Below are positions 1 to 64,000 of a stretch of DNA of 64,000 nt, one piece after another. Made by a program: the position numbers and the translations under genes. The notes under the pieces are model-generated. The model did not search any database. It worked only from the letters and a program-made list of their open reading frames with translations, and had not been told where the DNA came from. How positions within the stretch are numbered: position 1 is the first letter of the stretch; each line of letters starts with the position of its first letter. Source of the DNA: Cupriavidus basilensis (GTDB lineage: Bacteria; Pseudomonadota; Gammaproteobacteria; Burkholderiales; Burkholderiaceae). Location of the stretch: contig NZ_CP010537.1 of the NCBI RefSeq assembly GCF_000832305.1, positions 2,604,001-2,668,000 on the forward strand, in the 5' to 3' direction.

Positions 1-875
1 CTCTTGGACAGCCCCGAGACATAGACAGTGCGTTCGGGCGCGTAGGTAAAGACCGGCTTGGGTGCCGGCTCGGCCAGGAAGGCATAGGCGCCATCCTCGA
101 TGACCAGGAAATCATGCTTGCCGGCAAGCTCGGCAAGCCGGGCCCGGGACGGCTCAGCCATCACCGTGCCCAGTGGATTGTGCATCGTTGGCATGGCGTA
201 GACGGCGCGCACCGGACGCCGTTTGCATAGCGCCGCCAGGTACTCCAGGTCCATGCCTTCTACCGTGTGCGGCACCGCCTCCAGATCGAGACGGTGCGTT
301 TGCGCGAGCCGTTTCATGCCGGGATAGGTCAGCGCATCCACAGCCAGGACATCGCCCGGATTGAGCAGCCCCATGACCGTCACGGCAAGGCCCTGCTGCG
401 CGCCATTGACGATGAGCACCTGCTCGCCGCCTACCCGGATGCCCCGGTTGCGCAGGTGCCTGGCCGCGGTCTGCCGCTCGTGCGCCCGCCCGCCCTGAGG
501 CGCCGAATGCAGCAGCGCGTCGAGGTCCCCCGAGGCCGCGATGGTGCGCAGGCCATCGCGCAGCATCTCGGCCTGGCCGGGCAAGGACGGATAGTTGAAG
601 GTGAGATCGACCGCGCCGAAACGCACCGGATGCTGCTCCAGGCCCAGGCCGCGCGGCAGCGAGGTGTCGCGCACGAAGGTGCCCCGGCCGGTCTCGCCGA
701 CGACAAGCCCGATGGTTTCCAGCTCCCGGTAGATGCGCGATGCGGTGGCCAGGGCGATGCCATGCTGCTTCATCAAGGCGCGCACGGTCGGCAATTGCGT
801 GCCTGGCGGCAGCACCCCCTCGCGGATGCGCCCCGCGATCTCGTCCATGATGGTTTTGTACCGGGCTGGGATCAT
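1..875 (-). CDS. MocR-type GntR regulator with aminotransferase-like domain (partial)
   Basis: Transcription factor of the MocR/PdxR type: N-terminal winged-helix GntR domain (about residues 5-65) followed by a fold-type I PLP-binding domain. I read it by translating the reverse strand. The start MIPARYKTIMDEIAGRIREG is typical GntR, and the PLP domain shows NPLGT and, at the window edge, SGLSK with the presumed Schiff-base lysine at about residue 291. The C-terminal part lies beyond the left edge. The ATG at 875 is the start that keeps the HTH complete. It is divergent from the LysE exporter, the usual arrangement when the regulator controls the neighbouring exporter. The effector is unknown. 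A longer reading frame ending at 897 on the same strand is a shadow in another frame. Confidence 0.9.
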   Translation of the reverse strand, partial: MIPARYKTIMDEIAGRIREGVLPPGTQLPTVRALMKQHGIALATASRIYRELETIGLVVGETGRGTFVRDTSLPRGLGLEQHPVRFGAVDLTFNYPSLPGQAEMLRDGLRTIAASGDLDALLHSAPQGGRAHERQTAARHLRNRGIRVGGEQVLIVNGAQQGLAVTVMGLLNPGDVLAVDALTYPGMKRLAQTHRLDLEAVPHTVEGMDLEYLAALCKRRPVRAVYAMPTMHNPLGTVMAEPSRARLAELAGKHDFLVIEDGAYAFLAEPAPKPVFTYAPERTVYVSGLSK

Positions 876-904
876 GCCTTGGCCTGCGCGCCTTCATCGG
901 ATCG

Positions 905-940
905 TTCTTTGTATCTAGAACAATTTTTTGTTTGTATCAG
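905..940. promoter_or_regulatory. Direct-repeat candidate operator between mocR and lysE
   Basis: TTTGTATC occurs at 908-915 and again at 931-938, 23 bp apart (about two helical turns), followed by tAGA and AGA respectively. The spacer is AT-rich in an otherwise GC-rich stretch, so it probably also holds the divergent promoters. MocR-type regulators commonly bind direct repeats, so this is the best candidate site for the regulator encoded to the left. Confidence 0.4.
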
Positions 941-1007
941 ACGCAAAGATTACGCTACCAGCCTCGACAACGCAAAGGGCTCCGCGGAGCCATCTGGAAA
1001 CCTGGGC

Positions 1008-1637
1008 ATGATCGAATTCGCTACCTTGTCGGTGTTCGCCGCGGCCGTGATGGTGCTGCTGCTGTCACCCGGGCCAAACATGGCCTTCGTCATGGCACAC
1101 GGCGTCACCTACGGGCTCGGCGGCGGCGCGGCGGCCGCGCTCGGCATTGCCGCGGCAGACCTCGTGCTGACCGTCCTGACGGCAACCGGCATCACCGCCG
1201 TGATTGCCGCCTGGCCCCCGGCGCTCGACCTGATCCGCTATGCGGGGGCCCTGTACCTGCTGTGGATGGCCTGGAAAGCGCTGCGCCGCCCGCTGCTGCC
1301 GCTGGGCGCGGTGACCCGGCAGGCCTCGTTGAGATCGGTGTTTTTCCGCGCTACGCTGAACAGCTTGCTGAATCCGAAAGCGTTGCTGTTCTTCATGGTC
1401 TTCCTGCCGCAGTTCGTGGACCCGGGCAAAGGCAACGTGGCCCGGCAGCTGATTGTCCTGGGCTGCGTGCTGACGGCGATCAGCACCGTGTTCCACGGCC
1501 TGCTGGGCGCGGCTGGCGGGTCGGCACGGCGGTTCCTGAGCCGCAACCCGCGTGCCGCCGTGTTCCAGAAATACGGGCTTGCCGTGGTGCTGGCGCTGCT
1601 GGCGCTGAGGCTGCTTGCCATGCCGAGGGCGTCCTAG
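1008..1637 (+). CDS. LysE/RhtB family amino-acid exporter
   Basis: Inner-membrane exporter of the LysE family, 209 aa, the family's usual length. It has about five to six hydrophobic segments and the hallmark N-terminal motif LLLSPGPNMAFV (about residues 16-27). NPKALLFFMVFLPQFV in the middle is also typical of the family. The start ATG at 1008 gives a standard family N-terminus (MIEFATLSVF); the frame is open much further upstream but that part is antisense to the regulator. Divergently placed from a MocR regulator, which probably controls it. Substrate not predictable beyond amino acids or homoserine lactone-like compounds. Confidence 0.9.
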   Translation: MIEFATLSVFAAAVMVLLLSPGPNMAFVMAHGVTYGLGGGAAAALGIAAADLVLTVLTATGITAVIAAWPPALDLIRYAGALYLLWMAWKALRRPLLPLGAVTRQASLRSVFFRATLNSLLNPKALLFFMVFLPQFVDPGKGNVARQLIVLGCVLTAISTVFHGLLGAAGGSARRFLSRNPRAAVFQKYGLAVVLALLALRLLAMPRAS

Positions 1638-1754
1638 CCGAGGGTGTCCTAGCCGGCGAAATCGCGTCGTGGTGTCAGAGGTGGTGCGCGCCTGTGGCGG
1701 CGGCCTTGCTCACTTCATGCTGTCCGGCCAAGAAGAGAGGTCCTGCCAGGAAGA

Positions 1755-1782
1755 GAGAAAAGGCCGGTCGATCTGACCGGCC
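1755..1782 (-). terminator. Rho-independent terminator downstream of the porin
   Basis: GGCCGGTC (1762-1769), a 5-nt loop and GACCGGCC (1775-1782) form a perfect 8-bp stem. On the minus strand it is followed by TTTTCTCTC, which fits a terminator for the porin gene that ends at 1895. There is no T-run on the plus side. Confidence 0.6.
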
Positions 1783-1894
1783 AAGCGACACTCGCGCAAA
1801 AGCAAGGTCGATATGATTGCTGGCGGCATCCGCCGTGCGCAGGATGCCGCCCAGGTGCTACTCAGTTGCCGCTCAGGTGCGGCTCGGATGCGGC

Positions 1895-2977
1895 TTAGAA
1901 GCGGTGACGCACGCCGACAGTGGCGCCGGTCTGGTTCGCGCCCGGCAGTGCCGTGCCGGCACCGTTCAGGCCCAGGGTGGAACCCGACTTGTTTTTCACG
2001 TAGCCGATGTTCACGTAGGCATCGGTGCGCTTGGACAGCGAGTAGTCGCCCGACAGCACGTACATCCACGAATCCGCGCCGCTGTTCTTCACGTCGGTGT
2101 AGTATGCCGCGCCGGTCAGCTGGAACGCAGGCGTGAACTTGTACTGCGCGCCTGCCCAGTACACATTGCTGCGGGTGACGGTGGCCGTGGCGCTTGCCGT
2201 GCCGTCGTCGCGCAGCCAGCGGTAGCCGGCAAACACCTTGGCATCGCCAAAGGCATAGGACGTGCCGATGGCCGCGCGCTTGGCGGTGCGATCCTGCAGA
2301 GCCACCGACGATCCCTGGAACTGGTCATACGCGGCGCCAACGGAGAAGCCACCCGCCGCGTAAGCCAGGCCCGCGCCGTAGTTGCGTCCCACCTTGTTCG
2401 CGCCCGGGACTTCGCTGCCGTTGGTCACCGTGGCATCGCGCCCGGTGCTGTAGAAGCCGGTAGCCGTCAGACCGCCGAACTTGCCCGTGTACTTGAAGGC
2501 GTTATCGGCACGGCCGTTGAACAGCGAGTCGACGCTGTTGAGCGAGTAGCGCGGGCCGACGGCCATCGGGTCATAAGCGCCGAACAGGTCATACAGCGAG
2601 TTTTGCTGGCGACCCAGCGTCACGGCGCCGAAATTGCCCTGCAGGCCCACGTACGACTGGCGGCCGAACAGGCGGTTGCCCTGGCCCGAGGCGCCGGTAT
2701 CGATATCAAAGCCGCTTTCCAGCACGAAGATACCCTTCAGGCCACCGCCCAGGTCTTCGCTGCCGCGCAGGCCCCAGCGCGAGCCCGACAGGTTGCCGGA
2801 GTTCATGCGGGTAACGGTGCCACCCGCGGAGCCAGTGGCCGGCATGTGGTTGATGACTTCGATGCCAACGTCGGCAATGCCGTATAGCGTGACGCCGGAC
2901 GAGGAGGTTTGGGCGAACGCTGCGCCGCAGGCTGCGGCAGCAGCCACGGCAGTCATTGCAAGGAGAGCTTTCTTCAC
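1895..2977 (-). CDS. Gram-negative trimeric porin (OmpC/Burkholderiales type)
   Basis: Outer-membrane general porin, 360 aa. A GTG start at 2977 gives a clean signal peptide (VKKALLAMTAVAAAAACGAA, cleavage after AFA at residue 22), then the betaproteobacterial porin start SSSGVTLYGIADVGIEV. The constriction-loop region contains GRQSYVGLQGNFGAVTLGRQ, and the chain ends in VGVRHRF with the C-terminal Phe needed for BAM insertion. A weak GA-rich ribosome site (CAGAGAAAA) precedes the GTG. The open frame continues upstream to 3295, but that extension has no porin character. It stands alone, with its own terminator at 1755-1782. Confidence 0.92.
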   Translation of the reverse strand: MKKALLAMTAVAAAAACGAAFAQTSSSGVTLYGIADVGIEVINHMPATGSAGGTVTRMNSGNLSGSRWGLRGSEDLGGGLKGIFVLESGFDIDTGASGQGNRLFGRQSYVGLQGNFGAVTLGRQQNSLYDLFGAYDPMAVGPRYSLNSVDSLFNGRADNAFKYTGKFGGLTATGFYSTGRDATVTNGSEVPGANKVGRNYGAGLAYAAGGFSVGAAYDQFQGSSVALQDRTAKRAAIGTSYAFGDAKVFAGYRWLRDDGTASATATVTRSNVYWAGAQYKFTPAFQLTGAAYYTDVKNSGADSWMYVLSGDYSLSKRTDAYVNIGYVKNKSGSTLGLNGAGTALPGANQTGATVGVRHRF

Positions 2978-3547
2978 TGATTTTCTCTGTCTTATGGATG
3001 GATGAGGCAGTCTTCTGCCAGCCACGGGCAACCATGCGATAGCCGCCTTGAACCGCACCCGTGGTGGCAGACCGCATTGTCGACGCCTTATGTGAAAGCT
3101 TGATGTCGCTTTGCATGACTGCATGTCTGCATGACTGCAATTGCAATCATCCGGGCGCGCTCCACGCTGCAGTGATCCGGCGGGATATAGCACAACGTGA
3201 TGCAAATGGAATTGCGCGGGTCGCCGGCAGTGGGTGAGCAGTGCACCACTTGGCTGCTGGATGGCTTGAGATCCGCCGCGGAAGTTCCCTGCCACAGGGA
3301 TTTTCAGCGCTAGGGATTACGCGTAGCCGCGAGAAATTCTCTTCAACATCTCTACCCCGAAAGCCGATTGCAAGCCGTCGGAAAGCCGTTTGGAAGATGC
3401 CGTTCCTACAGTCTCGGCACCCGCCCGCGCCCACGATGAAGTCGCGGTAAGGCAAGGGCGTAAAAACAGGAGACGGAGAAACCACCTCATGCATCAACAC
3501 ACCAACGCACGCTACCGTTTGGATAGCCGGACCAGAGGGGATCTGCA
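2978..3547. other. Intergenic region between porin and tctB
   Basis: About 570 nt with no convincing gene on either strand. It must hold the divergent promoters of the porin (minus) and tctBA (plus). The only structure I can see is the three-copy TGCATGWC repeat at 3112-3139. No piece of a TctC receptor was seen here. Confidence 0.6.
3112..3139. repeat. Three tandem 8-bp repeats in the porin upstream region
   Basis: TGCATGAC, TGCATGTC, TGCATGAC, then TGCA, in head-to-tail order about 135 bp upstream of the porin start. Each unit contains the palindrome TGCA/CATG, so both strands read similarly. Possible multi-site operator. Confidence 0.45.
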
Positions 3548-4030
3548 ATGAACACCCCCTCGCGTTTCAAGAAGGACTACTACGGCGGCGGGCTCATGAC
3601 GCTGATCGGGCTCGCCACGCTAGTGGCCGGCCTGCAATATCGCACCGGCAGCCTGAGCCACATGGGGCCTGGGTTCTTCCCGGCAGCGGTAGGGGCGCTA
3701 CTGGCGATCGTCGGCGTGCTCATCGCCATCTCGGCGCGCAAGGAGCCACCGGCGCAAGCCCAGGCATCCGGGCACGAGCATGGCGCCGGCCTGCCGGATC
3801 TGCGCGGATGTGCCTGCATCATCCTGGGCGTGCTCGCCTTCTTGCTGCTGGGCAAATATGGCGGCCTGATCCCCGCCACCTTCGCCATCGTGTTCATCTC
3901 GGCGCTGGGCGACCGGAGCAATACCGTGAAGCAAGCCGCCATCCTGGCACTGGCGATGTGTGTCATCGCCACGGTCGTGTTCTGGTGGGCGCTGCAGTTG
4001 CAGTTGCCGCTGTTTGCCTGGGGGGTCTGA
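3548..4030 (+). CDS. tctB: Tripartite tricarboxylate transporter small subunit TctB
   Basis: Small membrane subunit (160 aa) of a TTT-family carboxylate transporter. It has four hydrophobic segments (about residues 15-32, 43-60, 83-107, 120-150) and the family motif SLSHMGPGFFPAAVGALL. The downstream tctA starts 5 nt after its stop, so the two are co-translated. No tctC receptor is adjacent; several Bug receptors elsewhere in the genome (two in this window) could serve it. Confidence 0.88.
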   Translation: MNTPSRFKKDYYGGGLMTLIGLATLVAGLQYRTGSLSHMGPGFFPAAVGALLAIVGVLIAISARKEPPAQAQASGHEHGAGLPDLRGCACIILGVLAFLLLGKYGGLIPATFAIVFISALGDRSNTVKQAAILALAMCVIATVVFWWALQLQLPLFAWGV

Positions 4031-4035
4031 ACATC

Positions 4036-5577
4036 ATGACCGCGAACGCTCTGCATGATCTCTGGTTCGGCTTTGGCGTTGCCTTCCAGGGTTCCAACCT
4101 GATGTGGTCCTTTTTCGGCGTGCTGATGGGAAACCTGATCGGCGTGCTGCCCGGCATGGGCGCGCTGTCGGCCATTTCCATCCTGCTGCCACTGACCTAT
4201 GCCATGCACCCGGTACCCGCCATCCTGATGCTGGCGGGGATCTTCTATGGCTCGCAATATGGCGGCGCCATTGGCGCGATCCTGCTCAACCTGCCCTCGC
4301 ACCCGCCGCATGCGGTCACGTGCCTGGACGGCTATCCGCTGACGCGCGCCGGCAAGGGCGGCACCGCGCTGGGCATCACCATGATCTGCTCATTCTTCGC
4401 CGCGTCGGTGGGCATCATCGTGATGATCTTCGCCTCGCCGCTGCTCACCGAGATATCGTTCAAGTTTGGCCCCACGGAGATCTTCTCGATCATGCTGCTG
4501 GGCTTGCTGGCAGGCTCCACCATGTCGCGCGGCTCACCGTTGAAAGGCGTGGCAATGACGCTGTTCGGCCTGATCTGCGGCTGTGTCGGCACCGATGTGA
4601 ACAGTGGCACCTTCCGCCTGGCGATGAACATCCCCGAGCTTAGCGACGGGCTGGAACTGGTCGCCATCGCCATGGGCCTGTTCGGCGTGGCGGACTTCCT
4701 GCTCAATGTCAACCGGATGAGCGTGATCGCCAGCAAGGCCAAGCTGCGCATCCGCGACATGCGGCCCAGCCTGGCCGAGCTCAAGACCGCCTTCTGGCCC
4801 ATGGTGCGTGGCACTGCGGTAGGCACCGTGTTCGGCGCCATGCCCGGGACCGGCCCCACCATCACGACCTTCGTCGCCTATGCGCTGGAGCGCAAGATCT
4901 CCAAGACGCCGGAGAAGTTCGGCACGGGCATGATCGCGGGCGTCGCCGGGCCGGAAGCCTCCGCGCACTCCAAGACGCAGGTCGATTTCATCCCCACCAT
5001 GAGCCTCGGCATTCCGGGCGACGCCGTGATGGCGCTGATCCTTGGCGCGCTGATGATCCAGGGCATCGCCCCGGGGCCGCAGCTGATCAGCGATCACCCC
5101 GACATCTTCTGGGGCCTGATCGCCAGCTTCTGGATCGGCAACCTGCTGCTGATCGTGCTGAACGTCCCGCTGATCGGCGTGTGGGTCAAGCTGCTGCAAG
5201 TGCCCTACCGCTACCTGTTCCCCTCGGCCATGTTCTTCATCGTGGTCGGCGTGTTCAGCACGCAGAACAGCCTGTTCGAGATCTGGGAAGTACTGGCGTT
5301 CGGCGTGATCGGCGCGGCGCTCATGTGGCTCGGGTTCTCGGTGGCGCCTATCCTGCTTGGCTTCGTGCTCGGACCGATGGTGGAAGAGAACTTCCGCCGC
5401 TCGCTGCTGCTGTCGCGCGGCGACATGATGGTGTTCGTGCATCGCCCGATCAGCTGCGTCTTCGTCGTGCTGTCGGCCCTGCTGCTGACCGGAGTCACCT
5501 ACTCCGCGTGGCGAGCCAGCCGCGGCGCGGGCAAAGGGGCTGTGCTTGCCGGCGGCGAGCTTGCCGTCAGCGAGTAA
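4036..5577 (+). CDS. tctA: Tripartite tricarboxylate transporter large subunit TctA
   Basis: Twelve-helix permease subunit, 513 aa, normal length for TctA. Diagnostic motifs are GVLPGMGALSAISILLPLTY, MLAGIFYGSQYGGAIGAILL and a second-half copy, FGAMPGTGPTITTFVAY, reflecting the internal duplication of the family. The start ATG at 4036 follows tctB by 5 nt and gives the standard MTANALHDLWFGF N-terminus; a longer in-frame opening to 3808 overlaps tctB and is rejected. Substrate not predictable (family members move citrate, other carboxylates, terephthalate). The convergent LysR gene downstream is a possible regulator. Confidence 0.92.
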   Translation: MTANALHDLWFGFGVAFQGSNLMWSFFGVLMGNLIGVLPGMGALSAISILLPLTYAMHPVPAILMLAGIFYGSQYGGAIGAILLNLPSHPPHAVTCLDGYPLTRAGKGGTALGITMICSFFAASVGIIVMIFASPLLTEISFKFGPTEIFSIMLLGLLAGSTMSRGSPLKGVAMTLFGLICGCVGTDVNSGTFRLAMNIPELSDGLELVAIAMGLFGVADFLLNVNRMSVIASKAKLRIRDMRPSLAELKTAFWPMVRGTAVGTVFGAMPGTGPTITTFVAYALERKISKTPEKFGTGMIAGVAGPEASAHSKTQVDFIPTMSLGIPGDAVMALILGALMIQGIAPGPQLISDHPDIFWGLIASFWIGNLLLIVLNVPLIGVWVKLLQVPYRYLFPSAMFFIVVGVFSTQNSLFEIWEVLAFGVIGAALMWLGFSVAPILLGFVLGPMVEENFRRSLLLSRGDMMVFVHRPISCVFVVLSALLLTGVTYSAWRASRGAGKGAVLAGGELAVSE

Positions 5578-5604
5578 CCACGACACAAGCCTGCACCGAC
5601 GCGG

Positions 5605-6519
5605 CTAGCCCGGGAACGGATAGTCCGCGTCGAACGCCGCGAAACGCGCCTGCAGGAACTCGATCAGGCGGCGCTGCCGGTAAGACGGAAACCGGCTCTG
5701 CAGGAACACCAGCTGGAGCGGCACGCTGTCCTGGTACCACTCGGGAAACAGCAGCACCAGGCGGCCGGCGCTGACGTCGGCCGCGACATCGAACCAGCTT
5801 TTGAAAGCAATGCCATGGCCCGCCAGCGCCCAGTCGCGCACCACCGCGCCATCATCGCTGGTGCGCCGCCCGTTCGCTTCCACTTCCAGACGGGACTGGC
5901 CCGAGCGAAACGGCCAGCGCATGCGCGCCTGACCGCCCGGCGCGAGGCACAGCATCTGGTGCTGCGCCAGCGCCTCGGGCGACGCGGGCGTGCCGCAACG
6001 CGCCAGGTACGCCGGCGCGGCCACCGCCACGCGGCGCGTCAGCGCAAGCTGCCGGCGCACCAGCCCCGAATCCTCCAGCCAGCCCACCCGCACCGCCAGA
6101 TCGACATTGCTGCGATAAAGGTCGGCAAGCGTATCTCCGATGGACAACGCAAGCGAAAGCTGCGGATGCGCCGCCAGGAAATCGTCCAGCCAGCCACGCA
6201 GCAAGGCGCGCCCCAGGTCGGCGGGCGCCGACAGCCGCAGCGGCCCGGCCAGTTCCTCGCGCTGCTCCGCCAGTGCGCCCTCGCCCTCTTCCAGCGCCGC
6301 CAATGCCTTGCGCGCCGCCTCCAGGAACACCCGCCCCTCCTCGGTCAGGCGCATGCGGCGGGTGGTGCGGGCGAACAGGCGCGCGCTCAGACGTTGCTCC
6401 AGGCGGATGAGGGCCGCGCTGGCGGTGGCGGCAGTCCGGCCCAGTTCGCGCGCGGCCGCGGAGAGGTTTTCAAGCTCGGCGGTGCGGACAAAGAGTTTCA
6501 GGTCGTCTAGTGAGTACAT
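5605..6519 (-). CDS. LysR family transcriptional regulator
   Basis: 304-aa LysR regulator: N-terminal winged HTH (MYSLDDLKLFVRTAELENLS, residues 1-60), linker helix, then a periplasmic-binding-like effector domain of the CrgA/AaeR type (LRLSAPADLGRALL near residue 95, VDLAVRVGWLEDSGLV near 140). It lies tail-to-tail with tctA (27 nt between stops) and head-to-head with the small AbrB-type gene, with 63 nt between the starts. The target is unknown; tctBA or an unlinked operon are both possible. Confidence 0.9.
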   Translation of the reverse strand: MYSLDDLKLFVRTAELENLSAAARELGRTAATASAALIRLEQRLSARLFARTTRRMRLTEEGRVFLEAARKALAALEEGEGALAEQREELAGPLRLSAPADLGRALLRGWLDDFLAAHPQLSLALSIGDTLADLYRSNVDLAVRVGWLEDSGLVRRQLALTRRVAVAAPAYLARCGTPASPEALAQHQMLCLAPGGQARMRWPFRSGQSRLEVEANGRRTSDDGAVVRDWALAGHGIAFKSWFDVAADVSAGRLVLLFPEWYQDSVPLQLVFLQSRFPSYRQRRLIEFLQARFAAFDADYPFPG

Positions 6520-6582
6520 TCAAAGCAAGTTTGATAAAGCTAGTCCCAATATGATCCACGAGTGCTTCAGGAGGATGCAACT

Positions 6583-7119
6583 ATGCAAGTCTTCAAATGG
6601 GGCGATTGTCTGGCCATCCGCTTGCCCGGTGAATTGGTGGACGTGTTTGATCTGCGTGAAGGCGACGACTTCGAGGTCGTCGTCTGCAACGATGGTGTGT
6701 TCCTGGTCCTGAACAAGCCTGGCAGGGCCAGTCATCTGGCCAAGCTGAGGCAGTTTCGGGGGCGCCTGCCGCCCGATTTCAGGTTTGACAGGGACGATGC
6801 CAACACTCGCGCATCAGGTACGCATGCCGAGCGTCATCATGCAGGGCGACGTGATCGCCATCGGCATGCGCCGGTATCCATGACGCCGGGCGACATGATC
6901 GAAATGGATATCGGAGGCATCGGCGCGCTTTCAAACCCTGTGGTGGACGAGCGCTTGAGGCGCGCATTACCTCAAAGGCACCCCGCCAACTCCGCGGCCG
7001 CCTCCTCGTCGGTGCGCTCGAAGCGCAGCGGGGTCACTGAAATCGCGCCCCGGCCGACCACCACCGCCTCGCTGTCGTCGGCGTCCGGCCGCGGGCCGCG
7101 CGAGAACTGCAGCCAGTGA
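6583..7119 (+). pseudogene. VapB/AbrB-type antitoxin with lost stop, run into a decayed FAH-hydrolase fragment
   Basis: A strong ribosome site (AGGAGG) precedes the ATG at 6583. Residues 1-50 are a SpoVT/AbrB swapped-hairpin domain (MQVFKWGDCLAIRLPGELVD), and FRGRLPPDFRFDRDDANTR is the classic VapB toxin-binding tail that normally ends the protein. Here there is no stop. The frame continues into MTPGDMIEMDIGGIGALSNP (from 6880), which is the C-terminus of a fumarylacetoacetate-hydrolase family enzyme, then runs antisense through surE to 7119. No PIN-domain toxin follows. The antitoxin domain may still be expressed; the tail looks like read-through into unrelated debris. Confidence 0.6.
6826..6954 (+). 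pseudogene. Remnant of a fumarylacetoacetate hydrolase (FAH) family gene
   Basis: Two pieces of FAH C-terminal signature lie in different frames: QGDVIAIGM (about 6842-6868, frame 2) and TPGDMIEMDIGGIGALSNPV followed by VDE (6883-6954, frame 1). In intact enzymes the PGDV(I/V) and PGDVVEVEIEGIG motifs are in one frame about 15 residues apart, so an indel separates them here. Nothing of the N-terminal enzyme is visible upstream. Confidence 0.6.
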
Positions 7120-7742
7120 TAGGGGATGCCGCGCGGGTCGACATGGGCCCGTACGGCAAGATCCTTGACGAGGCCCACGCCCTGGCGAGTGACGGTGAGC
7201 GGGCCGGCGGCCCCGGGCTCCACATCGGGGAAGTTGACGTTCAGGCAAACCTGCTGGTTCCAGCCCGCGGCAAGCAGGCGGCGGATCACGCCAGGCGCCA
7301 GCGCGCGCGCCGTTTCCCAGCGCACCGCGTTGCGATCGGTGAAGGCCTGGCTCAGCGCAATGGCCGGGATGCCCAGCAGCACCCCGGTCATGGCGGCGCC
7401 GACGGTGCCGGAGAACACGGTTTCGAGGCCAAGGTTGGCGCCCCGGTTGATGCCCGACAGGACCAGGCTCGGCGGGGTGTCGGCCATCAGGTGCCGGGCG
7501 GCCATGACGACGCAGTCGCCCGGGGTGCCGCTCACGCCAAAGCGGCGCTCGCCTTGCTGGCTGATGCGCAGCGGTGCATGCAAGCTCAGGGAGTGCGAGG
7601 TGCCGCTCTGGTCATGCTCGGGCGCGACCACCCAGACTTCGCGCGCCAGTGTTGCCGCCACGGCTTCGAGCACGGCCAGGCCGGGGGCGTCGATGCCGTC
7701 ATCGTTGGTGAGAAGTACGCGTTCCAACAGGGGTTCGGACAT
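6972..7742 (-). CDS. surE: 5'/3'-nucleotidase SurE
   Basis: Survival protein SurE, a divalent-metal-dependent nucleoside monophosphate phosphatase, 256 aa. Metal-site signature VLLTNDDGIDAPGL at residues 9-22 (Asp-Asp pair), the family motif PEHDQSGTSHSLSL, and SGINRGANLG with the third metal ligand. I start it at the ATG at 7742 (MSEPLLERVLLTNDDG), which matches the family N-terminus; the upstream in-frame opening to 7859 has no SurE character. It is not in the usual surE-pcm-nlpD-rpoS context, so it may be a second copy. Its 3' end overlaps the read-through of the antitoxin remnant on the other strand. Confidence 0.93.
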   Translation of the reverse strand: MSEPLLERVLLTNDDGIDAPGLAVLEAVAATLAREVWVVAPEHDQSGTSHSLSLHAPLRISQQGERRFGVSGTPGDCVVMAARHLMADTPPSLVLSGINRGANLGLETVFSGTVGAAMTGVLLGIPAIALSQAFTDRNAVRWETARALAPGVIRRLLAAGWNQQVCLNVNFPDVEPGAAGPLTVTRQGVGLVKDLAVRAHVDPRGIPYHWLQFSRGPRPDADDSEAVVVGRGAISVTPLRFERTDEEAAAELAGCL

Positions 7743-7964
7743 GGATATGGAGGACCGTAGGTTGACGAATGCTGGGTTGCCTTGCGCGGCGCGCAGCGTG
7801 CGGCATGGCAGTCGGGGCCAGCGCCAGACTATAAACCGAAGCCGTGGCGGTTGGGCCACGCTTTGCCGGATTTGCCAAGACAGGACGGCGTCGGGCGACT
7901 AACCTGCGGCCCATTGTTGATCATCGCCGCCCGCCCGCGCCCGCCGCCGGCGCGCTGAAACACC

Positions 7965-8900
7965 ATGCCGTCATCCCGCCTCAGCGTCCCCGGCTCGGCC
8001 GCCTGGCTGTCCAGCCTGGCCTTTGTCCTGATCTGGTCGACCGGATTCATCGTGGGCCGGGCCATCGTGCCGGTGGCCCAGCCCAGCCTGTTCCTGCTGG
8101 CCCGCTTCTCCCTGGCGGCCGTGCTGTTCGCGGCCGTGGCCGTGGCCGGCGCAGCGCGCTGGCCAGTGCTGCGCGAAGTGCCGCGGCACTTGCTGGCGGG
8201 CGCGCTCCTGCACGGCAGCTACCTGGGTGGCGGTTACTGGGCCATTGCACATGGCCTTGCGCCGTCGGCCATGGCCTTGCTCGGCGCCTTGCAACCGCTG
8301 CTGACCGCGCTGCTGGCAATCCCGTTGCTGGGGGAGCTTCCGTCCCGGCAGGGCTGGGGCGGGCTTGCACTAGGCTCCCTGGGCGTAGTATTGGTGGTGG
8401 CACCCGCCACCCTGGCCAGCGCACCCAGCCCGGTTTCGCCGTGGGTGGTGCTGGTGGCGGTCATCTCCATCCTCTCCATCACCATGGGCACGATCCTGCA
8501 AAAAACCTCGATTGCCGCGGCCGACCTGCGCGCCAGCATGGCCTGGCAGAACGTGGGCGGCGCCTTCGTGGCCGGCGCGCTGGCATGGCTGCTGGGCGAG
8601 TCGCACTGGCAGCCGGGCATGGCGCTTTGGTCGGCGCTGGCCTGGGCCACGCTGGTGCTGTCGGGCCTGGGCACTTATTTGCTCGTGCGCATCGTCAGGC
8701 GCGGGCAGGCTGCCACTGCCGCATCGCTGATGTTCCTGGCGCCGCCGCTGGCGGCGCTGCAGGCCTGGCTGCTGTTTGGCGACAAGCCTGGGGGCCTGCA
8801 GTTGCTGGGCCTGCTCGTTGCCGGCATTGGGGTCTGGCTGTGCCAGGCCGCCCAGGGCGCCGGGACCCCTCGCAAAACCCGCCATGCCGCCGCACGATGA
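7965..8900 (+). CDS. EamA/DMT superfamily transporter
   Basis: Ten-helix drug/metabolite transporter, 311 aa, with two EamA repeats (about residues 18-145 and 160-295). Typical landmarks are FVLIWSTGFIVGR in helix 1, and ALLGALQPLLTALLAIPLLG followed by GELPS at the end of the first repeat. Its last 17 nt overlap the start of the following AraC gene, so the two are very likely one transcription unit. Substrate unknown. Confidence 0.9.
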   Translation: MPSSRLSVPGSAAWLSSLAFVLIWSTGFIVGRAIVPVAQPSLFLLARFSLAAVLFAAVAVAGAARWPVLREVPRHLLAGALLHGSYLGGGYWAIAHGLAPSAMALLGALQPLLTALLAIPLLGELPSRQGWGGLALGSLGVVLVVAPATLASAPSPVSPWVVLVAVISILSITMGTILQKTSIAAADLRASMAWQNVGGAFVAGALAWLLGESHWQPGMALWSALAWATLVLSGLGTYLLVRIVRRGQAATAASLMFLAPPLAALQAWLLFGDKPGGLQLLGLLVAGIGVWLCQAAQGAGTPRKTRHAAAR

Positions 8901-9699
8901 CGATGCTGTGCAGCTGGCGCAGGCGGGCCGGCCGGCGCCGTTGGTGGAGACCCGCGTCTACCAGCCGGAGCGGGAGTGGCATCGCCATGACTACCATCAG
9001 GTCCTGTTCGGCCTGGACGGCGCCTGCGAGCTGGAAATCGGCGGCCACCTGCACCGGCTCGCCCCCTGCGGCGGGCTGATCGTGCCCGCGGGGGAGCGCC
9101 ACGACTTCCTGGGGCTGGACGGCAACCGGCAGTTGGTGCTGGACATGCCGCCGGGCTCGCTCGCGTTGCCGGCCGCGCTGATGGACCGGCCCACGGCGTT
9201 TGCCATCACGGGCGGCTGGAGCGAGCGGGTGCGGCGCCTGGCTACGCCGCCTCAGGCAGCCAGCTCCCGGCAACATCACTGGCAACTGGCCGCCGCCCTT
9301 GCCGCCGACCTGGCGCAGGCGCTGGGCCTGAGCGGCCGCGCCCAGCCCACGCATTTTCCGCTGGCGCGAGTCGACGCCTACCTGCGCCAGCACCTGGATG
9401 CGCCGCTGCGGGCCGACCAGCTCGCGGCACAGTTCGGCTGGAGCGTGCGGCGCTTCCACACCCTGTTCTGCGACGCATTTGGCGATACGCCGCATCGCTA
9501 CCAGACGCGCCTGCGGCTGGACCAGGCCGCACGCCTGCTGGCGGACCGGGCCCAGCCGCTGGCGGATATCTCGCTGGCGCTGGGCTTTCCCGACCAGACC
9601 ACCTTTACGCGCAGCTTCACCCAGCGCTTCGGCATGCCGCCGGGGGCATGGCGTGCGGGCCTCGGGATGGCGAACATCGCCTTGCCGGCATCGCGCTAG
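8884..9699 (+). CDS. AraC family transcriptional regulator
   Basis: 271-aa regulator: cupin-type sensor domain (HRHDYHQVLFGLDGACELEI, about residues 33-52) and a C-terminal double HTH (from about 163), with DYLxxH-like helix VDAYLRQHLDAPLRADQLAA and the second-HTH signature ISLALGFPDQTTFTRSFTQR. The start ATG at 8884 sits inside the end of the EamA gene (17-nt overlap), which suggests translational coupling and local control of that transporter. Confidence 0.9.
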   Translation: MPPHDDDAVQLAQAGRPAPLVETRVYQPEREWHRHDYHQVLFGLDGACELEIGGHLHRLAPCGGLIVPAGERHDFLGLDGNRQLVLDMPPGSLALPAALMDRPTAFAITGGWSERVRRLATPPQAASSRQHHWQLAAALAADLAQALGLSGRAQPTHFPLARVDAYLRQHLDAPLRADQLAAQFGWSVRRFHTLFCDAFGDTPHRYQTRLRLDQAARLLADRAQPLADISLALGFPDQTTFTRSFTQRFGMPPGAWRAGLGMANIALPASR

Positions 9700-9700
9700 C

Positions 9701-9910
9701 GTGCGAGCATGCGATCTTTGCCGGAAGCCGTTCTGGCCTTATGGCTCGTGGCTTGCGCTGGCCTTGCTGGGGCTGGTGGTGGCGCTGACGGCGTTCTTCC
9801 CGGATACGCGCATCGCGCTGTATGTGGGCCCGGCCTGGCTGATCCTGCTGACGGTGCTGTACTACAAACTGGGCATGCAGTCCCGCTCGGCGGTCCAGTA
9901 CCAGGGCTAA
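9701..9910 (+). pseudogene. C-terminal fragment of an amino-acid permease (APC family)
   Basis: An in-frame piece of about 69 codons with two hydrophobic segments. It reads WLALALLGLVVALTAFFPDT followed by RIALYVGPAWLILL, and matches the last two helices of AnsP/CycA/ProY-type permeases (S/D..W.ALAFL..V...A..PDTRIALYVGP.W). The rest of the permease is missing: the AraC gene ends 1 nt upstream. A GTG at 9701 could start translation but no function is expected from two helices. Confidence 0.65.
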
Positions 9911-10031
9911 GCCCCCTCCGGCGTTGCCTTTCCTGCAGTATCCTGCGCGTGCCGTGATGCGGGTGCGGCACGCGCGCTCGCGCTGGCCACGCTAAAATTA
10001 CCCCCGGACCATCAACCGCCAGGGGAGCAGG

Positions 10032-11000
10032 ATGTCAGACGCGCTTGCCACACCCAGCAGGACCAGCGAGGCGAGCACCGAGGCCAAGGCCGCCGCCGTG
10101 GTCGCTGCCCTCGCCAAGGCCGAGATCGACCAGGCCGACCATGCCATGCGCAACTGGACCGACCCCGAGCCCGGGCCGGTCCGCATCGGCTCGCCGCAGC
10201 ATTTGCGCATGTTCTGCAATATGCTGCTGCAAACCCACAACCCCTACAAACCCGCCGTCATCGATTGGCCCAGGCTTGACCCGGATGCCTTGCGCCGGGT
10301 GACCTCGCTGCCAATATGGGATATCGCGGTACAGACCGAAGGCCGTGCCTCCGTGCGCGTGCAGGCCTTCGCCGATACCGTGACCGCCCCCCTGCTGCGC
10401 AGCGCGCTGGAAATGGATGGCGGCGAAGAGGCACGCCACAAGGTGGTGCTGTCGAAACTGGTGGAAGCCTACGGCATCGCCCTGGCACCCGAGCCTGAGT
10501 ACCGCCCGCCAGCTGACGTGGAGTGGGGCTGGCTGGTCACCGGCTACAGCGAGTGCATCGATAGTTTTTTTGCCTTTGGCCTGTTTGCCGCGGCCAAGCG
10601 CTCAGGCTTCTTCCCCGCGGAACTGGTGGAAACGTTCGAGCCGGTCATCCAGGAGGAAGGCCGCCACATCCTGTTCTTCGTCAACTGGGCGGCATGGTAT
10701 CGCCGCAACCTGCCCTGGTGGCGGCGCCCGCTTTACACGCTCAAGGTGATGCGGGTGTGGGCCTTCCTGATCTGGGAGCGTGTTGGCATTGCGCGCGGCA
10801 TCGATGCCGACGGCGTGGCCAAGGACGCCAATTTCCCCATGAACAGCACGTCCTCGCTAGCCGAAGCCCTGTCGCCGCGGGCGATGATCGAGCTTTGCCT
10901 GGCCGAGAACGATCGCCGCATGGCCGGCTACGATCCGCGCCTGCTGCGCCCTGAAACCGTGCCCAAGCTGGCCCGGCTTGCCCGGCGCCTGTTGCGCTGA
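10032..11000 (+). CDS. Ferritin-like diiron-type protein at the hopanoid locus
   Basis: 322-aa soluble helical protein of unknown function. Carboxylate/histidine pairs typical of ferritin-like diiron centres are visible: EMDGGEEARHKVV (about residue 128), SECIDSFFAFGLF, and PVIQEEGRHILFFVNWAAW (about residue 206). It has no signal peptide. Preceded by AGGGGAGCAG 3 nt before the ATG. It is followed 71 nt later by hpnB on the same strand, suggesting co-transcription and a role in hopanoid modification (for example an oxidase or hydroxylase). That role is inference from context only. Confidence 0.85.
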   Translation: MSDALATPSRTSEASTEAKAAAVVAALAKAEIDQADHAMRNWTDPEPGPVRIGSPQHLRMFCNMLLQTHNPYKPAVIDWPRLDPDALRRVTSLPIWDIAVQTEGRASVRVQAFADTVTAPLLRSALEMDGGEEARHKVVLSKLVEAYGIALAPEPEYRPPADVEWGWLVTGYSECIDSFFAFGLFAAAKRSGFFPAELVETFEPVIQEEGRHILFFVNWAAWYRRNLPWWRRPLYTLKVMRVWAFLIWERVGIARGIDADGVAKDANFPMNSTSSLAEALSPRAMIELCLAENDRRMAGYDPRLLRPETVPKLARLARRLLR

Positions 11001-11071
11001 TGCGTGACGCATGATGCATGATGCGTTTATGCCGTCGCTGCCCTACCCATCCTGTCCTGGAGTTTTTTGAG

Positions 11072-12211
11072 ATGTTTGTGTTGTCCCTGATCTCGCTCGC
11101 CATCTGGTGCGTGCTGCTTGCCGGCCGCGCCGGCTTCTGGCGAGTGCGCAAGCCCGGCCCCGCGCCCGCGCCCGCGCAATGGCCTGAGGTGGTCGCCATC
11201 ATCCCGGCTCGCAACGAGGCCGACGTGATTGGCGGCGCCGTGGCCAGCGTGCTGGGCCAGGACTATCCCGCAGCGCTGCGGCTGGTGGTGGTGGATGACC
11301 ATAGCACCGACGGCACCGCCGAGCTGGCGCGCAGCGCCGCGGCAGCGCTGGGCAAGGCGGATGCGCTGACCGTGATCACGGCACGCGACCTGCCGGCCGG
11401 CTGGAGCGGCAAGGTCTGGGCGCAGTCCGAAGGCCTCGCCGCCGCCGACAAGGCAGCACCCGGAGCCGGCTGGGTATGGCTGACGGACGCCGACATCCAT
11501 CACGGCAATGGCGTGCTGGCCCGGTTGGTGGCGCGTGCCGCGCATGAGCAGCGGGATCTGGTGTCGTTGATGGTGCGGCTGCGCTGCGCATCGTGGTGGG
11601 AGCGCCTGATCGTCCCGGCCTTTGTGTTCTTCTTTGCCAAGCTCTACCCCTTTGCACGGGTAAACAATCCGCGCAGCGGCGTGGCGGCGGCCGCTGGCGG
11701 CTGCATGCTGGCGCGCCGTGCCGCGCTGGCCCGCATTGGCGGATTTGCGGCAATCCGGGGGGAACTGATCGATGACTGTAGCCTGGCTGCCTGCATCAAG
11801 CAAGGCGGCTCGATCCGCCTTGACCTGGCCGACGACAGCATTTCCGTGCGCCCCTACGATGACTGGCGCAGCCTGTGGGACATGATTGCCCGCAGCGCCT
11901 ACACCCAATTGCATTACTCGCCGCTGCTGCTGGCCGGCGCAGTGGCCGGCATGGTTCTCACCTACCTGGCGCCGCCCTTGCTGGCGCTTGGCGGCGGCCT
12001 GCGGCTGTGGCCGGCATGGGCCGCCTGGCTGGCCATGGCGCTGGCCTACGCGCCGATGCTGCGTGAATACCGCCAGCCGCTCTGGCTGGCACCCCTGCTG
12101 CCGGTCACGGCGTTGTTCTACCTCGGCGCCACGGTCGACTCCGCGCGCCGCTACTGGCTGCGCAAAGGCGGCCAGTGGAAGGGACGCGCGCAGGCGCCCC
12201 AACGGGGTTGA
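11072..12211 (+). CDS. hpnB: Hopanoid-associated glycosyltransferase HpnB
   Basis: Family-2 glycosyltransferase, 379 aa, with an N-terminal membrane anchor (residues 1-22), GT2 nucleotide-sugar domain (VVAIIPARNEADVIGGAVAS, DDHSTDGT, WLTDADI) and three C-terminal hydrophobic helices (about 285-370). This layout and the sequence match the HpnB subfamily, thought to glycosylate the hopanoid side chain. The start ATG at 11072 has GGAG about 8 nt upstream; the earlier ATG at 11018 adds a tail with no family character. It converges with hpnA (23 nt between stops). Confidence 0.92.
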   Translation: MFVLSLISLAIWCVLLAGRAGFWRVRKPGPAPAPAQWPEVVAIIPARNEADVIGGAVASVLGQDYPAALRLVVVDDHSTDGTAELARSAAAALGKADALTVITARDLPAGWSGKVWAQSEGLAAADKAAPGAGWVWLTDADIHHGNGVLARLVARAAHEQRDLVSLMVRLRCASWWERLIVPAFVFFFAKLYPFARVNNPRSGVAAAAGGCMLARRAALARIGGFAAIRGELIDDCSLAACIKQGGSIRLDLADDSISVRPYDDWRSLWDMIARSAYTQLHYSPLLLAGAVAGMVLTYLAPPLLALGGGLRLWPAWAAWLAMALAYAPMLREYRQPLWLAPLLPVTALFYLGATVDSARRYWLRKGGQWKGRAQAPQRG

Positions 12212-12234
12212 TCGTCGGGGCTGACCGTCGGCGC

Positions 12235-13236
12235 TTACCCCAGGTAGCCAGCGCTGCGGAACCAGTCGAGCGCTTCGCTCAGCCCTTGTTGATATGGCCG
12301 CGCCTGGTAGCCTAGCGCCAGGCGGGCTTTCTCCGAGCTGAAGAACATCCGGTACTTCGACATCGACAGGCCGTCCGCCGTCAGGAAAGGCTCCTTGCCG
12401 GTCATGCGCGCCACCGCCTCCGCCGCGTAGGCGAGCGGGTAAAGCGGCCAGCGCGGCAAGCGCATGGTCGGGGCACGCCGCCCCGTCATGGCAGCGATAT
12501 CGGCCAGCATCTGTTGCAGGCCCACGTCCTGCCCGCCGAGGATGTAGCGTTCGCCGGTCACGCCGCGCGCCAGCGCCAGCATATGGCCTTCGGCCACGTC
12601 GTCCACATGCACCAGGTTGAGGCCGGTATCGACGAAGGCGGGAATCTTGCCGGTGGCGGCCTCTACGATGATGCGCCCGGTGGGCGTGGGCCGCACGTCA
12701 CGCGGGCCGATCGGCGTGGAGGGGTTGACGATCACGGCAGGAAGCCCGTCGCGGGCCACCATGCGCTCCACCACGCGTTCGGCCAGCACCTTGCTGCGCT
12801 TGTAGGCGCCAATCGCCTCATGGCCGGCCATGGCGGCCTCTTCCGTCACCGGCGCGGCGGCGCCCGCGACGCGCAAGGTGGCCACGCTGCTGGTGTAGAC
12901 GATGCGCTCGACCCCGCAAGCTTGTGCCGCCCCCATCACCGTCTCGGTGCCGGCCACATTGGTGCGCACGATTTCCTCGGGATCCGGCGCCCACAGGCGG
13001 TAGTCCGCCGCCACGTGGAAGAGATAGCGCACCCCTCGGAGCGCGCTTTCCATGGCGCGCGCATCGCGCATGTCGCCCTCGGCGATCTCCACGGGCAGGC
13101 CCTCCAGGTTGCGGCGCGGGCTGCCGGCGCGTACCATCGCCCGCACGCGAAACCCGCGCGCCAGTGCCTGCCGCGCCACTGCCGAGCCGAGAAAGCCGGA
13201 TGCGCCCGTTACCAGGACGTAGTCCCCTGAACTCAT
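12235..13236 (-). CDS. hpnA: Hopanoid-associated sugar epimerase HpnA
   Basis: Extended SDR / NAD-dependent epimerase family, 333 aa. Rossmann motif VTGASGFLGSAVA near residue 9, catalytic YKRSK (about residue 158) with the partner TSS upstream, and C-terminal features of the HpnA subfamily (IGPRDVRPTPTGRIIVE). I chose the ATG at 13236 (MSSGDYVLVTGASGFLG); a longer opening to 13353 runs into the shared promoter region. It is divergent from ispH, with 158 nt between the starts. Confidence 0.92.
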   Translation of the reverse strand: MSSGDYVLVTGASGFLGSAVARQALARGFRVRAMVRAGSPRRNLEGLPVEIAEGDMRDARAMESALRGVRYLFHVAADYRLWAPDPEEIVRTNVAGTETVMGAAQACGVERIVYTSSVATLRVAGAAAPVTEEAAMAGHEAIGAYKRSKVLAERVVERMVARDGLPAVIVNPSTPIGPRDVRPTPTGRIIVEAATGKIPAFVDTGLNLVHVDDVAEGHMLALARGVTGERYILGGQDVGLQQMLADIAAMTGRRAPTMRLPRWPLYPLAYAAEAVARMTGKEPFLTADGLSMSKYRMFFSSEKARLALGYQARPYQQGLSEALDWFRSAGYLG

Positions 13237-13394
13237 ATCACCCACCGAAAAAACCCTCAAAGTGTTGCTGGCTGTAGCCAGGTGCCAGGCAAAGGTTGCG
13301 GCACCGGTATATAGTAACCACCGTATGACGGGAAAGTGATTCCGGAATATCAACTTATGCTGAACCCGTTGACAGGGTCGGGGGGCCTATCTTT
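13237..13394. promoter_or_regulatory. Divergent hpnA / ispH promoter region
   Basis: 158 nt between divergent starts. It contains the only AT-rich patch nearby, GGTATATAGTAACC (13305-13318), which can serve as a -10 on either strand, and a TTGACA at 13369-13374 too close to the ispH ATG to be its own -35. No operator symmetry stands out. Confidence 0.4.
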
Positions 13395-14396
13395 ATGCAG
13401 GTGATTCTTGCTCAACCCCGCGGTTTTTGTGCTGGTGTGGTGCGCGCGATCGAGATTGTAGACCGTGCCCTCGTCAAACACGGAGCCCCGGTGTTCGTGC
13501 GACACGAAATCGTGCACAACAAGCACGTGGTCGAAGGGTTGAGACGCAAGGGCGCGCAATTCGTCGAAGAACTGGACGAAGTGCCAACCGGCGCCGTCAC
13601 CATCTTCAGCGCGCATGGTGTCTCCAAGGAAGTCGAGAGCGATGCGAAGGCCCGCCAGTTGCACTCGATCGACGCGACCTGCCCGCTGGTGATCAAGGTC
13701 CACACCCAGGGGCGCCAGTACGCCGCCAGCGGCCGCACCGTGATCCTGATCGGCCATGCCGGCCATCCGGAGGTCGAGGGCACGATGGGACAAATTCCCG
13801 GCAAGGTAATCCTGGTGCAGAGCGAAGCGGAAGTCGCGCTGCTCGACCTGCCCGCGGACACCCCGGTCGCCTACGTGACCCAGACTACGCTCAGCGTGGA
13901 CGACACACGTAATATAATTGCCGCCCTGAGCCGGCGCTTTGCTAATCTCATTGGACCGGATACGCGTGACATCTGCTACGCCACGCAAAACCGCCAAAGC
14001 GCCGTGCGCGAGCTCTCCAAGCAGGTGGAAGTGATCCTTGTGATCGGCGCCACCAATAGTTCCAACTCCAACCGCCTGCGTGAAATCGGCACGGAGAGCG
14101 GTGTGCCCAGCTATTTGATTGCCGATGGCAGCGAACTGAACCCCGAGTGGGTGCGCGGCGTCGAAGTCGTCGGGATCACGGCCGGCGCCTCCGCCCCCGA
14201 GGAAATGGTCAATGACGTGATCGCCACGTTGCGCCAGCTCGGACCGGTGGACTTGTCGGTCATGGATGGCCGCGAGGAGCACGCCGAATTCCGCTTGCCG
14301 GCTGAGCTGGCCGATCCGCCGCCGCGCAGGCAGGCAGCCGGCACGGCCACCGCCGAAGCCGCGCCGCAGCCGGACCCGCAAACCGCCGCTGGCTAA
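13395..14396 (+). CDS. ispH: 4-hydroxy-3-methylbut-2-enyl diphosphate reductase IspH
   Basis: Last enzyme of the MEP pathway, a [4Fe-4S] protein that reduces HMBPP to IPP and DMAPP. 333 aa. The three cluster cysteines are visible: C12 in PRGFCAG, C96 in DATCPLV and C194 in DICYATQ, together with the proton-relay TNSSNSNRL motif. The C-terminal tail after about residue 305 is low-complexity (Ala/Pro-rich). Located in the hopanoid cluster directly upstream of hpnH, where it can boost isoprenoid precursor supply. Burkholderiales often carry a second, housekeeping ispH elsewhere. Confidence 0.97.
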
Positions 14397-14429
14397 CGCC
14401 CGGGCGCCCCAATAACAAGGAAGTACATT

Positions 14430-15596
14430 TTGGCCATTCCCTTTTTGCAGGTCGCCCGCGTGGGCGCCTATGTCGTCAAGCAGCACCTCTCGGGCAACAA
14501 GCGCTACCCGCTCGCGCTGATGCTCGAGCCGCTGTTCCGCTGCAACCTCGCCTGTAACGGCTGCGGCAAGATCGACTATCCGGATCCCATCCTGAACCAG
14601 CGCCTGTCGATCGAGCAGTGCCTGGGCGCGGTGGACGAATGCGGCGCGCCGGTGGTGTCCATTGCCGGTGGCGAGCCGCTGCTGCACAAGGACATGCCCA
14701 CCATCGTCAAGGGCATCATTGCGCGCCGCAAGTTTGTGTACCTGTGCACCAATGCGCTGCTGATGGAAAAGAAACTGGACCAGTACGAGCCGAGCCCGTA
14801 CTTCGTCTGGTCGGTGCACCTGGACGGCGACCGCGAGATGCATGACCGCTCGGTGAGCCAGGAAGGCGTGTACGACCGTTGCGTCGAAGCCATCGCCGCG
14901 GCCAAGAAGCGCGGTTTCCGCGTCAACATCAACTGCACGCTGTTCAACGATGCCGAGCCGGAAAAAGTCGCCCGCTTCTTCGACTCCGTGAAGGCCATGG
15001 GCGTGGACGGCATCACCGTCTCGCCGGGCTACGCCTACGAGCGCGCGCCCGACCAGCAGCACTTCCTGAACCGCGGCAAGACCCGCCAGCTGTTCCGCGA
15101 CATCCTGTCGCGCGGCCGCGCCGGCAAGAACTGGGCGTTCAGCCAGTCCACGCTGTTCCTGGACTTCCTGGCCGGCAACCAGACCTACAAGTGCACGCCC
15201 TGGGGCAATCCGGCGCGCACCGTGTTCGGCTGGCAGCGTCCGTGCTACCTGCTCGGTGAAGGCTACGTCGACACCTTCAAGGAACTGATGGAAGGCACTG
15301 ACTGGGACGCCTATGGTGTGGGCAACTACGAGAAGTGCGCCGACTGCATGGTCCATAGCGGCTTCGAGGCCACCGCGGTAGCGGACACCATCGCCCACCC
15401 GCTCAAGGCGTTGGGCGTGAGCCTGCGCGGCGTGCGTACGTCGGGCCCGATGGCGCCAGATATCGACCTGACCAAGCAGCGCCCGGCCGAGTACGTGTTC
15501 TCGAAGCACGTGGAGATCAAGCTCGAAGAGATCGGCCGCGCGAAGCCTTCCAAGGCAGCCAACGACGCCGCGTCACGCAAAGCTGCCGCGCACTAA
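14430..15596 (+). CDS. hpnH: Adenosyl-hopene transferase HpnH (radical SAM)
   Basis: Radical SAM enzyme that adds the 5'-deoxyadenosyl group to diploptene, the first step of C35 bacteriohopanepolyol side-chain formation. 388 aa. CxxxCxxC cluster motif in FRCNLACNGCGKID (C38, C42, C45), SAM-binding GGEPLL near residue 78, and a C-terminal SPASM-like Cys pair (KCADCMVH). The start codon is TTG at 14430 with AAGGAAG 7 nt before it; MAIPFLQVAR is the usual HpnH N-terminus. 33 nt downstream of ispH, so the two form an operon. Its last bases abut the inverted-repeat element at 15596. Confidence 0.96.
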   Translation: MAIPFLQVARVGAYVVKQHLSGNKRYPLALMLEPLFRCNLACNGCGKIDYPDPILNQRLSIEQCLGAVDECGAPVVSIAGGEPLLHKDMPTIVKGIIARRKFVYLCTNALLMEKKLDQYEPSPYFVWSVHLDGDREMHDRSVSQEGVYDRCVEAIAAAKKRGFRVNINCTLFNDAEPEKVARFFDSVKAMGVDGITVSPGYAYERAPDQQHFLNRGKTRQLFRDILSRGRAGKNWAFSQSTLFLDFLAGNQTYKCTPWGNPARTVFGWQRPCYLLGEGYVDTFKELMEGTDWDAYGVGNYEKCADCMVHSGFEATAVADTIAHPLKALGVSLRGVRTSGPMAPDIDLTKQRPAEYVFSKHVEIKLEEIGRAKPSKAANDAASRKAAAH

Positions 15597-15710
15597 GAGG
15601 CTGTTTCAAAATGAAGCGAAGCGGTTCTGGCTAGGCGCGCGGCCGCAGACAGTACAAGTGGATCGGCCAAGGCCGCGCAACGACGCCAGAATCTTTTTGA
15701 AATGGCCTCT
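15596..15710. repeat. 115-bp element with terminal inverted repeats (MITE-like)
   Basis: AGAGGCTGTTTCAAAA (15596-15611) pairs with TTTTGAAATGGCCTCT (15695-15710), 14 of 16 positions. The interior also has imperfect symmetry (GCGAAGCGGTTCTGG near the left end, CGACGCCAGAATC near the right). It begins at the last base of the hpnH stop codon and carries no gene. The shape is that of a short non-autonomous repeat or REP-type element. Confidence 0.55.
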
Positions 15711-15730
15711 AAGCCGAAGGCTGGCCAGCA

Positions 15731-15777
15731 AAAAGGCTCGCTCCCGGGTACCACGCGTACCTGGGAGCGAGCCTTTT
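15731..15777. terminator. Strong bidirectional terminator between hpnH and hpnM
   Basis: AAAAGGCTCGCTCCCGGGTA plus C (15731-15751) pairs with the segment 15757-15777 over 21 positions with one G-U, around a 5-nt loop. A-tract on one side and T-tract on the other make it a terminator for both ispH-hpnH (plus) and hpnM (minus). Confidence 0.9.
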
Positions 15778-15831
15778 GTGTCTGGTGCTGTCGCTGATGC
15801 GCTGGCTCGGGCCCGGCGCTCAGACTCGAGC

Positions 15832-16479
15832 TCAGGCGTCGGCGGACTGGCGCGCGTTGTGGTTGGCCAGGTACTTGAGCAGGCCGTCGATGCCGTTGCG
15901 TGCGACGATATCGGCGAACTGGCGGCGGTACACCTCGATCAACCAGGCGCCCATCATGTTGATGTCGTAGATCTTCCAGCCGTTGCCGCTGCGCTGCAGG
16001 CGGTAATCGATCTGCATTTCATCGCCGTTGTTCAGCACGCGCGTCTCCACCACGACATCCGTGGCGCCGCTGGCGGCCAGCGTCGGCTTGTAGCTGAACT
16101 TCACGTTCTGCTCGCGCAGTTGCGACAGCGACACCGCATAGCTGCGCACCAGCAAGGTCTGGAACTGCTCGTAGAGCTGCTTTTGCTGCTCGGGCGTGGC
16201 ATTGCGCCAGGCGCTGCCGACCGCCAGGCGGGTGGTGCGCTCAAAATCGGCGTACGGCAGGAACTGGCGCTGCACGACCGCGGTGATCTTGGCGAGGTCG
16301 CCGTTGCGGGTGTCGGGTCTGGACTGGATGGTGCCGATCACGCCCTCGACCGCCGCGCGTACCAGGCGGTCCGGCGAGGACCTGTCGGCCGTTTGCGCTT
16401 GCGCGGGGCAAACCATGGCCACTGCGGCAAGCGGAACGAGGGGAACGAGGGCCTGCAAAGCAATACCGTGTTTCTTCAT
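15832..16479 (-). CDS. hpnM: Hopanoid-associated MlaC/Ttg2D-like periplasmic lipid carrier HpnM
   Basis: 215-aa secreted protein of the MlaC (toluene-tolerance Ttg2) family. The signal peptide runs MKKHGIALQALVPLVPLAAV to AQA (cleavage near residue 29). Conserved landmarks are QRQFLPYADFERTTRLAVG and RSGNGWKIYDINMMGAWLIE. I start at the ATG at 16479; the upstream opening to 16605 has no signal-peptide character. It probably carries hopanoid or phospholipid through the periplasm. It is divergent from hpnN (281 nt between the starts) and the terminator at 15731-15777 follows it. Confidence 0.92.
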   Translation of the reverse strand: MKKHGIALQALVPLVPLAAVAMVCPAQAQTADRSSPDRLVRAAVEGVIGTIQSRPDTRNGDLAKITAVVQRQFLPYADFERTTRLAVGSAWRNATPEQQKQLYEQFQTLLVRSYAVSLSQLREQNVKFSYKPTLAASGATDVVVETRVLNNGDEMQIDYRLQRSGNGWKIYDINMMGAWLIEVYRRQFADIVARNGIDGLLKYLANHNARQSADA

Positions 16480-16760
16480 GCGAATTTGGACCTGAAAATG
16501 CCAGTCGGTTCGCCGCCGGCAATGCCCGGCGGACTTGCCAGGAAAATCAAACAGGAAACGCGCCGCGCGGCGCCGCTGCAAGGCTGCAGCCCGGTCCGCG
16601 CGCACGTGCCGGGGCAGTATAGCGTACCGGCGCGCGCGCTCCGCGCAGCGCCATACCGCGCCGTCCCGTTATACTCGCGGCTGCCACTTTGCGCCCTGCT
16701 TTGCGCCGTTGACTACGCGCGTCGTTGCGCGCCACACCGTTACTGCTTCCTATATCGCCC

Positions 16761-19430
16761 ATGTTGACGTCGTTGGTCATCCGCATTGTCCAGTTTTCCA
16801 CCCGCCGCGCGTGGCCCGTCATCGCGCTGGCGTTGCTGCTGAGCGTCGTCAGCGGCGTCTATGTGGCCAACCATTTCGCCATCAATACCGATATCAGCCG
16901 CCTGCTCGAGTCGGACCAGCCCTGGGCGCGCCGCGATGCCGCCGTCAGCGCCGCGTTTCCCCAACGCGACCAGATGATCCTGGCGGTAGTGCAAGCGCCG
17001 GCCCCCGAGCCGGCGGACGCTGCCGCCAATGAGCTGGCCGACGCGCTCGCCAAGCAAGGCAAGCGCTTTCGCGCCGTCAGCCAGCCCGGTGGCGGCGAGT
17101 TCTTCGAGCGCAACGGCCTGCTCTTCGTCGATACCGCCAAGCTGCGCGACGTTACGTCGCAGCTGACCCAGGCGCGGCCGCTGCTGAACGCGCTGGCGCA
17201 CGACCCGACCCTGCGCGGCCTTTCCGATACGCTGTCGACCACGCTGTCGCTGCCGCTGCAACTGGGGCAGGTCAAGCTGGGCGACATGGCCAAGCTGCTC
17301 GGCAAGAGCGCGGATACGGTCGACCGGGTACTCGCTGGCAAGCCGGGCGCCTTGTCCTGGACCGGGCTGGTGGATTCGAGCCAGGAGCCGGCCCCGGGCC
17401 ACCCCGCCACGGCGTTCGTCGCGCTCAGCCCCGTGCTTGACTACGCTGGCCTGCAGGCCGGCGCGGATGCCGCCGATGCCATCCGTGCCACGGCCACCAA
17501 GCTGGGCCTGGCACAGCGCTACGGCGCCCAGGTACGCCTGACCGGCTCGCAGGCGCTGGCCGACGACGAATTTGCCTCGGTCAAGGAAGGCGCGGCCTTC
17601 AATGGCGCGCTGACGGTGCTGGTGGTGATCCTGATCCTGTGGCTGGCGTTGCGCTCCAAGCGCCTGATCCTGGCCGTGCTGGCCAGCCTGGCGGTCGGAC
17701 TGGCCATCACCGCTGCCCTCGGGCTGGCCATGGTGGGCGCGCTCAACATGATCTCCGTGGCCTTTGCCGTGCTGTTTGTCGGCCTGGGCGTGGATTTCGG
17801 CATCCAGTTTGGCGTGCGCTACCGCGCCGAACGCCATGTGCATACCGACATCCCGGACGCGCTGGCCAGCACGGCGCGGGCAGTCGGCGTGCCACTGGCG
17901 CTGGCCGCGGCCTCCACGGCAGCGGCCTTCTTCTGCTTCCTGCCCACCAACTACCGTGGCGTGGCCGAGCTGGGCCAGATCGCCGGCGTGGGCATGCTGG
18001 TTGCCTTTCTCACCACCATCACGCTGTTGCCCGCCCTGATCACCGTGTTCCGCCCGAAGGACGAAGCGGGACGGGTTGAAGTGCCTGGCTTCAAATGGCT
18101 GGCGCCCGCCGACGATTTCTTCGAGCGCAATCGCAAGGCCGTGCTGCTGGCAACCGGCGCCCTGATTCTGGCGGGGTCGCCGCTGCTGATGCACCTGCGC
18201 TTCGACTTCGATCCGCTGCACCTCAAGGATCCGCATTCCGAGTCGATGGCCACCTTGCTCTCGCTCAAGGATGCGCCCCAGGCCGGCACCGACAACGTCA
18301 GCGTGCTGGCGCCCTCGCTGGCCGCCGCGCAGACCGCCGCCGCCCGCCTGGTTGCGCTGCCGGAAGTCTCGCGCACCGTCACGCTGCAGACCTTCATCCC
18401 CGACGACCAGCCGGCGCGGCTCGCCTTGATCGCCGCAGCCTCGGCCAGCCTGATGCCGGTGCTGACGCAGGCAACGGCCACCCCTGCCAACGATGCCAGG
18501 CTAGTCAATTCGCTCAAGAACGCGGCACGCCAGCTCGCGCTGGCCGCGGACGAGCACCCCGGACCGGGCGCCGCAGAGGCGGCACGCCTGGCCGCCTCGC
18601 TGCAAAAGCTGGCCGCCGCGGACGCGGCCACCCGCGAGCGCGCCGAGCAAGCCATCGCCCAGCCGCTGCGCCTGGCGCTGGCGCGCCTGCAGCGCGCGCT
18701 GGCGCCACAGCCGATCACCCGCGAAACGCTGCCACCGGCACTGGTGCGCGACTGGGTTGCCCCGGATGGCCAGGCGCTCGTCAGCGTGAGCCCCAAGCTT
18801 CCCGTCGCGGCCACGCCGGGAGACGCTTCCAGCACCAGCGACAGCGATGCGCGCGACGCCGCGCTCACGCGCTTTATCGACGCCGTCCAGCGCGTCGAGC
18901 CCACCGCGGTTGGGGGCCCGATCTCGATCCGAGGCTCCGCCGACACCATCATGACGGCCTTTGCCCAGGCCGGCGTGTGGGCCGTGCTGTCGATCACGCT
19001 GCTGCTGTGGATCACGCTGCGCCGCGTGGGTGATGTGCTGCGCACGCTGGTGCCGCTGCTGGTGTCCGCGCTGGTGACGCTGGAGCTGTGCGTGGTGTTC
19101 GGCATTCCGCTCAATTTCGCCAACGTGATCGCGCTGCCGCTGCTGTTCGGCATCGGCGTGGCCTTCAAGATCTACTATGTGATCGCGTGGCGCGAGGGCA
19201 AGACGCAACTGCTGCAATCCCCGCTGACGCACGCCGTATTGTTCAGCGCCGCCACCACCGCCGCCGCTTTCGGCAGCCTGTGGCTGTCCCAGCATCCGGG
19301 CACAGCCAGCATGGGCAAGTTGCTGGCACTCGCGCTAGGATGCACGCTGGTCGGTGCCGTATTCTTTCAGCCGATCCTGATGGGGCGGCCGCGCGAGCGG
19401 TCGGCCCCCGCCACTGGTCCGGCCCATTGA
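16761..19430 (+). CDS. hpnN: Hopanoid transporter HpnN (RND/MMPL family)
   Basis: Inner-membrane RND-superfamily lipid transporter, 889 aa, with a first helix at residues 12-34, a large periplasmic loop, helices 2-6 (about 280-440) with the MMPL signature [20 protein letters not shown], a second loop and the last helices (about 735-880). HpnN proteins deliver hopanoids to the outer membrane. Start ATG at 16761 ([18 protein letters not shown]). Its stop TGA overlaps the ATG of mlaA (TGATG), showing tight coupling to an outer-membrane lipid protein. Confidence 0.93.
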
Positions 19431-20296
19431 TGTCTCGTCTCCATAGAACAATGAATCACCCCGACTCTCGCCTGTCTCGCCTCTCTCGCCTCCTGCCGGC
19501 GCTCTCGTTCTCGCTGCTGCTCACAGCCTGCGCCAGCGGCCCGCAAGCTAGCCCCGATGACCCTCTGGAGCCGCTCAACCGCGTTGTCTTCAAGGTCAAC
19601 GACAAGGCCGACGAGTACGTGGCGACGCCGCTGGCCAAGGGCTACCGCGCCGTCACGCCGCAACCGGTACGCACCGCGGTCACCAATTTCTATTCGAACC
19701 TCGCCGACGTCGGCAATACGGTCAACAACTTGCTGCAAGGCAAGGGCGTGGATGCGGCGGAGAGCTTCATGCGGGTGGCGGTGAACTCCGTGCTGGGCAT
19801 TGGCGGCCTGATCGATATCGCCACGCCAGCCGGCATCAGCAAGCACTCCCAGGACTTCGGGCTGACGCTCGGCGTGTGGGGCGTGCCGGCCGGCCCGTAC
19901 CTGGTCCTGCCGCTGTTCGGCCCCAGCTCGATCCGTGATGGCATTGGGCTGTATGTGAACTTCCAGCTGTCCCCGACCACGTGGGTAAACGATGAAAACG
20001 TGAAGTGGGGCCTGTGGGGCCTGGGCTTCCTGGACGCACGGACCAATGCGCTTGGCGCGACCGACCTGCTGTCGCTGGCGGCGCTGGATAAGTACAGCTT
20101 CGTGCGCGATGCATACCGCCAGCGCAGGCAGTACCTGATCCAGGGCGGCGGAGGGAAACTGCCGGATTATGAGGATACCGACGCGCCGGCCGAAAGCGCG
20201 GCGCCCGCGCCTGGCGCACCCGGGGCGCCTGCCGCCACCCCCGCGCCTGCTGGCACGGAAGACAAAACGCCGGAAGGCGAAGCGAAGAAGCCTTGA
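19430..20296 (+). CDS. mlaA: MlaA/VacJ family outer-membrane lipoprotein
   Basis: Phospholipid-handling lipoprotein of the MlaA family, 288 aa. It has a lipoprotein signal with lipobox LLTAC (Cys at about residue 34), then the family motif DPLEPLNRVVFKVND and the amphipathic region SVLGIGGLIDIATPAGI. C-terminal Pro/Ala-rich tail from about residue 245. The ATG at 19430 overlaps the hpnN stop; a second ATG at 19451 would also keep the signal. With HpnN and HpnM it forms a complete envelope lipid path (inner membrane, periplasm, outer membrane). Confidence 0.92.
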   Translation: MSRLHRTMNHPDSRLSRLSRLLPALSFSLLLTACASGPQASPDDPLEPLNRVVFKVNDKADEYVATPLAKGYRAVTPQPVRTAVTNFYSNLADVGNTVNNLLQGKGVDAAESFMRVAVNSVLGIGGLIDIATPAGISKHSQDFGLTLGVWGVPAGPYLVLPLFGPSSIRDGIGLYVNFQLSPTTWVNDENVKWGLWGLGFLDARTNALGATDLLSLAALDKYSFVRDAYRQRRQYLIQGGGGKLPDYEDTDAPAESAAPAPGAPGAPAATPAPAGTEDKTPEGEAKKP

Positions 20297-20325
20297 ACCT
20301 GGCTTGACCCTGTCTGGCCCAGGCC

Positions 20326-21021
20326 TTATCCCAGGGCTAAGCCGAATCCCATCCCCACCCTGCCCCTGGCGGCCAGCAGCGCAAGCCTGGCCAGCCTCGC
20401 ATCCCTGCCCAGCCGGATCAGGTCCGGCACCTGTCCCGGCCCCGCCAGCAGCGCCTTGAGCAATGCCCAGATGTCGGTGCTGCCATCGGGACCCATGCCG
20501 GCCACCGCGGCGGGCGGCACGTCCCGCTGCGCGGGATCGATCACCACCCGGCAGGCGGCGAACGGCAGCCCGAGTTCCTCGGCGACACGCGCCGCGATAT
20601 GCGACTCCATGTCGACCGCCAGCGCACCGGTGGCCGCATGCAATGCCGTCTTGGCCGCCACCGAGGTCACAGCCTGGTCGGCGCCGGCAAGCACGCCGGA
20701 AATGGCCTCGGGCAAGGCAAGCGAAAGCGAGCGCGACCAGCTGGCGTCAACGGGCCGCAATCGATTCCCATCATGGATGGCAGAGGCGACGATCACCCGG
20801 CCTGGCAACAGCGCGGGATCCAGCCCGCCGGCCACGCCAAAGCTGATCACGCCGGCGCAGGGACGCGCCAGGCGTTGCCGCAGGCCTTGCGCCAAGGCTT
20901 CGGCGCGCAAGCCGTGCAAGGTTTCAACACCGGGGCCGGCGGCGATGCCGGCCTCGAAGCGCATGCCAGTCACCACCAGCGTGGGACCAGCGCGGCGTTG
21001 CGCAAAGCTTGGCGCGGTCAC
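20326..21021 (-). CDS. hpnG: Hopanoid-associated phosphorylase HpnG
   Basis: Purine-nucleoside-phosphorylase-like enzyme, 231 aa, which removes adenine from adenosylhopane to give ribosylhopane (phosphate) downstream of HpnH. Seen: LVVTGMRFEAGIAAG near the N-terminus, SFGVAGGLDPAL, and AVDMESHIAARVAEE with the ribose-contacting Met-Glu. The start is GTG at 21021, overlapping the shc stop (ATGTGA), which argues for coupled translation. A longer opening to 21450 is antisense-like sequence inside shc. It converges with mlaA (29 nt between stops). Confidence 0.9.
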   Translation of the reverse strand: MTAPSFAQRRAGPTLVVTGMRFEAGIAAGPGVETLHGLRAEALAQGLRQRLARPCAGVISFGVAGGLDPALLPGRVIVASAIHDGNRLRPVDASWSRSLSLALPEAISGVLAGADQAVTSVAAKTALHAATGALAVDMESHIAARVAEELGLPFAACRVVIDPAQRDVPPAAVAGMGPDGSTDIWALLKALLAGPGQVPDLIRLGRDARLARLALLAARGRVGMGFGLALG

Positions 21022-23033
21022 ATCCCCCACGCCACCGCCCGCGTGCCGTCGCGGCGCAGGTTGCGGTAGCGCGCCAGCGCCCACAGCGGGAAGAAGCGCG
21101 CGTAGCCGTGGTAGCGCAGGTAGAACACACGGGGGAAGCCCACCGCGGTGAACCGCGCCTCGCTCCACAGGCCGTCGGCCTGCTGCATGCGCATGAGGTA
21201 GTCCACACCACGCGCCACGGCCGGATGATCGACCTGGCCCGCGGCCATCAGGCCCAGCACCGCCCAGGCGGTTTGCGACGGCACGCTCGGCGCGGTCTCG
21301 TAGCCCTGGTAGTCGAGGCGGTAGCTGCTGCCGTCCTCGCCCCAGCCGCCGTCGGCGTTCTGGATCGAGATCAGCCAGTCGGCGGCGCGGCGCATTTCCG
21401 GCGCCTCGGGCGCCATGCCGGCAGCATTGAGCGCGCACAGCGCGCTCCATGTGCCGTAGACATAGTTCGTGCCCCAGCGGCCATACCAGCTGCCGTCGGC
21501 CATCTGCTCGTCGAGCAGGTAACGCTGGGCGCGCCGAAAGGCTTCGCTGCTGGCCGCGGTCTCGCCCAGCTGCGCGAGCATCGACAGGCAGCGCGCCGAC
21601 ACGTCGGCGGTGGGCGGATCGAGCAAGGCGCCGTGATCCGCGAACGGGATATTGTTCAGGTAGTCATGCGTGTTCTCGGGCTCGAACGCGCCCCAGCCGC
21701 CGTTGCCGCTCTGCATGCCCGCCACCCACTCGCGCGCACGGCTGACAGCCTCTTCATAGCGTGAAAGATGGCTGGCCGGTGCCACGGCCGGTGCGGCTGC
21801 ACCGGTGCGCGCCGCGCGGTCCATGGCCATCGCCACCACGGCGGTGTCGTCCACATCCGGGTAATGCGGGTTGGCGTACTGGAAAGCCCAGCCGCCGGGA
21901 CGCACGTCGGGGCGCCGCACGATCCAGTCGCCGCGCACGTCCAGCACCTGCAGCGGGCGCAGCCATTGCAAGCCGCGCTCAACGGCCGCCTCGGCTCGCG
22001 GGCCACCCACTTCCAGCAAGGCGTGGCTGGCCAGCGAGGTGTCCCACACCGGCGACAGGCACGGCTGGCAATAGGCCTCGTCGCCATGCACCACCAGCAG
22101 CTTCTCGATGGAGGCGCGGGCCACCGCCACATCGGGATCAGTGCGCGGCACGCCGAGCACGTCGAACATCATCACGGCATTCGCCATGGCCGGAAAGATC
22201 GCACCCAGGCCATCCTCGCCGTTCAGGCGCTCGCGCACGAATTTTTCCGCGCGGGCGATAGCGCGCGCGCGCAGGCTGCGGGGGAATAACGGCTCCGCCA
22301 CGCGCAAGCCGGCGTCCAGCACACGGAACAGGCCAAACCACACGCGCTTCTGGTGCGGCGCGCGCGGGGCCAGCCGGGCTGCCTGGCAAGGACGGATGAA
22401 CAATTCGTCGATGCCCACGCCACGCGGGTTCCTGGCCTGGGGACGCAGGCTGTTGAGCACCAGCAGCGGCACGATCACCGTGCGGGCCCAGTATGCAACC
22501 TTGGACAGGTGGAACGGGAACCACAGCGGCAGCAGCATGATCTCCACCGGCATCATCGGCACCGCCTGCCACGGCATCACGCCGAACAGCGCGAGCAGCG
22601 TGCGGGTAAAGACATTGCTGGCCTCGGCACCGCCCATCCCATGGATGGCGGCGCGGGCACGGCGCATCGGCTCGGATTCGGTGTCGTCGCCAATCATCTT
22701 GAGCGCGAAATACGCCTTCACGCTGGCGCTGATGTCCGAGCGGCCCTGATGGAACAGCGGCCAGCCGCCATCGGCATTCTGGATGCGGCGCAGGTAGCGC
22801 GCGATACGGGCTTCCAGCACGGTATCCGGGGTCTCGCCCAGATAGTGCACCAGCAGTACGTACTCCGACGGAATCGTCGCGTCGGCCTCCAGCTCGAACA
22901 CCCAGTGGCCGTCCGGCCGCTGGGTGGCCAGCAAGGCGTCTAGCGCGCGGTCGAGCGTGCCTTCCAACTCGTCTGGCGCGGGCGCGGCATGCGCGGGCTC
23001 ATTCGAATTGGGGGATAGTGCAACTTGGCTCAT
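21018..23033 (-). CDS. shc: Squalene-hopene cyclase
   Basis: Class II triterpene cyclase that converts squalene to hopene/hopanol, 671 aa. Catalytic DxDD motif as DVDDTAV at about residues 393-396; several QW repeats (RRIQNADGGWPLF, NGGWGAFEPEN, QNADGGWGEDGSSY, QADGLWSEARF). Monotopic membrane-binding stretch MLLPLWFPFHLSKVAYW around residue 165. Start ATG at 23033 with AGAGGA about 10 nt upstream; the opening continues to 23081 without family similarity. Sits between hpnD and hpnG on the minus strand as one operon. Confidence 0.97.
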   Translation of the reverse strand: MSQVALSPNSNEPAHAAPAPDELEGTLDRALDALLATQRPDGHWVFELEADATIPSEYVLLVHYLGETPDTVLEARIARYLRRIQNADGGWPLFHQGRSDISASVKAYFALKMIGDDTESEPMRRARAAIHGMGGAEASNVFTRTLLALFGVMPWQAVPMMPVEIMLLPLWFPFHLSKVAYWARTVIVPLLVLNSLRPQARNPRGVGIDELFIRPCQAARLAPRAPHQKRVWFGLFRVLDAGLRVAEPLFPRSLRARAIARAEKFVRERLNGEDGLGAIFPAMANAVMMFDVLGVPRTDPDVAVARASIEKLLVVHGDEAYCQPCLSPVWDTSLASHALLEVGGPRAEAAVERGLQWLRPLQVLDVRGDWIVRRPDVRPGGWAFQYANPHYPDVDDTAVVAMAMDRAARTGAAAPAVAPASHLSRYEEAVSRAREWVAGMQSGNGGWGAFEPENTHDYLNNIPFADHGALLDPPTADVSARCLSMLAQLGETAASSEAFRRAQRYLLDEQMADGSWYGRWGTNYVYGTWSALCALNAAGMAPEAPEMRRAADWLISIQNADGGWGEDGSSYRLDYQGYETAPSVPSQTAWAVLGLMAAGQVDHPAVARGVDYLMRMQQADGLWSEARFTAVGFPRVFYLRYHGYARFFPLWALARYRNLRRDGTRAVAWGM

Positions 23034-23126
23034 CGGTTTCGATGTCCTCTTTTCAACAACGCAATTACGGCAATGCCGCACGCGGCCGTGAGCGGCCGTG
23101 GGCGGCAGTCAATCGGCGGATTCACC

Positions 23127-23975
23127 TCACACGAGGCCATGCCGCAGCAAAATCCATAGCAATCGCGCGCGCGGCACGCGCACCCGCGCCCGCGGGTTGG
23201 TCCAGCCGCGGGCCAGCAGACGCTGCAGGATCACGTGGTAAACCTCGCCCATGATGCGCGGCGAACGGACCGTGCGGCGCGGCGCCGCGTTCATGATGGC
23301 GAATGCCTGGTCGTAGTACGCCTGCGCCTGCTGCGCGACTTCCAGGCACGCGCGGCCAACGGCGGGATGCCCGACGATGGCATGCGGCGTGCCGATCGGC
23401 ACGCCCGCGCCCAGCAGCGCTTCGGCCGGCAGGTACACACGACCCAGGTCCGCGTCTTCGTCGATATCGCGCAGGATATTGGTCAGCTGCAATGCGCGGC
23501 CAAGATGATGCGCCAGCGCTACGCCGGCATCACGCTCCATGCCGAACACGCGCACGGCAAGGCGCCCCACCGCACTGGCCACGCGGTCGCAATACAGATC
23601 TAGCGTAGCGTTGTCCGGCGCGCGGATATCCGCGTGCACGTCCATGGCCATGCCATCGATCACAGCGAGGAAATCCTCCTGCTGCAAGCCGAAGCGCTGA
23701 ATCTGGGTGGACAGCCCGCGCAATGCCGCCGGCGGCGTGCCGGCGTAGCAGGCGGCAAGATCGGCGCGCCAGGCGTCGAGCCCGGCAAGGCGCGTGGCGC
23801 GCGGGCCATCGCCATCGGCAATATCGTCCACCGCACGGCAAAAGCCATAGATCTCGAACATCGCCTCGCGTTGCGCGGCGGGCAGGATCTTGAGGGCGGT
23901 ATGGAATGAGCTGCCGGACGATACGGCATGGCCCGCTTGCGGGACGGTTTGCACTGCGATTTCTGTTCCGGCCAC
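23127..23975 (-). CDS. hpnD: Presqualene diphosphate synthase HpnD
   Basis: Squalene/phytoene-synthase fold enzyme that condenses two farnesyl diphosphates to presqualene diphosphate. 282 aa from the GTG at 23975, which has AGGAG 4 nt upstream; a GTG at 23990 is the alternative but lacks a site. Both Asp-rich motifs are present: FCRAVDDIADGD (about residue 45) and LTNILRDIDEDADLGRVYLP (about residue 165). The operon order is hpnD-shc-hpnG. The two partner enzymes that complete squalene, HpnC and HpnE, are not next to it or elsewhere in the window. Confidence 0.93.
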   Translation of the reverse strand: MAGTEIAVQTVPQAGHAVSSGSSFHTALKILPAAQREAMFEIYGFCRAVDDIADGDGPRATRLAGLDAWRADLAACYAGTPPAALRGLSTQIQRFGLQQEDFLAVIDGMAMDVHADIRAPDNATLDLYCDRVASAVGRLAVRVFGMERDAGVALAHHLGRALQLTNILRDIDEDADLGRVYLPAEALLGAGVPIGTPHAIVGHPAVGRACLEVAQQAQAYYDQAFAIMNAAPRRTVRSPRIMGEVYHVILQRLLARGWTNPRARVRVPRARLLWILLRHGLV

Positions 23976-24083
23976 GTAACTCCTCGTCACGCGTTGGACC
24001 GCCGTGCTGCTTTGCTGCCTAGGCCTGGCTTGTCGCCACAGCCCGGCACGCAGCGCCAGGCGGCATGTTTGGGGTAGTGGGCG

Positions 24084-24110
24084 ATTATACCAACTCCGGC
24101 CATGGGCTCA
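24084..24110 (-). promoter_or_regulatory. Extended -10 promoter for the hpnD-shc-hpnG operon
   Basis: On the minus strand the sequence reads TTGGTATAATCGCC, a perfect TATAAT (24084-24089) with an upstream TG one base away (extended -10). No good -35 is visible at 17 bp. It lies about 110 nt before the hpnD start, with no other gene between. Confidence 0.6.
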
Positions 24111-24228
24111 GCCGCCAGCCGAAGAAGGGGGTTGGAGGGGGGTGTGCCGTGCAGGCCACCGCCAGCGCTACCGGGCCTGGCGCTGGCCTGGCGCGTGCGG
24201 CATCGCGTTCAGATTGGCTGGCGAGCGC

Positions 24229-24489
24229 CTATTTAACGCGCTGGCTGGCGCGGCGGCGCTCCATCACAAATCTGCCGCGCCTTGGATCATAGCGCGCTAT
24301 TTCGACGTAGTTAGCATCGTTTAGCGGGTTGTTATCGCATTCCACGGCACCCGCGCCACCCGCACCACTTGCCGCGGCCTGCGCGGCCAGCGCGCGCTCG
24401 GCTTCGGTGACGGCACGCATGCGGCGCAGGTCGGCCAGCACGGACGGCGAGATGCGATCGAGCAGACGGCTGGACCTTAGCTTGTTCAT
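24229..24489 (-). CDS. Small hypothetical protein
   Basis: 86-aa predicted cytosolic protein without a family I recognise. The start ATG at 24489 has a good ribosome site (GAGGAAGG). The N-terminal half is a likely amphipathic helix pair (LLDRISPSVLADLRRMRAVT). An Ala/Gly-rich linker follows, and the end is strongly basic (PRRGRFVMERRRASQRVK). It lies between the hopanoid operon and the ggt gene, all on the minus strand, but with its own 140-nt leader. Confidence 0.6.
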   Translation of the reverse strand: MNKLRSSRLLDRISPSVLADLRRMRAVTEAERALAAQAAASGAGGAGAVECDNNPLNDANYVEIARYDPRRGRFVMERRRASQRVK

Positions 24490-24633
24490 GGCGGCCTTCC
24501 TCGAAGGGATGGCGCCAGTGTAGGCGCGTGATACGGCCGTTTAATGTGCCCTGGACCACGCACCGGAGCATTTTTTTCCGTGGCTGGCGCGCGAGCCACG
24601 CCGGTGCCGCCAGCCGGCAGGCAGGAAACGTGC

Positions 24634-26226
24634 TCAGAACCCCAGCGGATAGCCGTCCTTGCGGTGGTCCGAAGCCGCCGCGTAGCCATCCTCCAGGCGC
24701 ATCGCGATCTGCGCGCCGCCGAATTCCAGGTTGCCCTGCGGCGCCACGTCCACCTTGTGGCCGCGCGCACGCAAGCCTTCCACGGTGGCGGCCGGGCAAT
24801 TCCACTCCACCGCGATGGTGGCGTTGTCGTCCAGCACGCGCCAGCGAGGCGCATCGCACGCGGCTTGCGGGTTCTGGCCGAAATCCGCGAGCCGGCTGGC
24901 CATTTGCAGGTGGCCTTGCGCCTGCATCGAGCCGCCCATCACACCGAAGCTGGCCAGCGGCACGCCCTTGCGCATCAGGAAGCCAGGGATGATGGTGTGG
25001 AACGGCCGCTTGCCAGGGCTTACCTGGTTGGGGTGGCCCGGCTTGAGATTGAAGCCCCAGCCACGGTTGTGCAGCGCAATGCCGGTGCCGGGCACGACCA
25101 CGCCGGAGCCGAAGCCTTTGAAGTTGGACTGGATGTACGACACCATCATGCCGCTCTTGTCCGCGGTGGTCAGGTACACGGTGCCGCCGCTGTGGGGCTT
25201 GCCCGGGCCGGCTGCCGCCGCGCGCTCCGGGTCGATGGCCTTGGCGCGGCTGGCCAGGTAGCTGCGATCGAGCAGGTGGGCGGCCTGCACCTCGGTCATT
25301 GCCGCAGGGTCGCCCACGTACGCGTGCAGATCGGCAAACGCCAGCTTCATGGCTTCCACCTGCACATGGATGGCGGCGGCGGAGTCCACGCCCATGGCCG
25401 CGACATCGAAATGCTCCAGCATGCCCAGCGCCATCAGCGCGCCGATGCCCTGCCCGTTCGGGCCGATCTCGAACAATTCCAGGTCGCGATAGGACATGCT
25501 GATCGGCTGGACCCAGTCAGCGCGATGGGCGGCCAGGTCGGCCTCGGTGATCAGGCCGCCGGTGGCGCGCGCATGCGCGGCGATACGCCCGGCCAGCTCA
25601 CCGTGATAGAAATCGTCGCCCTTGGTCTCGGCGATGCGCGCCAGCGTCTGCGCCTGGCCCGTGCAGATGAAGCGCTCGCCCGGCAGCGGTGCGCGCCCGT
25701 TCGGCGCGAAGGCGTCGGCAAAGCCAGGCTTGTCGATCAGCACGGGCACCTGTGCCTGCCACTGGCGGTGCACGGTGGGCGAGACCAGGAACCCGTTGCG
25801 CGCGTACTCCAGCGCGGGCTCGAAGAGCTCGGCAAACGGCAGGCTGCCGAACTTTTCCCACGTGGCGCGCCAGCCGGAAACGGCGCCAGGCACGGTCACG
25901 GTGTCCCAGCCGTTGACCGGCATGCTGCCGTAGCGCGAGAAATACTCCGGCGTCCACGCCGCCGGCGCCCGTCCACTGGCGTTCAGGCCATGCAGCTCCT
26001 TGCCGTCCCAGATCAGCGCAAAGGCGTCGCCGCCGATCCCGTTCATGCACGGCTCGACCACGGTCAGCGCAATTGCCGTGGCCAGCGCCGCGTCCACGGC
26101 GTTGCCGCCACGGGCCAACATGCGCAGGCCTGCCGCGGCCGCCAGCGGCTGCGAGGTGGCCACCACGTTGTCGGCCAGCACGGGCACGCGTTGCGAGGGA
26201 TAGGGGAAATTCCAGAAATTGGTCAT
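24634..26226 (-). CDS. ggt: Gamma-glutamyltransferase family Ntn-hydrolase
   Basis: 530-aa proenzyme of the gamma-glutamyltranspeptidase/acylase family, which self-cleaves before a Thr nucleophile. The motif SGGTVYLTTADKSGMMVS places this Thr at about residue 349. N-terminal family motif AAAAGLRMLARGGNAVDAAL and glycine-rich PCMNGIGGDAF are clear; FGVMGGSMQAQGH near residue 425 is the C-subunit signature. Start ATG at 26226 gives MTNFWNFPYPSQR with no signal peptide, so a cytosolic enzyme is expected, unlike E. coli Ggt. A Bug receptor gene lies 101 nt upstream on the same strand. The substrate may be a gamma-glutamyl compound or an acyl-amide. Confidence 0.92.
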   Translation of the reverse strand: MTNFWNFPYPSQRVPVLADNVVATSQPLAAAAGLRMLARGGNAVDAALATAIALTVVEPCMNGIGGDAFALIWDGKELHGLNASGRAPAAWTPEYFSRYGSMPVNGWDTVTVPGAVSGWRATWEKFGSLPFAELFEPALEYARNGFLVSPTVHRQWQAQVPVLIDKPGFADAFAPNGRAPLPGERFICTGQAQTLARIAETKGDDFYHGELAGRIAAHARATGGLITEADLAAHRADWVQPISMSYRDLELFEIGPNGQGIGALMALGMLEHFDVAAMGVDSAAAIHVQVEAMKLAFADLHAYVGDPAAMTEVQAAHLLDRSYLASRAKAIDPERAAAAGPGKPHSGGTVYLTTADKSGMMVSYIQSNFKGFGSGVVVPGTGIALHNRGWGFNLKPGHPNQVSPGKRPFHTIIPGFLMRKGVPLASFGVMGGSMQAQGHLQMASRLADFGQNPQAACDAPRWRVLDDNATIAVEWNCPAATVEGLRARGHKVDVAPQGNLEFGGAQIAMRLEDGYAAASDHRKDGYPLGF

Positions 26227-26327
26227 GGCTTTGCGAGGCTCTGAGGGTTGGAGGGTTGGAGGTTCTGGCCAGCGGCTTGCACGGCAGCGCCGGCCAGATG
26301 CGTTCGTGCTTTGTTCTTGCGCGGCGG

Positions 26328-27368
26328 CTACTCGATCTTGACGCTGGCCGCGCGCGCCACCTTCTCCCACGCGCGCATCTCGTCGCCGATCATGCGGCCG
26401 AATGGCTCGGGCGCCGTGTACTTGATCTGCACGCCCTGTGCTTCCATGGCCGCGGCCAGCTCCGGCGAGGCCAGTACGTCTTTCATCGCGGTAGAGAGTT
26501 GCTTGAGCACCTGCGGCGGCGTGCCCTTGGGCGCAACCAGGCCAAACAGGTTGTCGGCACGGAAGTCCCGGATGCCGGCCTCGGTCACCGTCTGGGCATC
26601 GGGCAAGGCGCTCAGACGATGCTCGGACGCCACCGCCAGCAACCGCAGCTTGCCGGATTTCACGTGCGGCAGGGCCGAGGGAATGCTGTCGAACATCATG
26701 CTCGCCCGGCCTGCCATCAGGTCCGGCAGCGCGAAGGCGCTGCCCTTGTACGGCACGTGCACCACGTCCACGCCGGTACGCAGCTTGAACAGCTCCGACT
26801 CCAGGTGCGACAACGTGCCGGAGCCCTGCGAGGCAAAGTTGTACTTGCCGGGAGACGCCTTGAGCAGGCTGACCAGCTCAGGCACCGAATGCACCGGCAA
26901 CGAGGCCGGCACCACCAGGATATGCGGCACGGTGCCGATGCCGGCAATGGGCACGAAATCGCGCGCGAGGCTGGCGGGCTGGTTGCTATACGTCGCAGCC
27001 GCGATGGCGGCATTGCTGACAGCGGCCAAGTAAAGCGTATAGCCATCGGGCGCGGCCTTGGCCGCGAAGCTCATGCCGATGGCCCCGCCAGCGCCGGGGC
27101 GGTTGTCCACCACCACTGGCTGCCTGAGCACGGCGGACAAGCGCTGGCCCACCGCGCGCGCCAGCACATCGGTGGCGCCGGACGGCGGGAAGGACAGCAC
27201 CAGCTGGACCGCGTGGTCGGGGTAGTCCGCGGCAGCGGCTGGCGTGGTGATGGTAGCGGCGCCCGCGGCCAGCGCCAGCAGCAGGCCGGCGCGTGCCCGC
27301 TTGCCCCCACGGAATGAACGGGCTGGCCACTGCAACGTGCGGGTACGGTAAAGCGACTGGATAAACAT
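26328..27368 (-). CDS. Bug/TctC family periplasmic substrate-binding receptor
   Basis: 346-aa extracytoplasmic receptor of the tripartite tricarboxylate transporter type. Twin-basic-rich signal region ending PAAAA (about residue 46), then YPDHAVQLVLSFPPSGATDV, the family's strand-1 motif, and VVVDNRPGAGGAIGMSFAA. No permease subunits are near, as is common for the expanded Bug family of this lineage. It precedes the ggt gene on the same strand, so it may deliver the substrate of that enzyme. Shorter starts (GTG/ATG inside the first 25 residues) are possible. Confidence 0.9.
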   Translation of the reverse strand: MFIQSLYRTRTLQWPARSFRGGKRARAGLLLALAAGAATITTPAAAADYPDHAVQLVLSFPPSGATDVLARAVGQRLSAVLRQPVVVDNRPGAGGAIGMSFAAKAAPDGYTLYLAAVSNAAIAAATYSNQPASLARDFVPIAGIGTVPHILVVPASLPVHSVPELVSLLKASPGKYNFASQGSGTLSHLESELFKLRTGVDVVHVPYKGSAFALPDLMAGRASMMFDSIPSALPHVKSGKLRLLAVASEHRLSALPDAQTVTEAGIRDFRADNLFGLVAPKGTPPQVLKQLSTAMKDVLASPELAAAMEAQGVQIKYTAPEPFGRMIGDEMRAWEKVARAASVKIE

Positions 27369-27680
27369 GATCAGGGTAGCTCCGGATAGCGTCGAAGACG
27401 TTAACTGCCGAGGTAGAGTCGGAACGTTCCGGGGCGCAGCCGCTCTGGCTGCCGGCTTGCTTGCGCGCCCCTGTCATGCTGGATCTGGCTTCGCCCAAGG
27501 GCGATGTTGACTGACGGGAAGCGCTGATTTTAGGCGCGCCCGGCAGCCACCGGAATGCGGATCGGCCATGGAGCTATGCGAAAATGGAATACGCATTGCG
27601 GCCACGGCCTGGCGCCCTTGCCAGGCCAGGCCGGCGGCAGGCTTTCCCTCATCGTTCCGACGCTTCCGAAGACACATCCC

Positions 27681-28694
27681 ATGCAGCTGAAATGGATCGA
27701 CGACCTGCTGGTCCTGGAGAAGACGCGCAGCTTCTCGCGCGCCGCCGAGTTGCGGCATATCACGCAGTCGGCGCTGTCGCGGCGCATCCGTTCGCTGGAG
27801 GACTGGGCCGGCGCGGTGCTGGTCGACCGCAACACCTTCCCCATGGACCTGACCCCGGCCGGCAAAACCTTCTGCACCAGCGGGCGCGAGGCACTCACGC
27901 TGCTGATGGAGGCACGTGCCACGCTGCGCCAGGAAAGCCGCATGCCGGGCAAGGCCATCCAGATTGCCGCCGGGCATACCTTGTCGCTGACCTTCCTGCC
28001 GGGCTGGCTCAAGGCATGCCAGAAGCGCTACGGCCAGTTCAATGCCCGGGTCGTGGCCGCCAACGTGCTGGAAGCCGTGGTGGCGCTGTCAGAGGGCAAC
28101 TGCGACCTGATGCTGGGCTATAACCACACGCGGGTGCCGGTCTCGCTGGACCCGGACAAGTTCCGCAGCCTCACGGTGGGGCACGACGTGCTGATGCCGC
28201 TGTGCGCGCCCAATGCGCGCGGCGCCCCGCTGTTCTCGCTGGGCAGCAGTGGCGCCAAGCCGATTCCCTACCTGGCCTACACGGCCAGCACCACGCTCGG
28301 CCGCATCGTCGAGGTGATCCTCGAAGACGCGCCGCCACGCCGTGCGCTGGCGCGTTGCTATGAGGCCGACATGGCCATCCTGTTGATGAAGATGGCCAGC
28401 GAGGGCCACGGCGTGGCCTGGCTGCCGCGCACCACCGCGGCCGATGCGCTCGCCGCGGGCACGCTGGTGCCGGCAGGCGACGCCACGTGGTGCTCGGCAT
28501 TCGATATCTGCGCGTATCGCGCCGCCCATGCCAGCAACCCTACCCTGTTGGCGCTCTGGGCGGTGCTGGAGCGCGTTCCTGCCCTAGGTGATGGTGGTGG
28601 CGATGGTGGTGGTGGTGGCCGTGAACGCGCTATCGCCGGTGCGGGCCTTGATGACTCACGGAACAGTCAATCGCATGTGCGAAGCCTCGCTTGA
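27681..28694 (+). CDS. LysR family regulator (HypT-like) with Gly-rich tail
   Basis: 337-aa LysR regulator. The N-terminus MQLKWIDDLLVLEKTRSFSR is characteristic of the HypT/YjiE-like branch, and the HTH spans residues 3-60. The C-terminal 40 residues are unusual: a GGDGGGGGRERAIAG run encoded by repeated GGTGGT/GATGGT triplets (about 28590-28617), beyond the normal LysR end, so the true domain probably stops near residue 305. ATG at 27681 is chosen; the in-frame opening to 27555 has no HTH similarity. Divergent from the Bug-ggt operon, which is its most likely target. Confidence 0.88.
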   Translation: MQLKWIDDLLVLEKTRSFSRAAELRHITQSALSRRIRSLEDWAGAVLVDRNTFPMDLTPAGKTFCTSGREALTLLMEARATLRQESRMPGKAIQIAAGHTLSLTFLPGWLKACQKRYGQFNARVVAANVLEAVVALSEGNCDLMLGYNHTRVPVSLDPDKFRSLTVGHDVLMPLCAPNARGAPLFSLGSSGAKPIPYLAYTASTTLGRIVEVILEDAPPRRALARCYEADMAILLMKMASEGHGVAWLPRTTAADALAAGTLVPAGDATWCSAFDICAYRAAHASNPTLLALWAVLERVPALGDGGGDGGGGGRERAIAGAGLDDSRNSQSHVRSLA

Positions 28695-28815
28695 TGTGCC
28701 CGTCTTGCGAATCGGATAGAGCGGAGAGAAGAAGGCATCACTGCAGCAAATGGCGATGGCCGTCACAGCAAGCACTATAGTGAAGACTGTCTCCACGCCG
28801 CCAGAAGGATGCAGC

Positions 28816-29292
28816 ATGAACGCCAGGCCCTGTCGCACCACCGCCGTGAAAATCCTGTTCGCCGCGCTGCTACCGGTGGCAGCCGCGCATGCGCAGCTCG
28901 GGGATCTGCTCAAAGGCGCCACGCAGGGCGGCACCGAGAGTTCGTCCGGTGGCCTGAGCGGCCTGGGCAGCAGCCTGGGCGGGATGAGTGGAATGCCCTC
29001 GCTGCAATCGCTGAGTTCGGGCAGCACCGGCAATGTCGCCGGGATCCTGGAGTACTGCGTGAAGAACAACTACCTTGGTGGCGCCAGCGGCGCCGCCAAG
29101 GTCAAGGACAAGCTGCTGGGCAAGATCGGCGGCGACGCGCCCACATCGGACGCCGGGTACACCAGCGGCGCCAAGGGCATCCTGAGCAGCAGCGACGGCA
29201 AGCAGTTCGACCTGAGCGGGGGCGGGCTCAAGGACCAGGTCACCAAGCAGGTCTGCGACAAGATCCTCGCGCAGGGCAAATCGCTGCTGTAG
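28816..29292 (+). CDS. DUF2501 (YjjA-like) secreted protein
   Basis: 158-aa periplasmic protein of unknown function. Signal peptide VKILFAALLPVAAAHA (cleavage before QLGDLL, residue 27), then a Gly/Ser-rich stretch and the DUF2501 core (GNVAGILEYCVKNNYLGG; QVCDKILAQGKSLL at the end) with two cysteines that could form a disulfide. The ATG at 28816 has AGAAGGA 7 nt upstream. It faces the chemoreceptor tail-to-tail. Confidence 0.85.
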   Translation: MNARPCRTTAVKILFAALLPVAAAHAQLGDLLKGATQGGTESSSGGLSGLGSSLGGMSGMPSLQSLSSGSTGNVAGILEYCVKNNYLGGASGAAKVKDKLLGKIGGDAPTSDAGYTSGAKGILSSSDGKQFDLSGGGLKDQVTKQVCDKILAQGKSLL

Positions 29293-29340
29293 GGCTAGCC
29301 GCGCTGAGCGCGCGGTCAGCACCCGGTCAGCGTCCGGCGC

Positions 29341-30897
29341 TCAGGCAGGCGACAGGCGGAAGGCCGACACGGCATGGTGCAGCGCGCCGGCCTGGTCTTC
29401 CAGCGACGTGGCGGCCGCGCTCGCCTGCTCCACCAGCGCCGCGTTCTGCTGCGTCATCTGGTCCATCTGCGCGACCGCGCGATTGACCTCCTCGATGCCG
29501 GTGCGCTGCTCTGCGGTAGCCGAGGCGATGCCATCCATGATCGACGTCACGCGGCCGACCGCGTTGACGATCTCGGCCATGGTCTGCCCGGCCTGCTCCA
29601 CCAGCGCCGAGCCGCTGTCGACCTGGCCCACGGACTCGACGATCAGCGTCTTGATTTCCTTGGCCGCGCCCGCGCTGCGCTGCGCCAGGTTGCGCACCTC
29701 ACCGGCCACCACCGCAAACCCGCGGCCTTGCTCGCCGGCGCGCGCGGCTTCCACCGCGGCGTTAAGCGCCAGGATGTTGGTCTGGAAAGCGATGCCGTCG
29801 ATCACGCCGATGATGTCGTTGATCTTGCGCGAGCTGGCGGTGATGCCGCGCATCTTGTCCACCACCTGGCTGACCACGCTGCCGCCCTGCTGCGCGATCT
29901 GCGAGGCGTCAGCCACATACTGGCTGGCCTCTTTGGCGTTGTCGGCGTTCTGGCGCACCGTCGCGGTGATCTGCTCCATGCTGGCGGCGGTCTGCTGCAG
30001 CGAGGCCGCCTGCTGCTCGGTGCGGCTCGACAGGTCGCTATTGCCCGAGGCGATCTCCTGGGCCGCCGAGGTGATGGAATCGGCCGATTGCTGGATGCCC
30101 GCCACCGTGCCGGCGAGCTGGTCGCGCATATGGCCGATGGCGTACATCAGGCTGGAGCGGTCGTCCGGGTGGGTCTCGACGCGCGCCGTGAGGTCGCCGC
30201 TGGCCATGCGCAAGGCAAGGGCCGCAGCGGTAGCGGGCTCGCCGCCCACCGAGCTCTGGATGCTGCGGATCAGCAGCGTGGCCACCGCGGAAATCAAGAT
30301 GCCCAGCAGCACCAGCAGCCCCAGCGATTGATACAGCGAGGCGCGGAACTGCGCTTGCACGTCATCCATGTACGTGCCGGCGACCAGGTCCCAGCCCCAC
30401 GGCTTGAAGCGCGCCACGTAGCCGATCTTGGGGCTCGGCTGGTCGCTGCCCGGCTTGGGCCACCAGTAGTCCAGGTGGCCCGCGCCTTCGGCCGACGCGC
30501 CGCGGGCCGCGATATCGGCGTACAAGGCGTTGCCTTTGGCATCCTTGAAGTCGCTCATGTTCTTGCCGTTGAGCTTGGCATTGATGGGATGCATCAACAG
30601 CACGGAATCCGCGCCGACGATGGTGATATAGCCATCCTTGCCATAACGCTGCGCGGCAACGCGGGCCGTGGCCTGGGCCTTGGCATCGGCCTCGGACATC
30701 TTGCCCAGGCGCGCCTGCTCGGCATAGTCGCGCACCAGCGAGAGCGACATGTCGACGATGTTAGCCAGCTCGCCGCGGCGATCGGCCATTTGCAGCTGGC
30801 GGGTCTGGAAGGCGTGCATCACGGTCAGCAACAGCAGGCCGAGCCAGGCCAGCACAAGGGGAATCCACAGCTTTTTTCGCAGGGTAAGACGATTCAT
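29341..30897 (-). CDS. Methyl-accepting chemotaxis protein with Cache sensor
   Basis: 518-aa transmembrane chemoreceptor. TM1 at residues 11-30 ([19 protein letters not shown]), a periplasmic single-Cache domain with [20 protein letters not shown] and [18 protein letters not shown]2 near residues 190-210, HAMP, and the signalling tip [20 protein letters not shown] around residue 375. The C-terminus lacks a pentapeptide tether. Start ATG at 30897; the opening to 31308 is antisense of the riboswitch region. A ligand cannot be predicted. Confidence 0.93.
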
Positions 30898-31214
30898 GGC
30901 ATTCGCTTCTCGGGGAAATGGCCAGTCATGCAGGGGGCATGCGGCATCTCCGGATATCGGAGCCGGGCTCCCCTTCTTTAGCGAAAGGCGCGACAGGACC
31001 GCACGAAAGGCCACGAAGCGCAGAAAATGTCGCGTGAAGCACCAATATGGCGACAGGCTGTGCCAGGCCGAAACGCTCGCGCACCCGCACGGTGCCGAAA
31101 AACGCCTGCCATCCGCCCCCGAAAGCGGCGCAAATACGGCTACAATGCGCCTCGCACTCCACCCAGCAATTGCAATTGACTTGCAACTACCTGGCCAGTG
31201 GACTGCCAAGGGTT
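30898..31214. other. Intergenic region between chemoreceptor and cobalamin riboswitch
   Basis: 317 nt without a gene. TACAAT at 31141-31146 is the best -10 for the riboswitch transcript (start near 31153). The chemoreceptor's promoter must also lie here but no clear box is seen. Confidence 0.4.
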
Positions 31215-31465
31215 CGAAGGTGCCTCCGGCGCGTAGCGCGGCGGGGGTTAAACGGGAAACAGGTGCGCCGCCGGCCATGCCGCGGCTAATCCTGTGCTGC
31301 CCCCGCAACGGTCAGCAGGTACAAAGGTGTCACGCCGCGCCAACAGGCCGCGGCAGCCACTGCGCATCATCGCGCGGGAAGGCGGCACCCCGGACGCGCC
31401 CCCGCCCCACAAGGCAGACAAGGCAGGCGTCCCCCTGCAAGCCCGGATACCGGCCTTCGACCGAT
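31215..31465 (+). promoter_or_regulatory. Cobalamin (AdoCbl) riboswitch
   Basis: All core elements occur in order: GGTGCC near 31219, GCGGGGGTTAAACGGGAAAC (about 31241-31260), the B12-box region CTGTGCTGCCCCCGCAACGGT (31293-31313), GCCACTGCG, GGGAAGGC and finally CCCGGATACCGGCC (about 31442-31455). It precedes the HoxN/NixA-type permease on the same strand by about 360 nt and should shut it off when cobalamin is abundant. This marks the permease as a cobalt rather than nickel importer. Confidence 0.95.
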
Positions 31466-31827
31466 CACCGGGGCTGCGCACGGGCGGCCAGGCGTGAGAC
31501 GGCTGGCCACGCGCCTGGCCGTCACTGCGCGTTCGTCCGCGGCTGGTTCGTTTGTTGCCGCCGGGCGGGGTCGCCCGCGGCCAATGATGGAAAGCTCATG
31601 TCCGCGCGCCCTCGCATTGCCCATACCGCCTCACCGGCGGCCGCCAAGTCACGCAACCGTCGTCATGCACCCAAGCCGCCGCGCCAGCTCGCGCATCATT
31701 GCGCGCTCGCGCTGTCGCTGGGGGCCTTCGCCGGCCTCGGCGGCGGAAGATGCGCAACCTTCGGAGCGGGCGCAATCGCAGCCTGGCGTCCATCCATTCC
31801 GAATTCCCGATCTTTCACGGACCGCTC
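31466..31827 (+). other. Leader between riboswitch and cobalt permease
   Basis: 362 nt between the aptamer and the permease ATG, longer than needed for a simple expression platform. It holds the possible short coding frame at 31598-31843 and no other recognisable element. GC-rich inverted segments directly after the aptamer could form the terminator or sequestering stem, but I could not single one out. Confidence 0.4.
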
Positions 31828-31843
31828 ATGTTCCGCTTTCTAG
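31598..31843 (+). CDS. Possible 81-aa upstream membrane peptide overlapping the cobalt permease start
   Basis: ATG at 31598 with GGAAAG 5 nt upstream opens an 81-codon frame with a basic His/Arg-rich N-terminus and a hydrophobic segment (CALALSLGAFAGLGGG). It ends 16 nt inside the permease gene, an arrangement that allows coupled translation. No family is recognised and GC-rich DNA gives chance frames, so this is only a candidate. Confidence 0.3.
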   Translation: MSARPRIAHTASPAAAKSRNRRHAPKPPRQLAHHCALALSLGAFAGLGGGRCATFGAGAIAAWRPSIPNSRSFTDRSCSAF

Positions 31844-32886
31844 CCAGCATCTTCAACGACCAGGACGCCGACGTGCGCCGCAAGGTCATTGCGCTCTACG
31901 TCTTCCTGATCGCCGCCAACGTCGGGGCCTGGCTGTGGGCACTGGCAGCGTTGGGCGACCACCCCGTGCTGCTGGCGTCCGCTGTGCTCGCCTACACGCT
32001 GGGCCTGCGCCACGCCGTTGACGCCGACCATATCGCCGCCATCGACAACGTCACGCGCAAGCTGATGCAGGAAGGCAAGCGCCCGGTGACGGTCGGCTTC
32101 TTTTTCTCGCTCGGCCACTCCACCGTGGTCACGCTGATGTCGATCGGCATCGCGGTTGCCGCCGCAGCGCTGCAAACGCGCTTTGCCGACATGAAAGCCG
32201 TGGGCGGCATGATCGGCACCAGCGTCTCCGCGCTGTTCCTGTTCCTGCTGGCCTTCTTCAACCTGCTGATCCTGATCTCCGTGTGGCGTACCTTTCGCGC
32301 GGTCAAGCGCGGCGAAGCGCTCAAGGAGCAGGACCTGGACCTGCTGCTGAACAACCGCGGCGTGCTCTCGCGCCTGTTCCGCCCGCTGTTCCGGCTGGCC
32401 AGTCGCAGCTGGCACCTGTTCCCGATGGGGCTGCTGTTCGGCCTGGGCTTTGACACCGCGACCGAGGTCGCGCTGTTCGGGCTGTCCGCCGCAGAAGCCG
32501 CCAAGGGCGTGCCCTTCTGGACCATCATGGTGTTCCCCGCTCTCTTCACCGCCGGCATGTCGCTGGTAGACACCACCGACGGCGTCCTGATGCTCGGCGC
32601 CTACGGCTGGGCCTTCACCAAGCCGATCCGCAAGCTCTACTACAACATGACCATCACGCTGGTCTCGGTCGTGGCCGCGGTGGTCATCGGCGGCATCGAA
32701 GCACTCGGGCTGATTGCCGACAAGATCGGGCTGCAAGGCGGGCTGTGGGATGTGATCGCCGAGCTTAACGCGCATTTCGGCATGCTCGGCTATGTGATCA
32801 TCGGCGTGTTCGTGCTGAGCTGGCTGATCTCGATGGTGGTGTACCGGGTGCGGCGTTATGACGAGATCGAGGTGCGCTTGATGTGA
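31828..32886 (+). CDS. HoxN/HupN/NixA-type cobalt (nickel) permease
   Basis: NiCoT-family inner-membrane permease, 352 aa, eight helices. The signature metal-binding helix is intact: LRHAVDADHIAAIDN (about residues 60-74), with FFFSLGHSTVV, LFGLGFDTATEVALF and FPALFTAGMSLVDTTDG also present. These are the four NiCoT signatures. Start ATG at 31828 (MFRFLASIFNDQDADVRRK). The cobalamin riboswitch upstream indicates cobalt supply for B12 synthesis, consistent with the chelatase genes a few kb downstream. Confidence 0.94.
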   Translation: MFRFLASIFNDQDADVRRKVIALYVFLIAANVGAWLWALAALGDHPVLLASAVLAYTLGLRHAVDADHIAAIDNVTRKLMQEGKRPVTVGFFFSLGHSTVVTLMSIGIAVAAAALQTRFADMKAVGGMIGTSVSALFLFLLAFFNLLILISVWRTFRAVKRGEALKEQDLDLLLNNRGVLSRLFRPLFRLASRSWHLFPMGLLFGLGFDTATEVALFGLSAAEAAKGVPFWTIMVFPALFTAGMSLVDTTDGVLMLGAYGWAFTKPIRKLYYNMTITLVSVVAAVVIGGIEALGLIADKIGLQGGLWDVIAELNAHFGMLGYVIIGVFVLSWLISMVVYRVRRYDEIEVRLM

Positions 32887-33006
32887 TACATTTGATGATT
32901 TTAGTGAGTTTGACGAGGCGGGTAACGGCTTGGCGGATATGGCGGCCGTCCCGCGCGCCGCATAACGCTCTATCGTCGAAGACGGCCGAGAACGCTAGGG
33001 GAACAG

Positions 33007-33963
33007 GTGAAATTCAAGGTGCGGATAGTTGCATGCCTGCTGGCGTGCCTGGCGCAGCCCGGGTGGGTGGGTGCGGGAGAGATGAGCCGCGACGTAGAAC
33101 GCGAGGACGGCTCACGGATCCGCTACTACCTCAGCGTGCGAGATACCTCCAGGCACGCGGACCAATTGCTCGTGGTGATCCAGGGTTCCGACTGCAATAG
33201 CGTAACCCGGGTCGAGGCAATTCGCCGCTACATGCTGCAGGTAATGCCCACTGCCGACGTACTGACGGTAGAGAAGTACGGCATCGATGCCAGCTTGCCC
33301 TACAGCAACGATACCGAACGCGCGGATTGCCCGCCCGCCTATCTGCGCCACGACAGCCCGGTGCAACGCGCCTCGGATCTGGACACCGTCATCGCCGACG
33401 TGCTGCGCCAGCGCGCCTACCGCCAGGTAGTCGCCCTCGGCGGCAGCGAAGGGGCGGTGGTCGCGCACCTGCTGGCGGCTCGCTCGGATCGCATCGCGGC
33501 AACCATCGCCTTCAATGGCGGTGGCCAGTGGTTCCTCGACGACCTGCTGTACAGCATCGCCAGCGCGCCCGGCTCCGCGCAAGAGAAGGCTGCATCAATG
33601 CGGAGCATGCGCGGTTTCGCCCGCCATATCCGCACCGCCACGCCCGAGGCACAGGCGAGAATAACGGCCAGCGACCACGGCTACCGCTGGTGGCGCGACT
33701 CGCTCGCCACGGATCAGCTAGCCGTGCTGCGCACGAGCAGATCGCCGACGCTGATCATCCAGTCCGGCGCCGACGAGTCCGCGTCACCCGATGCCGTCCT
33801 GGCCATGGTGGCCAGGCTCCATCAGGCAGGCAAGCGCAACATTACCTACAAGACCTACCCGGCGCTGGACCACCGGTTGTTCGGGCCCGATGGACGCAGC
33901 CGTATGGCCGACGTCGTGAACGACATGGCTTCGTGGTTGCAGGGTGTCGGCATCGAGCCGTGA
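33007..33963 (+). CDS. Secreted alpha/beta-hydrolase
   Basis: 318-aa predicted periplasmic hydrolase. GTG start at 33007 with AGGGGAAC upstream, signal peptide to about residue 22 (ACLLACLAQPGWVGAG). Nucleophile elbow GGSEGA (Ser at about residue 147), an acid candidate in QSGADES and a catalytic His in YPALDHRLFG near the end; GSDC near residue 60 may carry the oxyanion hole. Two Cys (GSDCNS, RADCPP) may form a disulfide. The substrate is unknown. It follows the cobalt permease by 120 nt but no functional link is evident. Confidence 0.82.
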   Translation: MKFKVRIVACLLACLAQPGWVGAGEMSRDVEREDGSRIRYYLSVRDTSRHADQLLVVIQGSDCNSVTRVEAIRRYMLQVMPTADVLTVEKYGIDASLPYSNDTERADCPPAYLRHDSPVQRASDLDTVIADVLRQRAYRQVVALGGSEGAVVAHLLAARSDRIAATIAFNGGGQWFLDDLLYSIASAPGSAQEKAASMRSMRGFARHIRTATPEAQARITASDHGYRWWRDSLATDQLAVLRTSRSPTLIIQSGADESASPDAVLAMVARLHQAGKRNITYKTYPALDHRLFGPDGRSRMADVVNDMASWLQGVGIEP

Positions 33964-34054
33964 TGCGGATAATGCGGAGTTGACGGCCCAAGCCGCCGTT
34001 CGGATCGGATCGACTCACCTCATCGGCCCATAGGTCCATAGGCCGAACCGATGC

Positions 34055-34516
34055 TCATTTCCCGGCCGCACCCCACTCGGTACGACTCGCCGCGACCAGT
34101 ACGGCCCAATCATCCGGCGGATTTCCCCGCCCGAGCATTTTCTCAAAGACCGCGTAAGGATCCGACTTGCTGCCCGCGGAGCGCAGGGTCTGCTCATCGT
34201 TCACCCAGGCGAACACGATCACCTTCGAGCGAGAATCGTAGCGGAAGAACAGACGGAACCTGCGCCCGATTTTCGCCCGCCGCCAGTGCCGGTATGCCTC
34301 GCCCAGTGTATTGCCTTGCCGGAACTCTTCCCGCGAAGGGTCTCCGGGCACAACATCCAATATCAATTGGCTCAAGGCACGGAACAGTTTGACGTTGGCA
34401 TTGCGATCGAATCCAATTGGGTCATTCTGTTGCGCGCGCTGCGCCGCCCCGTGCAACTTGCGCAGTTGCTCGATCACCCCCTCATGAAACAGTAGCGTCC
34501 AGCCATGACGTTGCAT
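34055..34516 (-). CDS. yhaV: YhaV-type toxin of a type II toxin-antitoxin system
   Basis: 153-aa ribosome-dependent mRNA endoribonuclease of the YhaV (RelE-like) family. Recognised by MQRHGWTLLFHEGVIEQLRK, RHWRRAKIGRRFRLFFRYDS and the C-terminal VIVFAWVNDEQTLR motif, with basic catalytic candidates in RRFRLFFR. Normal family length. Its ATG overlaps the antitoxin stop by one base (TGATG), so antitoxin and toxin are translated in series. Confidence 0.92.
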   Translation of the reverse strand: MQRHGWTLLFHEGVIEQLRKLHGAAQRAQQNDPIGFDRNANVKLFRALSQLILDVVPGDPSREEFRQGNTLGEAYRHWRRAKIGRRFRLFFRYDSRSKVIVFAWVNDEQTLRSAGSKSDPYAVFEKMLGRGNPPDDWAVLVAASRTEWGAAGK

Positions 34517-34833
34517 CAGAGCTCCACGTCGCCGTCGATGTCCTGATCCAGCCTCTCCCCATGCCCGGCGTTTGCCAGCATGGCGTGAGCCAGATCTTCC
34601 GGCAGCGTCCGCAGGTGTCGCCCCGCACGGATATCGGCTTCCAGAAGGCGCAGGAAAGCACCGATCGCCGGGTCATCGTGCTGCGCATCGGCGCGCGTGA
34701 CGACGACCTCTCCATCACGTAGATCGAACGCCACTTTTCCGCCAGCGTCCACGCCAAGTACTTGCCGGATGGGCTTGGGGAGCGTGAGTTGCCCTTTGGA
34801 AGTCAAGGTAGCCACTTCGTGGATGTCGTGCAT
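34516..34833 (-). CDS. prlF: PrlF antitoxin
   Basis: 105-aa antitoxin of the PrlF (SohA) family: swapped-hairpin AbrB DNA-binding domain (VATLTSKGQLTLPKPIRQVL, residues 7-26) and a C-terminal toxin-binding part. Partner of the overlapping yhaV. The perfect 18-bp palindrome 28 nt before its start is the expected autoregulatory operator. Same strand as the chelatase operon, but separated from the vWA stop by about 170 nt. Confidence 0.92.
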   Translation of the reverse strand: MHDIHEVATLTSKGQLTLPKPIRQVLGVDAGGKVAFDLRDGEVVVTRADAQHDDPAIGAFLRLLEADIRAGRHLRTLPEDLAHAMLANAGHGERLDQDIDGDVEL

Positions 34834-34861
34834 GCTGAGTCTCCGGATAGCGGAATCGATG

Positions 34862-34879
34862 GTAAGGAATATTCCTTAC
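34862..34879. promoter_or_regulatory. Palindromic operator of prlF-yhaV
   Basis: GTAAGGAATATTCCTTAC is a perfect 18-bp palindrome just upstream of the prlF start and AT-rich against its surroundings. Swapped-hairpin antitoxins repress their own operon through such sites. Confidence 0.75.
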
Positions 34880-35001
34880 AAAGTCAATTCAGCCACTGTG
34901 CTGCCGTCTCTGCACGGTTGCGGAAACTTGCGCCGGGTGGTCCGCGTCCTGCCGGCAACCGGGCATGCCGCTCCCAGGCACCACCGACGGCAACCCGACG
35001 A

Positions 35002-35682
35002 TCACCCCATCAACGCATCCGCTACCAGATATTCCCCCTCCCACCCCCGCGCCAGCTGCCGGCAACGCCCCAGCGCCACCGCCTGGCGCTCGAAATCCAC
35101 CACCATCACCGCATCGGCCCAAGGCGGGCGCGGCGGCTGCTCCGTGCTGCGGCCGTCGCTGAGCAGCCACAGCCAGCGCTGTTGCGCCGGGCGCCGGCGC
35201 GCGGCGTGGGCCAGCAGTTGGCCGGCGCGCGCCATGCCGAGCGAGAGCGGCGTGCCGCCGCCGCCGGCGATCGGGCGGATCCAGGCTTCGCTCCATGGGC
35301 GGGCGCGTGCCGGCTGCAGGCGGACTTCGGCGCGGCCGGCGGCGAAGCACACCAGCGCCACCTCGGCGCGCGCCTGGTAGGCGCGTTGCAGCAGGCGCAG
35401 CAGCACACCCTTGGCCAGCGCTAGCTGGCGGCCGTGCAGCATCGAGGCCGAGCAATCGAGCACGAAGCAGTGCAGCACGCCGGCGTGCGCCTGCTGTGCG
35501 CGCCAGCGCAGATGGCTGGGCGCAAACGGCTGGCTGCCCTTGGCGGCCAGCGTCTGTGTCCAGTGGATGCGCAAGCTGCCCGGGCGGCCGTGCGGCGCGG
35601 CGAGAGATGCGGCAAAACGAGGGGCTTGCCACCGGTTGCCGCCTTGCCCGGGTTCGGCGGCGGCCTGCCGGTGGCTCAGGCT
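35002..35682 (-). CDS. chlD: vWA domain of cobaltochelatase (ChlD/CobT-like), reached by -1 frameshift
   Basis: 227-codon segment encoding a von Willebrand A domain: MIDAS motif as LDCSASM with a second piece GGGGTPLSLGM, and SDGR near the end. This is the second half of a ChlD/BchD-type subunit without its own AAA+ domain. No well-placed start codon precedes it; the frame is open upstream to an ATG at 35766 inside chlI without a ribosome site. The A7 run at the end of chlI plus a stem-loop lets ribosomes shift -1 here, giving a ChlI-vWA fusion of about 579 aa (353 residues from chlI plus 226). An independently started 254-aa protein from 35766 is the alternative. Confidence 0.75.
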   Translation of the reverse strand, partial: SLSHRQAAAEPGQGGNRWQAPRFAASLAAPHGRPGSLRIHWTQTLAAKGSQPFAPSHLRWRAQQAHAGVLHCFVLDCSASMLHGRQLALAKGVLLRLLQRAYQARAEVALVCFAAGRAEVRLQPARARPWSEAWIRPIAGGGGTPLSLGMARAGQLLAHAARRRPAQQRWLWLLSDGRSTEQPPRPPWADAVMVVDFERQAVALGRCRQLARGWEGEYLVADALMG

Positions 35683-35695
35683 TTTTTTGTGGGCA
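35628..35695 (-). other. Programmed -1 frameshift signal between chlI and vWA (chlD)
   Basis: On the coding (minus) strand: CCCACAAAAAAAGCCTGA, an A7 slippery run (35682-35688) overlapping the chlI end, a 6-nt spacer containing the TGA, then GCCACCGG (35668-35675) pairing perfectly with CCGGTGGC (35628-35635). A further GCCGCC/GGCGGC pairing lies within. GTGAGG about 12 nt upstream resembles a Shine-Dalgarno stimulator. Slippery site, spacer, stem and upstream SD are the standard parts of a bacterial -1 frameshift, and frameshifting in chlD-type chelatase genes has been described. Confidence 0.7.
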
Positions 35696-36740
35696 GCGGC
35701 CTCACGCCCTTGACCGGGGCAATGCCGGCCGCGGCGCTTGCCAGCGCAGGCGGGAGTGCCCCCCATGGGTTGTTGGCGGCTGCGTCGCCCGCACTGCGGC
35801 CATCGCCATCGCCGCTGCCATTCGCGTTGCCATCGCCATCAGCGTGCCCATCGGCCTGCCTGCCTGCATTGGGCGGCGCCTGGCGCCGGTGGTGCAAGAC
35901 CAGCTCCGCCACGGTGTCCACATGCGCGGGCACCACCGCCGCGTCGCACTGCAAGGCGGCCAGCGCGCGCGCCGCGCGCAGCATCACCAGGTCTGCCCGC
36001 ACGCCATCGACAGCGGCGGCCAGGCACAGGTGGCTGACACGCTCGTGCACGGCATCGCTGAACGAAAGCGCGGACAGTGCGCCGCGCGCGAGCCGCACCT
36101 TGCGCGTCAGCGCATCCTGCTCGGTGGCAAAGCGCGTGCACAGGGCCACCGGATCGTTGTCGAACGCGAGCCGGGCCTTGACGATCGCCTGGCGCTGCGC
36201 GGCGTCGGTACAGTTCTCCAGCGCCAGCGACAGGCCGAAACGGTCCAGCAACTGCGGGCGCAACTCGCCTTCTTCCGGGTTCATGGTGCCCACCAGCACG
36301 AAGCGCGCCTCGTGCTGGTGCGACACGCCGTCGCGCTCCACCACGTTGACGCCGCTGGCGGCCACGTCCAGCAACTGGTCGACGAGGTGATCCGGCAGCA
36401 GGTTGACTTCGTCCACATAAAGCACGCCCTGGTGCGCGCGCGCCAGCAGGCCGGGGGCAAAGCGGACCTCGCTCTGCTTAAGCACGTGGCCAAGGTCGAG
36501 CGTGCCGATCAGTTGCTCCTCGCTGGCGCCGAGCGGCAGCGTGACGAACTGGCCTTCGGGCAGCAATTGCGCAAGGGCCCGCGCCGCGGTCGACTTGGCC
36601 GTGCCGCGCGGGCCGCTGACCAGCACGCCACCGATGCCGGGGTCCACCGCGGCAAGCAGCAGCGCTTGCTGCAAGCGCTGCTGGCCGACCAGGGCGCTGA
36701 AGGGAAATGGCATGCGGGCGAGCCGGGCGGTTGCATTCAT
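35676..36740 (-). CDS. chlI: Cobaltochelatase AAA+ subunit ChlI/CobS-like (short product)
   Basis: 354-aa AAA+ ATPase of the Mg/Co-chelatase I-subunit family. Walker A variant SGPRGTAKSTAARAL (about residue 43), Walker B VLYVDEVNLLPDHLVDQLLD (about residue 105), and sensor region LVGTMNPEEGELRPQLLDRF. The C-terminal 60 residues hold an Asp/Gly/Asn-rich linker (ADGDGNANGSGDGDG) before TKKA and stop. The start ATG overlaps the cobN stop (ATGA). As the unshifted product it would be the small ATPase; the shifted product adds the vWA domain. Confidence 0.92.
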   Translation of the reverse strand: MNATARLARMPFPFSALVGQQRLQQALLLAAVDPGIGGVLVSGPRGTAKSTAARALAQLLPEGQFVTLPLGASEEQLIGTLDLGHVLKQSEVRFAPGLLARAHQGVLYVDEVNLLPDHLVDQLLDVAASGVNVVERDGVSHQHEARFVLVGTMNPEEGELRPQLLDRFGLSLALENCTDAAQRQAIVKARLAFDNDPVALCTRFATEQDALTRKVRLARGALSALSFSDAVHERVSHLCLAAAVDGVRADLVMLRAARALAALQCDAAVVPAHVDTVAELVLHHRRQAPPNAGRQADGHADGDGNANGSGDGDGRSAGDAAANNPWGALPPALASAAAGIAPVKGVRPLPTKKA

Positions 36741-39700
36741 GAGGGGATTCCTTCGATTCCTTCGATGCCTTCAAGCGCCTGCTCGCTGTCGAGCAGGTGT
36801 TGTTCCAGTTGGGCGCGACGCTCGCCCGGCTCCTGCCACAGGCCGCGCTGCGCCGCTTCGAGCAGGCGCTCGCAGATGGCGTGCAGCGCGCGCGGATTGT
36901 GCTGGCGCAGGAACGCGCGGGTGCCGGCGTCGTTTACATAGGCATCGGTCACCAGCGCGTACTGGTGATCGGCCACCACGCGGGTGGTGGCATCGAAGCC
37001 GAACAGGTAGTCCACCGTGGCGGCCATCTCGAACGCACCTTTGTAGCCGTGCCGCTTGACGCCGTCGATCCACTTGGGATTGACCACGCGCGCACGGATC
37101 ACGCGGCTGATTTCTTCCTGCAGCGTGCGGATGCGCGGCGCCGCCGGGTTGCTGTGGTCGCCATGGTAGATCGCCGGCTGCGCGCCGCCGAACTCGCGCG
37201 CGGCCGCCACCATGCCGCCCTGGAACTGGTAGTAGTCGTTGGCGTCGAGCAGGTCGTGCTCGCGGTTGTCCTGGTTCTGCACGACCGCGTCCAGGCTGGA
37301 CAGGCGCTCGGCAAAGCTGGCGCGCGCCTCGACGCCATCCGTGCCTTGCCCATAGGCGTAGCCGCCGGCATGCAGGTAGGCCTGCGCCAGGTCGCCGTCG
37401 TCCTGCCAGTTGCGGCTATCGATCAGGTCCTGCAGGCCGGTACCGTAGCCGCCCGGGCGGGCGCCGAACACGCGCCAGCCGGCACGGCGGCGCGCTTCAA
37501 GAGCGGGCACGCCCTCGGCTTCCAGCCGCGCGCGCTCGCTGTCGATGCGGGCGCGCACGGGATTGACTTCGGCGGGTTCGTCAAGCTCCGCCACCGCCTG
37601 CACGGCGGCATCGAACAGGCGCATGACGTTGGCGAAGGCATCGCGGAAGAACCCCGACACGCGCAGCGTGACGTCGACGCGCGGACGGTCGAAGATCGCC
37701 ATCGGCAAGATCTCGAAATCGGTCACGCGGTAGCTGCCGGCTGCCCACTTGGGCCGCACGCCCAGCAGCGCGAAGGCCTGCGCGATATCGTCGCCGCCGC
37801 TGCGCATGGTGGCGGTGCCCCAGACGGACAGCCCGATGGACCGCGGATACTCACCATGCGCCTGCAGGTGGCGCTCGATCAGCTGGTTGGCAGACTTCAG
37901 GCCCAGCGTCCATGCCGTGCGAGTCGGCACCGCACGCGTGTCGACCGAGTAGAAATTGCGCCCCGTGGGAAGGACATCCGGCCGGCCGCGCGAGGGCGCG
38001 CCGCTGGGGCCCGGCGGCACGAACCGCCCGGCCAGGCCACGCGACAGTTGCCGCATTTCCTGCGGGCCGCAGGCATCCAGGCGCGGCATGACGTCCTGGC
38101 GCAGGCGCGCGAGCACGGCAGAGGCTTGCGGCAAGGCAACGTCGCCAGCCATCTCGCCGAGCAACGCCGTGGCCAGCATTTCAAGGCGCTCGCGCGTATC
38201 GCCATGATGGCGCCACGGCCCGGCATCCAGCACGGCCAGTTGCGCCGGACGCGGCCCTTGCCAGGGCGCGGACCAGTCGGCATCGAGCGGGTCGAAGCCA
38301 TCGCCCAATGCTAGGTCGGCGGCCAGCGCCGCCAGCAAGCTGGCTTGCGCGCCCTTGCCGTCGCCCACCGGAAAGCGCCCGAGCGCGAGCAGCGTATCGC
38401 GCCGCTGGCGGCCCTGCGGCGACACGCCGAAAACGTGCAGGCCATCGCGGATCTGAGATTCCTTCAACTCGCACAGGTAAGCGTCGGTGCGGTTGAGCAG
38501 CGCATCTTCCCCATCGCTATCCGCCGGCGCATCCAGCCCCAGTTCACGATGCAGCTGCTGGTCCACGATCAGCTTCAGAATCTCCTTGCGCAGCAGCCGC
38601 GCGCGGCGCGGGTCCACCGCCAGCGCCTCGTAGTATTCGTCGACCTGCCGCTCCAGGTCCTGCAGCGGGCCATAACTCTCGGCGCGCGTGAGCGGCGGCA
38701 TCAGGTGGTCGATGATGACGGCCTGCGCGCGCCGCTTGGCCTGCGCGCCCTCGCCCGGGTCATTGACGATAAAGGGATAGAGATGCGGCAGTGGCCCAAG
38801 GATGGCATCGGGCCAGCAGGTATCGGCCAGCGCCACGCTCTTGCCGGGCAGCCATTCCAGGTTGCCGTGCTTGCCCACGTGGACGATGGCGTCGGCGCCA
38901 AAGCTGTGGCGCAGCCAGAAGTAGAACGCCAGGTAGCCATGCGGCGGCACCAGATCGGCATCGTGGTAGCTGGCGTAGCTCTGGCTGCCCTCCTCGCCCG
39001 GCAGCGCGTACGACCGGGCCGGCTGCAGCCCGACGAACAGATGTCCGCTGCGCACGCCGGCAATCATGAAGCGGCCCTGCCGCACCATCGGGTCCTGGTC
39101 CGGGCTGCCCCAGCGCTCGGCAAGGGCGCGCTGGTTGTCCGCCGGCAGGCGGCTCAGGTGCGCCAGGTAGTCGGCCATCGACAGGCTCTGGAACGCCGGC
39201 CGCAGGTCGCGGTGCGCCGGGTCGTTGGTGATGCCCTGCGTGAGCCCGCGCATCAGGTCCTCGCCATCGGCGGGCAGGCCTTCGCAATGGTAGCCCTGCT
39301 CGCGCAGCATGCCGAGAATGCCCACAACGGAGGCCGGCGTATCCAACCCCACGCCGTTGCCGATGCGCCCTTCGCTGGCCGGATAGTTGGCCAGCACCAG
39401 CGCCACGCGCTTGTCGGCGTTGTCCAGTTGCCGCAGGCGGCACCAGCGGCGGCTCAGCTCGGCCACAAAGGCGATACGCTGCGCGTCGGGCTGGTAGCGC
39501 ACCACGTCGACCTCGGTATGGGGGCAGCGGTAGGCCAGCCCCTTGAAGCTGACGGCGCGCGTGATGATGCGCCCATCCACCTCGGGCATGGCGATATGCA
39601 TGGCCACGTCGCGCGGACCCAGGCCCTGGCTGTCCTGCAGCCAGTCCTCGCGGTTGCCGCCGCTGAGGATCACCTGCAGCACCGGCGCGTCGCCGGCGAG

Positions 39701-40558
39701 CGCCAGGGTTTCAGGCGCGTCCAGCGACGAGACGGCAAACGCCGTGGTGTTCAGCACCAGCGCTGCGCCGTGACCGGCGCACAGATGCTGCAGCACTTCG
39801 CGGCACAGCGTGTCCTTGAGCGAGTTGACCGCCAGCGGCAGCGGGTTCATGCCCTGTGCACGCAAGGCGGCGATGAGGGCGTCGAACACAGCGGTGTTGC
39901 CAGCCTGCAGGTGGGCGCGGTAGAACACCAGCGCCACGACCGGCGCATCGGCGTGGCCATCCTGCGCCCACTCCCGCTGCCAGTCCGCCGCGGTAGCCAC
40001 GCCGTGTGCCGGGTGATAGATCGCCGCCTGCGGCAGCACGCGCGGCTGCAGCGCGGGCTCGCCCCAGCCGAAAGCGTGATGCGCCAGGCAGCGGAAGAAC
40101 TGCTCGGCGTTGTCCGCGCCGCCCTCGCGCAGGTAACGCCACAGGTTGCTGGCCAGCGCTTGCGGCGCGTTGCCGCGCCCGAGCAGGTTGGCGTCCTCGG
40201 CCAGGTCGCCGGAGAACATCACCAGCAGCTGGTTGCGCGAGCGCGCCAGTTCGGCCAGCCGCTCCAGGCCATAGGGCCAGTCGCTGTCGCCGCCTAGATG
40301 GTCGACCACCACCACGCGCGCGTGCTGCAGCACGTCGTCCACATACATGTCGAGCGAAGCCGGCTGGCGCAGGTACATCTGGTTGGCCAGCCGCACCGTG
40401 GGGAAATCCTCCCCCAGGCGCGGAAAGACGCCGGCCAGCAGCGACAGCGTGGTATCCGCCGCGCTGAGCACCACGATTTGCGCCGGGCTTTGCTCAATGC
40501 GCACCACGCCGGCGTTATCGTCGACGAAGCCGCCCGGACGGGTGGAAAGCAGGTGCAT
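36737..40558 (-). CDS. cobN: Cobaltochelatase large subunit CobN (cytosolic)
   Basis: 1273-aa catalytic subunit of the ATP-dependent cobaltochelatase that inserts Co(II) into hydrogenobyrinate a,c-diamide in the aerobic B12 pathway. Family length and motifs: HVGKHGNLEWLPGKSVALAD (about residue 560), VNDPGEGAQAKRRAQAVIID, GRNFYSVDTRAVPTRTAW, and GAFEMAATVDYLFGFDATTR near the end. No signal peptide. Co-translated with chlI (4-nt overlap) and preceded by cobW with 45 nt between. The helper ATPases here are ChlI/ChlD-like rather than CobS/CobT. Confidence 0.96.
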   Translation of the reverse strand: MHLLSTRPGGFVDDNAGVVRIEQSPAQIVVLSAADTTLSLLAGVFPRLGEDFPTVRLANQMYLRQPASLDMYVDDVLQHARVVVVDHLGGDSDWPYGLERLAELARSRNQLLVMFSGDLAEDANLLGRGNAPQALASNLWRYLREGGADNAEQFFRCLAHHAFGWGEPALQPRVLPQAAIYHPAHGVATAADWQREWAQDGHADAPVVALVFYRAHLQAGNTAVFDALIAALRAQGMNPLPLAVNSLKDTLCREVLQHLCAGHGAALVLNTTAFAVSSLDAPETLALAGDAPVLQVILSGGNREDWLQDSQGLGPRDVAMHIAMPEVDGRIITRAVSFKGLAYRCPHTEVDVVRYQPDAQRIAFVAELSRRWCRLRQLDNADKRVALVLANYPASEGRIGNGVGLDTPASVVGILGMLREQGYHCEGLPADGEDLMRGLTQGITNDPAHRDLRPAFQSLSMADYLAHLSRLPADNQRALAERWGSPDQDPMVRQGRFMIAGVRSGHLFVGLQPARSYALPGEEGSQSYASYHDADLVPPHGYLAFYFWLRHSFGADAIVHVGKHGNLEWLPGKSVALADTCWPDAILGPLPHLYPFIVNDPGEGAQAKRRAQAVIIDHLMPPLTRAESYGPLQDLERQVDEYYEALAVDPRRARLLRKEILKLIVDQQLHRELGLDAPADSDGEDALLNRTDAYLCELKESQIRDGLHVFGVSPQGRQRRDTLLALGRFPVGDGKGAQASLLAALAADLALGDGFDPLDADWSAPWQGPRPAQLAVLDAGPWRHHGDTRERLEMLATALLGEMAGDVALPQASAVLARLRQDVMPRLDACGPQEMRQLSRGLAGRFVPPGPSGAPSRGRPDVLPTGRNFYSVDTRAVPTRTAWTLGLKSANQLIERHLQAHGEYPRSIGLSVWGTATMRSGGDDIAQAFALLGVRPKWAAGSYRVTDFEILPMAIFDRPRVDVTLRVSGFFRDAFANVMRLFDAAVQAVAELDEPAEVNPVRARIDSERARLEAEGVPALEARRRAGWRVFGARPGGYGTGLQDLIDSRNWQDDGDLAQAYLHAGGYAYGQGTDGVEARASFAERLSSLDAVVQNQDNREHDLLDANDYYQFQGGMVAAAREFGGAQPAIYHGDHSNPAAPRIRTLQEEISRVIRARVVNPKWIDGVKRHGYKGAFEMAATVDYLFGFDATTRVVADHQYALVTDAYVNDAGTRAFLRQHNPRALHAICERLLEAAQRGLWQEPGERRAQLEQHLLDSEQALEGIEGIEGIPS

Positions 40559-40603
40559 CGGGTGCCTGGGCTGGTGTGGTCCTTGTTCCTTATACCTTGC
40601 GCA

Positions 40604-41686
40604 TTACGCCGTACGCACGGCCGCGGCGCTCAGCGCAGCCTCCAGGGCAGCCTGCAGCGTGGGCTGGTCAAGCGCCTGGCCGATCAGCACGATACGCGTG
40701 GATTGCGCCTCGCCCGGCAGCCAGCGGCGGTCGAAGTAGCTGTCAAAGCGCCGTCCCACGCCATGCAGCACCAGCCGCATGGGCTTGGCGGGCAGCTTGG
40801 CAAAGCCCTTGATGCGGTAGATGGTGTGGCTTTCCACCAGCTGGCGCAGACCGTCGATCAGCTGATCGCGGTCCACCTCGCCCAGCGCTACGACGACGGA
40901 GTCGAACTCGTCGTGATGGTGGTCCGCGTGATCGGGATCGTCCGCCGAGCCGTGGTGATCCGGGCGCAGGTGAATGGTGTCTTCCGATGCGCGGTTCAGG
41001 CCCAGCAGCAACTCGATATCCAGCTTGCCGCCCTGCGCGCCGACGATCTTCACTTCGGCGGGGATCTCCGGGCGGATCAGCGCTTGCACTTCGGCGCGCT
41101 GCGCGTCGTCGATCAGGTCGGTCTTGTTGAGGATGACGAGGTCGGCCGCGCCGAGCTGGTCTTCGAACAGCGCGTGCAGCGGGGACTCGTGATCGAGGTT
41201 GGGATCGGCCTTGCGCTGCGCCTCCACGGCATCCGGGTCGGCAGCGAACTGGCCGGCCGCGGCTGCCGCGCCGTCCACCACGGTGACGACCGCGTCCACG
41301 GTAAAGGCGTTCTTGATGCTGGGCCAGTTGAAGGCCTGCACCAGCGGCTTGGGCAGCGCCAGGCCGGAGGTCTCGATCAGCACGTGGTCGATATCGCCGC
41401 GGCGCTCCAGCAATTGCTCCATTACCGGGAAGAATTCCTCCTGCACCGTGCAGCACAGGCAGCCGTTGGCCAGCTCATAGAGCTGGCCATTGCTCTGGCC
41501 GGATTCGTCGCAGCCGATGCCGCAACCCTTCAGGATCTCGCCATCGATGCCCAACTCGCCGAACTCGTTGACGATCACCGCAATGCGCCGTCCGTTGGCG
41601 TTTTCGAGAATATGGCGCAGCAAGGTGGTCTTGCCGCTGCCAAGGAAGCCGGTGACGATGGTGGCGGGGATTTTACGGGTCTGCAT
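40604..41686 (-). CDS. cobW: CobW family GTPase (COG0523 metallochaperone)
   Basis: 360-aa G3E GTPase proposed to hand cobalt to CobN. P-loop GFLGSGKTTLLRHIL (residues 13-27), the CxCC metal motif as GCLCCTV (about residue 75), ETSGLALPKPLV, and NKTDL base-recognition motif. A His/Asp-rich loop (HHGSADDPDHADHHHDEFD, about 243-261) is a probable metal site. The C-terminal CobW-C domain follows. It starts 172 nt after the upstream exported-CobN gene, so it may also have its own promoter there. Confidence 0.95.
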   Translation of the reverse strand: MQTRKIPATIVTGFLGSGKTTLLRHILENANGRRIAVIVNEFGELGIDGEILKGCGIGCDESGQSNGQLYELANGCLCCTVQEEFFPVMEQLLERRGDIDHVLIETSGLALPKPLVQAFNWPSIKNAFTVDAVVTVVDGAAAAAGQFAADPDAVEAQRKADPNLDHESPLHALFEDQLGAADLVILNKTDLIDDAQRAEVQALIRPEIPAEVKIVGAQGGKLDIELLLGLNRASEDTIHLRPDHHGSADDPDHADHHHDEFDSVVVALGEVDRDQLIDGLRQLVESHTIYRIKGFAKLPAKPMRLVLHGVGRRFDSYFDRRWLPGEAQSTRIVLIGQALDQPTLQAALEAALSAAAVRTA

Positions 41687-41858
41687 GGCGGATAAGGGAA
41701 TTCAGCGCTGGCGCTGGGGTTGAATCGGGGCGCGCGATGCGCGGCGTGGCAGGCCCTTCGCAAGTTATGTTTTGCGCAGCCGGTAGCAAGCGGCGGGCCT
41801 GGCCGCGGCAAGGGGGTCAGCATAAAGAGATCGCGCGGTGCTGTCCACCCGCGGCGCG

Positions 41859-44800
41859 TCAGCGTGGCGCGGGCTGCCGCCGGCCACGGCCGCGCCACCA
41901 CTCCGCAAAGGCGCCAGCGCCGACCAGCAGCAGCATGAGCGCAGCGGTCCACAGCGCCTCGCGCGGCGCCAGGCCACCTGGCGGGGCGGGCGCGGCGAGC
42001 TTGAGCACGCGGCTTTCGAGCAACTGGCCTGTCACCTGGCCGGTCGCGGGACGCGGCGCCGGATGCGGCTTGGCCTGCCGAGCCGGCGGCGGACTCGCAC
42101 GGGATGCGTCGGGCGGTGCGGCCCGGCCAGAAGCAGCGGCCGGCGCGGCTGGCTCGCGCCCCGGCATGGCTGCTGCCAGCCGCGCGGAGAATTCGCGCAG
42201 CGCATCCGTGGGCAGCCGGGCTTGCTGCCCCAGCCCGGCGATGTACTGCATCAGCACGGGATTGCCGCAGCTATTGGCCGAACAGGACAAGCCGTCGCGA
42301 TTGACCGACGCCACATAGCGCCGTGCCATATCGGCGCGCTCGGCAGGCGTGAAGCGGTAGCTCCCCTGCCGGTCCACTTCCAGCAGCCGGGCCAGGATGC
42401 CCTGCCGCGCGTGCGGATTGTTTTGCGCAAAGAACGCGTCCATGCCCAGGCCGTTCTTGTCGGCCACATAGACGTCATAGGTGTTCTGCCAGAAGCTGCC
42501 ACTCATCTGCTCGGGGCTGGTGGCCTGGAAGCCGTAGAGATGCTCGATCTCCTTGAACATCTCGCGCGCGCCGGCGTAGCCCGAGCGCTGCATGCCTTCG
42601 ATCCAGCGCGGGTTCCAGTTGCGCGCGTTGAGTTCGGTGGCCAGCCAGGTGCGAGCATCCACGGTCTGCTCTTCGCCGGCGCGGCGCAGGTTGTGCAGCC
42701 AGAAGCGCGGCGCCTGTCCGCTGACGGCGCGCGTGGCCATGTTAAGGCCGCCGGCGTACTGATAGGTATCGTCGTTGTCGAGCGCGCCGTAAAGCGTGCT
42801 GGCGCGCGAGAACAGCACGGCCTGGTTGGATTTGAGGTGGCTGGCCAGCGCCTGCGGCGCGGTCTCGCCCCAGCCTTCGCTGGAGAACGCAAAGTTCATG
42901 TAGCGCAGGTACTGCCGCGCCAGCGCGCCAGGCGGCTCGCCGGCCTGCGCCGCGTCCTTGCTCTGCTCGACCATCTGCTGCACGCCGATGCTGTAGTTGC
43001 CGGGCTTGGCGGCGAACACGCGGGCGCGGGCCAGGCGCGCGGCCAGTTGCGGCGCCACGCCGGCTGCCAGCAGCGTGGCCTGCGCTTCGCGGTCGTGGCG
43101 GCTGATGGCGTTGTCGCCGGCGGCGGCGGCCAGGCGCGCGGCCTTGTCCAGCAGCGCCACCTTGTCGCCGAAGCCGTCGCGGTAGATGCCGGAGATGGTG
43201 AACAGCACATTGACGCGCGGGCGGCCGAGTTCGGCATCGGGGATCAGGCGCACATCCTCCACCACGCCGCGCGCATTCCAGACCGGCTCCACGCCCATCA
43301 GGTAGAGCGCCTCGCTCTCCATCGCGCCTTGGTGGCGCTCGGTCTCGCCGTACCACAGCACCATCGATACCTGCTCGGGCGCCTTGCCGGTTTCCTCGCG
43401 ATAGCGCGCGAGCGTCTGCGCGGCCAGTTGCTTGCCGAGCTGCCAGGCTGCGGGCGTGGGGATCAGCGCGCCGTCGAAGGCGTGCAGGTTGCGCCCGGTG
43501 GGCAGGCCCTGCGGGGTGCGCACGGGGTCGCCCAGCGGCGAGCTCGGCAGGTAGCGGCCGGACAGCACGGTCACCAGGCCATCCAGCTCGCGGCGCGGCG
43601 ATTCGCGCAGATTGGCCAGCCATGCGCGCGTACTGGACAGCGCGGTTTCTACCTTCTCCGCCAGCGGCGGCGGCAATGGCGCGTGCGCGGCGCTGTCCGG
43701 CTCGCGGCCTTCCGCCAATGCGCCGGCCCAGCGCGAGAGCACGTCCTTGCCGATCTGCCGCGCCTCGCTCGCGTCGAATGCGCTTTCCAGCACGGTGGCC
43801 AGCGCCTGGCGCTGCGCGTCCAACGGCGGCAGCTCGCCCAGCGTGTGAATGCCCAGCGGCACCGGCTCGGCTTCCACCTTATGCAAGAAGCGGTGGATCA
43901 CCGGCTCGACCTGCTCCCATGGCGCGCCGGAATCCAGCCCGAGCTGGCGGTCCAGTCCAAGGGCGCGGATCTGCGCCAGCGCCTGCAGGCGGTATTGGTC
44001 CGCCAGCGCCGGGGCGCTGTCGGCGGCGGCCTCCTGCTGCTCGATCACCTCGTCGAGCTTGGCCAGCTTGTCCGGCCAGCCGGCGCGGGCGATCAGCGGG
44101 GTCAGGTGGCTGACCAGCACGGCGGCGCTGCGGCGCTTGGCCTGGATGGCTTCGCCGCCGCCGTCCTGGATGTAGTAGTAGGCGTTGGGCAGGTCGCCCA
44201 GCAACACCTCGGCGCTGTCGTCGCCGCTTTGCCCCACCTGCTTGCCAGGCAGCCATTCCAGCGTGCCGTGGCGGCCCACGTGGACCATCGCGTCCGCGCC
44301 GAAGGCGTGGCGATACCACAGGTAGGCGGCGATATAGGAGTGCGGCGGCGGCGTCACCGTATCGTGCGCGCTGTCCATCGCTCGCGCGAAGGTGGAGCGC
44401 AGCGGCTGCGGGCCAACGAACAGATTACCGAAGCGCAGGCCCGGAATCACGAAATCCTGCCCGCCATGGCCGTCACCCACCAGCATCAGCGGATTGCGCT
44501 CGGGCGGACCCCACGCGGCCACCACCGACTGGCGAAACGCCGCCGGCAAGGCATCGAACCAGCGCTTGTACTGCGCCATCGGCAGCAGCGTAACGCGGCC
44601 GCGCGACACCATCTCAGCCAGTTCGCCGGGCGACCATTCCTCCATATTGCGGCCATTGCGCTCCAGCAGCGCGGTCAGCTCGGCGGTGTCCGGCAGCGTG
44701 GCGCCCGTGCGGTAGCCCGCCTCGCGCAGCCGCGCCATGACCTGCACCAGCGAGGGCAGCGTAGCCAGGTAGCTGGCGCCGATATTGCCGCGGCCCGGCG

Positions 44801-45965
44801 GGTTGTTGTAGTAGAGGATGGCGATGCGCTTGTCCGCCGCGGGCTTGTCCTGCAGCGCGATCCAGCGCCGCACGCGGGCCACCGCCGCGTCTGCCCGCTC
44901 CGGCACGGCACGGCTGGCCTTGGCGCCGTGTTCGTCCTCCAGCGTGGCGAACAGGATCGGCTCCGAGGCGCCGGCCCGCTCGGGCGTGTTAAGCAGCAGT
45001 GCCAGGCGCTCGCCGCCAATGCCGCGCGCATCGGCCCGCCAGCCGGCCTGGCTGTCGCGCGTGGCGATCAGGTTGATGGCGTGCAGGCCGTGGCGCTCCA
45101 GCCAGGTCTTGTCCTCGGCGCGGCTGATGGTGAGGTTCAGCGCCAGCAACGCGCGCAGCGGGCTTTGGCCATCGACCGTGAGCATCGCATCCAGGCCGGA
45201 CAGCGGCCAGCCGAACACCGGCACCGCCCCGATGCCCTGGCGCTCCAGCGCCGCGATCAGCGCATCGATATGCGCGAGATCCTGCTGGCGATAGTTGCTG
45301 GCATAGAAGGCAATGCCGACCAGCGGTGCGCCGGCCGGCAGGCCGCTTGCGCCGGCGCGGTACCAGGCGAGATAGTCCTTGAGCGTGGCAAACGCTTGCG
45401 CGGCGCGCGGGTGATAGATGCCGGCCGCGGGCAGCGGTCGCGGCGGCGGCACGGCCATGGCCTGCTCGCCGCGCACGGCGGCCACCAGCCATGCCATCCA
45501 GCCCGCGAGGTTGTCGGCGCCGCCGGCGCTCCAGTAAGCCTCGGCGGCCTGGTTGCGCGCGGCGTCCAGGCCAAAGCCCCAGGCGGCCTCGGCGGACGCT
45601 GCCGGCGCGGCCAGCACCAGCGCGCCGCGCTGCCGCGCCTGGCGCACGGCCGGCGCCATCTGGCGCAGCACGGCCGTGGGGACGAAGTACGCGTAGATGA
45701 CATCGGCGGCGGCGACTTGCGCGGCATCGGGCGCTGCCGTCACGGCGTCCAGCACCACCCTGCCCGGCCCGGCCAGCTCGCGCAGGCGCGCTTCGGCCGC
45801 AGGCAGCAGGTGCGTGTTGGTGGTGACCAGCAGCACGCGTACCGGGGCTGGCGGTCCGGGCTGGGCTGCGCGGGCGTGGCCCGGGCCGGCAAGGCACCCG
45901 CACAGCAGCCCGAGCATCAGCAGCAGCCAGCGCTGCCACAGCGAACCCCGCCGCGCCGAAGCCAT
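41859..45965 (-). CDS. Exported, membrane-anchored CobN-like chelatase
   Basis: 1368-aa CobN/BchH-family protein that differs from the cytosolic copy by an N-terminal signal peptide (LLLMLGLLCGCLAGPGHARA, residues 13-32), a Pro/Ala-rich linker and one C-terminal transmembrane helix (WTAALMLLLVGAGAFAEWW, about 1338-1356) with a basic tail. The catalytic body therefore sits outside the cytoplasm. Family motifs are kept: HVGRHGTLEWLPGKQVGQSG, GGEAIQAKRRSAAVLVSHLT, GYAGAREMFKEIEHLYGFQA. The ATG at 45965 overlaps the stop of the DUF2149 gene (TGATG). CobN homologues with ExbB-like and DUF2149 partners occur in Bacteroidetes hmu haem loci; the present substrate (haem, corrin, another tetrapyrrole) is unknown. 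No ATPase could serve it in the periplasm, so the partners probably supply energy. Confidence 0.9.
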   Translation of the reverse strand: MASARRGSLWQRWLLLMLGLLCGCLAGPGHARAAQPGPPAPVRVLLVTTNTHLLPAAEARLRELAGPGRVVLDAVTAAPDAAQVAAADVIYAYFVPTAVLRQMAPAVRQARQRGALVLAAPAASAEAAWGFGLDAARNQAAEAYWSAGGADNLAGWMAWLVAAVRGEQAMAVPPPRPLPAAGIYHPRAAQAFATLKDYLAWYRAGASGLPAGAPLVGIAFYASNYRQQDLAHIDALIAALERQGIGAVPVFGWPLSGLDAMLTVDGQSPLRALLALNLTISRAEDKTWLERHGLHAINLIATRDSQAGWRADARGIGGERLALLLNTPERAGASEPILFATLEDEHGAKASRAVPERADAAVARVRRWIALQDKPAADKRIAILYYNNPPGRGNIGASYLATLPSLVQVMARLREAGYRTGATLPDTAELTALLERNGRNMEEWSPGELAEMVSRGRVTLLPMAQYKRWFDALPAAFRQSVVAAWGPPERNPLMLVGDGHGGQDFVIPGLRFGNLFVGPQPLRSTFARAMDSAHDTVTPPPHSYIAAYLWYRHAFGADAMVHVGRHGTLEWLPGKQVGQSGDDSAEVLLGDLPNAYYYIQDGGGEAIQAKRRSAAVLVSHLTPLIARAGWPDKLAKLDEVIEQQEAAADSAPALADQYRLQALAQIRALGLDRQLGLDSGAPWEQVEPVIHRFLHKVEAEPVPLGIHTLGELPPLDAQRQALATVLESAFDASEARQIGKDVLSRWAGALAEGREPDSAAHAPLPPPLAEKVETALSSTRAWLANLRESPRRELDGLVTVLSGRYLPSSPLGDPVRTPQGLPTGRNLHAFDGALIPTPAAWQLGKQLAAQTLARYREETGKAPEQVSMVLWYGETERHQGAMESEALYLMGVEPVWNARGVVEDVRLIPDAELGRPRVNVLFTISGIYRDGFGDKVALLDKAARLAAAAGDNAISRHDREAQATLLAAGVAPQLAARLARARVFAAKPGNYSIGVQQMVEQSKDAAQAGEPPGALARQYLRYMNFAFSSEGWGETAPQALASHLKSNQAVLFSRASTLYGALDNDDTYQYAGGLNMATRAVSGQAPRFWLHNLRRAGEEQTVDARTWLATELNARNWNPRWIEGMQRSGYAGAREMFKEIEHLYGFQATSPEQMSGSFWQNTYDVYVADKNGLGMDAFFAQNNPHARQGILARLLEVDRQGSYRFTPAERADMARRYVASVNRDGLSCSANSCGNPVLMQYIAGLGQQARLPTDALREFSARLAAAMPGREPAAPAAASGRAAPPDASRASPPPARQAKPHPAPRPATGQVTGQLLESRVLKLAAPAPPGGLAPREALWTAALMLLLVGAGAFAEWWRGRGRRQPAPR

Positions 45966-46381
45966 CAACGCGCGCCCGGGGCCGAGGCCGCGCCGGCCGC
46001 CGCGCCTTCCGGCACATACACCACGCTGCCATCCGGCAACTGGTAAGCCACCCCCAGCCGGGTGCCCTCGCCCGTCTTCTGCCGCGGGGACATCTTGCTG
46101 ACCTTGACCTCCTTGCGGTTCTTCTCCAGCAATTGCAGCTCACCGGTGCGCGGATCGCGCTGGACCAGGGTGAACTGCGAGTCGGGATTGAGCAGCTGGG
46201 TCAGGCTGAACGCTTGCGTGAGCGCCACCATCAGGCCCACGGCAAAGACGATGGAGGCATCGAACAGGTTGGCCACGCCGGCCAGCGGGTCTTCCCGATG
46301 CACCGAGGCAAGCTCGCCCTGCGCGCGGCGACGGCGCACAAAGCGCCGCCGCCTGAACGGGTGTCCCTGGCCCGCGTCCAT
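45965..46381 (-). CDS. DUF2149 family single-pass membrane protein
   Basis: 138-aa protein with a basic cytosolic N-terminus, one helix (NLFDASIVFAVGLMVALTQA, about residues 38-57) and a periplasmic domain, the same topology as ExbD/TolR. EDPLAGVANLFDASIVFAVG is the DUF2149 signature. Start ATG overlaps the stop of the ExbB-like gene and its stop overlaps the chelatase start, so all three are translationally coupled in one stoichiometric unit. Confidence 0.88.
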   Translation of the reverse strand: MDAGQGHPFRRRRFVRRRRAQGELASVHREDPLAGVANLFDASIVFAVGLMVALTQAFSLTQLLNPDSQFTLVQRDPRTGELQLLEKNRKEVKVSKMSPRQKTGEGTRLGVAYQLPDGSVVYVPEGAAAGAASAPGAR

Positions 46382-47067
46382 CAGGCCTGGGTCCCGGCCA
46401 GATGGATGGCGGCGCGCGCGTGCGCCGCGGGCGCCACCGGTTCAGGCATGGCCCGCAGCACCAGCTCGCACAGGTTTTCCATTTCCTTGAGATCGCTGCG
46501 CGCCCAGCGCTCGCGTGTGAGCGTCAGCACGTAGGCGATGCCGCCCAGCACCAGCCCGCAGACGACCGCGCCAAAGCCGATCACCAGGTGATTGACCATG
46601 CCGGCCATATCGCCGCCGAGCAGCGATTGCAGCGCCGGCCCGAGCGGGATGATGGTGCCGGCCAGGCCCAGCATCGGTGCGATGCGCACCAGTGTGCGGG
46701 TCAGGTCGAGCCGGTTGGCCACGCGCATTTCCTCGCGCTGCAGCGTTTCGTCCAGCCACAGGTCAAGGTGTTCGTACGAATCGAGCCGGGAGAGCCGTTC
46801 TTCCAGCATGCCCCAGAAGCGGGCCAGCGAAGGCGACAGCAATGCCGCGCCCAGATGCGCTTGCGTGCCATTTTGCAGGCTGGAGGCCAGCGCATTGGCC
46901 AGCGCGGGCAGATCGCTGCGCGGCGCCACGGCGCGGCGCCGGGACTGCACGATCAGGCTGCCGAGATCGGCTAGCGCGAGCACGAACAGCACCAGCAACG
47001 CCAGCGCGACCGGCCAGAAGAACGCCGTGGAAAGGCGGAAGAAAATCTCGGTGACGACGCTTTCCAT
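46381..47067 (-). CDS. MotA/TolQ/ExbB-like proton channel protein
   Basis: 228-aa inner-membrane protein with three helices (about residues 15-36, 128-150, 160-184) and the family core LVRIAPMLGLAGTIIPLGPA before helix 2. Such proteins form pentameric proton channels that drive ExbD/TolR-type partners; here the partner would be the DUF2149 protein. First gene of the run leading to the exported CobN homologue. No TonB, ExbD or TonB-dependent receptor gene is adjacent. Confidence 0.9.
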   Translation of the reverse strand: MESVVTEIFFRLSTAFFWPVALALLVLFVLALADLGSLIVQSRRRAVAPRSDLPALANALASSLQNGTQAHLGAALLSPSLARFWGMLEERLSRLDSYEHLDLWLDETLQREEMRVANRLDLTRTLVRIAPMLGLAGTIIPLGPALQSLLGGDMAGMVNHLVIGFGAVVCGLVLGGIAYVLTLTRERWARSDLKEMENLCELVLRAMPEPVAPAAHARAAIHLAGTQA

Positions 47068-47194
47068 TGTGATCGGCGGCAGTTGGGTTAGGCGGATCGG
47101 CAGGCCACAGCCGGCCCGGGCGCAGTATTGTACGTCGCAGGTGCCCCCTTACCCCAGGCCAGGACCCGCCTGCGATGACCTTGCCGCCAAGGCC

Positions 47195-48097
47195 TCAGGG
47201 CCAGCTGTCGCGCGCATACACGCCCGACTGCGCGCGCAGCCGCGCGGCGCGCTCCGCCACCCGGGCATCCGTGTAGAACGGCGGGTCTGCCAGCACCAGG
47301 CCGTTCTCCCGGGCTTCTTCCACCAGGATCTGCAGGTACTCGGTCATGTGCGAGGCCGTGTAGTCGTTGGTGTCATGAAAGCTCACCACGATCGGCACCA
47401 CGCCCCCCATGGATGGCAGCCGCTGCTCGGCGATGGCGACCTTGACCTGCGCCAGCTCGCTATTCATATGCGAGCGGCGGCGCAGGCTGATATGCCAGCC
47501 GTAGATCTTGCCGTCGCGCGCGTTCACGTCCGACATCAGCATGCCCAGGCCGAGCTTGCGGTAGACCGCCTGCACCGCATCGTTGTAGGCCCAGTTGGGC
47601 GGGCGCACCAGTTGGGCCGCGCCGCGGCATTGCGCGATGATGTCGGCCTCGCCCGACAGCAGCGACGCTTCCAGTTCTTCGGGCGACATGCGCGTATGCG
47701 AGAGATGCCCGATCGGCAACCCGCTATGCACCGCCAGCCGATGGCCGGCGAGGCAGGTCGCGTGCATCTGCGCTTTGCCGGCCTCGCCGCCGCCGCGCCT
47801 CGGGTGAGCGGTCTGCACGAAGAAGAGTGCTTTGATGCCCGGCGTCACCGGGTTATCGGCAAGCTGGCGCAGGATCAGCGGCGTGCTGCCATCCTCGCCG
47901 GCATCGGGGCCGTCGTCGAACGTGAGCAGGAAGCGGATGGGCGGGAGTGGCCGTTGCGCGCGCAGGGCGGCCAGCTGGATCGCGGGCACCGCGCTCAAGG
48001 GCATGTCGGCGGGGGCTGCCCGCACGGCCACGCAGGCGAGACTCAGGCTGCACGCCAGGGTCCCGGCGACGAGATGAACAAAATGGGAAAAGCGCAT
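47195..48097 (-). CDS. Polysaccharide deacetylase family protein
   Basis: 300-aa secreted NodB-fold carbohydrate esterase. Signal peptide MRFSHFVHLVAGTLACSLSL to about residue 28 (VRA-AP), metal-site motif FLLTFDDGPDAGED, HRLAVHSGLP for the second metal-ligand region (His pair altered from the usual HT.xH), RPPNWAYND, and SFHDTND near the C-terminus. The ATG at 48097 is preferred; a GTG at 48118 is possible. It lies 127 nt upstream of the ExbB-like gene on the same strand. Probably acts on peptidoglycan or an exopolysaccharide. Confidence 0.85.
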   Translation of the reverse strand: MRFSHFVHLVAGTLACSLSLACVAVRAAPADMPLSAVPAIQLAALRAQRPLPPIRFLLTFDDGPDAGEDGSTPLILRQLADNPVTPGIKALFFVQTAHPRRGGGEAGKAQMHATCLAGHRLAVHSGLPIGHLSHTRMSPEELEASLLSGEADIIAQCRGAAQLVRPPNWAYNDAVQAVYRKLGLGMLMSDVNARDGKIYGWHISLRRRSHMNSELAQVKVAIAEQRLPSMGGVVPIVVSFHDTNDYTASHMTEYLQILVEEARENGLVLADPPFYTDARVAERAARLRAQSGVYARDSWP

Positions 48098-48307
48098 GCG
48101 GGGCGTCCGGCTCGCCACTTCGGGCGCTCTCTGGCGCGCTGCGCGGGCAATCCGGAATGAGTCTCAAGCAAAGAAAACGGGGATGAACCGCAGCCATGTG
48201 CGCGAACCGCCGCAGCGCTCGCCGTGGCCCCGGCAAAAAGCAAGATGGCATTGTGCCATATCGGGTTGGCGCGCTTTTCGCGCTGGCGCAGCCGGGCCCG
48301 CGCAGCG

Positions 48308-48337
48308 AAAAAAGCCAGGCCATGAGACATGGCCCGG
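48308..48337 (-). terminator. Rho-independent terminator upstream of the deacetylase
   Basis: On the minus strand CCGGGCCATG, loop TCT, CATGGCCTGG, then CTTTTTT. Ten pairs with one G-U. It has no upstream gene to end, so it more likely terminates a leader or small RNA. Confidence 0.75.
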
Positions 48338-48480
48338 CGGGCAAATCGGCAGCAGGGGGCACTGCTGCCTGCGGGTATGGGATGCCGTTTTGGACACCCC
48401 GGCCAACAGGTTAGCGGCTCCCCCGTCTTGCGAACGCAAACAACTGTGTCGCTGCGCCTCACCCGTTTGGCGATCCCGCC
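48308..48480 (-). ncRNA. Candidate structured RNA (leader or sRNA) ending in a terminator
   Basis: Read on the minus strand: a purine-rich block with GACGGGGGAGCCGCTAACC (about 48410-48428), GGCCGGGGTGTCC, a perfect 8-bp hairpin (48348-48355 with 48362-48369), then a 10-bp hairpin (48328-48337 with 48315-48324, one G-U) followed directly by six T. It ends about 210 nt before the deacetylase start. It could be a riboswitch with attenuator or an independent small RNA; no known class is matched with confidence. Confidence 0.4.
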
Positions 48481-48659
48481 AGGCGATGCGCTTGGCGCGC
48501 GCGTGGATCGCACGGCCTGGCTTTGTCGAAAGGCGTGAAAGACAGCGGCAATGCGCAAAGCGCACAGGCATGCTGCCGAGTCAGCATCGGACAGCCACGA
48601 GGCTATCGCAGCCACCCGGTGCAAATGTCAACAATTGTGAATGCCGAGCCGGAGCCGGC

Positions 48660-49160
48660 TCAGTAGGTTTCGTCCGCGGGATCGATCATCAGGTGAAGCT
48701 GCCTGGCAAGCTCGGCCAGCACCGGCTCGTCCGCGCTGCGGATCATCCATCCCGCGTAGGCGTCCGCTTGCGTGTCCCAGCACCACAGCGTAAAGCCAGC
48801 CGCTTGCAACGAGACCTGCGCGATCGCCATCAAGCCGGGCACATCCTTGCCCGCGAGGAAGGTCGCCGCGAGCGGCTCGGGCGCGCCCCAGTCCACGCGC
48901 AGGCCGACCCGGTCGCACAAGGCTTGCACACCGCGCACCACGGCGGCCGTGTCTTTCCATTCCACGTAGAAGCCTGCGGCGCCGATCGCTTCGGTCAGCG
49001 GCCATAGCAGCATATGGCCTTCGCAGGCGGTCTCGGTGCGCGCAAGCGCATGCTGGAACGCGGTCCAGTAGTTGTCCGCGGCATCCTGGTCGTGCAGAGA
49101 AATCAGCAGGATCAGCTCGCGCACGGCGTCCTGCGTTTCACTCGGGAGCACAGTGGTCAT
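48660..49160 (-). CDS. Conserved-looking hypothetical protein
   Basis: 166-aa soluble acidic protein of unknown function. Start ATG at 49160 (MTTVLPSETQDAVRELILLI). Predicted alpha/beta with a Trp-rich middle (FTLWCWDTQADAYAGWM), and no signal or membrane helix. It vaguely resembles DUF6630-type proteins but I cannot assign it. Lies between the deacetylase leader and the magnesium region, opposite in direction to mgtA. Confidence 0.7.
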   Translation of the reverse strand: MTTVLPSETQDAVRELILLISLHDQDAADNYWTAFQHALARTETACEGHMLLWPLTEAIGAAGFYVEWKDTAAVVRGVQALCDRVGLRVDWGAPEPLAATFLAGKDVPGLMAIAQVSLQAAGFTLWCWDTQADAYAGWMIRSADEPVLAELARQLHLMIDPADETY

Positions 49161-49502
49161 AGGCTTCTGGCAGGTTGGGAACACAGGGAACGGAAGGGGT
49201 TCGATGCTGGCAGGCCACAGCGTGATGCCGCGACCCGACGCGGTGGTTGACTCGGATGCCGGAACCTTGCGTAAGCATCCGAGTGGCTGAACGTCTGGCG
49301 GTGCTTTGCCCAACGCCGGGAAAATGGCAGCCCCCTATTCTGACAAAGGTTGGTGCGAGACGCTACTACACATACGCATGGAAGGCGCATCGAAGGCGCA
49401 TCGATCGTCCCGCAGGACCAGCCCATGCGTATTGCCTTACGGCACGAAAAACGCAAAGTTTAGGACGTGTCCTATTCGGCGGAAAAAGCCGGAAGAAAAA
49501 GA
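49161..49502. other. Intergenic region upstream of the mgtA leader
   Basis: About 340 nt without a gene. TAGGACGTGTCCTA at 49461-49474 is an inverted repeat (6+2+6) about 30 bp before the putative -35 and is a possible operator for mgtA. Confidence 0.4.
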
Positions 49503-49532
49503 TTGCCAAGCGCGCGCCGCCTTTGCTACCCT
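49503..49532 (+). promoter_or_regulatory. Candidate promoter for the mgtA leader
   Basis: TTGCCA (49503-49508), 18-bp spacer and TACCCT (49527-49532). The -10 is weak (3 of 6) so activation may be needed. Start of transcription would be near 49540, just before the first upstream reading frame. Confidence 0.4.
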
Positions 49533-49562
49533 TCGCCCCGTTATCGCTCCGGAGTCATCTCC

Positions 49563-49610
49563 ATGGACAGTTGTTCTAGTTGGCCTTACGGCCAAACCTT
49601 GAACGGCTAG
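49563..49610 (+). CDS. Leader peptide 1 of mgtA (15 aa)
   Basis: MDSCSSWPYGQTLNG, with GGAG 8 nt before the ATG. The codons TTG GCC TTA C... overlap a perfect hairpin (49580-49585 with 49590-49595), and the stop TAG lies inside the left arm of the next stem (49604-49613). Position and overlap with alternative stems resemble the mgtL-type leader peptides that sense translation efficiency under low magnesium. Confidence 0.5.
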   Translation: MDSCSSWPYGQTLNG

Positions 49611-49687
49611 GCAAGTCCAGGCGTCTTACCGCCACTGCCTAGCCGATACCGGCGGGTAGTGGTCCGTTGCACGGGTTCTCCGTGCAA
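49580..49687 (+). promoter_or_regulatory. Structured mgtA leader RNA with three hairpins
   Basis: Hairpin A: TTGGCC/GGCCAA (49580-49595). Hairpin B: CGGCTAGGCA (49604-49613) with TGCCTAGCCG (49636-49645), a perfect 10-bp stem whose loop has an inner GGCG/CGCC pair. Hairpin C: TTGCACGG (49667-49674) with CCGTGCAA (49680-49687). All lie between the putative promoter and mgtA on the mgtA strand. It does not show the conserved core of the M-box riboswitch. Confidence 0.6.
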
Positions 49688-49812
49688 TCCCCTCCCAGTT
49701 CGTTGCAAATGCCTGCGGCTATCCGCCGCGAGAATGCGTTCGTGCGCAGTTTCGCGATGCGTTATCCGCCGCTGCCTGCGCGCGCCGTCGAGCGTTAGCG
49801 CAAGGAGGCCCC

Positions 49813-49980
49813 ATGCCGTCCCTCTTCATCGCACAACATGCCTTGCTGGCGCTGCAGATCCTGCGCTGCCACGCCGGCGGGCCAGGCAGTGCCGCCGTGC
49901 TCCTGCTCACGCTGGCCCTGCCCCCCGCGCGCCATGCCGCAGCGCGTCGTGACGCCGCGCACCGGCCCAGGCCGGGCTGA
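49813..49980 (+). CDS. Leader peptide 2 of mgtA (55 aa)
   Basis: ATG at 49813 with a near-perfect ribosome site AAGGAGG 5 nt upstream, the strongest in the region. It encodes a 55-residue peptide with a hydrophobic stretch (SAAVLLLTLALPP) and a basic Arg/His-rich end (ARHAAARRDAAHRPRPG). Its stop lies 124 nt before mgtA. It may be a small membrane protein or a cis-acting leader; no family recognised. Confidence 0.5.
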   Translation: MPSLFIAQHALLALQILRCHAGGPGSAAVLLLTLALPPARHAAARRDAAHRPRPG

Positions 49981-50104
49981 CGCGCGCGCCGCTTCACGCT
50001 CACCGCATCCGGCGAAGGCGGCGCGACGCGCCTGCCTTTGCCGACCCCTCGCCTCACTCCGGCATCGCCGCCCGGCACGCCGGGATTTTTGGGAAACCGC
50101 ACCC

Positions 50105-52861
50105 ATGAACCTGATGAAAACGCTCTTCGTCGCCTTCCTGCGCACGCGCCGGGCGACCCACCACTTCCGCCGGCTGGCGATGTTCGAGTCGCTGGGCAAG
50201 CCGGGGCCGTCACGCACCGTGCCGGAGCAGTTGGCGCAATCGCTCAAGCGCGCCGCGCGAGAGGACGTGCCGGCCGTGCTGGTACGCATGCGCTCCCACG
50301 AGGACGGGCTGACCAGCGCCGAGACAGACGAAAAGCTCAAGCAGTTCGGCCCGAACGAAGTCGACCATGAAAAGCCGCTGCCGGCGTGGCTGCACCTGTG
50401 GCATTCGTACAGCAACCCGTTCAATCTGTTGCTGACACTTCTGGCGGCGATCTCCTACTTCACCGAGGACATGAAGGCAACGATCGTCATCGGCACCATG
50501 GTGACGCTGTCCACGCTGCTGCGCTTCGTGCAGGAGCGGCGCTCCAACCAGGCCGCCGAGAGCCTCAAGGCCATGGTCAGCACCACCGCCACGGTGATCC
50601 GGCGGGACCTATCGGCCGGCGTTGCCGCCTTCAGCGCGGAGTACTTCAACGTGCACGTGCATTCGCGCCCGCCGCACAAGATCGAAGTGCCTATCCGCAA
50701 GCTGGTGCCGGGAGACCTGGTCGCACTCTCGGCCGGCGACATGATTCCCGCCGACTGCCGCATCATCGCCGCCAAGGACCTGTTCATCAGCCAGGCGGCT
50801 ATGACCGGCGAATCGCTGCCCGTGGAGAAATTCGCCGAGCTGCGCGATCGCCACGACAGCCCGCTGGAGCTCTCCAACATCGCCTTCATGGGCACCAATG
50901 TGGTCTCGGGCGCCGCCACCGCCGTGGTGCTGGCCACCGGCAACCACACGTACTTCGGCACGCTGGCCGAGCGCGTCACCAGCACCGACCGCTCGGCCAC
51001 GGCCTTCCAGGCTGGCGTCAACCAGGTGAGCTGGCTGCTGATCCGCTTCGCGCTAGTGATGGCGCCGCTGGTGCTGCTGGTCAACGGATTTACCAAGGGC
51101 GACTGGACGCAGGCGTTCCTCTTTGCCTTGTCCGTCGCGGTAGGTCTCACGCCCGAGATGCTGCCGATGATCGTGACCTCCACGCTGGCCAAGGGCGCGG
51201 TGATGTTGTCGCGCCGCAAGGTCATCGTGAAGCGGCTCGACGCCATCCAGAATTTCGGCGCCATGGACGTGCTGTGCACGGACAAGACAGGCACGCTGAC
51301 GCAGGACAAGATCGTGCTGGAGCGCCACACCGATGTGCTGGGCCGCGTCAGCACCGACGTGCTCAAGCACGCTTACCTGAACAGCTACTACCAGACCGGC
51401 CTGAAGAACCTGCTCGACCGCGCGGTGCTCGATCACGTGGAGCTGCAAAGCGAGCTCAAGCTGACGCAGCACTACCGCAAGGTCGATGAGATCCCGTTCG
51501 ATTTCGAGCGGCGCCGCATGTCGGTGGTGGTGGCAGAGCGCGAGGATCACAACGAGCTGATCTGCAAAGGCGCGGTGGAGGAAATGCTGGGCATCTGCAC
51601 GCGCGTGCAGATCGATGGCGCGGCGCAAGCGCTGGACGCCGACATGCTGGCGCGCGTGCGCCAGGTGACGCACGACCTCAACGAGGAAGGCTTGCGCGTG
51701 GTCGCGGTGGCCATGAAGGAAACGCCCACCACGCAAACGCAGTACGGCGTGGCCGACGAATGCGAGCTGACGCTGGTCGGGTACATTGCTTTTCTCGATC
51801 CGCCCAAGGATTCCACGCTGCCCGCGCTCAAGGCGCTGGCCGAGCACGGCGTCACGGTGAAAGTGCTGACCGGCGACAACGAACTGGTCACCGCCAAGAT
51901 CTGCCGCGAAGTGGGCCTGCCCGTCACGCGCGTGCTGCTGGGGCCGGACATCGAGAAGATGGACGCCCCCACGCTGGCCCGTGCCGTGGAAGATCACAAC
52001 GTTTTCGCACGCCTGTCGCCGCTGCACAAGGAGCAACTGGTGCTGGCGCTGCGCGCCAACGACCACGTGGTTGGCTTCATGGGTGACGGCATCAACGATG
52101 CGCCCGCGCTGCGCGCGGCCGATATCGGCATCTCGGTGGACAGCGCGGTGGATATCGCCAAGGAAGCCGCCGACCTCATCCTGCTGGAAAAGAGCCTGAT
52201 GGTGCTGGAAGAAGGCGTGATCGAAGGCCGGCGCACCTTCAGCAATATGCTGAAGTACATCCGCATGACGGCCAGCTCCAACTTCGGCAACGTGTTCTCG
52301 GTGCTGGTGGCCAGCGCCTTCCTGCCCTTCCTGCCGATGCTGCCGCTGCAACTGCTGGTGCAGAACCTGCTGTACGACGTCTCGCAGATCGCGATTCCGT
52401 TTGATCGCGTGGACAAGGAACTGGTGGCGCGGCCGCTGCGCTGGAACCCGGGCGACATCGGCCGCTTCATGGTGGTCTTCGGCCCGATCAGCTCGATCTT
52501 CGACATCACGACCTATATGGTGATGTGGTACGTGTTCGCTGCCAACAGCGTAGAGGCGCAGGCGCTGTTCCAGTCCGGCTGGTTCGTGGTCGGGCTGCTC
52601 ACGCAAACGCTGATCGTGCACATGATCCGCACGCCCAAGCTGCCGTTCATCCAGAGCCGCGCGGCGTGGCCGCTGACGTTGGCCACGGTGGCCATCATGG
52701 CCGTGGGCATCTGGCTGCCAATGGGCCCGCTGGCGGCGTACTTCAAGCTGGCGGCGTTGCCGCCGGGCTATTTTCCCTGGATGATCGGCATCGTGCTGGG
52801 CTACGCCCTGCTGGTGACGGCGGTCAAGCGGTTCTATATCCGGCGCTTTGGCTGGCAATAA
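50105..52861 (+). CDS. mgtA: Magnesium-importing P-type ATPase MgtA/MgtB
   Basis: 918-aa P3B-type ATPase that imports Mg2+ under limitation. Phosphorylation site CTDKTGTLTQD (Asp at about residue 393), actuator loop MTGESLPVEK, hinge GDGINDAPALRAADIG, and about ten helices. The N-terminal helix MNLMKTLFVAFL and ATG at 50105 are chosen; the in-frame opening from 49838 runs through the leader peptide. Preceded by a 570-nt structured leader and followed by mgtC, the same pairing as the mgtCB locus of Salmonella. Confidence 0.96.
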   Translation: MNLMKTLFVAFLRTRRATHHFRRLAMFESLGKPGPSRTVPEQLAQSLKRAAREDVPAVLVRMRSHEDGLTSAETDEKLKQFGPNEVDHEKPLPAWLHLWHSYSNPFNLLLTLLAAISYFTEDMKATIVIGTMVTLSTLLRFVQERRSNQAAESLKAMVSTTATVIRRDLSAGVAAFSAEYFNVHVHSRPPHKIEVPIRKLVPGDLVALSAGDMIPADCRIIAAKDLFISQAAMTGESLPVEKFAELRDRHDSPLELSNIAFMGTNVVSGAATAVVLATGNHTYFGTLAERVTSTDRSATAFQAGVNQVSWLLIRFALVMAPLVLLVNGFTKGDWTQAFLFALSVAVGLTPEMLPMIVTSTLAKGAVMLSRRKVIVKRLDAIQNFGAMDVLCTDKTGTLTQDKIVLERHTDVLGRVSTDVLKHAYLNSYYQTGLKNLLDRAVLDHVELQSELKLTQHYRKVDEIPFDFERRRMSVVVAEREDHNELICKGAVEEMLGICTRVQIDGAAQALDADMLARVRQVTHDLNEEGLRVVAVAMKETPTTQTQYGVADECELTLVGYIAFLDPPKDSTLPALKALAEHGVTVKVLTGDNELVTAKICREVGLPVTRVLLGPDIEKMDAPTLARAVEDHNVFARLSPLHKEQLVLALRANDHVVGFMGDGINDAPALRAADIGISVDSAVDIAKEAADLILLEKSLMVLEEGVIEGRRTFSNMLKYIRMTASSNFGNVFSVLVASAFLPFLPMLPLQLLVQNLLYDVSQIAIPFDRVDKELVARPLRWNPGDIGRFMVVFGPISSIFDITTYMVMWYVFAANSVEAQALFQSGWFVVGLLTQTLIVHMIRTPKLPFIQSRAAWPLTLATVAIMAVGIWLPMGPLAAYFKLAALPPGYFPWMIGIVLGYALLVTAVKRFYIRRFGWQ

Positions 52862-52885
52862 GCGTTGGGCGGCGCCTGTCGCGAT

Positions 52886-52929
52886 ACTTGCGCGACACTT
52901 GCGCGACACTTGCGCGATACTTGCGCGAA
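52886..52929 (+). repeat. Four tandem 11-bp repeats between mgtA and mgtC
   Basis: ACTTGCGCGAC, ACTTGCGCGAC, ACTTGCGCGAT, ACTTGCGCGAA. The period of 11 bp puts each copy on the same face of the helix. It is flanked by GGCGCC on both sides (52871 and 52931 areas). No coding role seen. Confidence 0.8.
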
Positions 52930-53022
52930 AGGCGCCGCCGATGACATCGGCGTGACACCTGGCCGGCGTAAAAAGACGCAAGCGGTTCCATAACAATAAC
53001 TTTCAAGCCCGGGGAAACCACG

Positions 53023-53745
53023 ATGTCCCTCCAAGCCTTTCAAAACATCAACCTTGACTCGCTGCTCGACACCACCGTCAGCCTGACCACTGCCTTCGTC
53101 CTCGGCGCGGTGATCGGCTACGAGCGGCAGATCCGCCAGCGCACAGCCGGCCTGCGCACCAATGTGCTGGTGGCGGTAGGCGCCGCCATCTTCGTCGACA
53201 TGGCCAACCGCATGGCCGGGCACGACGGCGCGGTACGCGTGGTGGCCTACGTCGTCTCGGGCATCGGCTTTCTCGGTGCCGGCGTGATCATGCGGGAGGA
53301 AGGCAATGTGCGGGGGTTGAATACCGCGGCCACGCTATGGGGATCGGCGGCGATCGGCGCCAGTGCGGGGGCGGACCTGATTCTCGAGGCCGGGCTGGGC
53401 TGCCTGTTTGTGCTGGCGGCCAATACCCTGTTGCGGCCGGTGGTGAATCGCATCAACCAGCAGCCAATGGATACGACCACGGTGGAGGTGACCAACACGG
53501 TCTATGTGATTGCGCCGCGGTCCGCGCAGAAGCTGGCGTTGCGCTTGCTTGAAGATACGCTGGAGGCGGGAAACTACCCGACCCGGGACCTGGAGGTGCA
53601 TGCGTTCGGGGATAGCGATGTCGAGATTGAAGCGGTGCTCACGTCAACCTCGGTCGATGGGGATGTGCTGGATCGCTTGATGGCGGAGCTGGCGGAGTCG
53701 GAGCATATTCATCAGGCGTTTTGGAGTCCCAGTACGACGGATTGA
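53023..53745 (+). CDS. mgtC: MgtC/SapB family membrane protein
   Basis: 240-aa protein with four to five helices (SLTTAFVLGAVIGYERQIRQ, VLVAVGAAIFVDMA, VVAYVVSGIGFLGAGVIM, LILEAGLGCLFVLAAN) and a C-terminal ACT-like domain from about residue 150. GVIMREEGNVRGLNTAATLW is the MgtC signature. MgtC proteins modulate the F-ATPase and growth under low Mg2+. GGGGAAA precedes the ATG. 161 nt after mgtA on the same strand. Confidence 0.93.
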   Translation: MSLQAFQNINLDSLLDTTVSLTTAFVLGAVIGYERQIRQRTAGLRTNVLVAVGAAIFVDMANRMAGHDGAVRVVAYVVSGIGFLGAGVIMREEGNVRGLNTAATLWGSAAIGASAGADLILEAGLGCLFVLAANTLLRPVVNRINQQPMDTTTVEVTNTVYVIAPRSAQKLALRLLEDTLEAGNYPTRDLEVHAFGDSDVEIEAVLTSTSVDGDVLDRLMAELAESEHIHQAFWSPSTTD

Positions 53746-54296
53746 TTTTTGGATGGGATGGGTTGGGTTGATTGGCTGGCTGGCGTTCATGGCCGTTTTT
53801 GCTGCGGCGTTGGTTTTTGCATCCAAGCGCCATACGACATCGCCCTGCGGGGGCAGAGCAATCAGGCTGTTTGGCCTCGGTGGTTGCGTCGTACGGCCCG
53901 GCGTGTTGGCTGGCCTTGCCATGCCGACCTGTAGGTCATTTAAATAGAATGATCCAATGGGTACGTGGCGGTACCCCTGATCGCTTTGCGCGGTGAGCGT
54001 TCGGCCATCTGCCGTTCGCGGTGCGCAGCACCGCGATGCTGCCGGCCTTGGTGGTTTCGTGGTTTTGTCTCTAGCGGTGGCCGCCTGGCCATTTGATGCC
54101 CTGCCGTACCTGCGCGAGCGGCATCTTGCTATCAAGTCCCCTGGTTTCGTGGCGGGCGCCGTGGCCCGGGGGGATGTCGCACGGCCCTTGGGTGCAAAAA
54201 CCAACCCCGCCCCCAATACCCCCCAACCTCCTCCCCCCTTGACATCCCCCCCTCCCCCTCCTATCCTCCCACCTAAATTCCCTAAGTAAGATCAAC
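53746..54296. other. Non-coding region carrying an inverted-repeat element
   Basis: About 550 nt with no reliable gene; the open frames on the minus strand (for example 53644-54216) are low-complexity and arise from the repeats. A C-rich tract at 54220-54275 precedes the operon promoter. Confidence 0.5.
53809..54205. repeat. About 400-bp element with 43-bp imperfect terminal inverted repeats
   Basis: The left end (53809-53851) begins GTTGGTTTTTGCATCCAAG. The reverse complement of the right end (54164-54205) begins GTTGGTTTTTGCACCCAAG. The similarity continues with CGACATC in both. The centre holds small palindromes (GGGTAC/GTACCC, GGTCATT/AATGATCC at about 53935-53982). No transposase. Either a decayed mobile element or two REP-type repeats in opposite orientation. 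Confidence 0.55.
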
Positions 54297-54313
54297 GTTC
54301 TATTATACAGAAC
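54297..54313. promoter_or_regulatory. Candidate IclR operator at the Bug-CoA transferase-lyase operon
   Basis: GTTCTATTATACAGAAC: GTTCT and AGAAC in inverted order around a 7-bp AT-rich centre, which itself contains a -10-like TATTAT. It lies 49 bp before the receptor start. Nearly the same 17-mer lies upstream of the iclR gene at 59843-59859. Confidence 0.6.
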
Positions 54314-54361
54314 GCAAAAACCATCCGCCGGTGCCGTGCACCACCCCAATCCGGAGACACA

Positions 54362-55345
54362 ATGAAACGCTTCCCCTCGTCCATCCGCGCCCTGCTGCTG
54401 CTTGCAGTCCCCGCCGTGCTCGCCGCGAGCGCCATCCCCGCTGTCGCGGACACCTATCCGAGCCAGCCGGTGCGCCTGGTGGTTCCCTTCCCTCCGGCCG
54501 GCGGCACCGACGTCATGGCGCGCCTGGTGTTCAACAAGGTGGGCATGACCACCCACTGGAACGTGGTGGTGGAAAACCGCGCCGGCGCGGGCGGCAATAT
54601 CGGCATGGACGCAGTGGCCAAGGCTCGCCCCGATGGCTACACGCTCGGCATGGGCCAGACCGCCAACCTGGCGATCAATCCCACGCTGTACCCCAGGATG
54701 CCCTACGACGCGGTCAAGGACTTCACCCCGGTGGCGCTGGTTTCCGCGCAACCACTGGTGCTGATCGTGCGCAAGGACGCGCCATACAAGAACCTGGCCG
54801 ACCTGATCACCGCCGGCAAGGCCCGGCAGCTCTCGATGGCGTCGGCCGGCGCGGGCACCGTGGGCCACCTGACGGGCGAGATGTTCGCGCGCCGCACGGG
54901 CATCAAGATGCTGCATGTGCCGTACAAGGGCGCCTCGCCAGCGCTGACCGACCTGCTGGGCGGCCAGACCGACTTTTACTTCGCCACGCCGCCGATCGCG
55001 CTGCCGATGATCAAGGCCGGCAAACTGCGCGCACTCGGCGTGACCTCGGCCAAGCGCCTGCCGCTGCTGGCCGACGTGCCGACCGTGATCGAAGGCGGCT
55101 ATGCCGGCTTCCAGGCGGAGGACTGGAAGGCGCTGGTGGCGCCGGCGGGCACGCCGGCGGAGATCGTCAAGCGCGTCAACGAAGAGATCAACAAGGCCAT
55201 CGCCCAGCCCGATACCATCGCCAAGATGCGTGAGGAAGGCAGCGAGCCGCGCGGCGGCTCCCCGCAAGACCTGGCCGCGTTCATCAAGGCTGAAAACACC
55301 CGCTGGGGCACCCTCGTGCGCCAGTCCGGCGCCAAGGTAGAGTAA
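54362..55345 (+). CDS. Bug/TctC family periplasmic carboxylate receptor
   Basis: 327-aa receptor with a signal peptide (MKRFPSSIRALLLLAVPAVL, cleavage near AVA-DTYPSQP at residue 29) and the family motifs VRLVVPFPPAGGTDVMARL and VVVENRAGAGGNIGMDAVA. First gene of an operon with a CoA transferase and a citrate-synthase-like lyase, suggesting that its ligand is a citrate-like acid. No TctA/TctB follow; the orphan tctBA pair at 3.5-5.6 kb could in principle serve it. Confidence 0.92.
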   Translation: MKRFPSSIRALLLLAVPAVLAASAIPAVADTYPSQPVRLVVPFPPAGGTDVMARLVFNKVGMTTHWNVVVENRAGAGGNIGMDAVAKARPDGYTLGMGQTANLAINPTLYPRMPYDAVKDFTPVALVSAQPLVLIVRKDAPYKNLADLITAGKARQLSMASAGAGTVGHLTGEMFARRTGIKMLHVPYKGASPALTDLLGGQTDFYFATPPIALPMIKAGKLRALGVTSAKRLPLLADVPTVIEGGYAGFQAEDWKALVAPAGTPAEIVKRVNEEINKAIAQPDTIAKMREEGSEPRGGSPQDLAAFIKAENTRWGTLVRQSGAKVE

Positions 55346-55417
55346 CGCCTTCGCCGCCCGCTGCGGCCGGCTTCGCCACTGCGAAGCGCCGCGGCACCGA
55401 CACCTCAAAGCCTCGCC

Positions 55418-56617
55418 ATGCAAAAACCGCTACGCCATATCCGCGTCCTCGACCTCACCAACGTGCTGGCCGGGCCGTTCTGCTGCCACCAGCTCGCCCA
55501 TATGGGCGCCGAGGTCATCAAGGTGGAAACCCCCGGCACCGGCGACCTGGCCCGCCAGTTGGGCGCCGACGCCGAGCTCAACAGCCGGCTCATGGGCGTG
55601 TCCTTCCTGGCGCAGAACCCCGGGAAGCGCTCCATCACCATCAACCTCAAGCACGCGCGCGGCAAGGAAGTCTTCCGCAAGCTGGTGCAAAGCGCCGACG
55701 TCCTGGTGGAGAACTTCCGCCCCGGCGTGATGGACCGCCTGGGGCTGGGCTTCGAGGCGCTCAAGCAGATCCATCCCAAGCTGATCTATTGCGCCATTTC
55801 CGGCTTCGGGCAGGACGGACCGCTGTCGGACCTGCCGGCGTACGACCAGATCATCCAGGGGATGTCCGGGGTGATGAGCATCACTGGCGACCCGCAGACC
55901 GCGCCATACCGCGTGGGCTACCCGGTCTCCGACACCATCGGCGGCATCACCGCGGCCTTTGCCGTGGCCGCCGCGCTGGCGGATCACCAGCGCACCGAGG
56001 GCTACTTCATCGACGTCTCGATGCTGGAAGCCACCCTGGCCACCATGGGCTGGGTGGTGTCCAACTACCTGATCGCAGGCAAGACCCCGGCGCCGATGGG
56101 CAATGAAAACATGACGGCCAGCCCGTCGGGCGCCTTCCACACCGGCGAGGGCCTGATCAATATCGCCGCCAACAAGCAGGAGCAGTTCGAAGCGGTCTGC
56201 CGCGTGGTGGGCCGCCCGGAACTTGCCACCGATGCGCGCTTCGCGCAGCGCCAGGCGCGGCTGGCCAACCGGGCCGAACTCACGCGCGAGCTGGAGGCAG
56301 AGCTGGCGAAGCAATCCGCTGATACGTGGTGGAAATTGTTCAACGAGGCGGGCGTGCCGGCCGGCCCGGTCTACAGCGTGCCGCAAACGCTGGATCACCC
56401 GCAGGTGAGCGGGCGCGGCATGATCGGTGAGTTTGCCGAAGTGCCCGGCGTGGGCCGCGACATCCGGCTGGTGCGCACGGGCTTCAAGCTCAATGGCGAG
56501 GCGCCGTCGGTCGACACCCCGCCGCCGGAACTCGGCCAGCACACCCGTGAGATCCTTGCCCAGCTTGGCTACGGCGAGGTGGATATCGAAACCCTGCAAA
56601 AGGAGCGCGCGGTATGA
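55418..56617 (+). CDS. CaiB/BaiF (family III) CoA transferase
   Basis: 399-aa family III CoA transferase. N-terminal RVLDLTNVLAGPFCCHQLAH followed by MGAEVIKVE is standard. The catalytic Asp is likely in YDQIIQGMSGVMSITGDP (about residue 140, QG/D motif). The operon suggests it charges a citrate-type acid with CoA from succinyl-CoA or acetyl-CoA. Its last codon overlaps the next ATG (GTATGA, 4-nt overlap). Confidence 0.92.
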   Translation: MQKPLRHIRVLDLTNVLAGPFCCHQLAHMGAEVIKVETPGTGDLARQLGADAELNSRLMGVSFLAQNPGKRSITINLKHARGKEVFRKLVQSADVLVENFRPGVMDRLGLGFEALKQIHPKLIYCAISGFGQDGPLSDLPAYDQIIQGMSGVMSITGDPQTAPYRVGYPVSDTIGGITAAFAVAAALADHQRTEGYFIDVSMLEATLATMGWVVSNYLIAGKTPAPMGNENMTASPSGAFHTGEGLINIAANKQEQFEAVCRVVGRPELATDARFAQRQARLANRAELTRELEAELAKQSADTWWKLFNEAGVPAGPVYSVPQTLDHPQVSGRGMIGEFAEVPGVGRDIRLVRTGFKLNGEAPSVDTPPPELGQHTREILAQLGYGEVDIETLQKERAV

Positions 56618-57480
56618 GTGAAGCTACCAAGGCAAACACCGGCACCCATGACATCAACGAAGGCCAGCGTCTGTCCCAGGACTGGTGGCGCACCGAGATC
56701 ATCGACATGCAGCCCGGCGAGATCCGCTACCGCGGCTATCCCATCGAGCAACTGATCGGCCAGGTGTCGTTCGCGCAGATGATCTGGCTGATGCTGCGCG
56801 GCGACCTGCCGGCGCGCGGGCAAGGCGAGTTGCTGGACGCCGCGCTGATGTCGGCGGTGGACCACGGCCCGCAAGCGCCGAGCATCGCCATCGCCCGCAT
56901 GGCCGCCACCTGTGGCGTGGGCCTGAACAATGCGATGGCGTCCGCCGTCAACGTGCTGGGCGATGTGCACGGCGGCGCCGGCGAGCAGGCGGTGGAGCTG
57001 TACCAGGATGTGGCGCGCCGTATCGACGGCGGCGAAACCCAGCAAGCCGCGGTCAAAGCGGCCCTGGCGGATTACCGCGATAACCACGGCAAGTTCGTGT
57101 CCGGATTCGGCCACCGCTTCCATCCGCTGGACCCGCGCGCCCCGCGCCTGCTGGCGCTGGTGGACCAGGCCGCGGCCGCTGGCGTGGTCTCGGGCCGCTT
57201 CGCCACCATTGCACGCGCGGTGGAGGCCGAACTGGGCGCGGGCCGCAGCAAGCCGATTCCCATGAATATCGACGGCGCCACGGCCGTGATCTATGCGGAA
57301 CTGGGCTTTCCGGCGCCGCTGGCGCGCGGGCTGTTCTGTCTGTCGCGCTCGGTCGGGATCCTGGCGCATGCCTGGGAGCAAACGCAGCAAGGCGGCCGCA
57401 ACAAGGGCCCGATCCCGCGCCAGTACATCTGGACTTACGACGGCCACCCGCCCCGGGACGTGCCGCCGGCGCAGGACTGA
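56614..57480 (+). CDS. Citryl-CoA lyase-like protein (citrate synthase family)
   Basis: 288-aa protein of the citrate synthase fold but shorter than a true citrate synthase (about 380-430 aa), as in citryl-CoA lyases. Active-site type motifs: GDVHGGAGEQAVELY (His), SGFGHRFHPLDPRAPRL (His/Arg), and RSVGILAHAWEQ near the C-terminus. With the preceding CoA transferase it could split a citrate-like CoA ester into acetyl-CoA and an oxo-acid without ATP citrate lyase. Start overlaps the upstream gene by 4 nt. Confidence 0.85.
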   Translation: MSEATKANTGTHDINEGQRLSQDWWRTEIIDMQPGEIRYRGYPIEQLIGQVSFAQMIWLMLRGDLPARGQGELLDAALMSAVDHGPQAPSIAIARMAATCGVGLNNAMASAVNVLGDVHGGAGEQAVELYQDVARRIDGGETQQAAVKAALADYRDNHGKFVSGFGHRFHPLDPRAPRLLALVDQAAAAGVVSGRFATIARAVEAELGAGRSKPIPMNIDGATAVIYAELGFPAPLARGLFCLSRSVGILAHAWEQTQQGGRNKGPIPRQYIWTYDGHPPRDVPPAQD

Positions 57481-57542
57481 TCCGGCCTCAGGCAAAGCGC
57501 TGCCGGTCCTGGCGGCCCTGGCGGCCCTGGCGGCCTAACGGC

Positions 57543-58772
57543 CTAACGGCCAGGCACGTGGGCGGAGTCGCCCACGTCGCCGGGCACCGGGCGCGTTGAG
57601 GGCGCCATCCAGGACGCCAGCGCGTAACGGTCCCGGCCAAACTCCTTGGCCGCATAGAGCGCCCGGTCGGCCGCCGCGAACAAGGCGCGCCACAGCCCTT
57701 CCACCCCCGCCGCCCCGCCCCGCAGCTCAGCCACGCCGATGCTGACGCTGGCGAACGCCGCCGACTCGCCGGGCAGCGCAATGCCGCGCACCTTTTTCAG
57801 GATCCGGCTGGCCAGCGCGGTGGCCTGGCCTTCGTCGGTATGCGGGCAGAGGATGCAGAATTCCTCGCCACCGTAGCGCCCGGCCACATCGGAGGCACGC
57901 CGCGAATTGTCGATGGCCTCGGCGATCAGCTTGAGCACGGTGTCACCGGCATGGTGGCCATGCCGGTCGTTGACCTGCTTGAAATGGTCGATATCGATCA
58001 CCAGGCAGGACAAGGGCTGGCCGTGGCGCTCCCAGGCGGCCACCAGGCTGATGGCCGCCTTGTCGAGCGCGCCCCGGTTGAGCAGGCGCGTCAGCGCATC
58101 GAGCCTGGCGCCGTTTTCATTGGTGGCAATGACCTGCTCCATGGCCATGACCGTAAACCCGAACAAGGCCAGCAAGGTGCCCACCAGCGGCGCCACCAGC
58201 AAGATCCCGTTGGCACTGCTGGCATAGAACGGCCCCGAGGCCACGTTGCCTGCCAGCCCCGCGGCAAAGCCGGCCAAGTGCGTGGCAAGGTGGATCAGGC
58301 TGGCAATCACCACCAGGGGCGTGCCCACGCTGCGCCGGCCATCGTAGGCGTGCAGCAGGGTGACGACCGTCAACACGGCCACCAGGGCCAGGCTGCCGTA
58401 GCCGATCACATGCATGCGCGCCTGGCCGCCAGCCATGCCGGCTGCGCCAACCAGCGCCAGCGCGGCGAGCGTCACGCCCACCGCGAGCGTGCGATCCCAC
58501 GACGCCATGCCGTAATACACCCGCACCCCGCGGTAGATCAGCAGCCTGCCGGCGATAAAGGCAGCTGCCCCGCCCGCGCTGACGTAGACCAGCCTGGCCG
58601 AAGCGTTGGCCGCCAGCACCAGCCCGGCGACCGACACCAGCAGATGCCCGAGCGCCCACAGGCGCCCGGCCGCGCTGGGCCGCAAGGCGCCGAGCAGGCC
58701 CGCCGAAATGGCCAGCGTGCTGGCGTACACCACCACCATGACGACAACAATGGTTTGCTGGTCTAACTGCAC
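57543..58772 (-). CDS. Membrane-bound diguanylate cyclase (GGDEF)
   Basis: 409-aa protein with six predicted helices in the first 215 residues and a C-terminal GGDEF domain. Active site GGEEF at about residues 301-305, preceded by RASD, an RxxD inhibitory site at the standard 5-residue distance, so product inhibition by c-di-GMP is expected. Converges with the citryl-CoA lyase gene. Between the two stops lies a small GGCGGCCCT/GGCCTAAC repeat tract (57510-57552). Confidence 0.93.
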   Translation of the reverse strand: MQLDQQTIVVVMVVVYASTLAISAGLLGALRPSAAGRLWALGHLLVSVAGLVLAANASARLVYVSAGGAAAFIAGRLLIYRGVRVYYGMASWDRTLAVGVTLAALALVGAAGMAGGQARMHVIGYGSLALVAVLTVVTLLHAYDGRRSVGTPLVVIASLIHLATHLAGFAAGLAGNVASGPFYASSANGILLVAPLVGTLLALFGFTVMAMEQVIATNENGARLDALTRLLNRGALDKAAISLVAAWERHGQPLSCLVIDIDHFKQVNDRHGHHAGDTVLKLIAEAIDNSRRASDVAGRYGGEEFCILCPHTDEGQATALASRILKKVRGIALPGESAAFASVSIGVAELRGGAAGVEGLWRALFAAADRALYAAKEFGRDRYALASWMAPSTRPVPGDVGDSAHVPGR

Positions 58773-58991
58773 GGAATTCCTTTGAAGATACCGTGTTGCC
58801 GGTGACGTTGACAGGAGGCTTCAGAGGCCGGCCCGGTTGCGTGGTCAACTTCGCAAAGGCGCATGATATCGCCACGGACGCCGACAGGGCCACCCCCGAC
58901 AAGCCGGGCATCGGCCTGGCTGCCGGGCACGGCACAAGGAGCAAGGCGCAAGCACCACGCCCGGACCGGTTTTGCACCGATCTGGGGCGGA

Positions 58992-59720
58992 TCAGGCCGG
59001 AAACGGGAAAGTGCCCCCCAGCGCCAGGGTCAGGTCGCGGGCCGCCCGCAGGACGTGCGGGCGGAAAGCCTCGTCGAAGCGCGGCGTCGGGCAGGTCAGG
59101 GTCAGCGCGCCCTTGAGCTCGCCGTCCGGACCAAACACCGGCGACGATACGCCGGCAATCTCCGGGAGACGATCCCCGACCATCGCCGCGACGCCCTCTT
59201 CCCGTATCTTCTGGTAAAGCTCTCCCCGCGCCCCGCTGAACGCGCGCAGCACGCGGCCACCGGCACCGCGGTTGCTCGGCAGCAGTTCGCCCGCCTTGGC
59301 ATGGTCGCGTACCGGCTGGGGCGAGTCGACGCGGTACAGGCACAGGCGGTGCTCGCCCTGCTCCACATGGTAAGCGGCGCTTTCGCGCGTGGCCTGCACC
59401 AGCTGGCGCAGCACCGGCATGACGACCAACTCGAGCGAGAACGAAGCCGAATACACCGAGTTCAGCCGCGCCACTTCCGGGCCCAGCCCGTAGCGGCCAT
59501 CGGTATGGCGCAGGATCAGCCTGGCGTGCTCCAGCGACGCCAGCAGGCGCAGCAGCGTGCTTTTGTAGAGCCCGGTGCGCTGGGCCAGCTCCACCAGGCT
59601 CAGCGTGGTGTCGCCCAGGTGGAACGCGGAAAGCACGAACAGGGCCCGGTCTACGGCTACGGCGCCGCCTTCGGCGGCATGCTTGTCGGCTTCGGAGAGC
59701 TGGGCGGCTTTACGTGGCAT
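58992..59720 (-). CDS. IclR family transcriptional regulator
   Basis: 242-aa IclR regulator: winged HTH (residues 18-80; TTLSLVELAQRTGLYKSTLL) and C-terminal effector domain (ESAAYHVEQGEHRLCLYRVD, GVSSPVFGPDGELKGALTL). Normal length. Its upstream region has the 17-bp motif also present before the Bug-CoA transferase-lyase operon, so it probably controls both itself and that operon in response to a carboxylic acid. Confidence 0.92.
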   Translation of the reverse strand: MPRKAAQLSEADKHAAEGGAVAVDRALFVLSAFHLGDTTLSLVELAQRTGLYKSTLLRLLASLEHARLILRHTDGRYGLGPEVARLNSVYSASFSLELVVMPVLRQLVQATRESAAYHVEQGEHRLCLYRVDSPQPVRDHAKAGELLPSNRGAGGRVLRAFSGARGELYQKIREEGVAAMVGDRLPEIAGVSSPVFGPDGELKGALTLTCPTPRFDEAFRPHVLRAARDLTLALGGTFPFPA

Positions 59721-59842
59721 GAAGGAAGCGGGATCAAGGAAAGGTCAGGAAAGGTCAGGAAAGCAGAAAAAAGCGCAGCGGCGGCATGGCACGGGGCCGG
59801 CATCCCGTCAGCCGGGGATAGCCAACGGCATAACCGCACAGA

Positions 59843-59859
59843 GTTCCACGGTACAGAAC
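59843..59859. promoter_or_regulatory. Candidate IclR operator upstream of iclR
   Basis: GTTCCACGGTACAGAAC, matching the operon-side site GTTCTATTATACAGAAC at 13 of 17 positions, with GTTC and TACAGAAC identical. It lies about 120 bp before the iclR start. Confidence 0.6.
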
Positions 59860-59872
59860 GGCACCAGCCTTG

Positions 59873-60058
59873 TCAATCGATGCCGCGAGCGGGTGTGGAG
59901 AGATGCAAGGCGGGCCGGATGCCCTGCTTGCCCGGCGCCTGCAAGCCCGCCGGATCAAGCGCATCCTTGAGCCGCCGCACGGTGTCCGCCCGGTCGAGCA
60001 TGGCGGCAAAGACAGGGCGCGGGCCCTGCGGCGAAGCGACGCAGGACCTTTCGCGCAT
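59873..60058 (-). pseudogene. C-terminal remnant of a VAO-type FAD-linked oxidase
   Basis: 61-codon open piece on the minus strand. Its core VRRLKDALDPAGLQAPGKQG followed by I is the C-terminal signature of the vanillyl-alcohol oxidase / FAD-linked oxidase family (LK..LDP..ILAPG..GI). The FAD domain that should precede it is missing: the neighbouring gene ends 22 nt upstream. Confidence 0.55.
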
Positions 60059-60080
60059 TCACATTGGGCGCCGTCCTGCG

Positions 60081-60551
60081 TCAGTGATGATGGCCGCCAC
60101 CATGGAACCCGCCCTGGAAGCCGCCGCGCGGCGCGCCGACAAACGACCCGCGCGAGCCGCCATGGAAGCCGCCATGGAAGCCGCCGCCCGGGCGCGGCAG
60201 GAACACGCGGTGCATGTTGTGCGCGTGATGAAAGCGGTCGACAAAGATAAAACTCGCGCCAAAGCCGACGCCAACCGGCGTCCAGTACCAAGGGTCATAG
60301 TCGTAAGCCGGCTGCGCATACGCCACCGCGCCGCCCGAACTATCCACCATCTGCCAGGAGCCATCCGGCTGCAGGCAGGCCAGCCCCACCACCTGTTGCA
60401 GGTAGCCGTCGATCTCCACCTGCCCCGCCATCTGCTGGCAAGGCGACGAATAGCCATTCCATGCGTCCGCGGCCACCGCCTGCGCCGCCGCGGACGCGCT
60501 CAGGCCGAGGCCGGCAAGTAACGCCGCCACGGCACCCAGAGCCTTGTTCAT
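60081..60551 (-). CDS. Secreted protein with Gly/His/Phe-rich C-terminus
   Basis: 156-aa exported protein of unknown function. Signal peptide MNKALGAVAALLAGLGLSAS to about residue 24 (AAAQA). A short folded part follows (MAGQVEIDGYLQQVVGLACL; PDGSWQMVD), then YDYDPWYWTPVGVGFGASF. The last 40 residues are GGFHGG/GSRG repeats ending HHH, a likely metal-binding or matrix-associating tail. ATG at 60551 gives the signal peptide; the opening to 60677 is not needed. Confidence 0.75.
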   Translation of the reverse strand: MNKALGAVAALLAGLGLSASAAAQAVAADAWNGYSSPCQQMAGQVEIDGYLQQVVGLACLQPDGSWQMVDSSGGAVAYAQPAYDYDPWYWTPVGVGFGASFIFVDRFHHAHNMHRVFLPRPGGGFHGGFHGGSRGSFVGAPRGGFQGGFHGGGHHH

Positions 60552-60754
60552 GATGTCATCCCGGGATCGAATGCCCGACGTTGCGATGCGCCGGGCCATT
60601 GCCCGAACCGCATCCCGCGGCACATCGGTTTGCCTGCCGGACCCGCTGGCACGCTTGCGCGGCACACGTTCCTGCATTCTGTAAACGGATCAGGCTCCCC
60701 GTTTATTCCATGCATTGCCGCTACATGCCGCGCTCCCTTGTCCCTTGTCCCTTG

Positions 60755-61546
60755 CTATTGCCATGCCTGCGGATCGCCGCCCAGGCTGGCGCAGACATCG
60801 CCGGCAATGGCGCGCAGCCGCGCTTCGGCCAACTGGCCGGAGAGCGCATAGCCGGCCCCGCCGCTGACCCAGTAAAAGGTGCGGCGATCCGCCTGGCGCA
60901 GCACGCCAGGCGTGCCCAGGGCGGGCGCGGCCGGCGTGATGTAGAGCGTGAGCCGCTCGCCGGCCGGGTCCTGGTACATCAGCTGGGCGGCCGGGCCTGC
61001 CTCGCCCGCCAGCAGGCGCCCGCCCAGCAGCGTGAAACCGTATTCGTCCAGCGACGGAATGGTGAGCGTACGGGCGAGCCGGCGCGACAACCACGCGCGC
61101 AGGTGCGCCTGGTCGGCTGCCGCCACCTCGACCGGATGGCGCTCTTCAGGCGCGAACACCACATAGGCAGCATCGGCGCGGCGCGCAAATGCGTTGGGGT
61201 CTGCGCTGGCACCTGGCAGCCACACCGCGCCGAACGCAAGCGCCAGGCCAGCCATCACCCAGCCCGTGGCGGCAAGCGCACTGCGCCACCACGGCACGCG
61301 CGCCCGGACCAGCACGTAGCGCAGGTCCGCCGGCAGCGGGAACAAGGCCCTGAGCGCGGCGTTCTGCTGGGCATAGTGCTCCGCCAGTTCCGCGGCCCGC
61401 GCGTCATGCGCGAGGGCCGCGCGCAGGGCCGCCCCCTCGGCCTCGGGCAATTCGCCGTCCACCAGCGCGCACAGCCTCGCCAGGTCGGGGGCCGGCTCGC
61501 TGGCGTTCGGGTCAGAGTTGGGGCTGGGGCTTCGGTCGTCGTTCAT
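60755..61546 (-). CDS. Anti-sigma factor for the adjacent ECF sigma factor
   Basis: 263-aa membrane-anchored anti-sigma factor. N-terminal sigma-binding domain (LARLCALVDGELPEAEGAAL, about residues 22-41) without the HxxxCxxC zinc motif, one transmembrane helix (ALAATGWVMAGLALAFGAVW, about 90-109) and a periplasmic domain. ATG overlaps the sigma gene's stop (ATGA), the usual coupling that keeps the pair in balance. Confidence 0.88.
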   Translation of the reverse strand: MNDDRSPSPNSDPNASEPAPDLARLCALVDGELPEAEGAALRAALAHDARAAELAEHYAQQNAALRALFPLPADLRYVLVRARVPWWRSALAATGWVMAGLALAFGAVWLPGASADPNAFARRADAAYVVFAPEERHPVEVAAADQAHLRAWLSRRLARTLTIPSLDEYGFTLLGGRLLAGEAGPAAQLMYQDPAGERLTLYITPAAPALGTPGVLRQADRRTFYWVSGGAGYALSGQLAEARLRAIAGDVCASLGGDPQAWQ

Positions 61547-62091
61547 GGCGTGCTCCTCACCGCCCTTAGCGGTACGTGCCGCTCGCCGGCGCCACCCGTG
61601 CCGCCAGAGCCGCCGGCGCCATCGGCCAGCAGTGCGCGCAGATGCTCGCGCGCGCGGGACAGGCGCGACATCACCGTGCCCAGCGGCACGTGCAAGACTG
61701 CCGCGGCTTCCTGGTAGCGCAGGCCCTCCAGCACGATCAGCAGCAGCACCTCGCGCTGCTCGAGCGGCAGGCGGTACAGCGCACGCTGCACATCGCGCAG
61801 CACCAGCCCGTCGACTTCGCTGGCGGGGGCCGCCTGCCGCTGCCAGAGCGGGTCGGCCGCGTCCAACGCCACTTCGCGGCGCCGGCGCAACTGATCGATG
61901 TAGAGGTGGCGCAGCACGGTCAGCATCCAGGCCCGGGCCTGGATGCCTGCGGGTAGCCGCTTGCCCTGGGCAAGCGCGCGCTCCGCGGTGTCCTGCACCA
62001 AGTCATCGGCCCACGCCGCGTCGCCGGTAAGCGCGCGCGCATAGCGCCGCAACTGCGGAAGCCAGACTGCGATATCGTCGCCAACGCTCAC
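61543..62091 (-). CDS. ECF RNA polymerase sigma factor
   Basis: 182-aa group IV sigma factor. Region 2 (LPQLRRYARALTGDAAWADD, VQDTAERAL, ARAWMLTVLRHLYIDQLRRR) and region 4 (LPLEQREVLLLIVLEGLRYQ, VPLGTVMSRLSRAREHLRA) are complete. Start taken as GTG at 62091 (VSVGDDIAVW), the first start with normal ECF spacing to region 2; an upstream ATG at 62241 would add about 50 low-complexity residues. C-terminal Gly-rich tail. It is preceded by the small lipoprotein gene and the ECF-type promoter. Confidence 0.9.
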   Translation of the reverse strand: MSVGDDIAVWLPQLRRYARALTGDAAWADDLVQDTAERALAQGKRLPAGIQARAWMLTVLRHLYIDQLRRRREVALDAADPLWQRQAAPASEVDGLVLRDVQRALYRLPLEQREVLLLIVLEGLRYQEAAAVLHVPLGTVMSRLSRAREHLRALLADGAGGSGGTGGAGERHVPLRAVRSTP

Positions 62092-62137
62092 AGCTGACAG
62101 GGCATGGGGGGCGCGTCCGCAAGCATCGGGGCGGGAA

Positions 62138-62308
62138 TCAATATCCGCTCGTCCCCATGCCACCGGTGCCGGTCGTGCCACTTGTGCCGCGGCCGCCATC
62201 GCGCGAGGCCGAGGCGCCGCCGGAGCCGTCGCCAGCGCCATCGGAAGAACACGCTGCCACCGCCATCAAGGCCAGCAGCAGGGCAGAAACCAGGCGGAGC
62301 GCTTTCAT
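62138..62308 (-). CDS. Small Gly-rich lipoprotein, first gene of the ECF operon
   Basis: 56-aa peptide with a lipoprotein signal MKALRLVSALLLALMAVAAC (lipobox VAAC, Cys20), followed by a Gly/Ser/Thr-rich tail. ATG at 62308 with AAGGAG 7 nt upstream, the best ribosome site in the operon. 46 nt before the sigma gene. Too small for a catalytic role; it may be a sensor or a target of the stress response. Confidence 0.75.
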   Translation of the reverse strand: MKALRLVSALLLALMAVAACSSDGAGDGSGGASASRDGGRGTSGTTGTGGMGTSGY

Positions 62309-63003
62309 GTTGGTCTCCTTGGCGGGCGGGCCGCATGGTGGCGCCATCGGGTGATGCCGCCGCTCGGTCCTGCCCACCGGGTAAACGCGTGGCGCCCCGG
62401 TTTTATTCCGCAAAGCGGATGTTTTGCCCCCGCTCCCACGGAGCGCGCAGCATGGCCCACATCTTGGCCCGGCGCCGTGCGGCGCGCGATACTTCGAGAC
62501 GTTTCTTGCTTTGTCATGCAAGTGATCTAGAGTGGTGTGATGCACCATTTCGCCCGGCTGTGGCGGTGCTGGAAAGGCCACAGCGTGCAACGACACGATG
62601 GAGTGATCGCGCAATGGCTGGGGTGAGTGCACTGATACGGGCTCGCATCCAGTTTGCGGAAATCATCTTCTTCCACCCTCTTCGTCTTCGTCCTGCCACC
62701 CGGCATGGCAAGGTCAGGCATCCAGGCTTTCGCGGCCTCTCCCGCACGCCGCGCGAGGCTTGCAGCCATCGCAGGCGCCCCGATCGCCGCGTCTGTCCAT
62801 AACCGGATCCACGACAACCGCCCATCGGCAGGCAAGGCCGGGGCGGCAGTTGCTCACCGCCCAGGCGACAGCCGGCACAGCCGTTGCCGGCGCGCGGCGT
62901 CGATCACCATGCCGTGTCGCGGCTGCCCCTGTCCATGCCGGATGGCCAGCGCGTGCGCGTGTCTTTGCTTTCCGTCCACTTCCACCGATTCCGAGGTCCC
63001 TTC
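62309..63003. other. Intergenic region between the ECF operon and the RND adaptor gene
   Basis: About 695 nt with no reliable gene. It holds the ECF promoter (62382-62409) on the minus side. The plus side must hold the promoter of the efflux adaptor; no TetR gene or clear operator is visible inside the window. Confidence 0.5.
62382..62409 (-). promoter_or_regulatory. ECF-type promoter of the lipoprotein-sigma-anti-sigma operon
   Basis: On the minus strand GGAATAAAA (62401-62409), 13 nt, CGTTTA (62382-62387). Counted from GGAATA the spacing to CGTTTA is 16 nt, as in typical ECF promoters (GGAAT...CGTNTA). It is about 75 nt before the lipoprotein start, consistent with autoregulation by the encoded sigma factor. 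Confidence 0.65.
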
Positions 63004-64000
63004 ATGCGCATCGAGCGGGTTCCCTTTCGCCATATCAGTGCCGCGACGGTTGCCGTAATTCTTGCTGCATGCGGACAGAAGCCCGCCGCGCCACCGCCGC
63101 AGACGCTGGAGGTCGGCGTCGTCACCGTCAAGCCAGCCACCGTGCCCGTCACCTCCGAGCTGCCGGGCCGCACCAGCGCCTTCCTGGTCGCGCAGGTGCG
63201 CGCGCGGGTCGACGGCATCGTGCTGCGCCGCGAGTTCACCGAGGGCGATGAGGTCAAGCTGGGCCAGCGCCTCTACAAGATCGACCCGACGCCCTACATT
63301 GCGGCGCTCAACAATGCCAAGGCCGTGCTGGCGAAAGCACAAGCCAACGTGGGCACGCAAAACGCACTGGTCCAGCGCTACAAGATCCTGGTGGCGGCCA
63401 ACGCCGTGAGCAAGCAGGACTACGACAACGCCGTGGCCGCGCTGGGCCAGGCCGTGGCCGACGTGGCATCGGGCAAGGCAGGGGTGGAAACCGCGCAGAT
63501 CAACCTGGGCTACACCGATGTCGTGTCCCCCATCACCGGGCGCAGCGGCTTGTCGCAGGTCACGCCGGGCGCCTATGTGCAGGCCAGCCAGGCCACGCTG
63601 CTGACCACGGTCCAGCAACTGGACCCGGTCTACGTCAACCTGACGCAATCGAGCGTCGAGGGGCTGCGGCTGCGCCGCCAGATTCAGGAGGGCCGCCTGC
63701 AGACCACCGGCGCCAATGCCGCCAAGGTCACGCTGTTGCTGGAAGACGGACGCGCCTATCCGCAGCCCGGCCAGCTCCAGTTCACCGACGTGAGCGTGGA
63801 CCAGAGCACGGGTTCCGTGACGGTGCGTGCGATCTTCCCGAACAAGGATCGCGTGCTGCTGCCCGGCATGTTCGTGCGCGCGCGCATCGACCAGGGCGTC
63901 AACGACAAGGCCATCGTCGTGCCCCAGATCGGCGTCACGCATGACGCGAAGGGGCAGGCCGTGGCACTGGTCGTCGGCCAGGACAACAAGGTGACGCAAC
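63004..64000 (+). CDS. RND efflux periplasmic adaptor (AcrA/MexA type, partial)
   Basis: Membrane-fusion subunit of a tripartite multidrug efflux pump; 332 residues seen, C-terminus beyond the window. Lipoprotein signal with Cys at residue 23 (VAVILAACGQ). The lipoyl half-motif is ARVDGIVLRREFTEGDEV, then hairpin coiled coil (about 100-160) and second lipoyl half VVSPITGRSGLSQVTPGAYV. MFVRARIDQGV lies in the membrane-proximal part. ATG at 63004 with GAGG upstream. An acrB-type pump gene is expected to the right. Confidence 0.93.
   Translation, partial: MRIERVPFRHISAATVAVILAACGQKPAAPPPQTLEVGVVTVKPATVPVTSELPGRTSAFLVAQVRARVDGIVLRREFTEGDEVKLGQRLYKIDPTPYIAALNNAKAVLAKAQANVGTQNALVQRYKILVAANAVSKQDYDNAVAALGQAVADVASGKAGVETAQINLGYTDVVSPITGRSGLSQVTPGAYVQASQATLLTTVQQLDPVYVNLTQSSVEGLRLRRQIQEGRLQTTGANAAKVTLLLEDGRAYPQPGQLQFTDVSVDQSTGSVTVRAIFPNKDRVLLPGMFVRARIDQGVNDKAIVVPQIGVTHDAKGQAVALVVGQDNKVTQ

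Follow-up and report, generated by a model that had tools for sequence, protein, structure and literature searches.

The BtuS family, credited to Rodionov 2003, is described as a third CobN-related family, with BtuS1 and BtuS2 in Bacteroides fragilis (PMC6460266). B12 riboswitches are reported on some hmu-like operons (PMC10100974), and HmuU and HmuV have been assigned to energising TonB-dependent transport (PMC10100974, PMC12583661). HmuS requires NADH, not ATP, and recombinant HmuS without its anchors still converts haem, so a motor is unnecessary for its test-tube reaction (PMC12583661).

Here we describe a related locus of Cupriavidus basilensis (GCF_000832305.1, NZ_CP010537.1, positions 2,604,001-2,668,000 of the forward strand); this whole stretch of 64,000 nucleotides is called the window. 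An earlier note on the window had proposed that an exported CobN-type chelatase is coupled to an ExbB-like channel and a DUF2149 protein, and as a whole this interpretation is partly supported. While the BtuS/HmuS family and HmuU/HmuV are known, our comparison suggests as new a cobN-linked, receptor-less variant, together with evidence for coupling between the pair and the chelatase.

Results

A CobN-like protein encoded with an ExbB-like and a DUF2149 protein

All three genes of the trio lie on the minus strand:

46381..47067, minus strand: ExbB/TolQ-like proton-channel protein (HmuU-type), 228 aa; PF01618 (MotA_ExbB), E=6e-9
45965..46381, minus strand: DUF2149 single-pass protein (HmuV-type), 138 aa; PF09919, E=2.8e-25
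41859..45968, minus strand: exported CobN-like chelatase body of BtuS type, which has a Pro-rich linker and is anchored in the membrane at its C-terminus; PF02514 (CobN-Mg_chel), E=3e-285
42018..42035, minus strand: VTGQLL, the juxtamembrane segment of the CobN-like protein that matches V-x-G-x-x-M/L
41895..41957, minus strand: hydrophobic helix at the C-terminal end of the CobN-like protein, about residues 1337-1355, followed by RGRGRR (hydropathy)

The one-base overlaps noted earlier at both junctions were confirmed, stop and start codons sharing a base within the sequence TGATG. The CobN-like protein is 1368 aa long from the ATG (45965) and 1369 aa from a TTG at 45968. Hydropathy supports the claim that its body is extracytoplasmic and membrane-anchored. 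Read by eye, the N-terminus shows a signal-peptide-like stretch with an ARA motif at its end; N-terminal hydropathy is below the cut-off in the window protein and above it in most window-type orthologues.

Nine NCBIfam CobN/BchH models match the protein, each under its cut-off; TIGR02257 gives 550 bits against a cut-off of 822, so that by this model it is not cobaltochelatase CobN. On a FastTree tree (142 of 265 sequences after removal of near-duplicates, without ChlH), CobN-like bodies split from the true CobN rows with 100% support, and the window body nests inside an Acidobacteriota clade. The best PDB sequence match is HmuS 9d26 (477 bits), with CobN at 413 bits. Judged by sequence, the protein is a member of the known third CobN family (BtuS/HmuS), distinct from CobN. 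A second trio lies elsewhere in the same genome, accompanied by a TonB receptor, ChaN and a Fur-box-like site; the window body is not a recent duplicate of the body encoded there, as the two are 35% identical and fall in different clades.

The ExbB/TolQ fold of the first protein is supported by its AlphaFold model (pLDDT 90) and by Foldseek matches to PDB ExbB/TolQ chains (probability 1.00, best E 0.004). Its invariants among 45 aligned sequences are P19, R45, P131, G134, L135, T138, I140, P141, L146, G152, F165 and W188. The ExbD-like topology proposed for DUF2149 appeared to hold for the membrane segment, in which Asp41, at the start of the helix, is invariant in all 94 sequences having the position (96 in the set); this residue aligns to the membrane Asp of ExbD/TolR in a weak match (hhalign E=4e-4, probability 34%). 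It did not hold for the outer domain. The AlphaFold model (pLDDT 67) shows a helix at 32-64 and a small beta domain; this low-confidence domain has no PDB match, and DUF2149 has no match to PF02472 (ExbD/TolR) up to E 0.01. DUF2149 thus appears ExbD-like in its membrane part only, and the idea that it is ExbD by fold was dropped. PDB sequence searches with the ExbB-like protein and DUF2149 gave nothing useful.

The trio adjoins cobalt and B12 genes

The trio had been thought fused to a complete cytosolic cobaltochelatase set. Instead, it is adjacent, 172 bp upstream of cobW-cobN-chlI-chlD:

40604..41686, minus strand: CobW metallochaperone GTPase; TIGR02475, 503 bits, cut-off 332
36737..40558, minus strand: true cytosolic CobN; TIGR02257, 1608 bits, cut-off 822
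35676..36740, minus strand: ChlI/CobS-type AAA+ subunit; PF01078, with TIGR02442 and TIGR02030 matches under cut-off
35002..35766, minus strand: ChlD-type VWA subunit; PF13519, C-terminal part of TIGR02442, under cut-off
31699..32886, plus strand: NicO nickel/cobalt permease; PF03824, E=9e-106
31201..31472, plus strand: cobalamin riboswitch preceding NicO; RF00174, 69.6 bits, gathering score 31.5

The window operon has no riboswitch of its own; control by the one found is unsupported, since it precedes NicO, alone in having one, on the opposite strand. Rfam-confirmed B12 riboswitches do precede, in the same orientation, related operons of the trio or receptor-body kind (L007, L024, L026, L066, L083, L116).

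Among 60 Cupriavidus genomes, 21 carry a window-type body, and it adjoins cobN in 19/19 carriers with visible contig. The window type tracks cobN; outside Cupriavidus, loci with DUF2149 near a body often have a TonB receptor (51/67). CbiC, the sole corrin-ring enzyme searched for, was found in 0/60 Cupriavidus genomes, and the lineage has a corrinoid salvage operon preceded by a riboswitch. Values of dN/dS from 0.06 to 0.26 (CobN-like, CobN, CobW, ChlI, DUF2149, ExbB) indicate purifying selection.

Regulation of the trio by Fur or Zur found no support, as the best matches to the consensus sequences are no better than in shuffled sequence. For Fur, the best match within 1.75 kb upstream has 8/19 mismatches (shuffling a shorter region gave a minimum of 6 and a median of 9); for Zur, the best match near the trio is within shuffle range. 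Separately, the upstream alignment of CobN-like genes from a second Cupriavidus group displays a TAGAAT-like box and no recognisable operator.

The pair persists where the window-type body does

In line with the coupling proposed in the earlier note, body and ExbB-DUF2149 pair are retained together in Cupriavidus genomes, in cis or in trans. DUF2149 is present in 21/21 genomes with a window-type body. The cis pair is missing beside this body in 14 genomes (G305 was not judgeable), which is one change on the tree; these are not 14 events, because the cis pair was lost once. All 14 carry a full-length DUF2149 at a second, type-A locus, and in nine of them (L131-L139) the type-A body is gone and DUF2149 is kept; the type-A body shows at least four state changes among the 14.

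Where the type-A body is not intact, type-A DUF2149 was kept in 9/11 genomes with a window-type body vs 1/27 without (Fisher p=3e-6, kinship ignored), the 27 including 24 genomes that have neither type-A body nor DUF2149 and in which the locus may never have existed. Requiring an intact ExbB as well gives 8/11 vs 1/27 (p=3e-5, kinship again ignored). Both receptor and body are gone while the pair survives in eight of nine orphan loci, a situation confined to genomes that carry a window-type body, with the exception of G318, whose body is in pieces. In orphan locus L137 (G344), ExbB and ChaN are each split across two frames. Reading frames are intact in all carriers examined except G304, a draft of 420 contigs in which both bodies are split over frames and the type-A body was scored present.

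A juxtamembrane motif tracks the pair

Over all bodies counted, 113/117 that have the pair close by or at another locus carry the V-x-G-x-x-M/L motif (91/95 with DUF2149 nearby, 22/22 with DUF2149 elsewhere), as against 1/14 with no DUF2149 in the genome; the motif is found in 0/2 bodies whose genome's DUF2149 sits by another body. The motif changed 7 times on the FastTree tree. The count leaves out true CobN, bodies cut by a locus end, profile scores <600, the repeat loci L051-L056 and L192, L048 (upstream unseen) and L172 (broken C-terminus); four bodies lacking the C-terminal helix are listed separately.

The coupling had been held vulnerable to genomes in which CobN bodies routinely occur without the pair. 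Fourteen bodies do occur in 12 genomes without any DUF2149, so this objection holds in part and the pair is not always needed; 13 of the 14 do not have the motif. (Fifteen genomes had a body match and no DUF2149: 12 were examined, of which G446 (L172) was dropped, and G454, G470 and G474 lay outside the sample.) Since 13/14 of these bodies sit beside a receptor, receptor-linked bodies appear to cope without the pair. Conversely, G396 has the pair with no body detected. In Bryobacterales, 6/9 genomes with a solo motif-bearing body hold another body with its own pair. In methanosarcinal archaea, whose cells have no outer membrane, trios occur at loci (L126, L129) that contain no TonB receptor.

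Discussion

A proposed mechanism

We regard it as an even call that the trio is a periplasm-facing, inner-membrane-anchored BtuS/HmuS-type chelatase with its own proton-driven motor, and that its substrate is a cobalt corrinoid or closely related metallotetrapyrrole. The gene-loss patterns suggest that the ExbB-DUF2149 pair would drive the chelatase rather than an outer-membrane receptor. ExbB and DUF2149 would form an ExbB/ExbD-like channel, and protons presumably passing DUF2149 Asp41 would set the complex in motion. The body would receive this movement via its C-terminal helix and the neighbouring V-x-G-x-x-M/L segment, probably by direct contact, with the pair replacing the AAA+ ATPases of cytosolic CobN, and the movement may power metal removal or insertion. 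On the periplasmic side the body would strip off the metal; NicO, CobW and the cytosolic CobN-ChlI-ChlD would then put this cobalt into the salvaged corrin; we propose such re-metallation because the lineage salvages corrinoids yet shows no CbiC. Our best guess at the substrate is a cobalt corrinoid, with haem or another metallotetrapyrrole also considered. A tentative extension, to which we give appreciable but minority weight, is that the ExbB-DUF2149 pair represents one more class among the MotA/ExbB-type motors, with a chelatase load and a V-x-G-x-x-M/L contact. Proton flow would then power the removal or insertion of tetrapyrrole metal outside the cytoplasm, and Cupriavidus would strip corrinoids outside and re-metallate them inside with cobalt through its cytosolic cobaltochelatase.

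Alternative explanations

The body might instead be a functional HmuS orthologue that removes metal from haem or another iron tetrapyrrole and sits beside cob genes by chance. HmuS, its best-studied relative, is also the nearest solved one by sequence, HmuS and BtuS relatives provide haem iron in Bacteroides (PMC12583661, PMC6460266), and the Fur-box-like site, receptor and ChaN of the second trio fit such a role. Yet that trio means that the genome already holds one of iron/haem type, and the window body departs from HmuS in several places: Asp and Gln stand for the second ligand His1209 and Glu1212, no Met or His is found at the Met79/His254 head-neck haem site (single phmmer alignment, divergent region), and the methionine-rich insertion of about 210 residues is absent, about 42 residues separating the aligned halves. 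No TonB receptor matches in window positions 24001-60000, and the upstream Fur match is within shuffle range. The link to haem loci drawn by the earlier note stands for the family and fails for the window copy, which tracks cobW/cobN with no adjoining haem receptor, and we consider the haem reading unlikely. Acquisition of zinc or another metal, in which a metallophore or porphyrin would be stripped of Zn or Co by the body, has a possible parallel in PA1922-PA1925 of Pseudomonas aeruginosa: PA1923 (CobN-like), PA1924 (annotated ExbD) and PA1925 (DUF2149) belong to the Zur regulon (PMC9431628, PMC4542158), and cellular cobalt is raised in a znuA mutant (PMC4542158). Against this, the neighbours of the trio are cobalt/B12 genes and its best Zur match resembles shuffled sequence, which makes a zinc role quite improbable.

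In agreement with the published assignment of HmuU/HmuV (PMC10100974, PMC12583661), the pair could energise TonB-dependent outer-membrane transport and leave the CobN-like protein motor-free. A TonB receptor gene is present in 51/67 examined non-Cupriavidus loci with DUF2149 near the body, and solo bodies with a receptor but without the pair exist. The window trio is receptor-less, however; the pair outlived receptor and body in nearly all orphan loci, bodies in DUF2149-free genomes nearly always adjoin a receptor, trios occur in archaea, and the body motif tracks the pair, so we hold receptor driving to be rather improbable. That the locus is a relic, with cob genes left over from lost corrin synthesis and a horizontally acquired passenger body, would accord with the absence of CbiC and the nesting of the body among Acidobacteriota; the low dN/dS in the six genes measured, the frames intact in all examined carriers but G304 and the constant cobN linkage where visible make it scarcely credible.

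If the pair does drive the chelatase, tetrapyrrole metal chemistry can run on proton-motive force, and the CobN-like proteins that still lack an explanation, in archaea and in many bacteria, would gain a testable mechanism. The Cupriavidus puzzle is a cobaltochelatase kept under purifying selection in a genus without detectable CbiC. The motif and Asp41 offer single-residue handles on coupling.

Comparison with known systems

The HmuYRSTUV operon of Bacteroidota has in common with the window the body, the ExbB-like HmuU and the DUF2149 protein HmuV, and HmuS shares with the window body N- and C-terminal anchors and the cavity His538 (PMC12583661); in contrast, the window trio has no HmuR beside the body. 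Likewise, BtuS proteins are exported, membrane-anchored and CobN-like, being neither CobN nor ChlH; unlike them, the window body has a true cytosolic cobaltochelatase set as its neighbour, in a genus where CbiC was not detected, lacks an adjoining TonB receptor, and has the pair in cis or trans. In Pseudomonas aeruginosa, PA1922-PA1925 similarly combine CobN-like, annotated ExbD and DUF2149 proteins in one operon, which, unlike the window trio, includes a TonB receptor and is zinc-regulated (PMC4542158, PMC9431628). With the class I chelatases CobN-CobS-CobT and ChlH-ChlI-ChlD the window protein shares the body family, and its Asp and Gln at the HmuS ligand positions are the same as in CobN; it differs in being exported and in apparently having ExbB-DUF2149 in place of its own AAA+ partner. 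Finally, the pair resembles the ExbB-ExbD, TolQ-TolR, MotA-MotB and ZorA-ZorB motors in its ExbB fold and perhaps in the conserved Asp of the partner's membrane segment, but the modelled outer domain of DUF2149 is another one, and the proposed load is a chelatase.

The trio, its neighbors and its origin

The ExbB-like, DUF2149 and CobN-like genes lie where the earlier note had placed them and, as it also stated, neighbors have one base in common at each junction of the trio. The genes cobW, cobN, chlI and chlD come after the trio on the same strand. The genome, 8.42 Mb in two contigs, carries a second trio (type A).

Features of the window and of the second trio locus
31201-31472, strand opposite to the trio: cobalamin riboswitch in front of a NicO permease gene
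34055-34833: YhaV-family toxin gene (Pfam), adjoining the cob operon; the 105-aa gene upstream of it is, by its look, presumably AbrB-like
41859-47067, minus strand: trio of ExbB-like, DUF2149 and exported, C-terminally anchored CobN-like protein (the body)
63112-63284: Bcj14 small RNA (RF02836)
6955-15205 of fetched locus L006 (C1 near 4458954-4467204): second trio, with TonB receptor, CobN-like, ExbB, DUF2149 and ChaN

Between the CobN-like gene and cobW, loci L042 (10460-12196), L044 and L047 contain a gene of 562-595 aa, which is a peptidase M30 in L042, the one copy scanned. Upstream of the CobN-like gene, an intergenic inverted repeat, GTGGGG-TC-CCCCAC, appears in several of L035-L047 (e.g. 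L036-L038), as does a TAGAAT-like box in L035-L047.

In a FastTree phylogeny of 142 sequences, the Cupriavidus orthologues of the window protein (window-type bodies) form one clade (100%), nested in a clade in which all other named rows belong to Acidobacteriota, for the most part Bryobacterales; the body of the second trio falls in a different clade. One of the sister rows is L086, a Bryobacter body with the order ExbB-DUF2149-body as in the window. Among the non-Cupriavidus sequences compared, the L086 copies are closest to the window DUF2149 (66%, next 48%; 50 sequences aligned) and ExbB (53%, next 36%; 45 aligned). The trio probably moved as one unit, arriving beside a cobaltochelatase operon.

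A juxtamembrane motif and the presence of the pair

In most C-terminally anchored bodies the membrane helix is separated from a preceding linker, Pro-rich or charged, by a V-x-G-x-x-M/L segment. The pattern scored was [VIL]-x-G-x-x-[MLIVF], anywhere in the 40 residues that precede the C-terminal helix.

Bodies with the motif, by DUF2149 status (shuffled segments in brackets)
DUF2149 within 6 kb: 91/95 (5.1)
DUF2149 elsewhere in the genome: 22/22 (1.7)
Genome without DUF2149: 1/14 (1.2)
DUF2149 adjoining a second, motif-bearing body (L058, L062): 0/2 (0.0)
DUF2149 status unknown: 15/16 (0.9)

With the pair near or elsewhere the motif is found in 113/117 bodies, vs 1/14 with none (Fisher p 1e-13, uncorrected for kinship), and its state changes 7 times over 127 scored rows of the 142-sequence tree. 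Bodies lacking it despite a nearby DUF2149 (L023, L024, L026, L034) all sit on long branches of the 142-sequence tree; the motif-bearing second bodies of the L058 and L062 genomes are L148 and L149. The 14 bodies from genomes without DUF2149 represent 12 genomes, and a TonB receptor adjoins 13 of them (exception L170). Several of the 12 assemblies have very long contigs (G377, 6.2 Mb; G428, 4.7 and 3.5 Mb), so the absence of DUF2149 is credible.

A search of 120 genomes from the order of L086 gave CobN-family matches in 43 and DUF2149 matches in 30, of which 28 have both. The exceptions are G370, with a sub-cut-off hit, and G396, in which a clear ExbB-DUF2149 pair (L179) was found and no CobN-family body; the latter either speaks against strict dependence or is incomplete as a genome. 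Bodies with no pair nearby in genomes carrying DUF2149 elsewhere have the motif in 9/9 cases (VEGRRL, VEGRIL, VAGRRL). In five of these nine genomes the distant locus was inspected (L174-L178) and holds ExbB and DUF2149 with no body, while in the other four it is known from the DUF2149 match only. Six of the nine also carry another body with adjacent DUF2149; G374, G380 and G388 have the solo body and distant pair only. In the Bryobacterales genomes G371 (L157/L174) and G374 (L161/L175), the pair lies 52-54 kb from the solo body on the same contig.

Retention of the pair in Cupriavidus

Of 60 Cupriavidus genomes, 21 encode the window-type body and 20 a full-length true CobN, the difference being G305, whose contig-cut CobN-family match was left out of the CobN count. 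The body adjoins cobN in 19/19 genomes with the neighborhood visible on the contig, mostly with cobW between. A pair adjoins it (cis pair) in six genomes and is absent in 14 (G305 cannot be judged and is excluded), with one change on the tree. Full-length DUF2149 is present at the type-A locus in 14/14 genomes lacking the cis pair, and nine of these loci (L131-L139) are without their own body. The TonB receptor is likewise gone from 8 of the nine; ExbB, DUF2149 and ChaN are still in place downstream of RND genes. The ninth, L137 (G344), keeps the receptor, and its ExbB and ChaN each run across two frames, through either decay or sequencing error. The type-A body shows at least 4 state changes among the 14 genomes.

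Full-length DUF2149 occurs in 13/39 genomes without the window-type body, and 12 of those 13 have an intact CobN-like body; in the exception, G318, it is in pieces. Among genomes without an intact type-A body, those with the window-type body retain DUF2149 in 9/11 cases, vs 1/27 for those without it (Fisher p=3e-6), or 8/11 vs 1/27 if intact ExbB is also required (p=3e-5), both uncorrected for kinship. The 2 of 11 lacking type-A DUF2149 have the cis pair.

A common site in front of the type-A receptor gives the best match to a Fur consensus: GAGAATTATT[AC]TC in nine of ten loci checked (GCGAATTATTATC in L006), with 0 to 3 of 200 control shuffles equally good. This site was not found in the 1.3 kb upstream of ExbB in eight receptor-less orphan type-A loci. 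Five of these eight do have a different stretch that fits the consensus, with only 0 to 2 of 200 shuffles better, so we make no claim of lost Fur control.

What the pair may power

The window ExbB model (pLDDT 90) matches ExbB and TolQ structures with Foldseek probability 1.00, the best E-value being only 0.004. DUF2149 has D-P-x(5)-N-L-x-D at the start of its sole membrane helix. The final Asp of this segment shows no variation, and in the alignment with four proteins of the same genome it falls on the ExbD/TolR Asp (E=4e-4, probability 34%). The outer part of DUF2149 is modelled as a small beta domain (overall model confidence 67), for which a structure search found no PDB match.

PMC10100974 and PMC12583661 assign HmuU and HmuV, the Bacteroidota counterparts of the pair, to energizing the TonB receptor. 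A receptor in the locus of 51/67 fetched non-Cupriavidus trios fits this assignment. However, some pairs survive alongside a body without any receptor, 12/13 bodies with a receptor and no pair have no motif, and methanosarcinal archaea have body-pair trios too (L126, L129). On balance we favor coupling of the pair to the body, which would make them a motor-chelatase unit; comparative evidence speaks for such a unit, and its existence can be tested.

Substrate of the window body

Pointing to cobalt or corrinoid are the link of the window-type body to cobW-cobN and the riboswitch preceding NicO both in the window and in L051, another Cupriavidus. A salvage locus points the same way: one strand carries a riboswitch, TonB receptor, FecCD permease, ABC ATPase, BtuR/CobO, CobT-type phosphoribosyltransferase and CobC-like phosphatase, and the opposite strand genes for CbiB/CobD, an aminotransferase and a binding protein of periplasmic type. 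So does the lack of CbiC, not found in 60/60 Cupriavidus genomes, the identical search being positive in 7/14 control genomes.

A pattern search of 125 fetched loci and window positions 24001-60000 gave cobalamin riboswitches in ten sequences, 10/10 confirmed by Rfam. Six lie upstream of a related trio or receptor-body operon on the same strand (L007, L024, L026, L083, L116, ~0.7 kb from ExbB, and L066, in a genome without DUF2149), three precede a neighboring gene (L115, L023, L051) and the tenth is the window's. This is an extension, since PMC10100974 already reports riboswitches in front of hmu-like operons in Bacteroides. Against a corrinoid, a riboswitch is missing from most fetched trios, and the Pseudomonas relative is described in PMC4542158 and PMC9431628 as responding to zinc. 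Corrinoid is our best single guess for the substrate, and a tentative one.

Comparison with HmuS and CobN

Two deltaproteobacterial MAGs have tandem CobN-like genes, four in L120 and three in L130, some with long low-complexity tails past the anchor. The cavity histidine H538 of HmuS, the haem de-chelatase of Bacteroidota, is retained in the window body, as in 263/265 family sequences (near-duplicates and true CobN counted). In contrast, HmuS His1209 and Glu1212 are replaced by Asp and Gln, the same as in CobN. His at position 1209 is found in 8/265 sequences; Burkholderiales bodies L014, L019, L020 and L034 are among them and have Glu at 1212, making these four candidate haem de-chelatases outside Bacteroidota.

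The window protein, a CobN/magnesium-chelatase body, scores under the cut-off of all nine matching NCBIfam CobN and BchH models, and its nearest solved structure by sequence is HmuS (9d26, 477 bits), ahead of CobN (413) and ChlH (359). A third CobN family, named BtuS, is credited to Rodionov 2003 in PMC6460266. Because of the sub-cut-off scores, the proximity to HmuS and the Asp and Gln at 1209/1212, we assign the window body by sequence to this BtuS family and not to HmuS in the strict sense: a known family, in a new genomic role.
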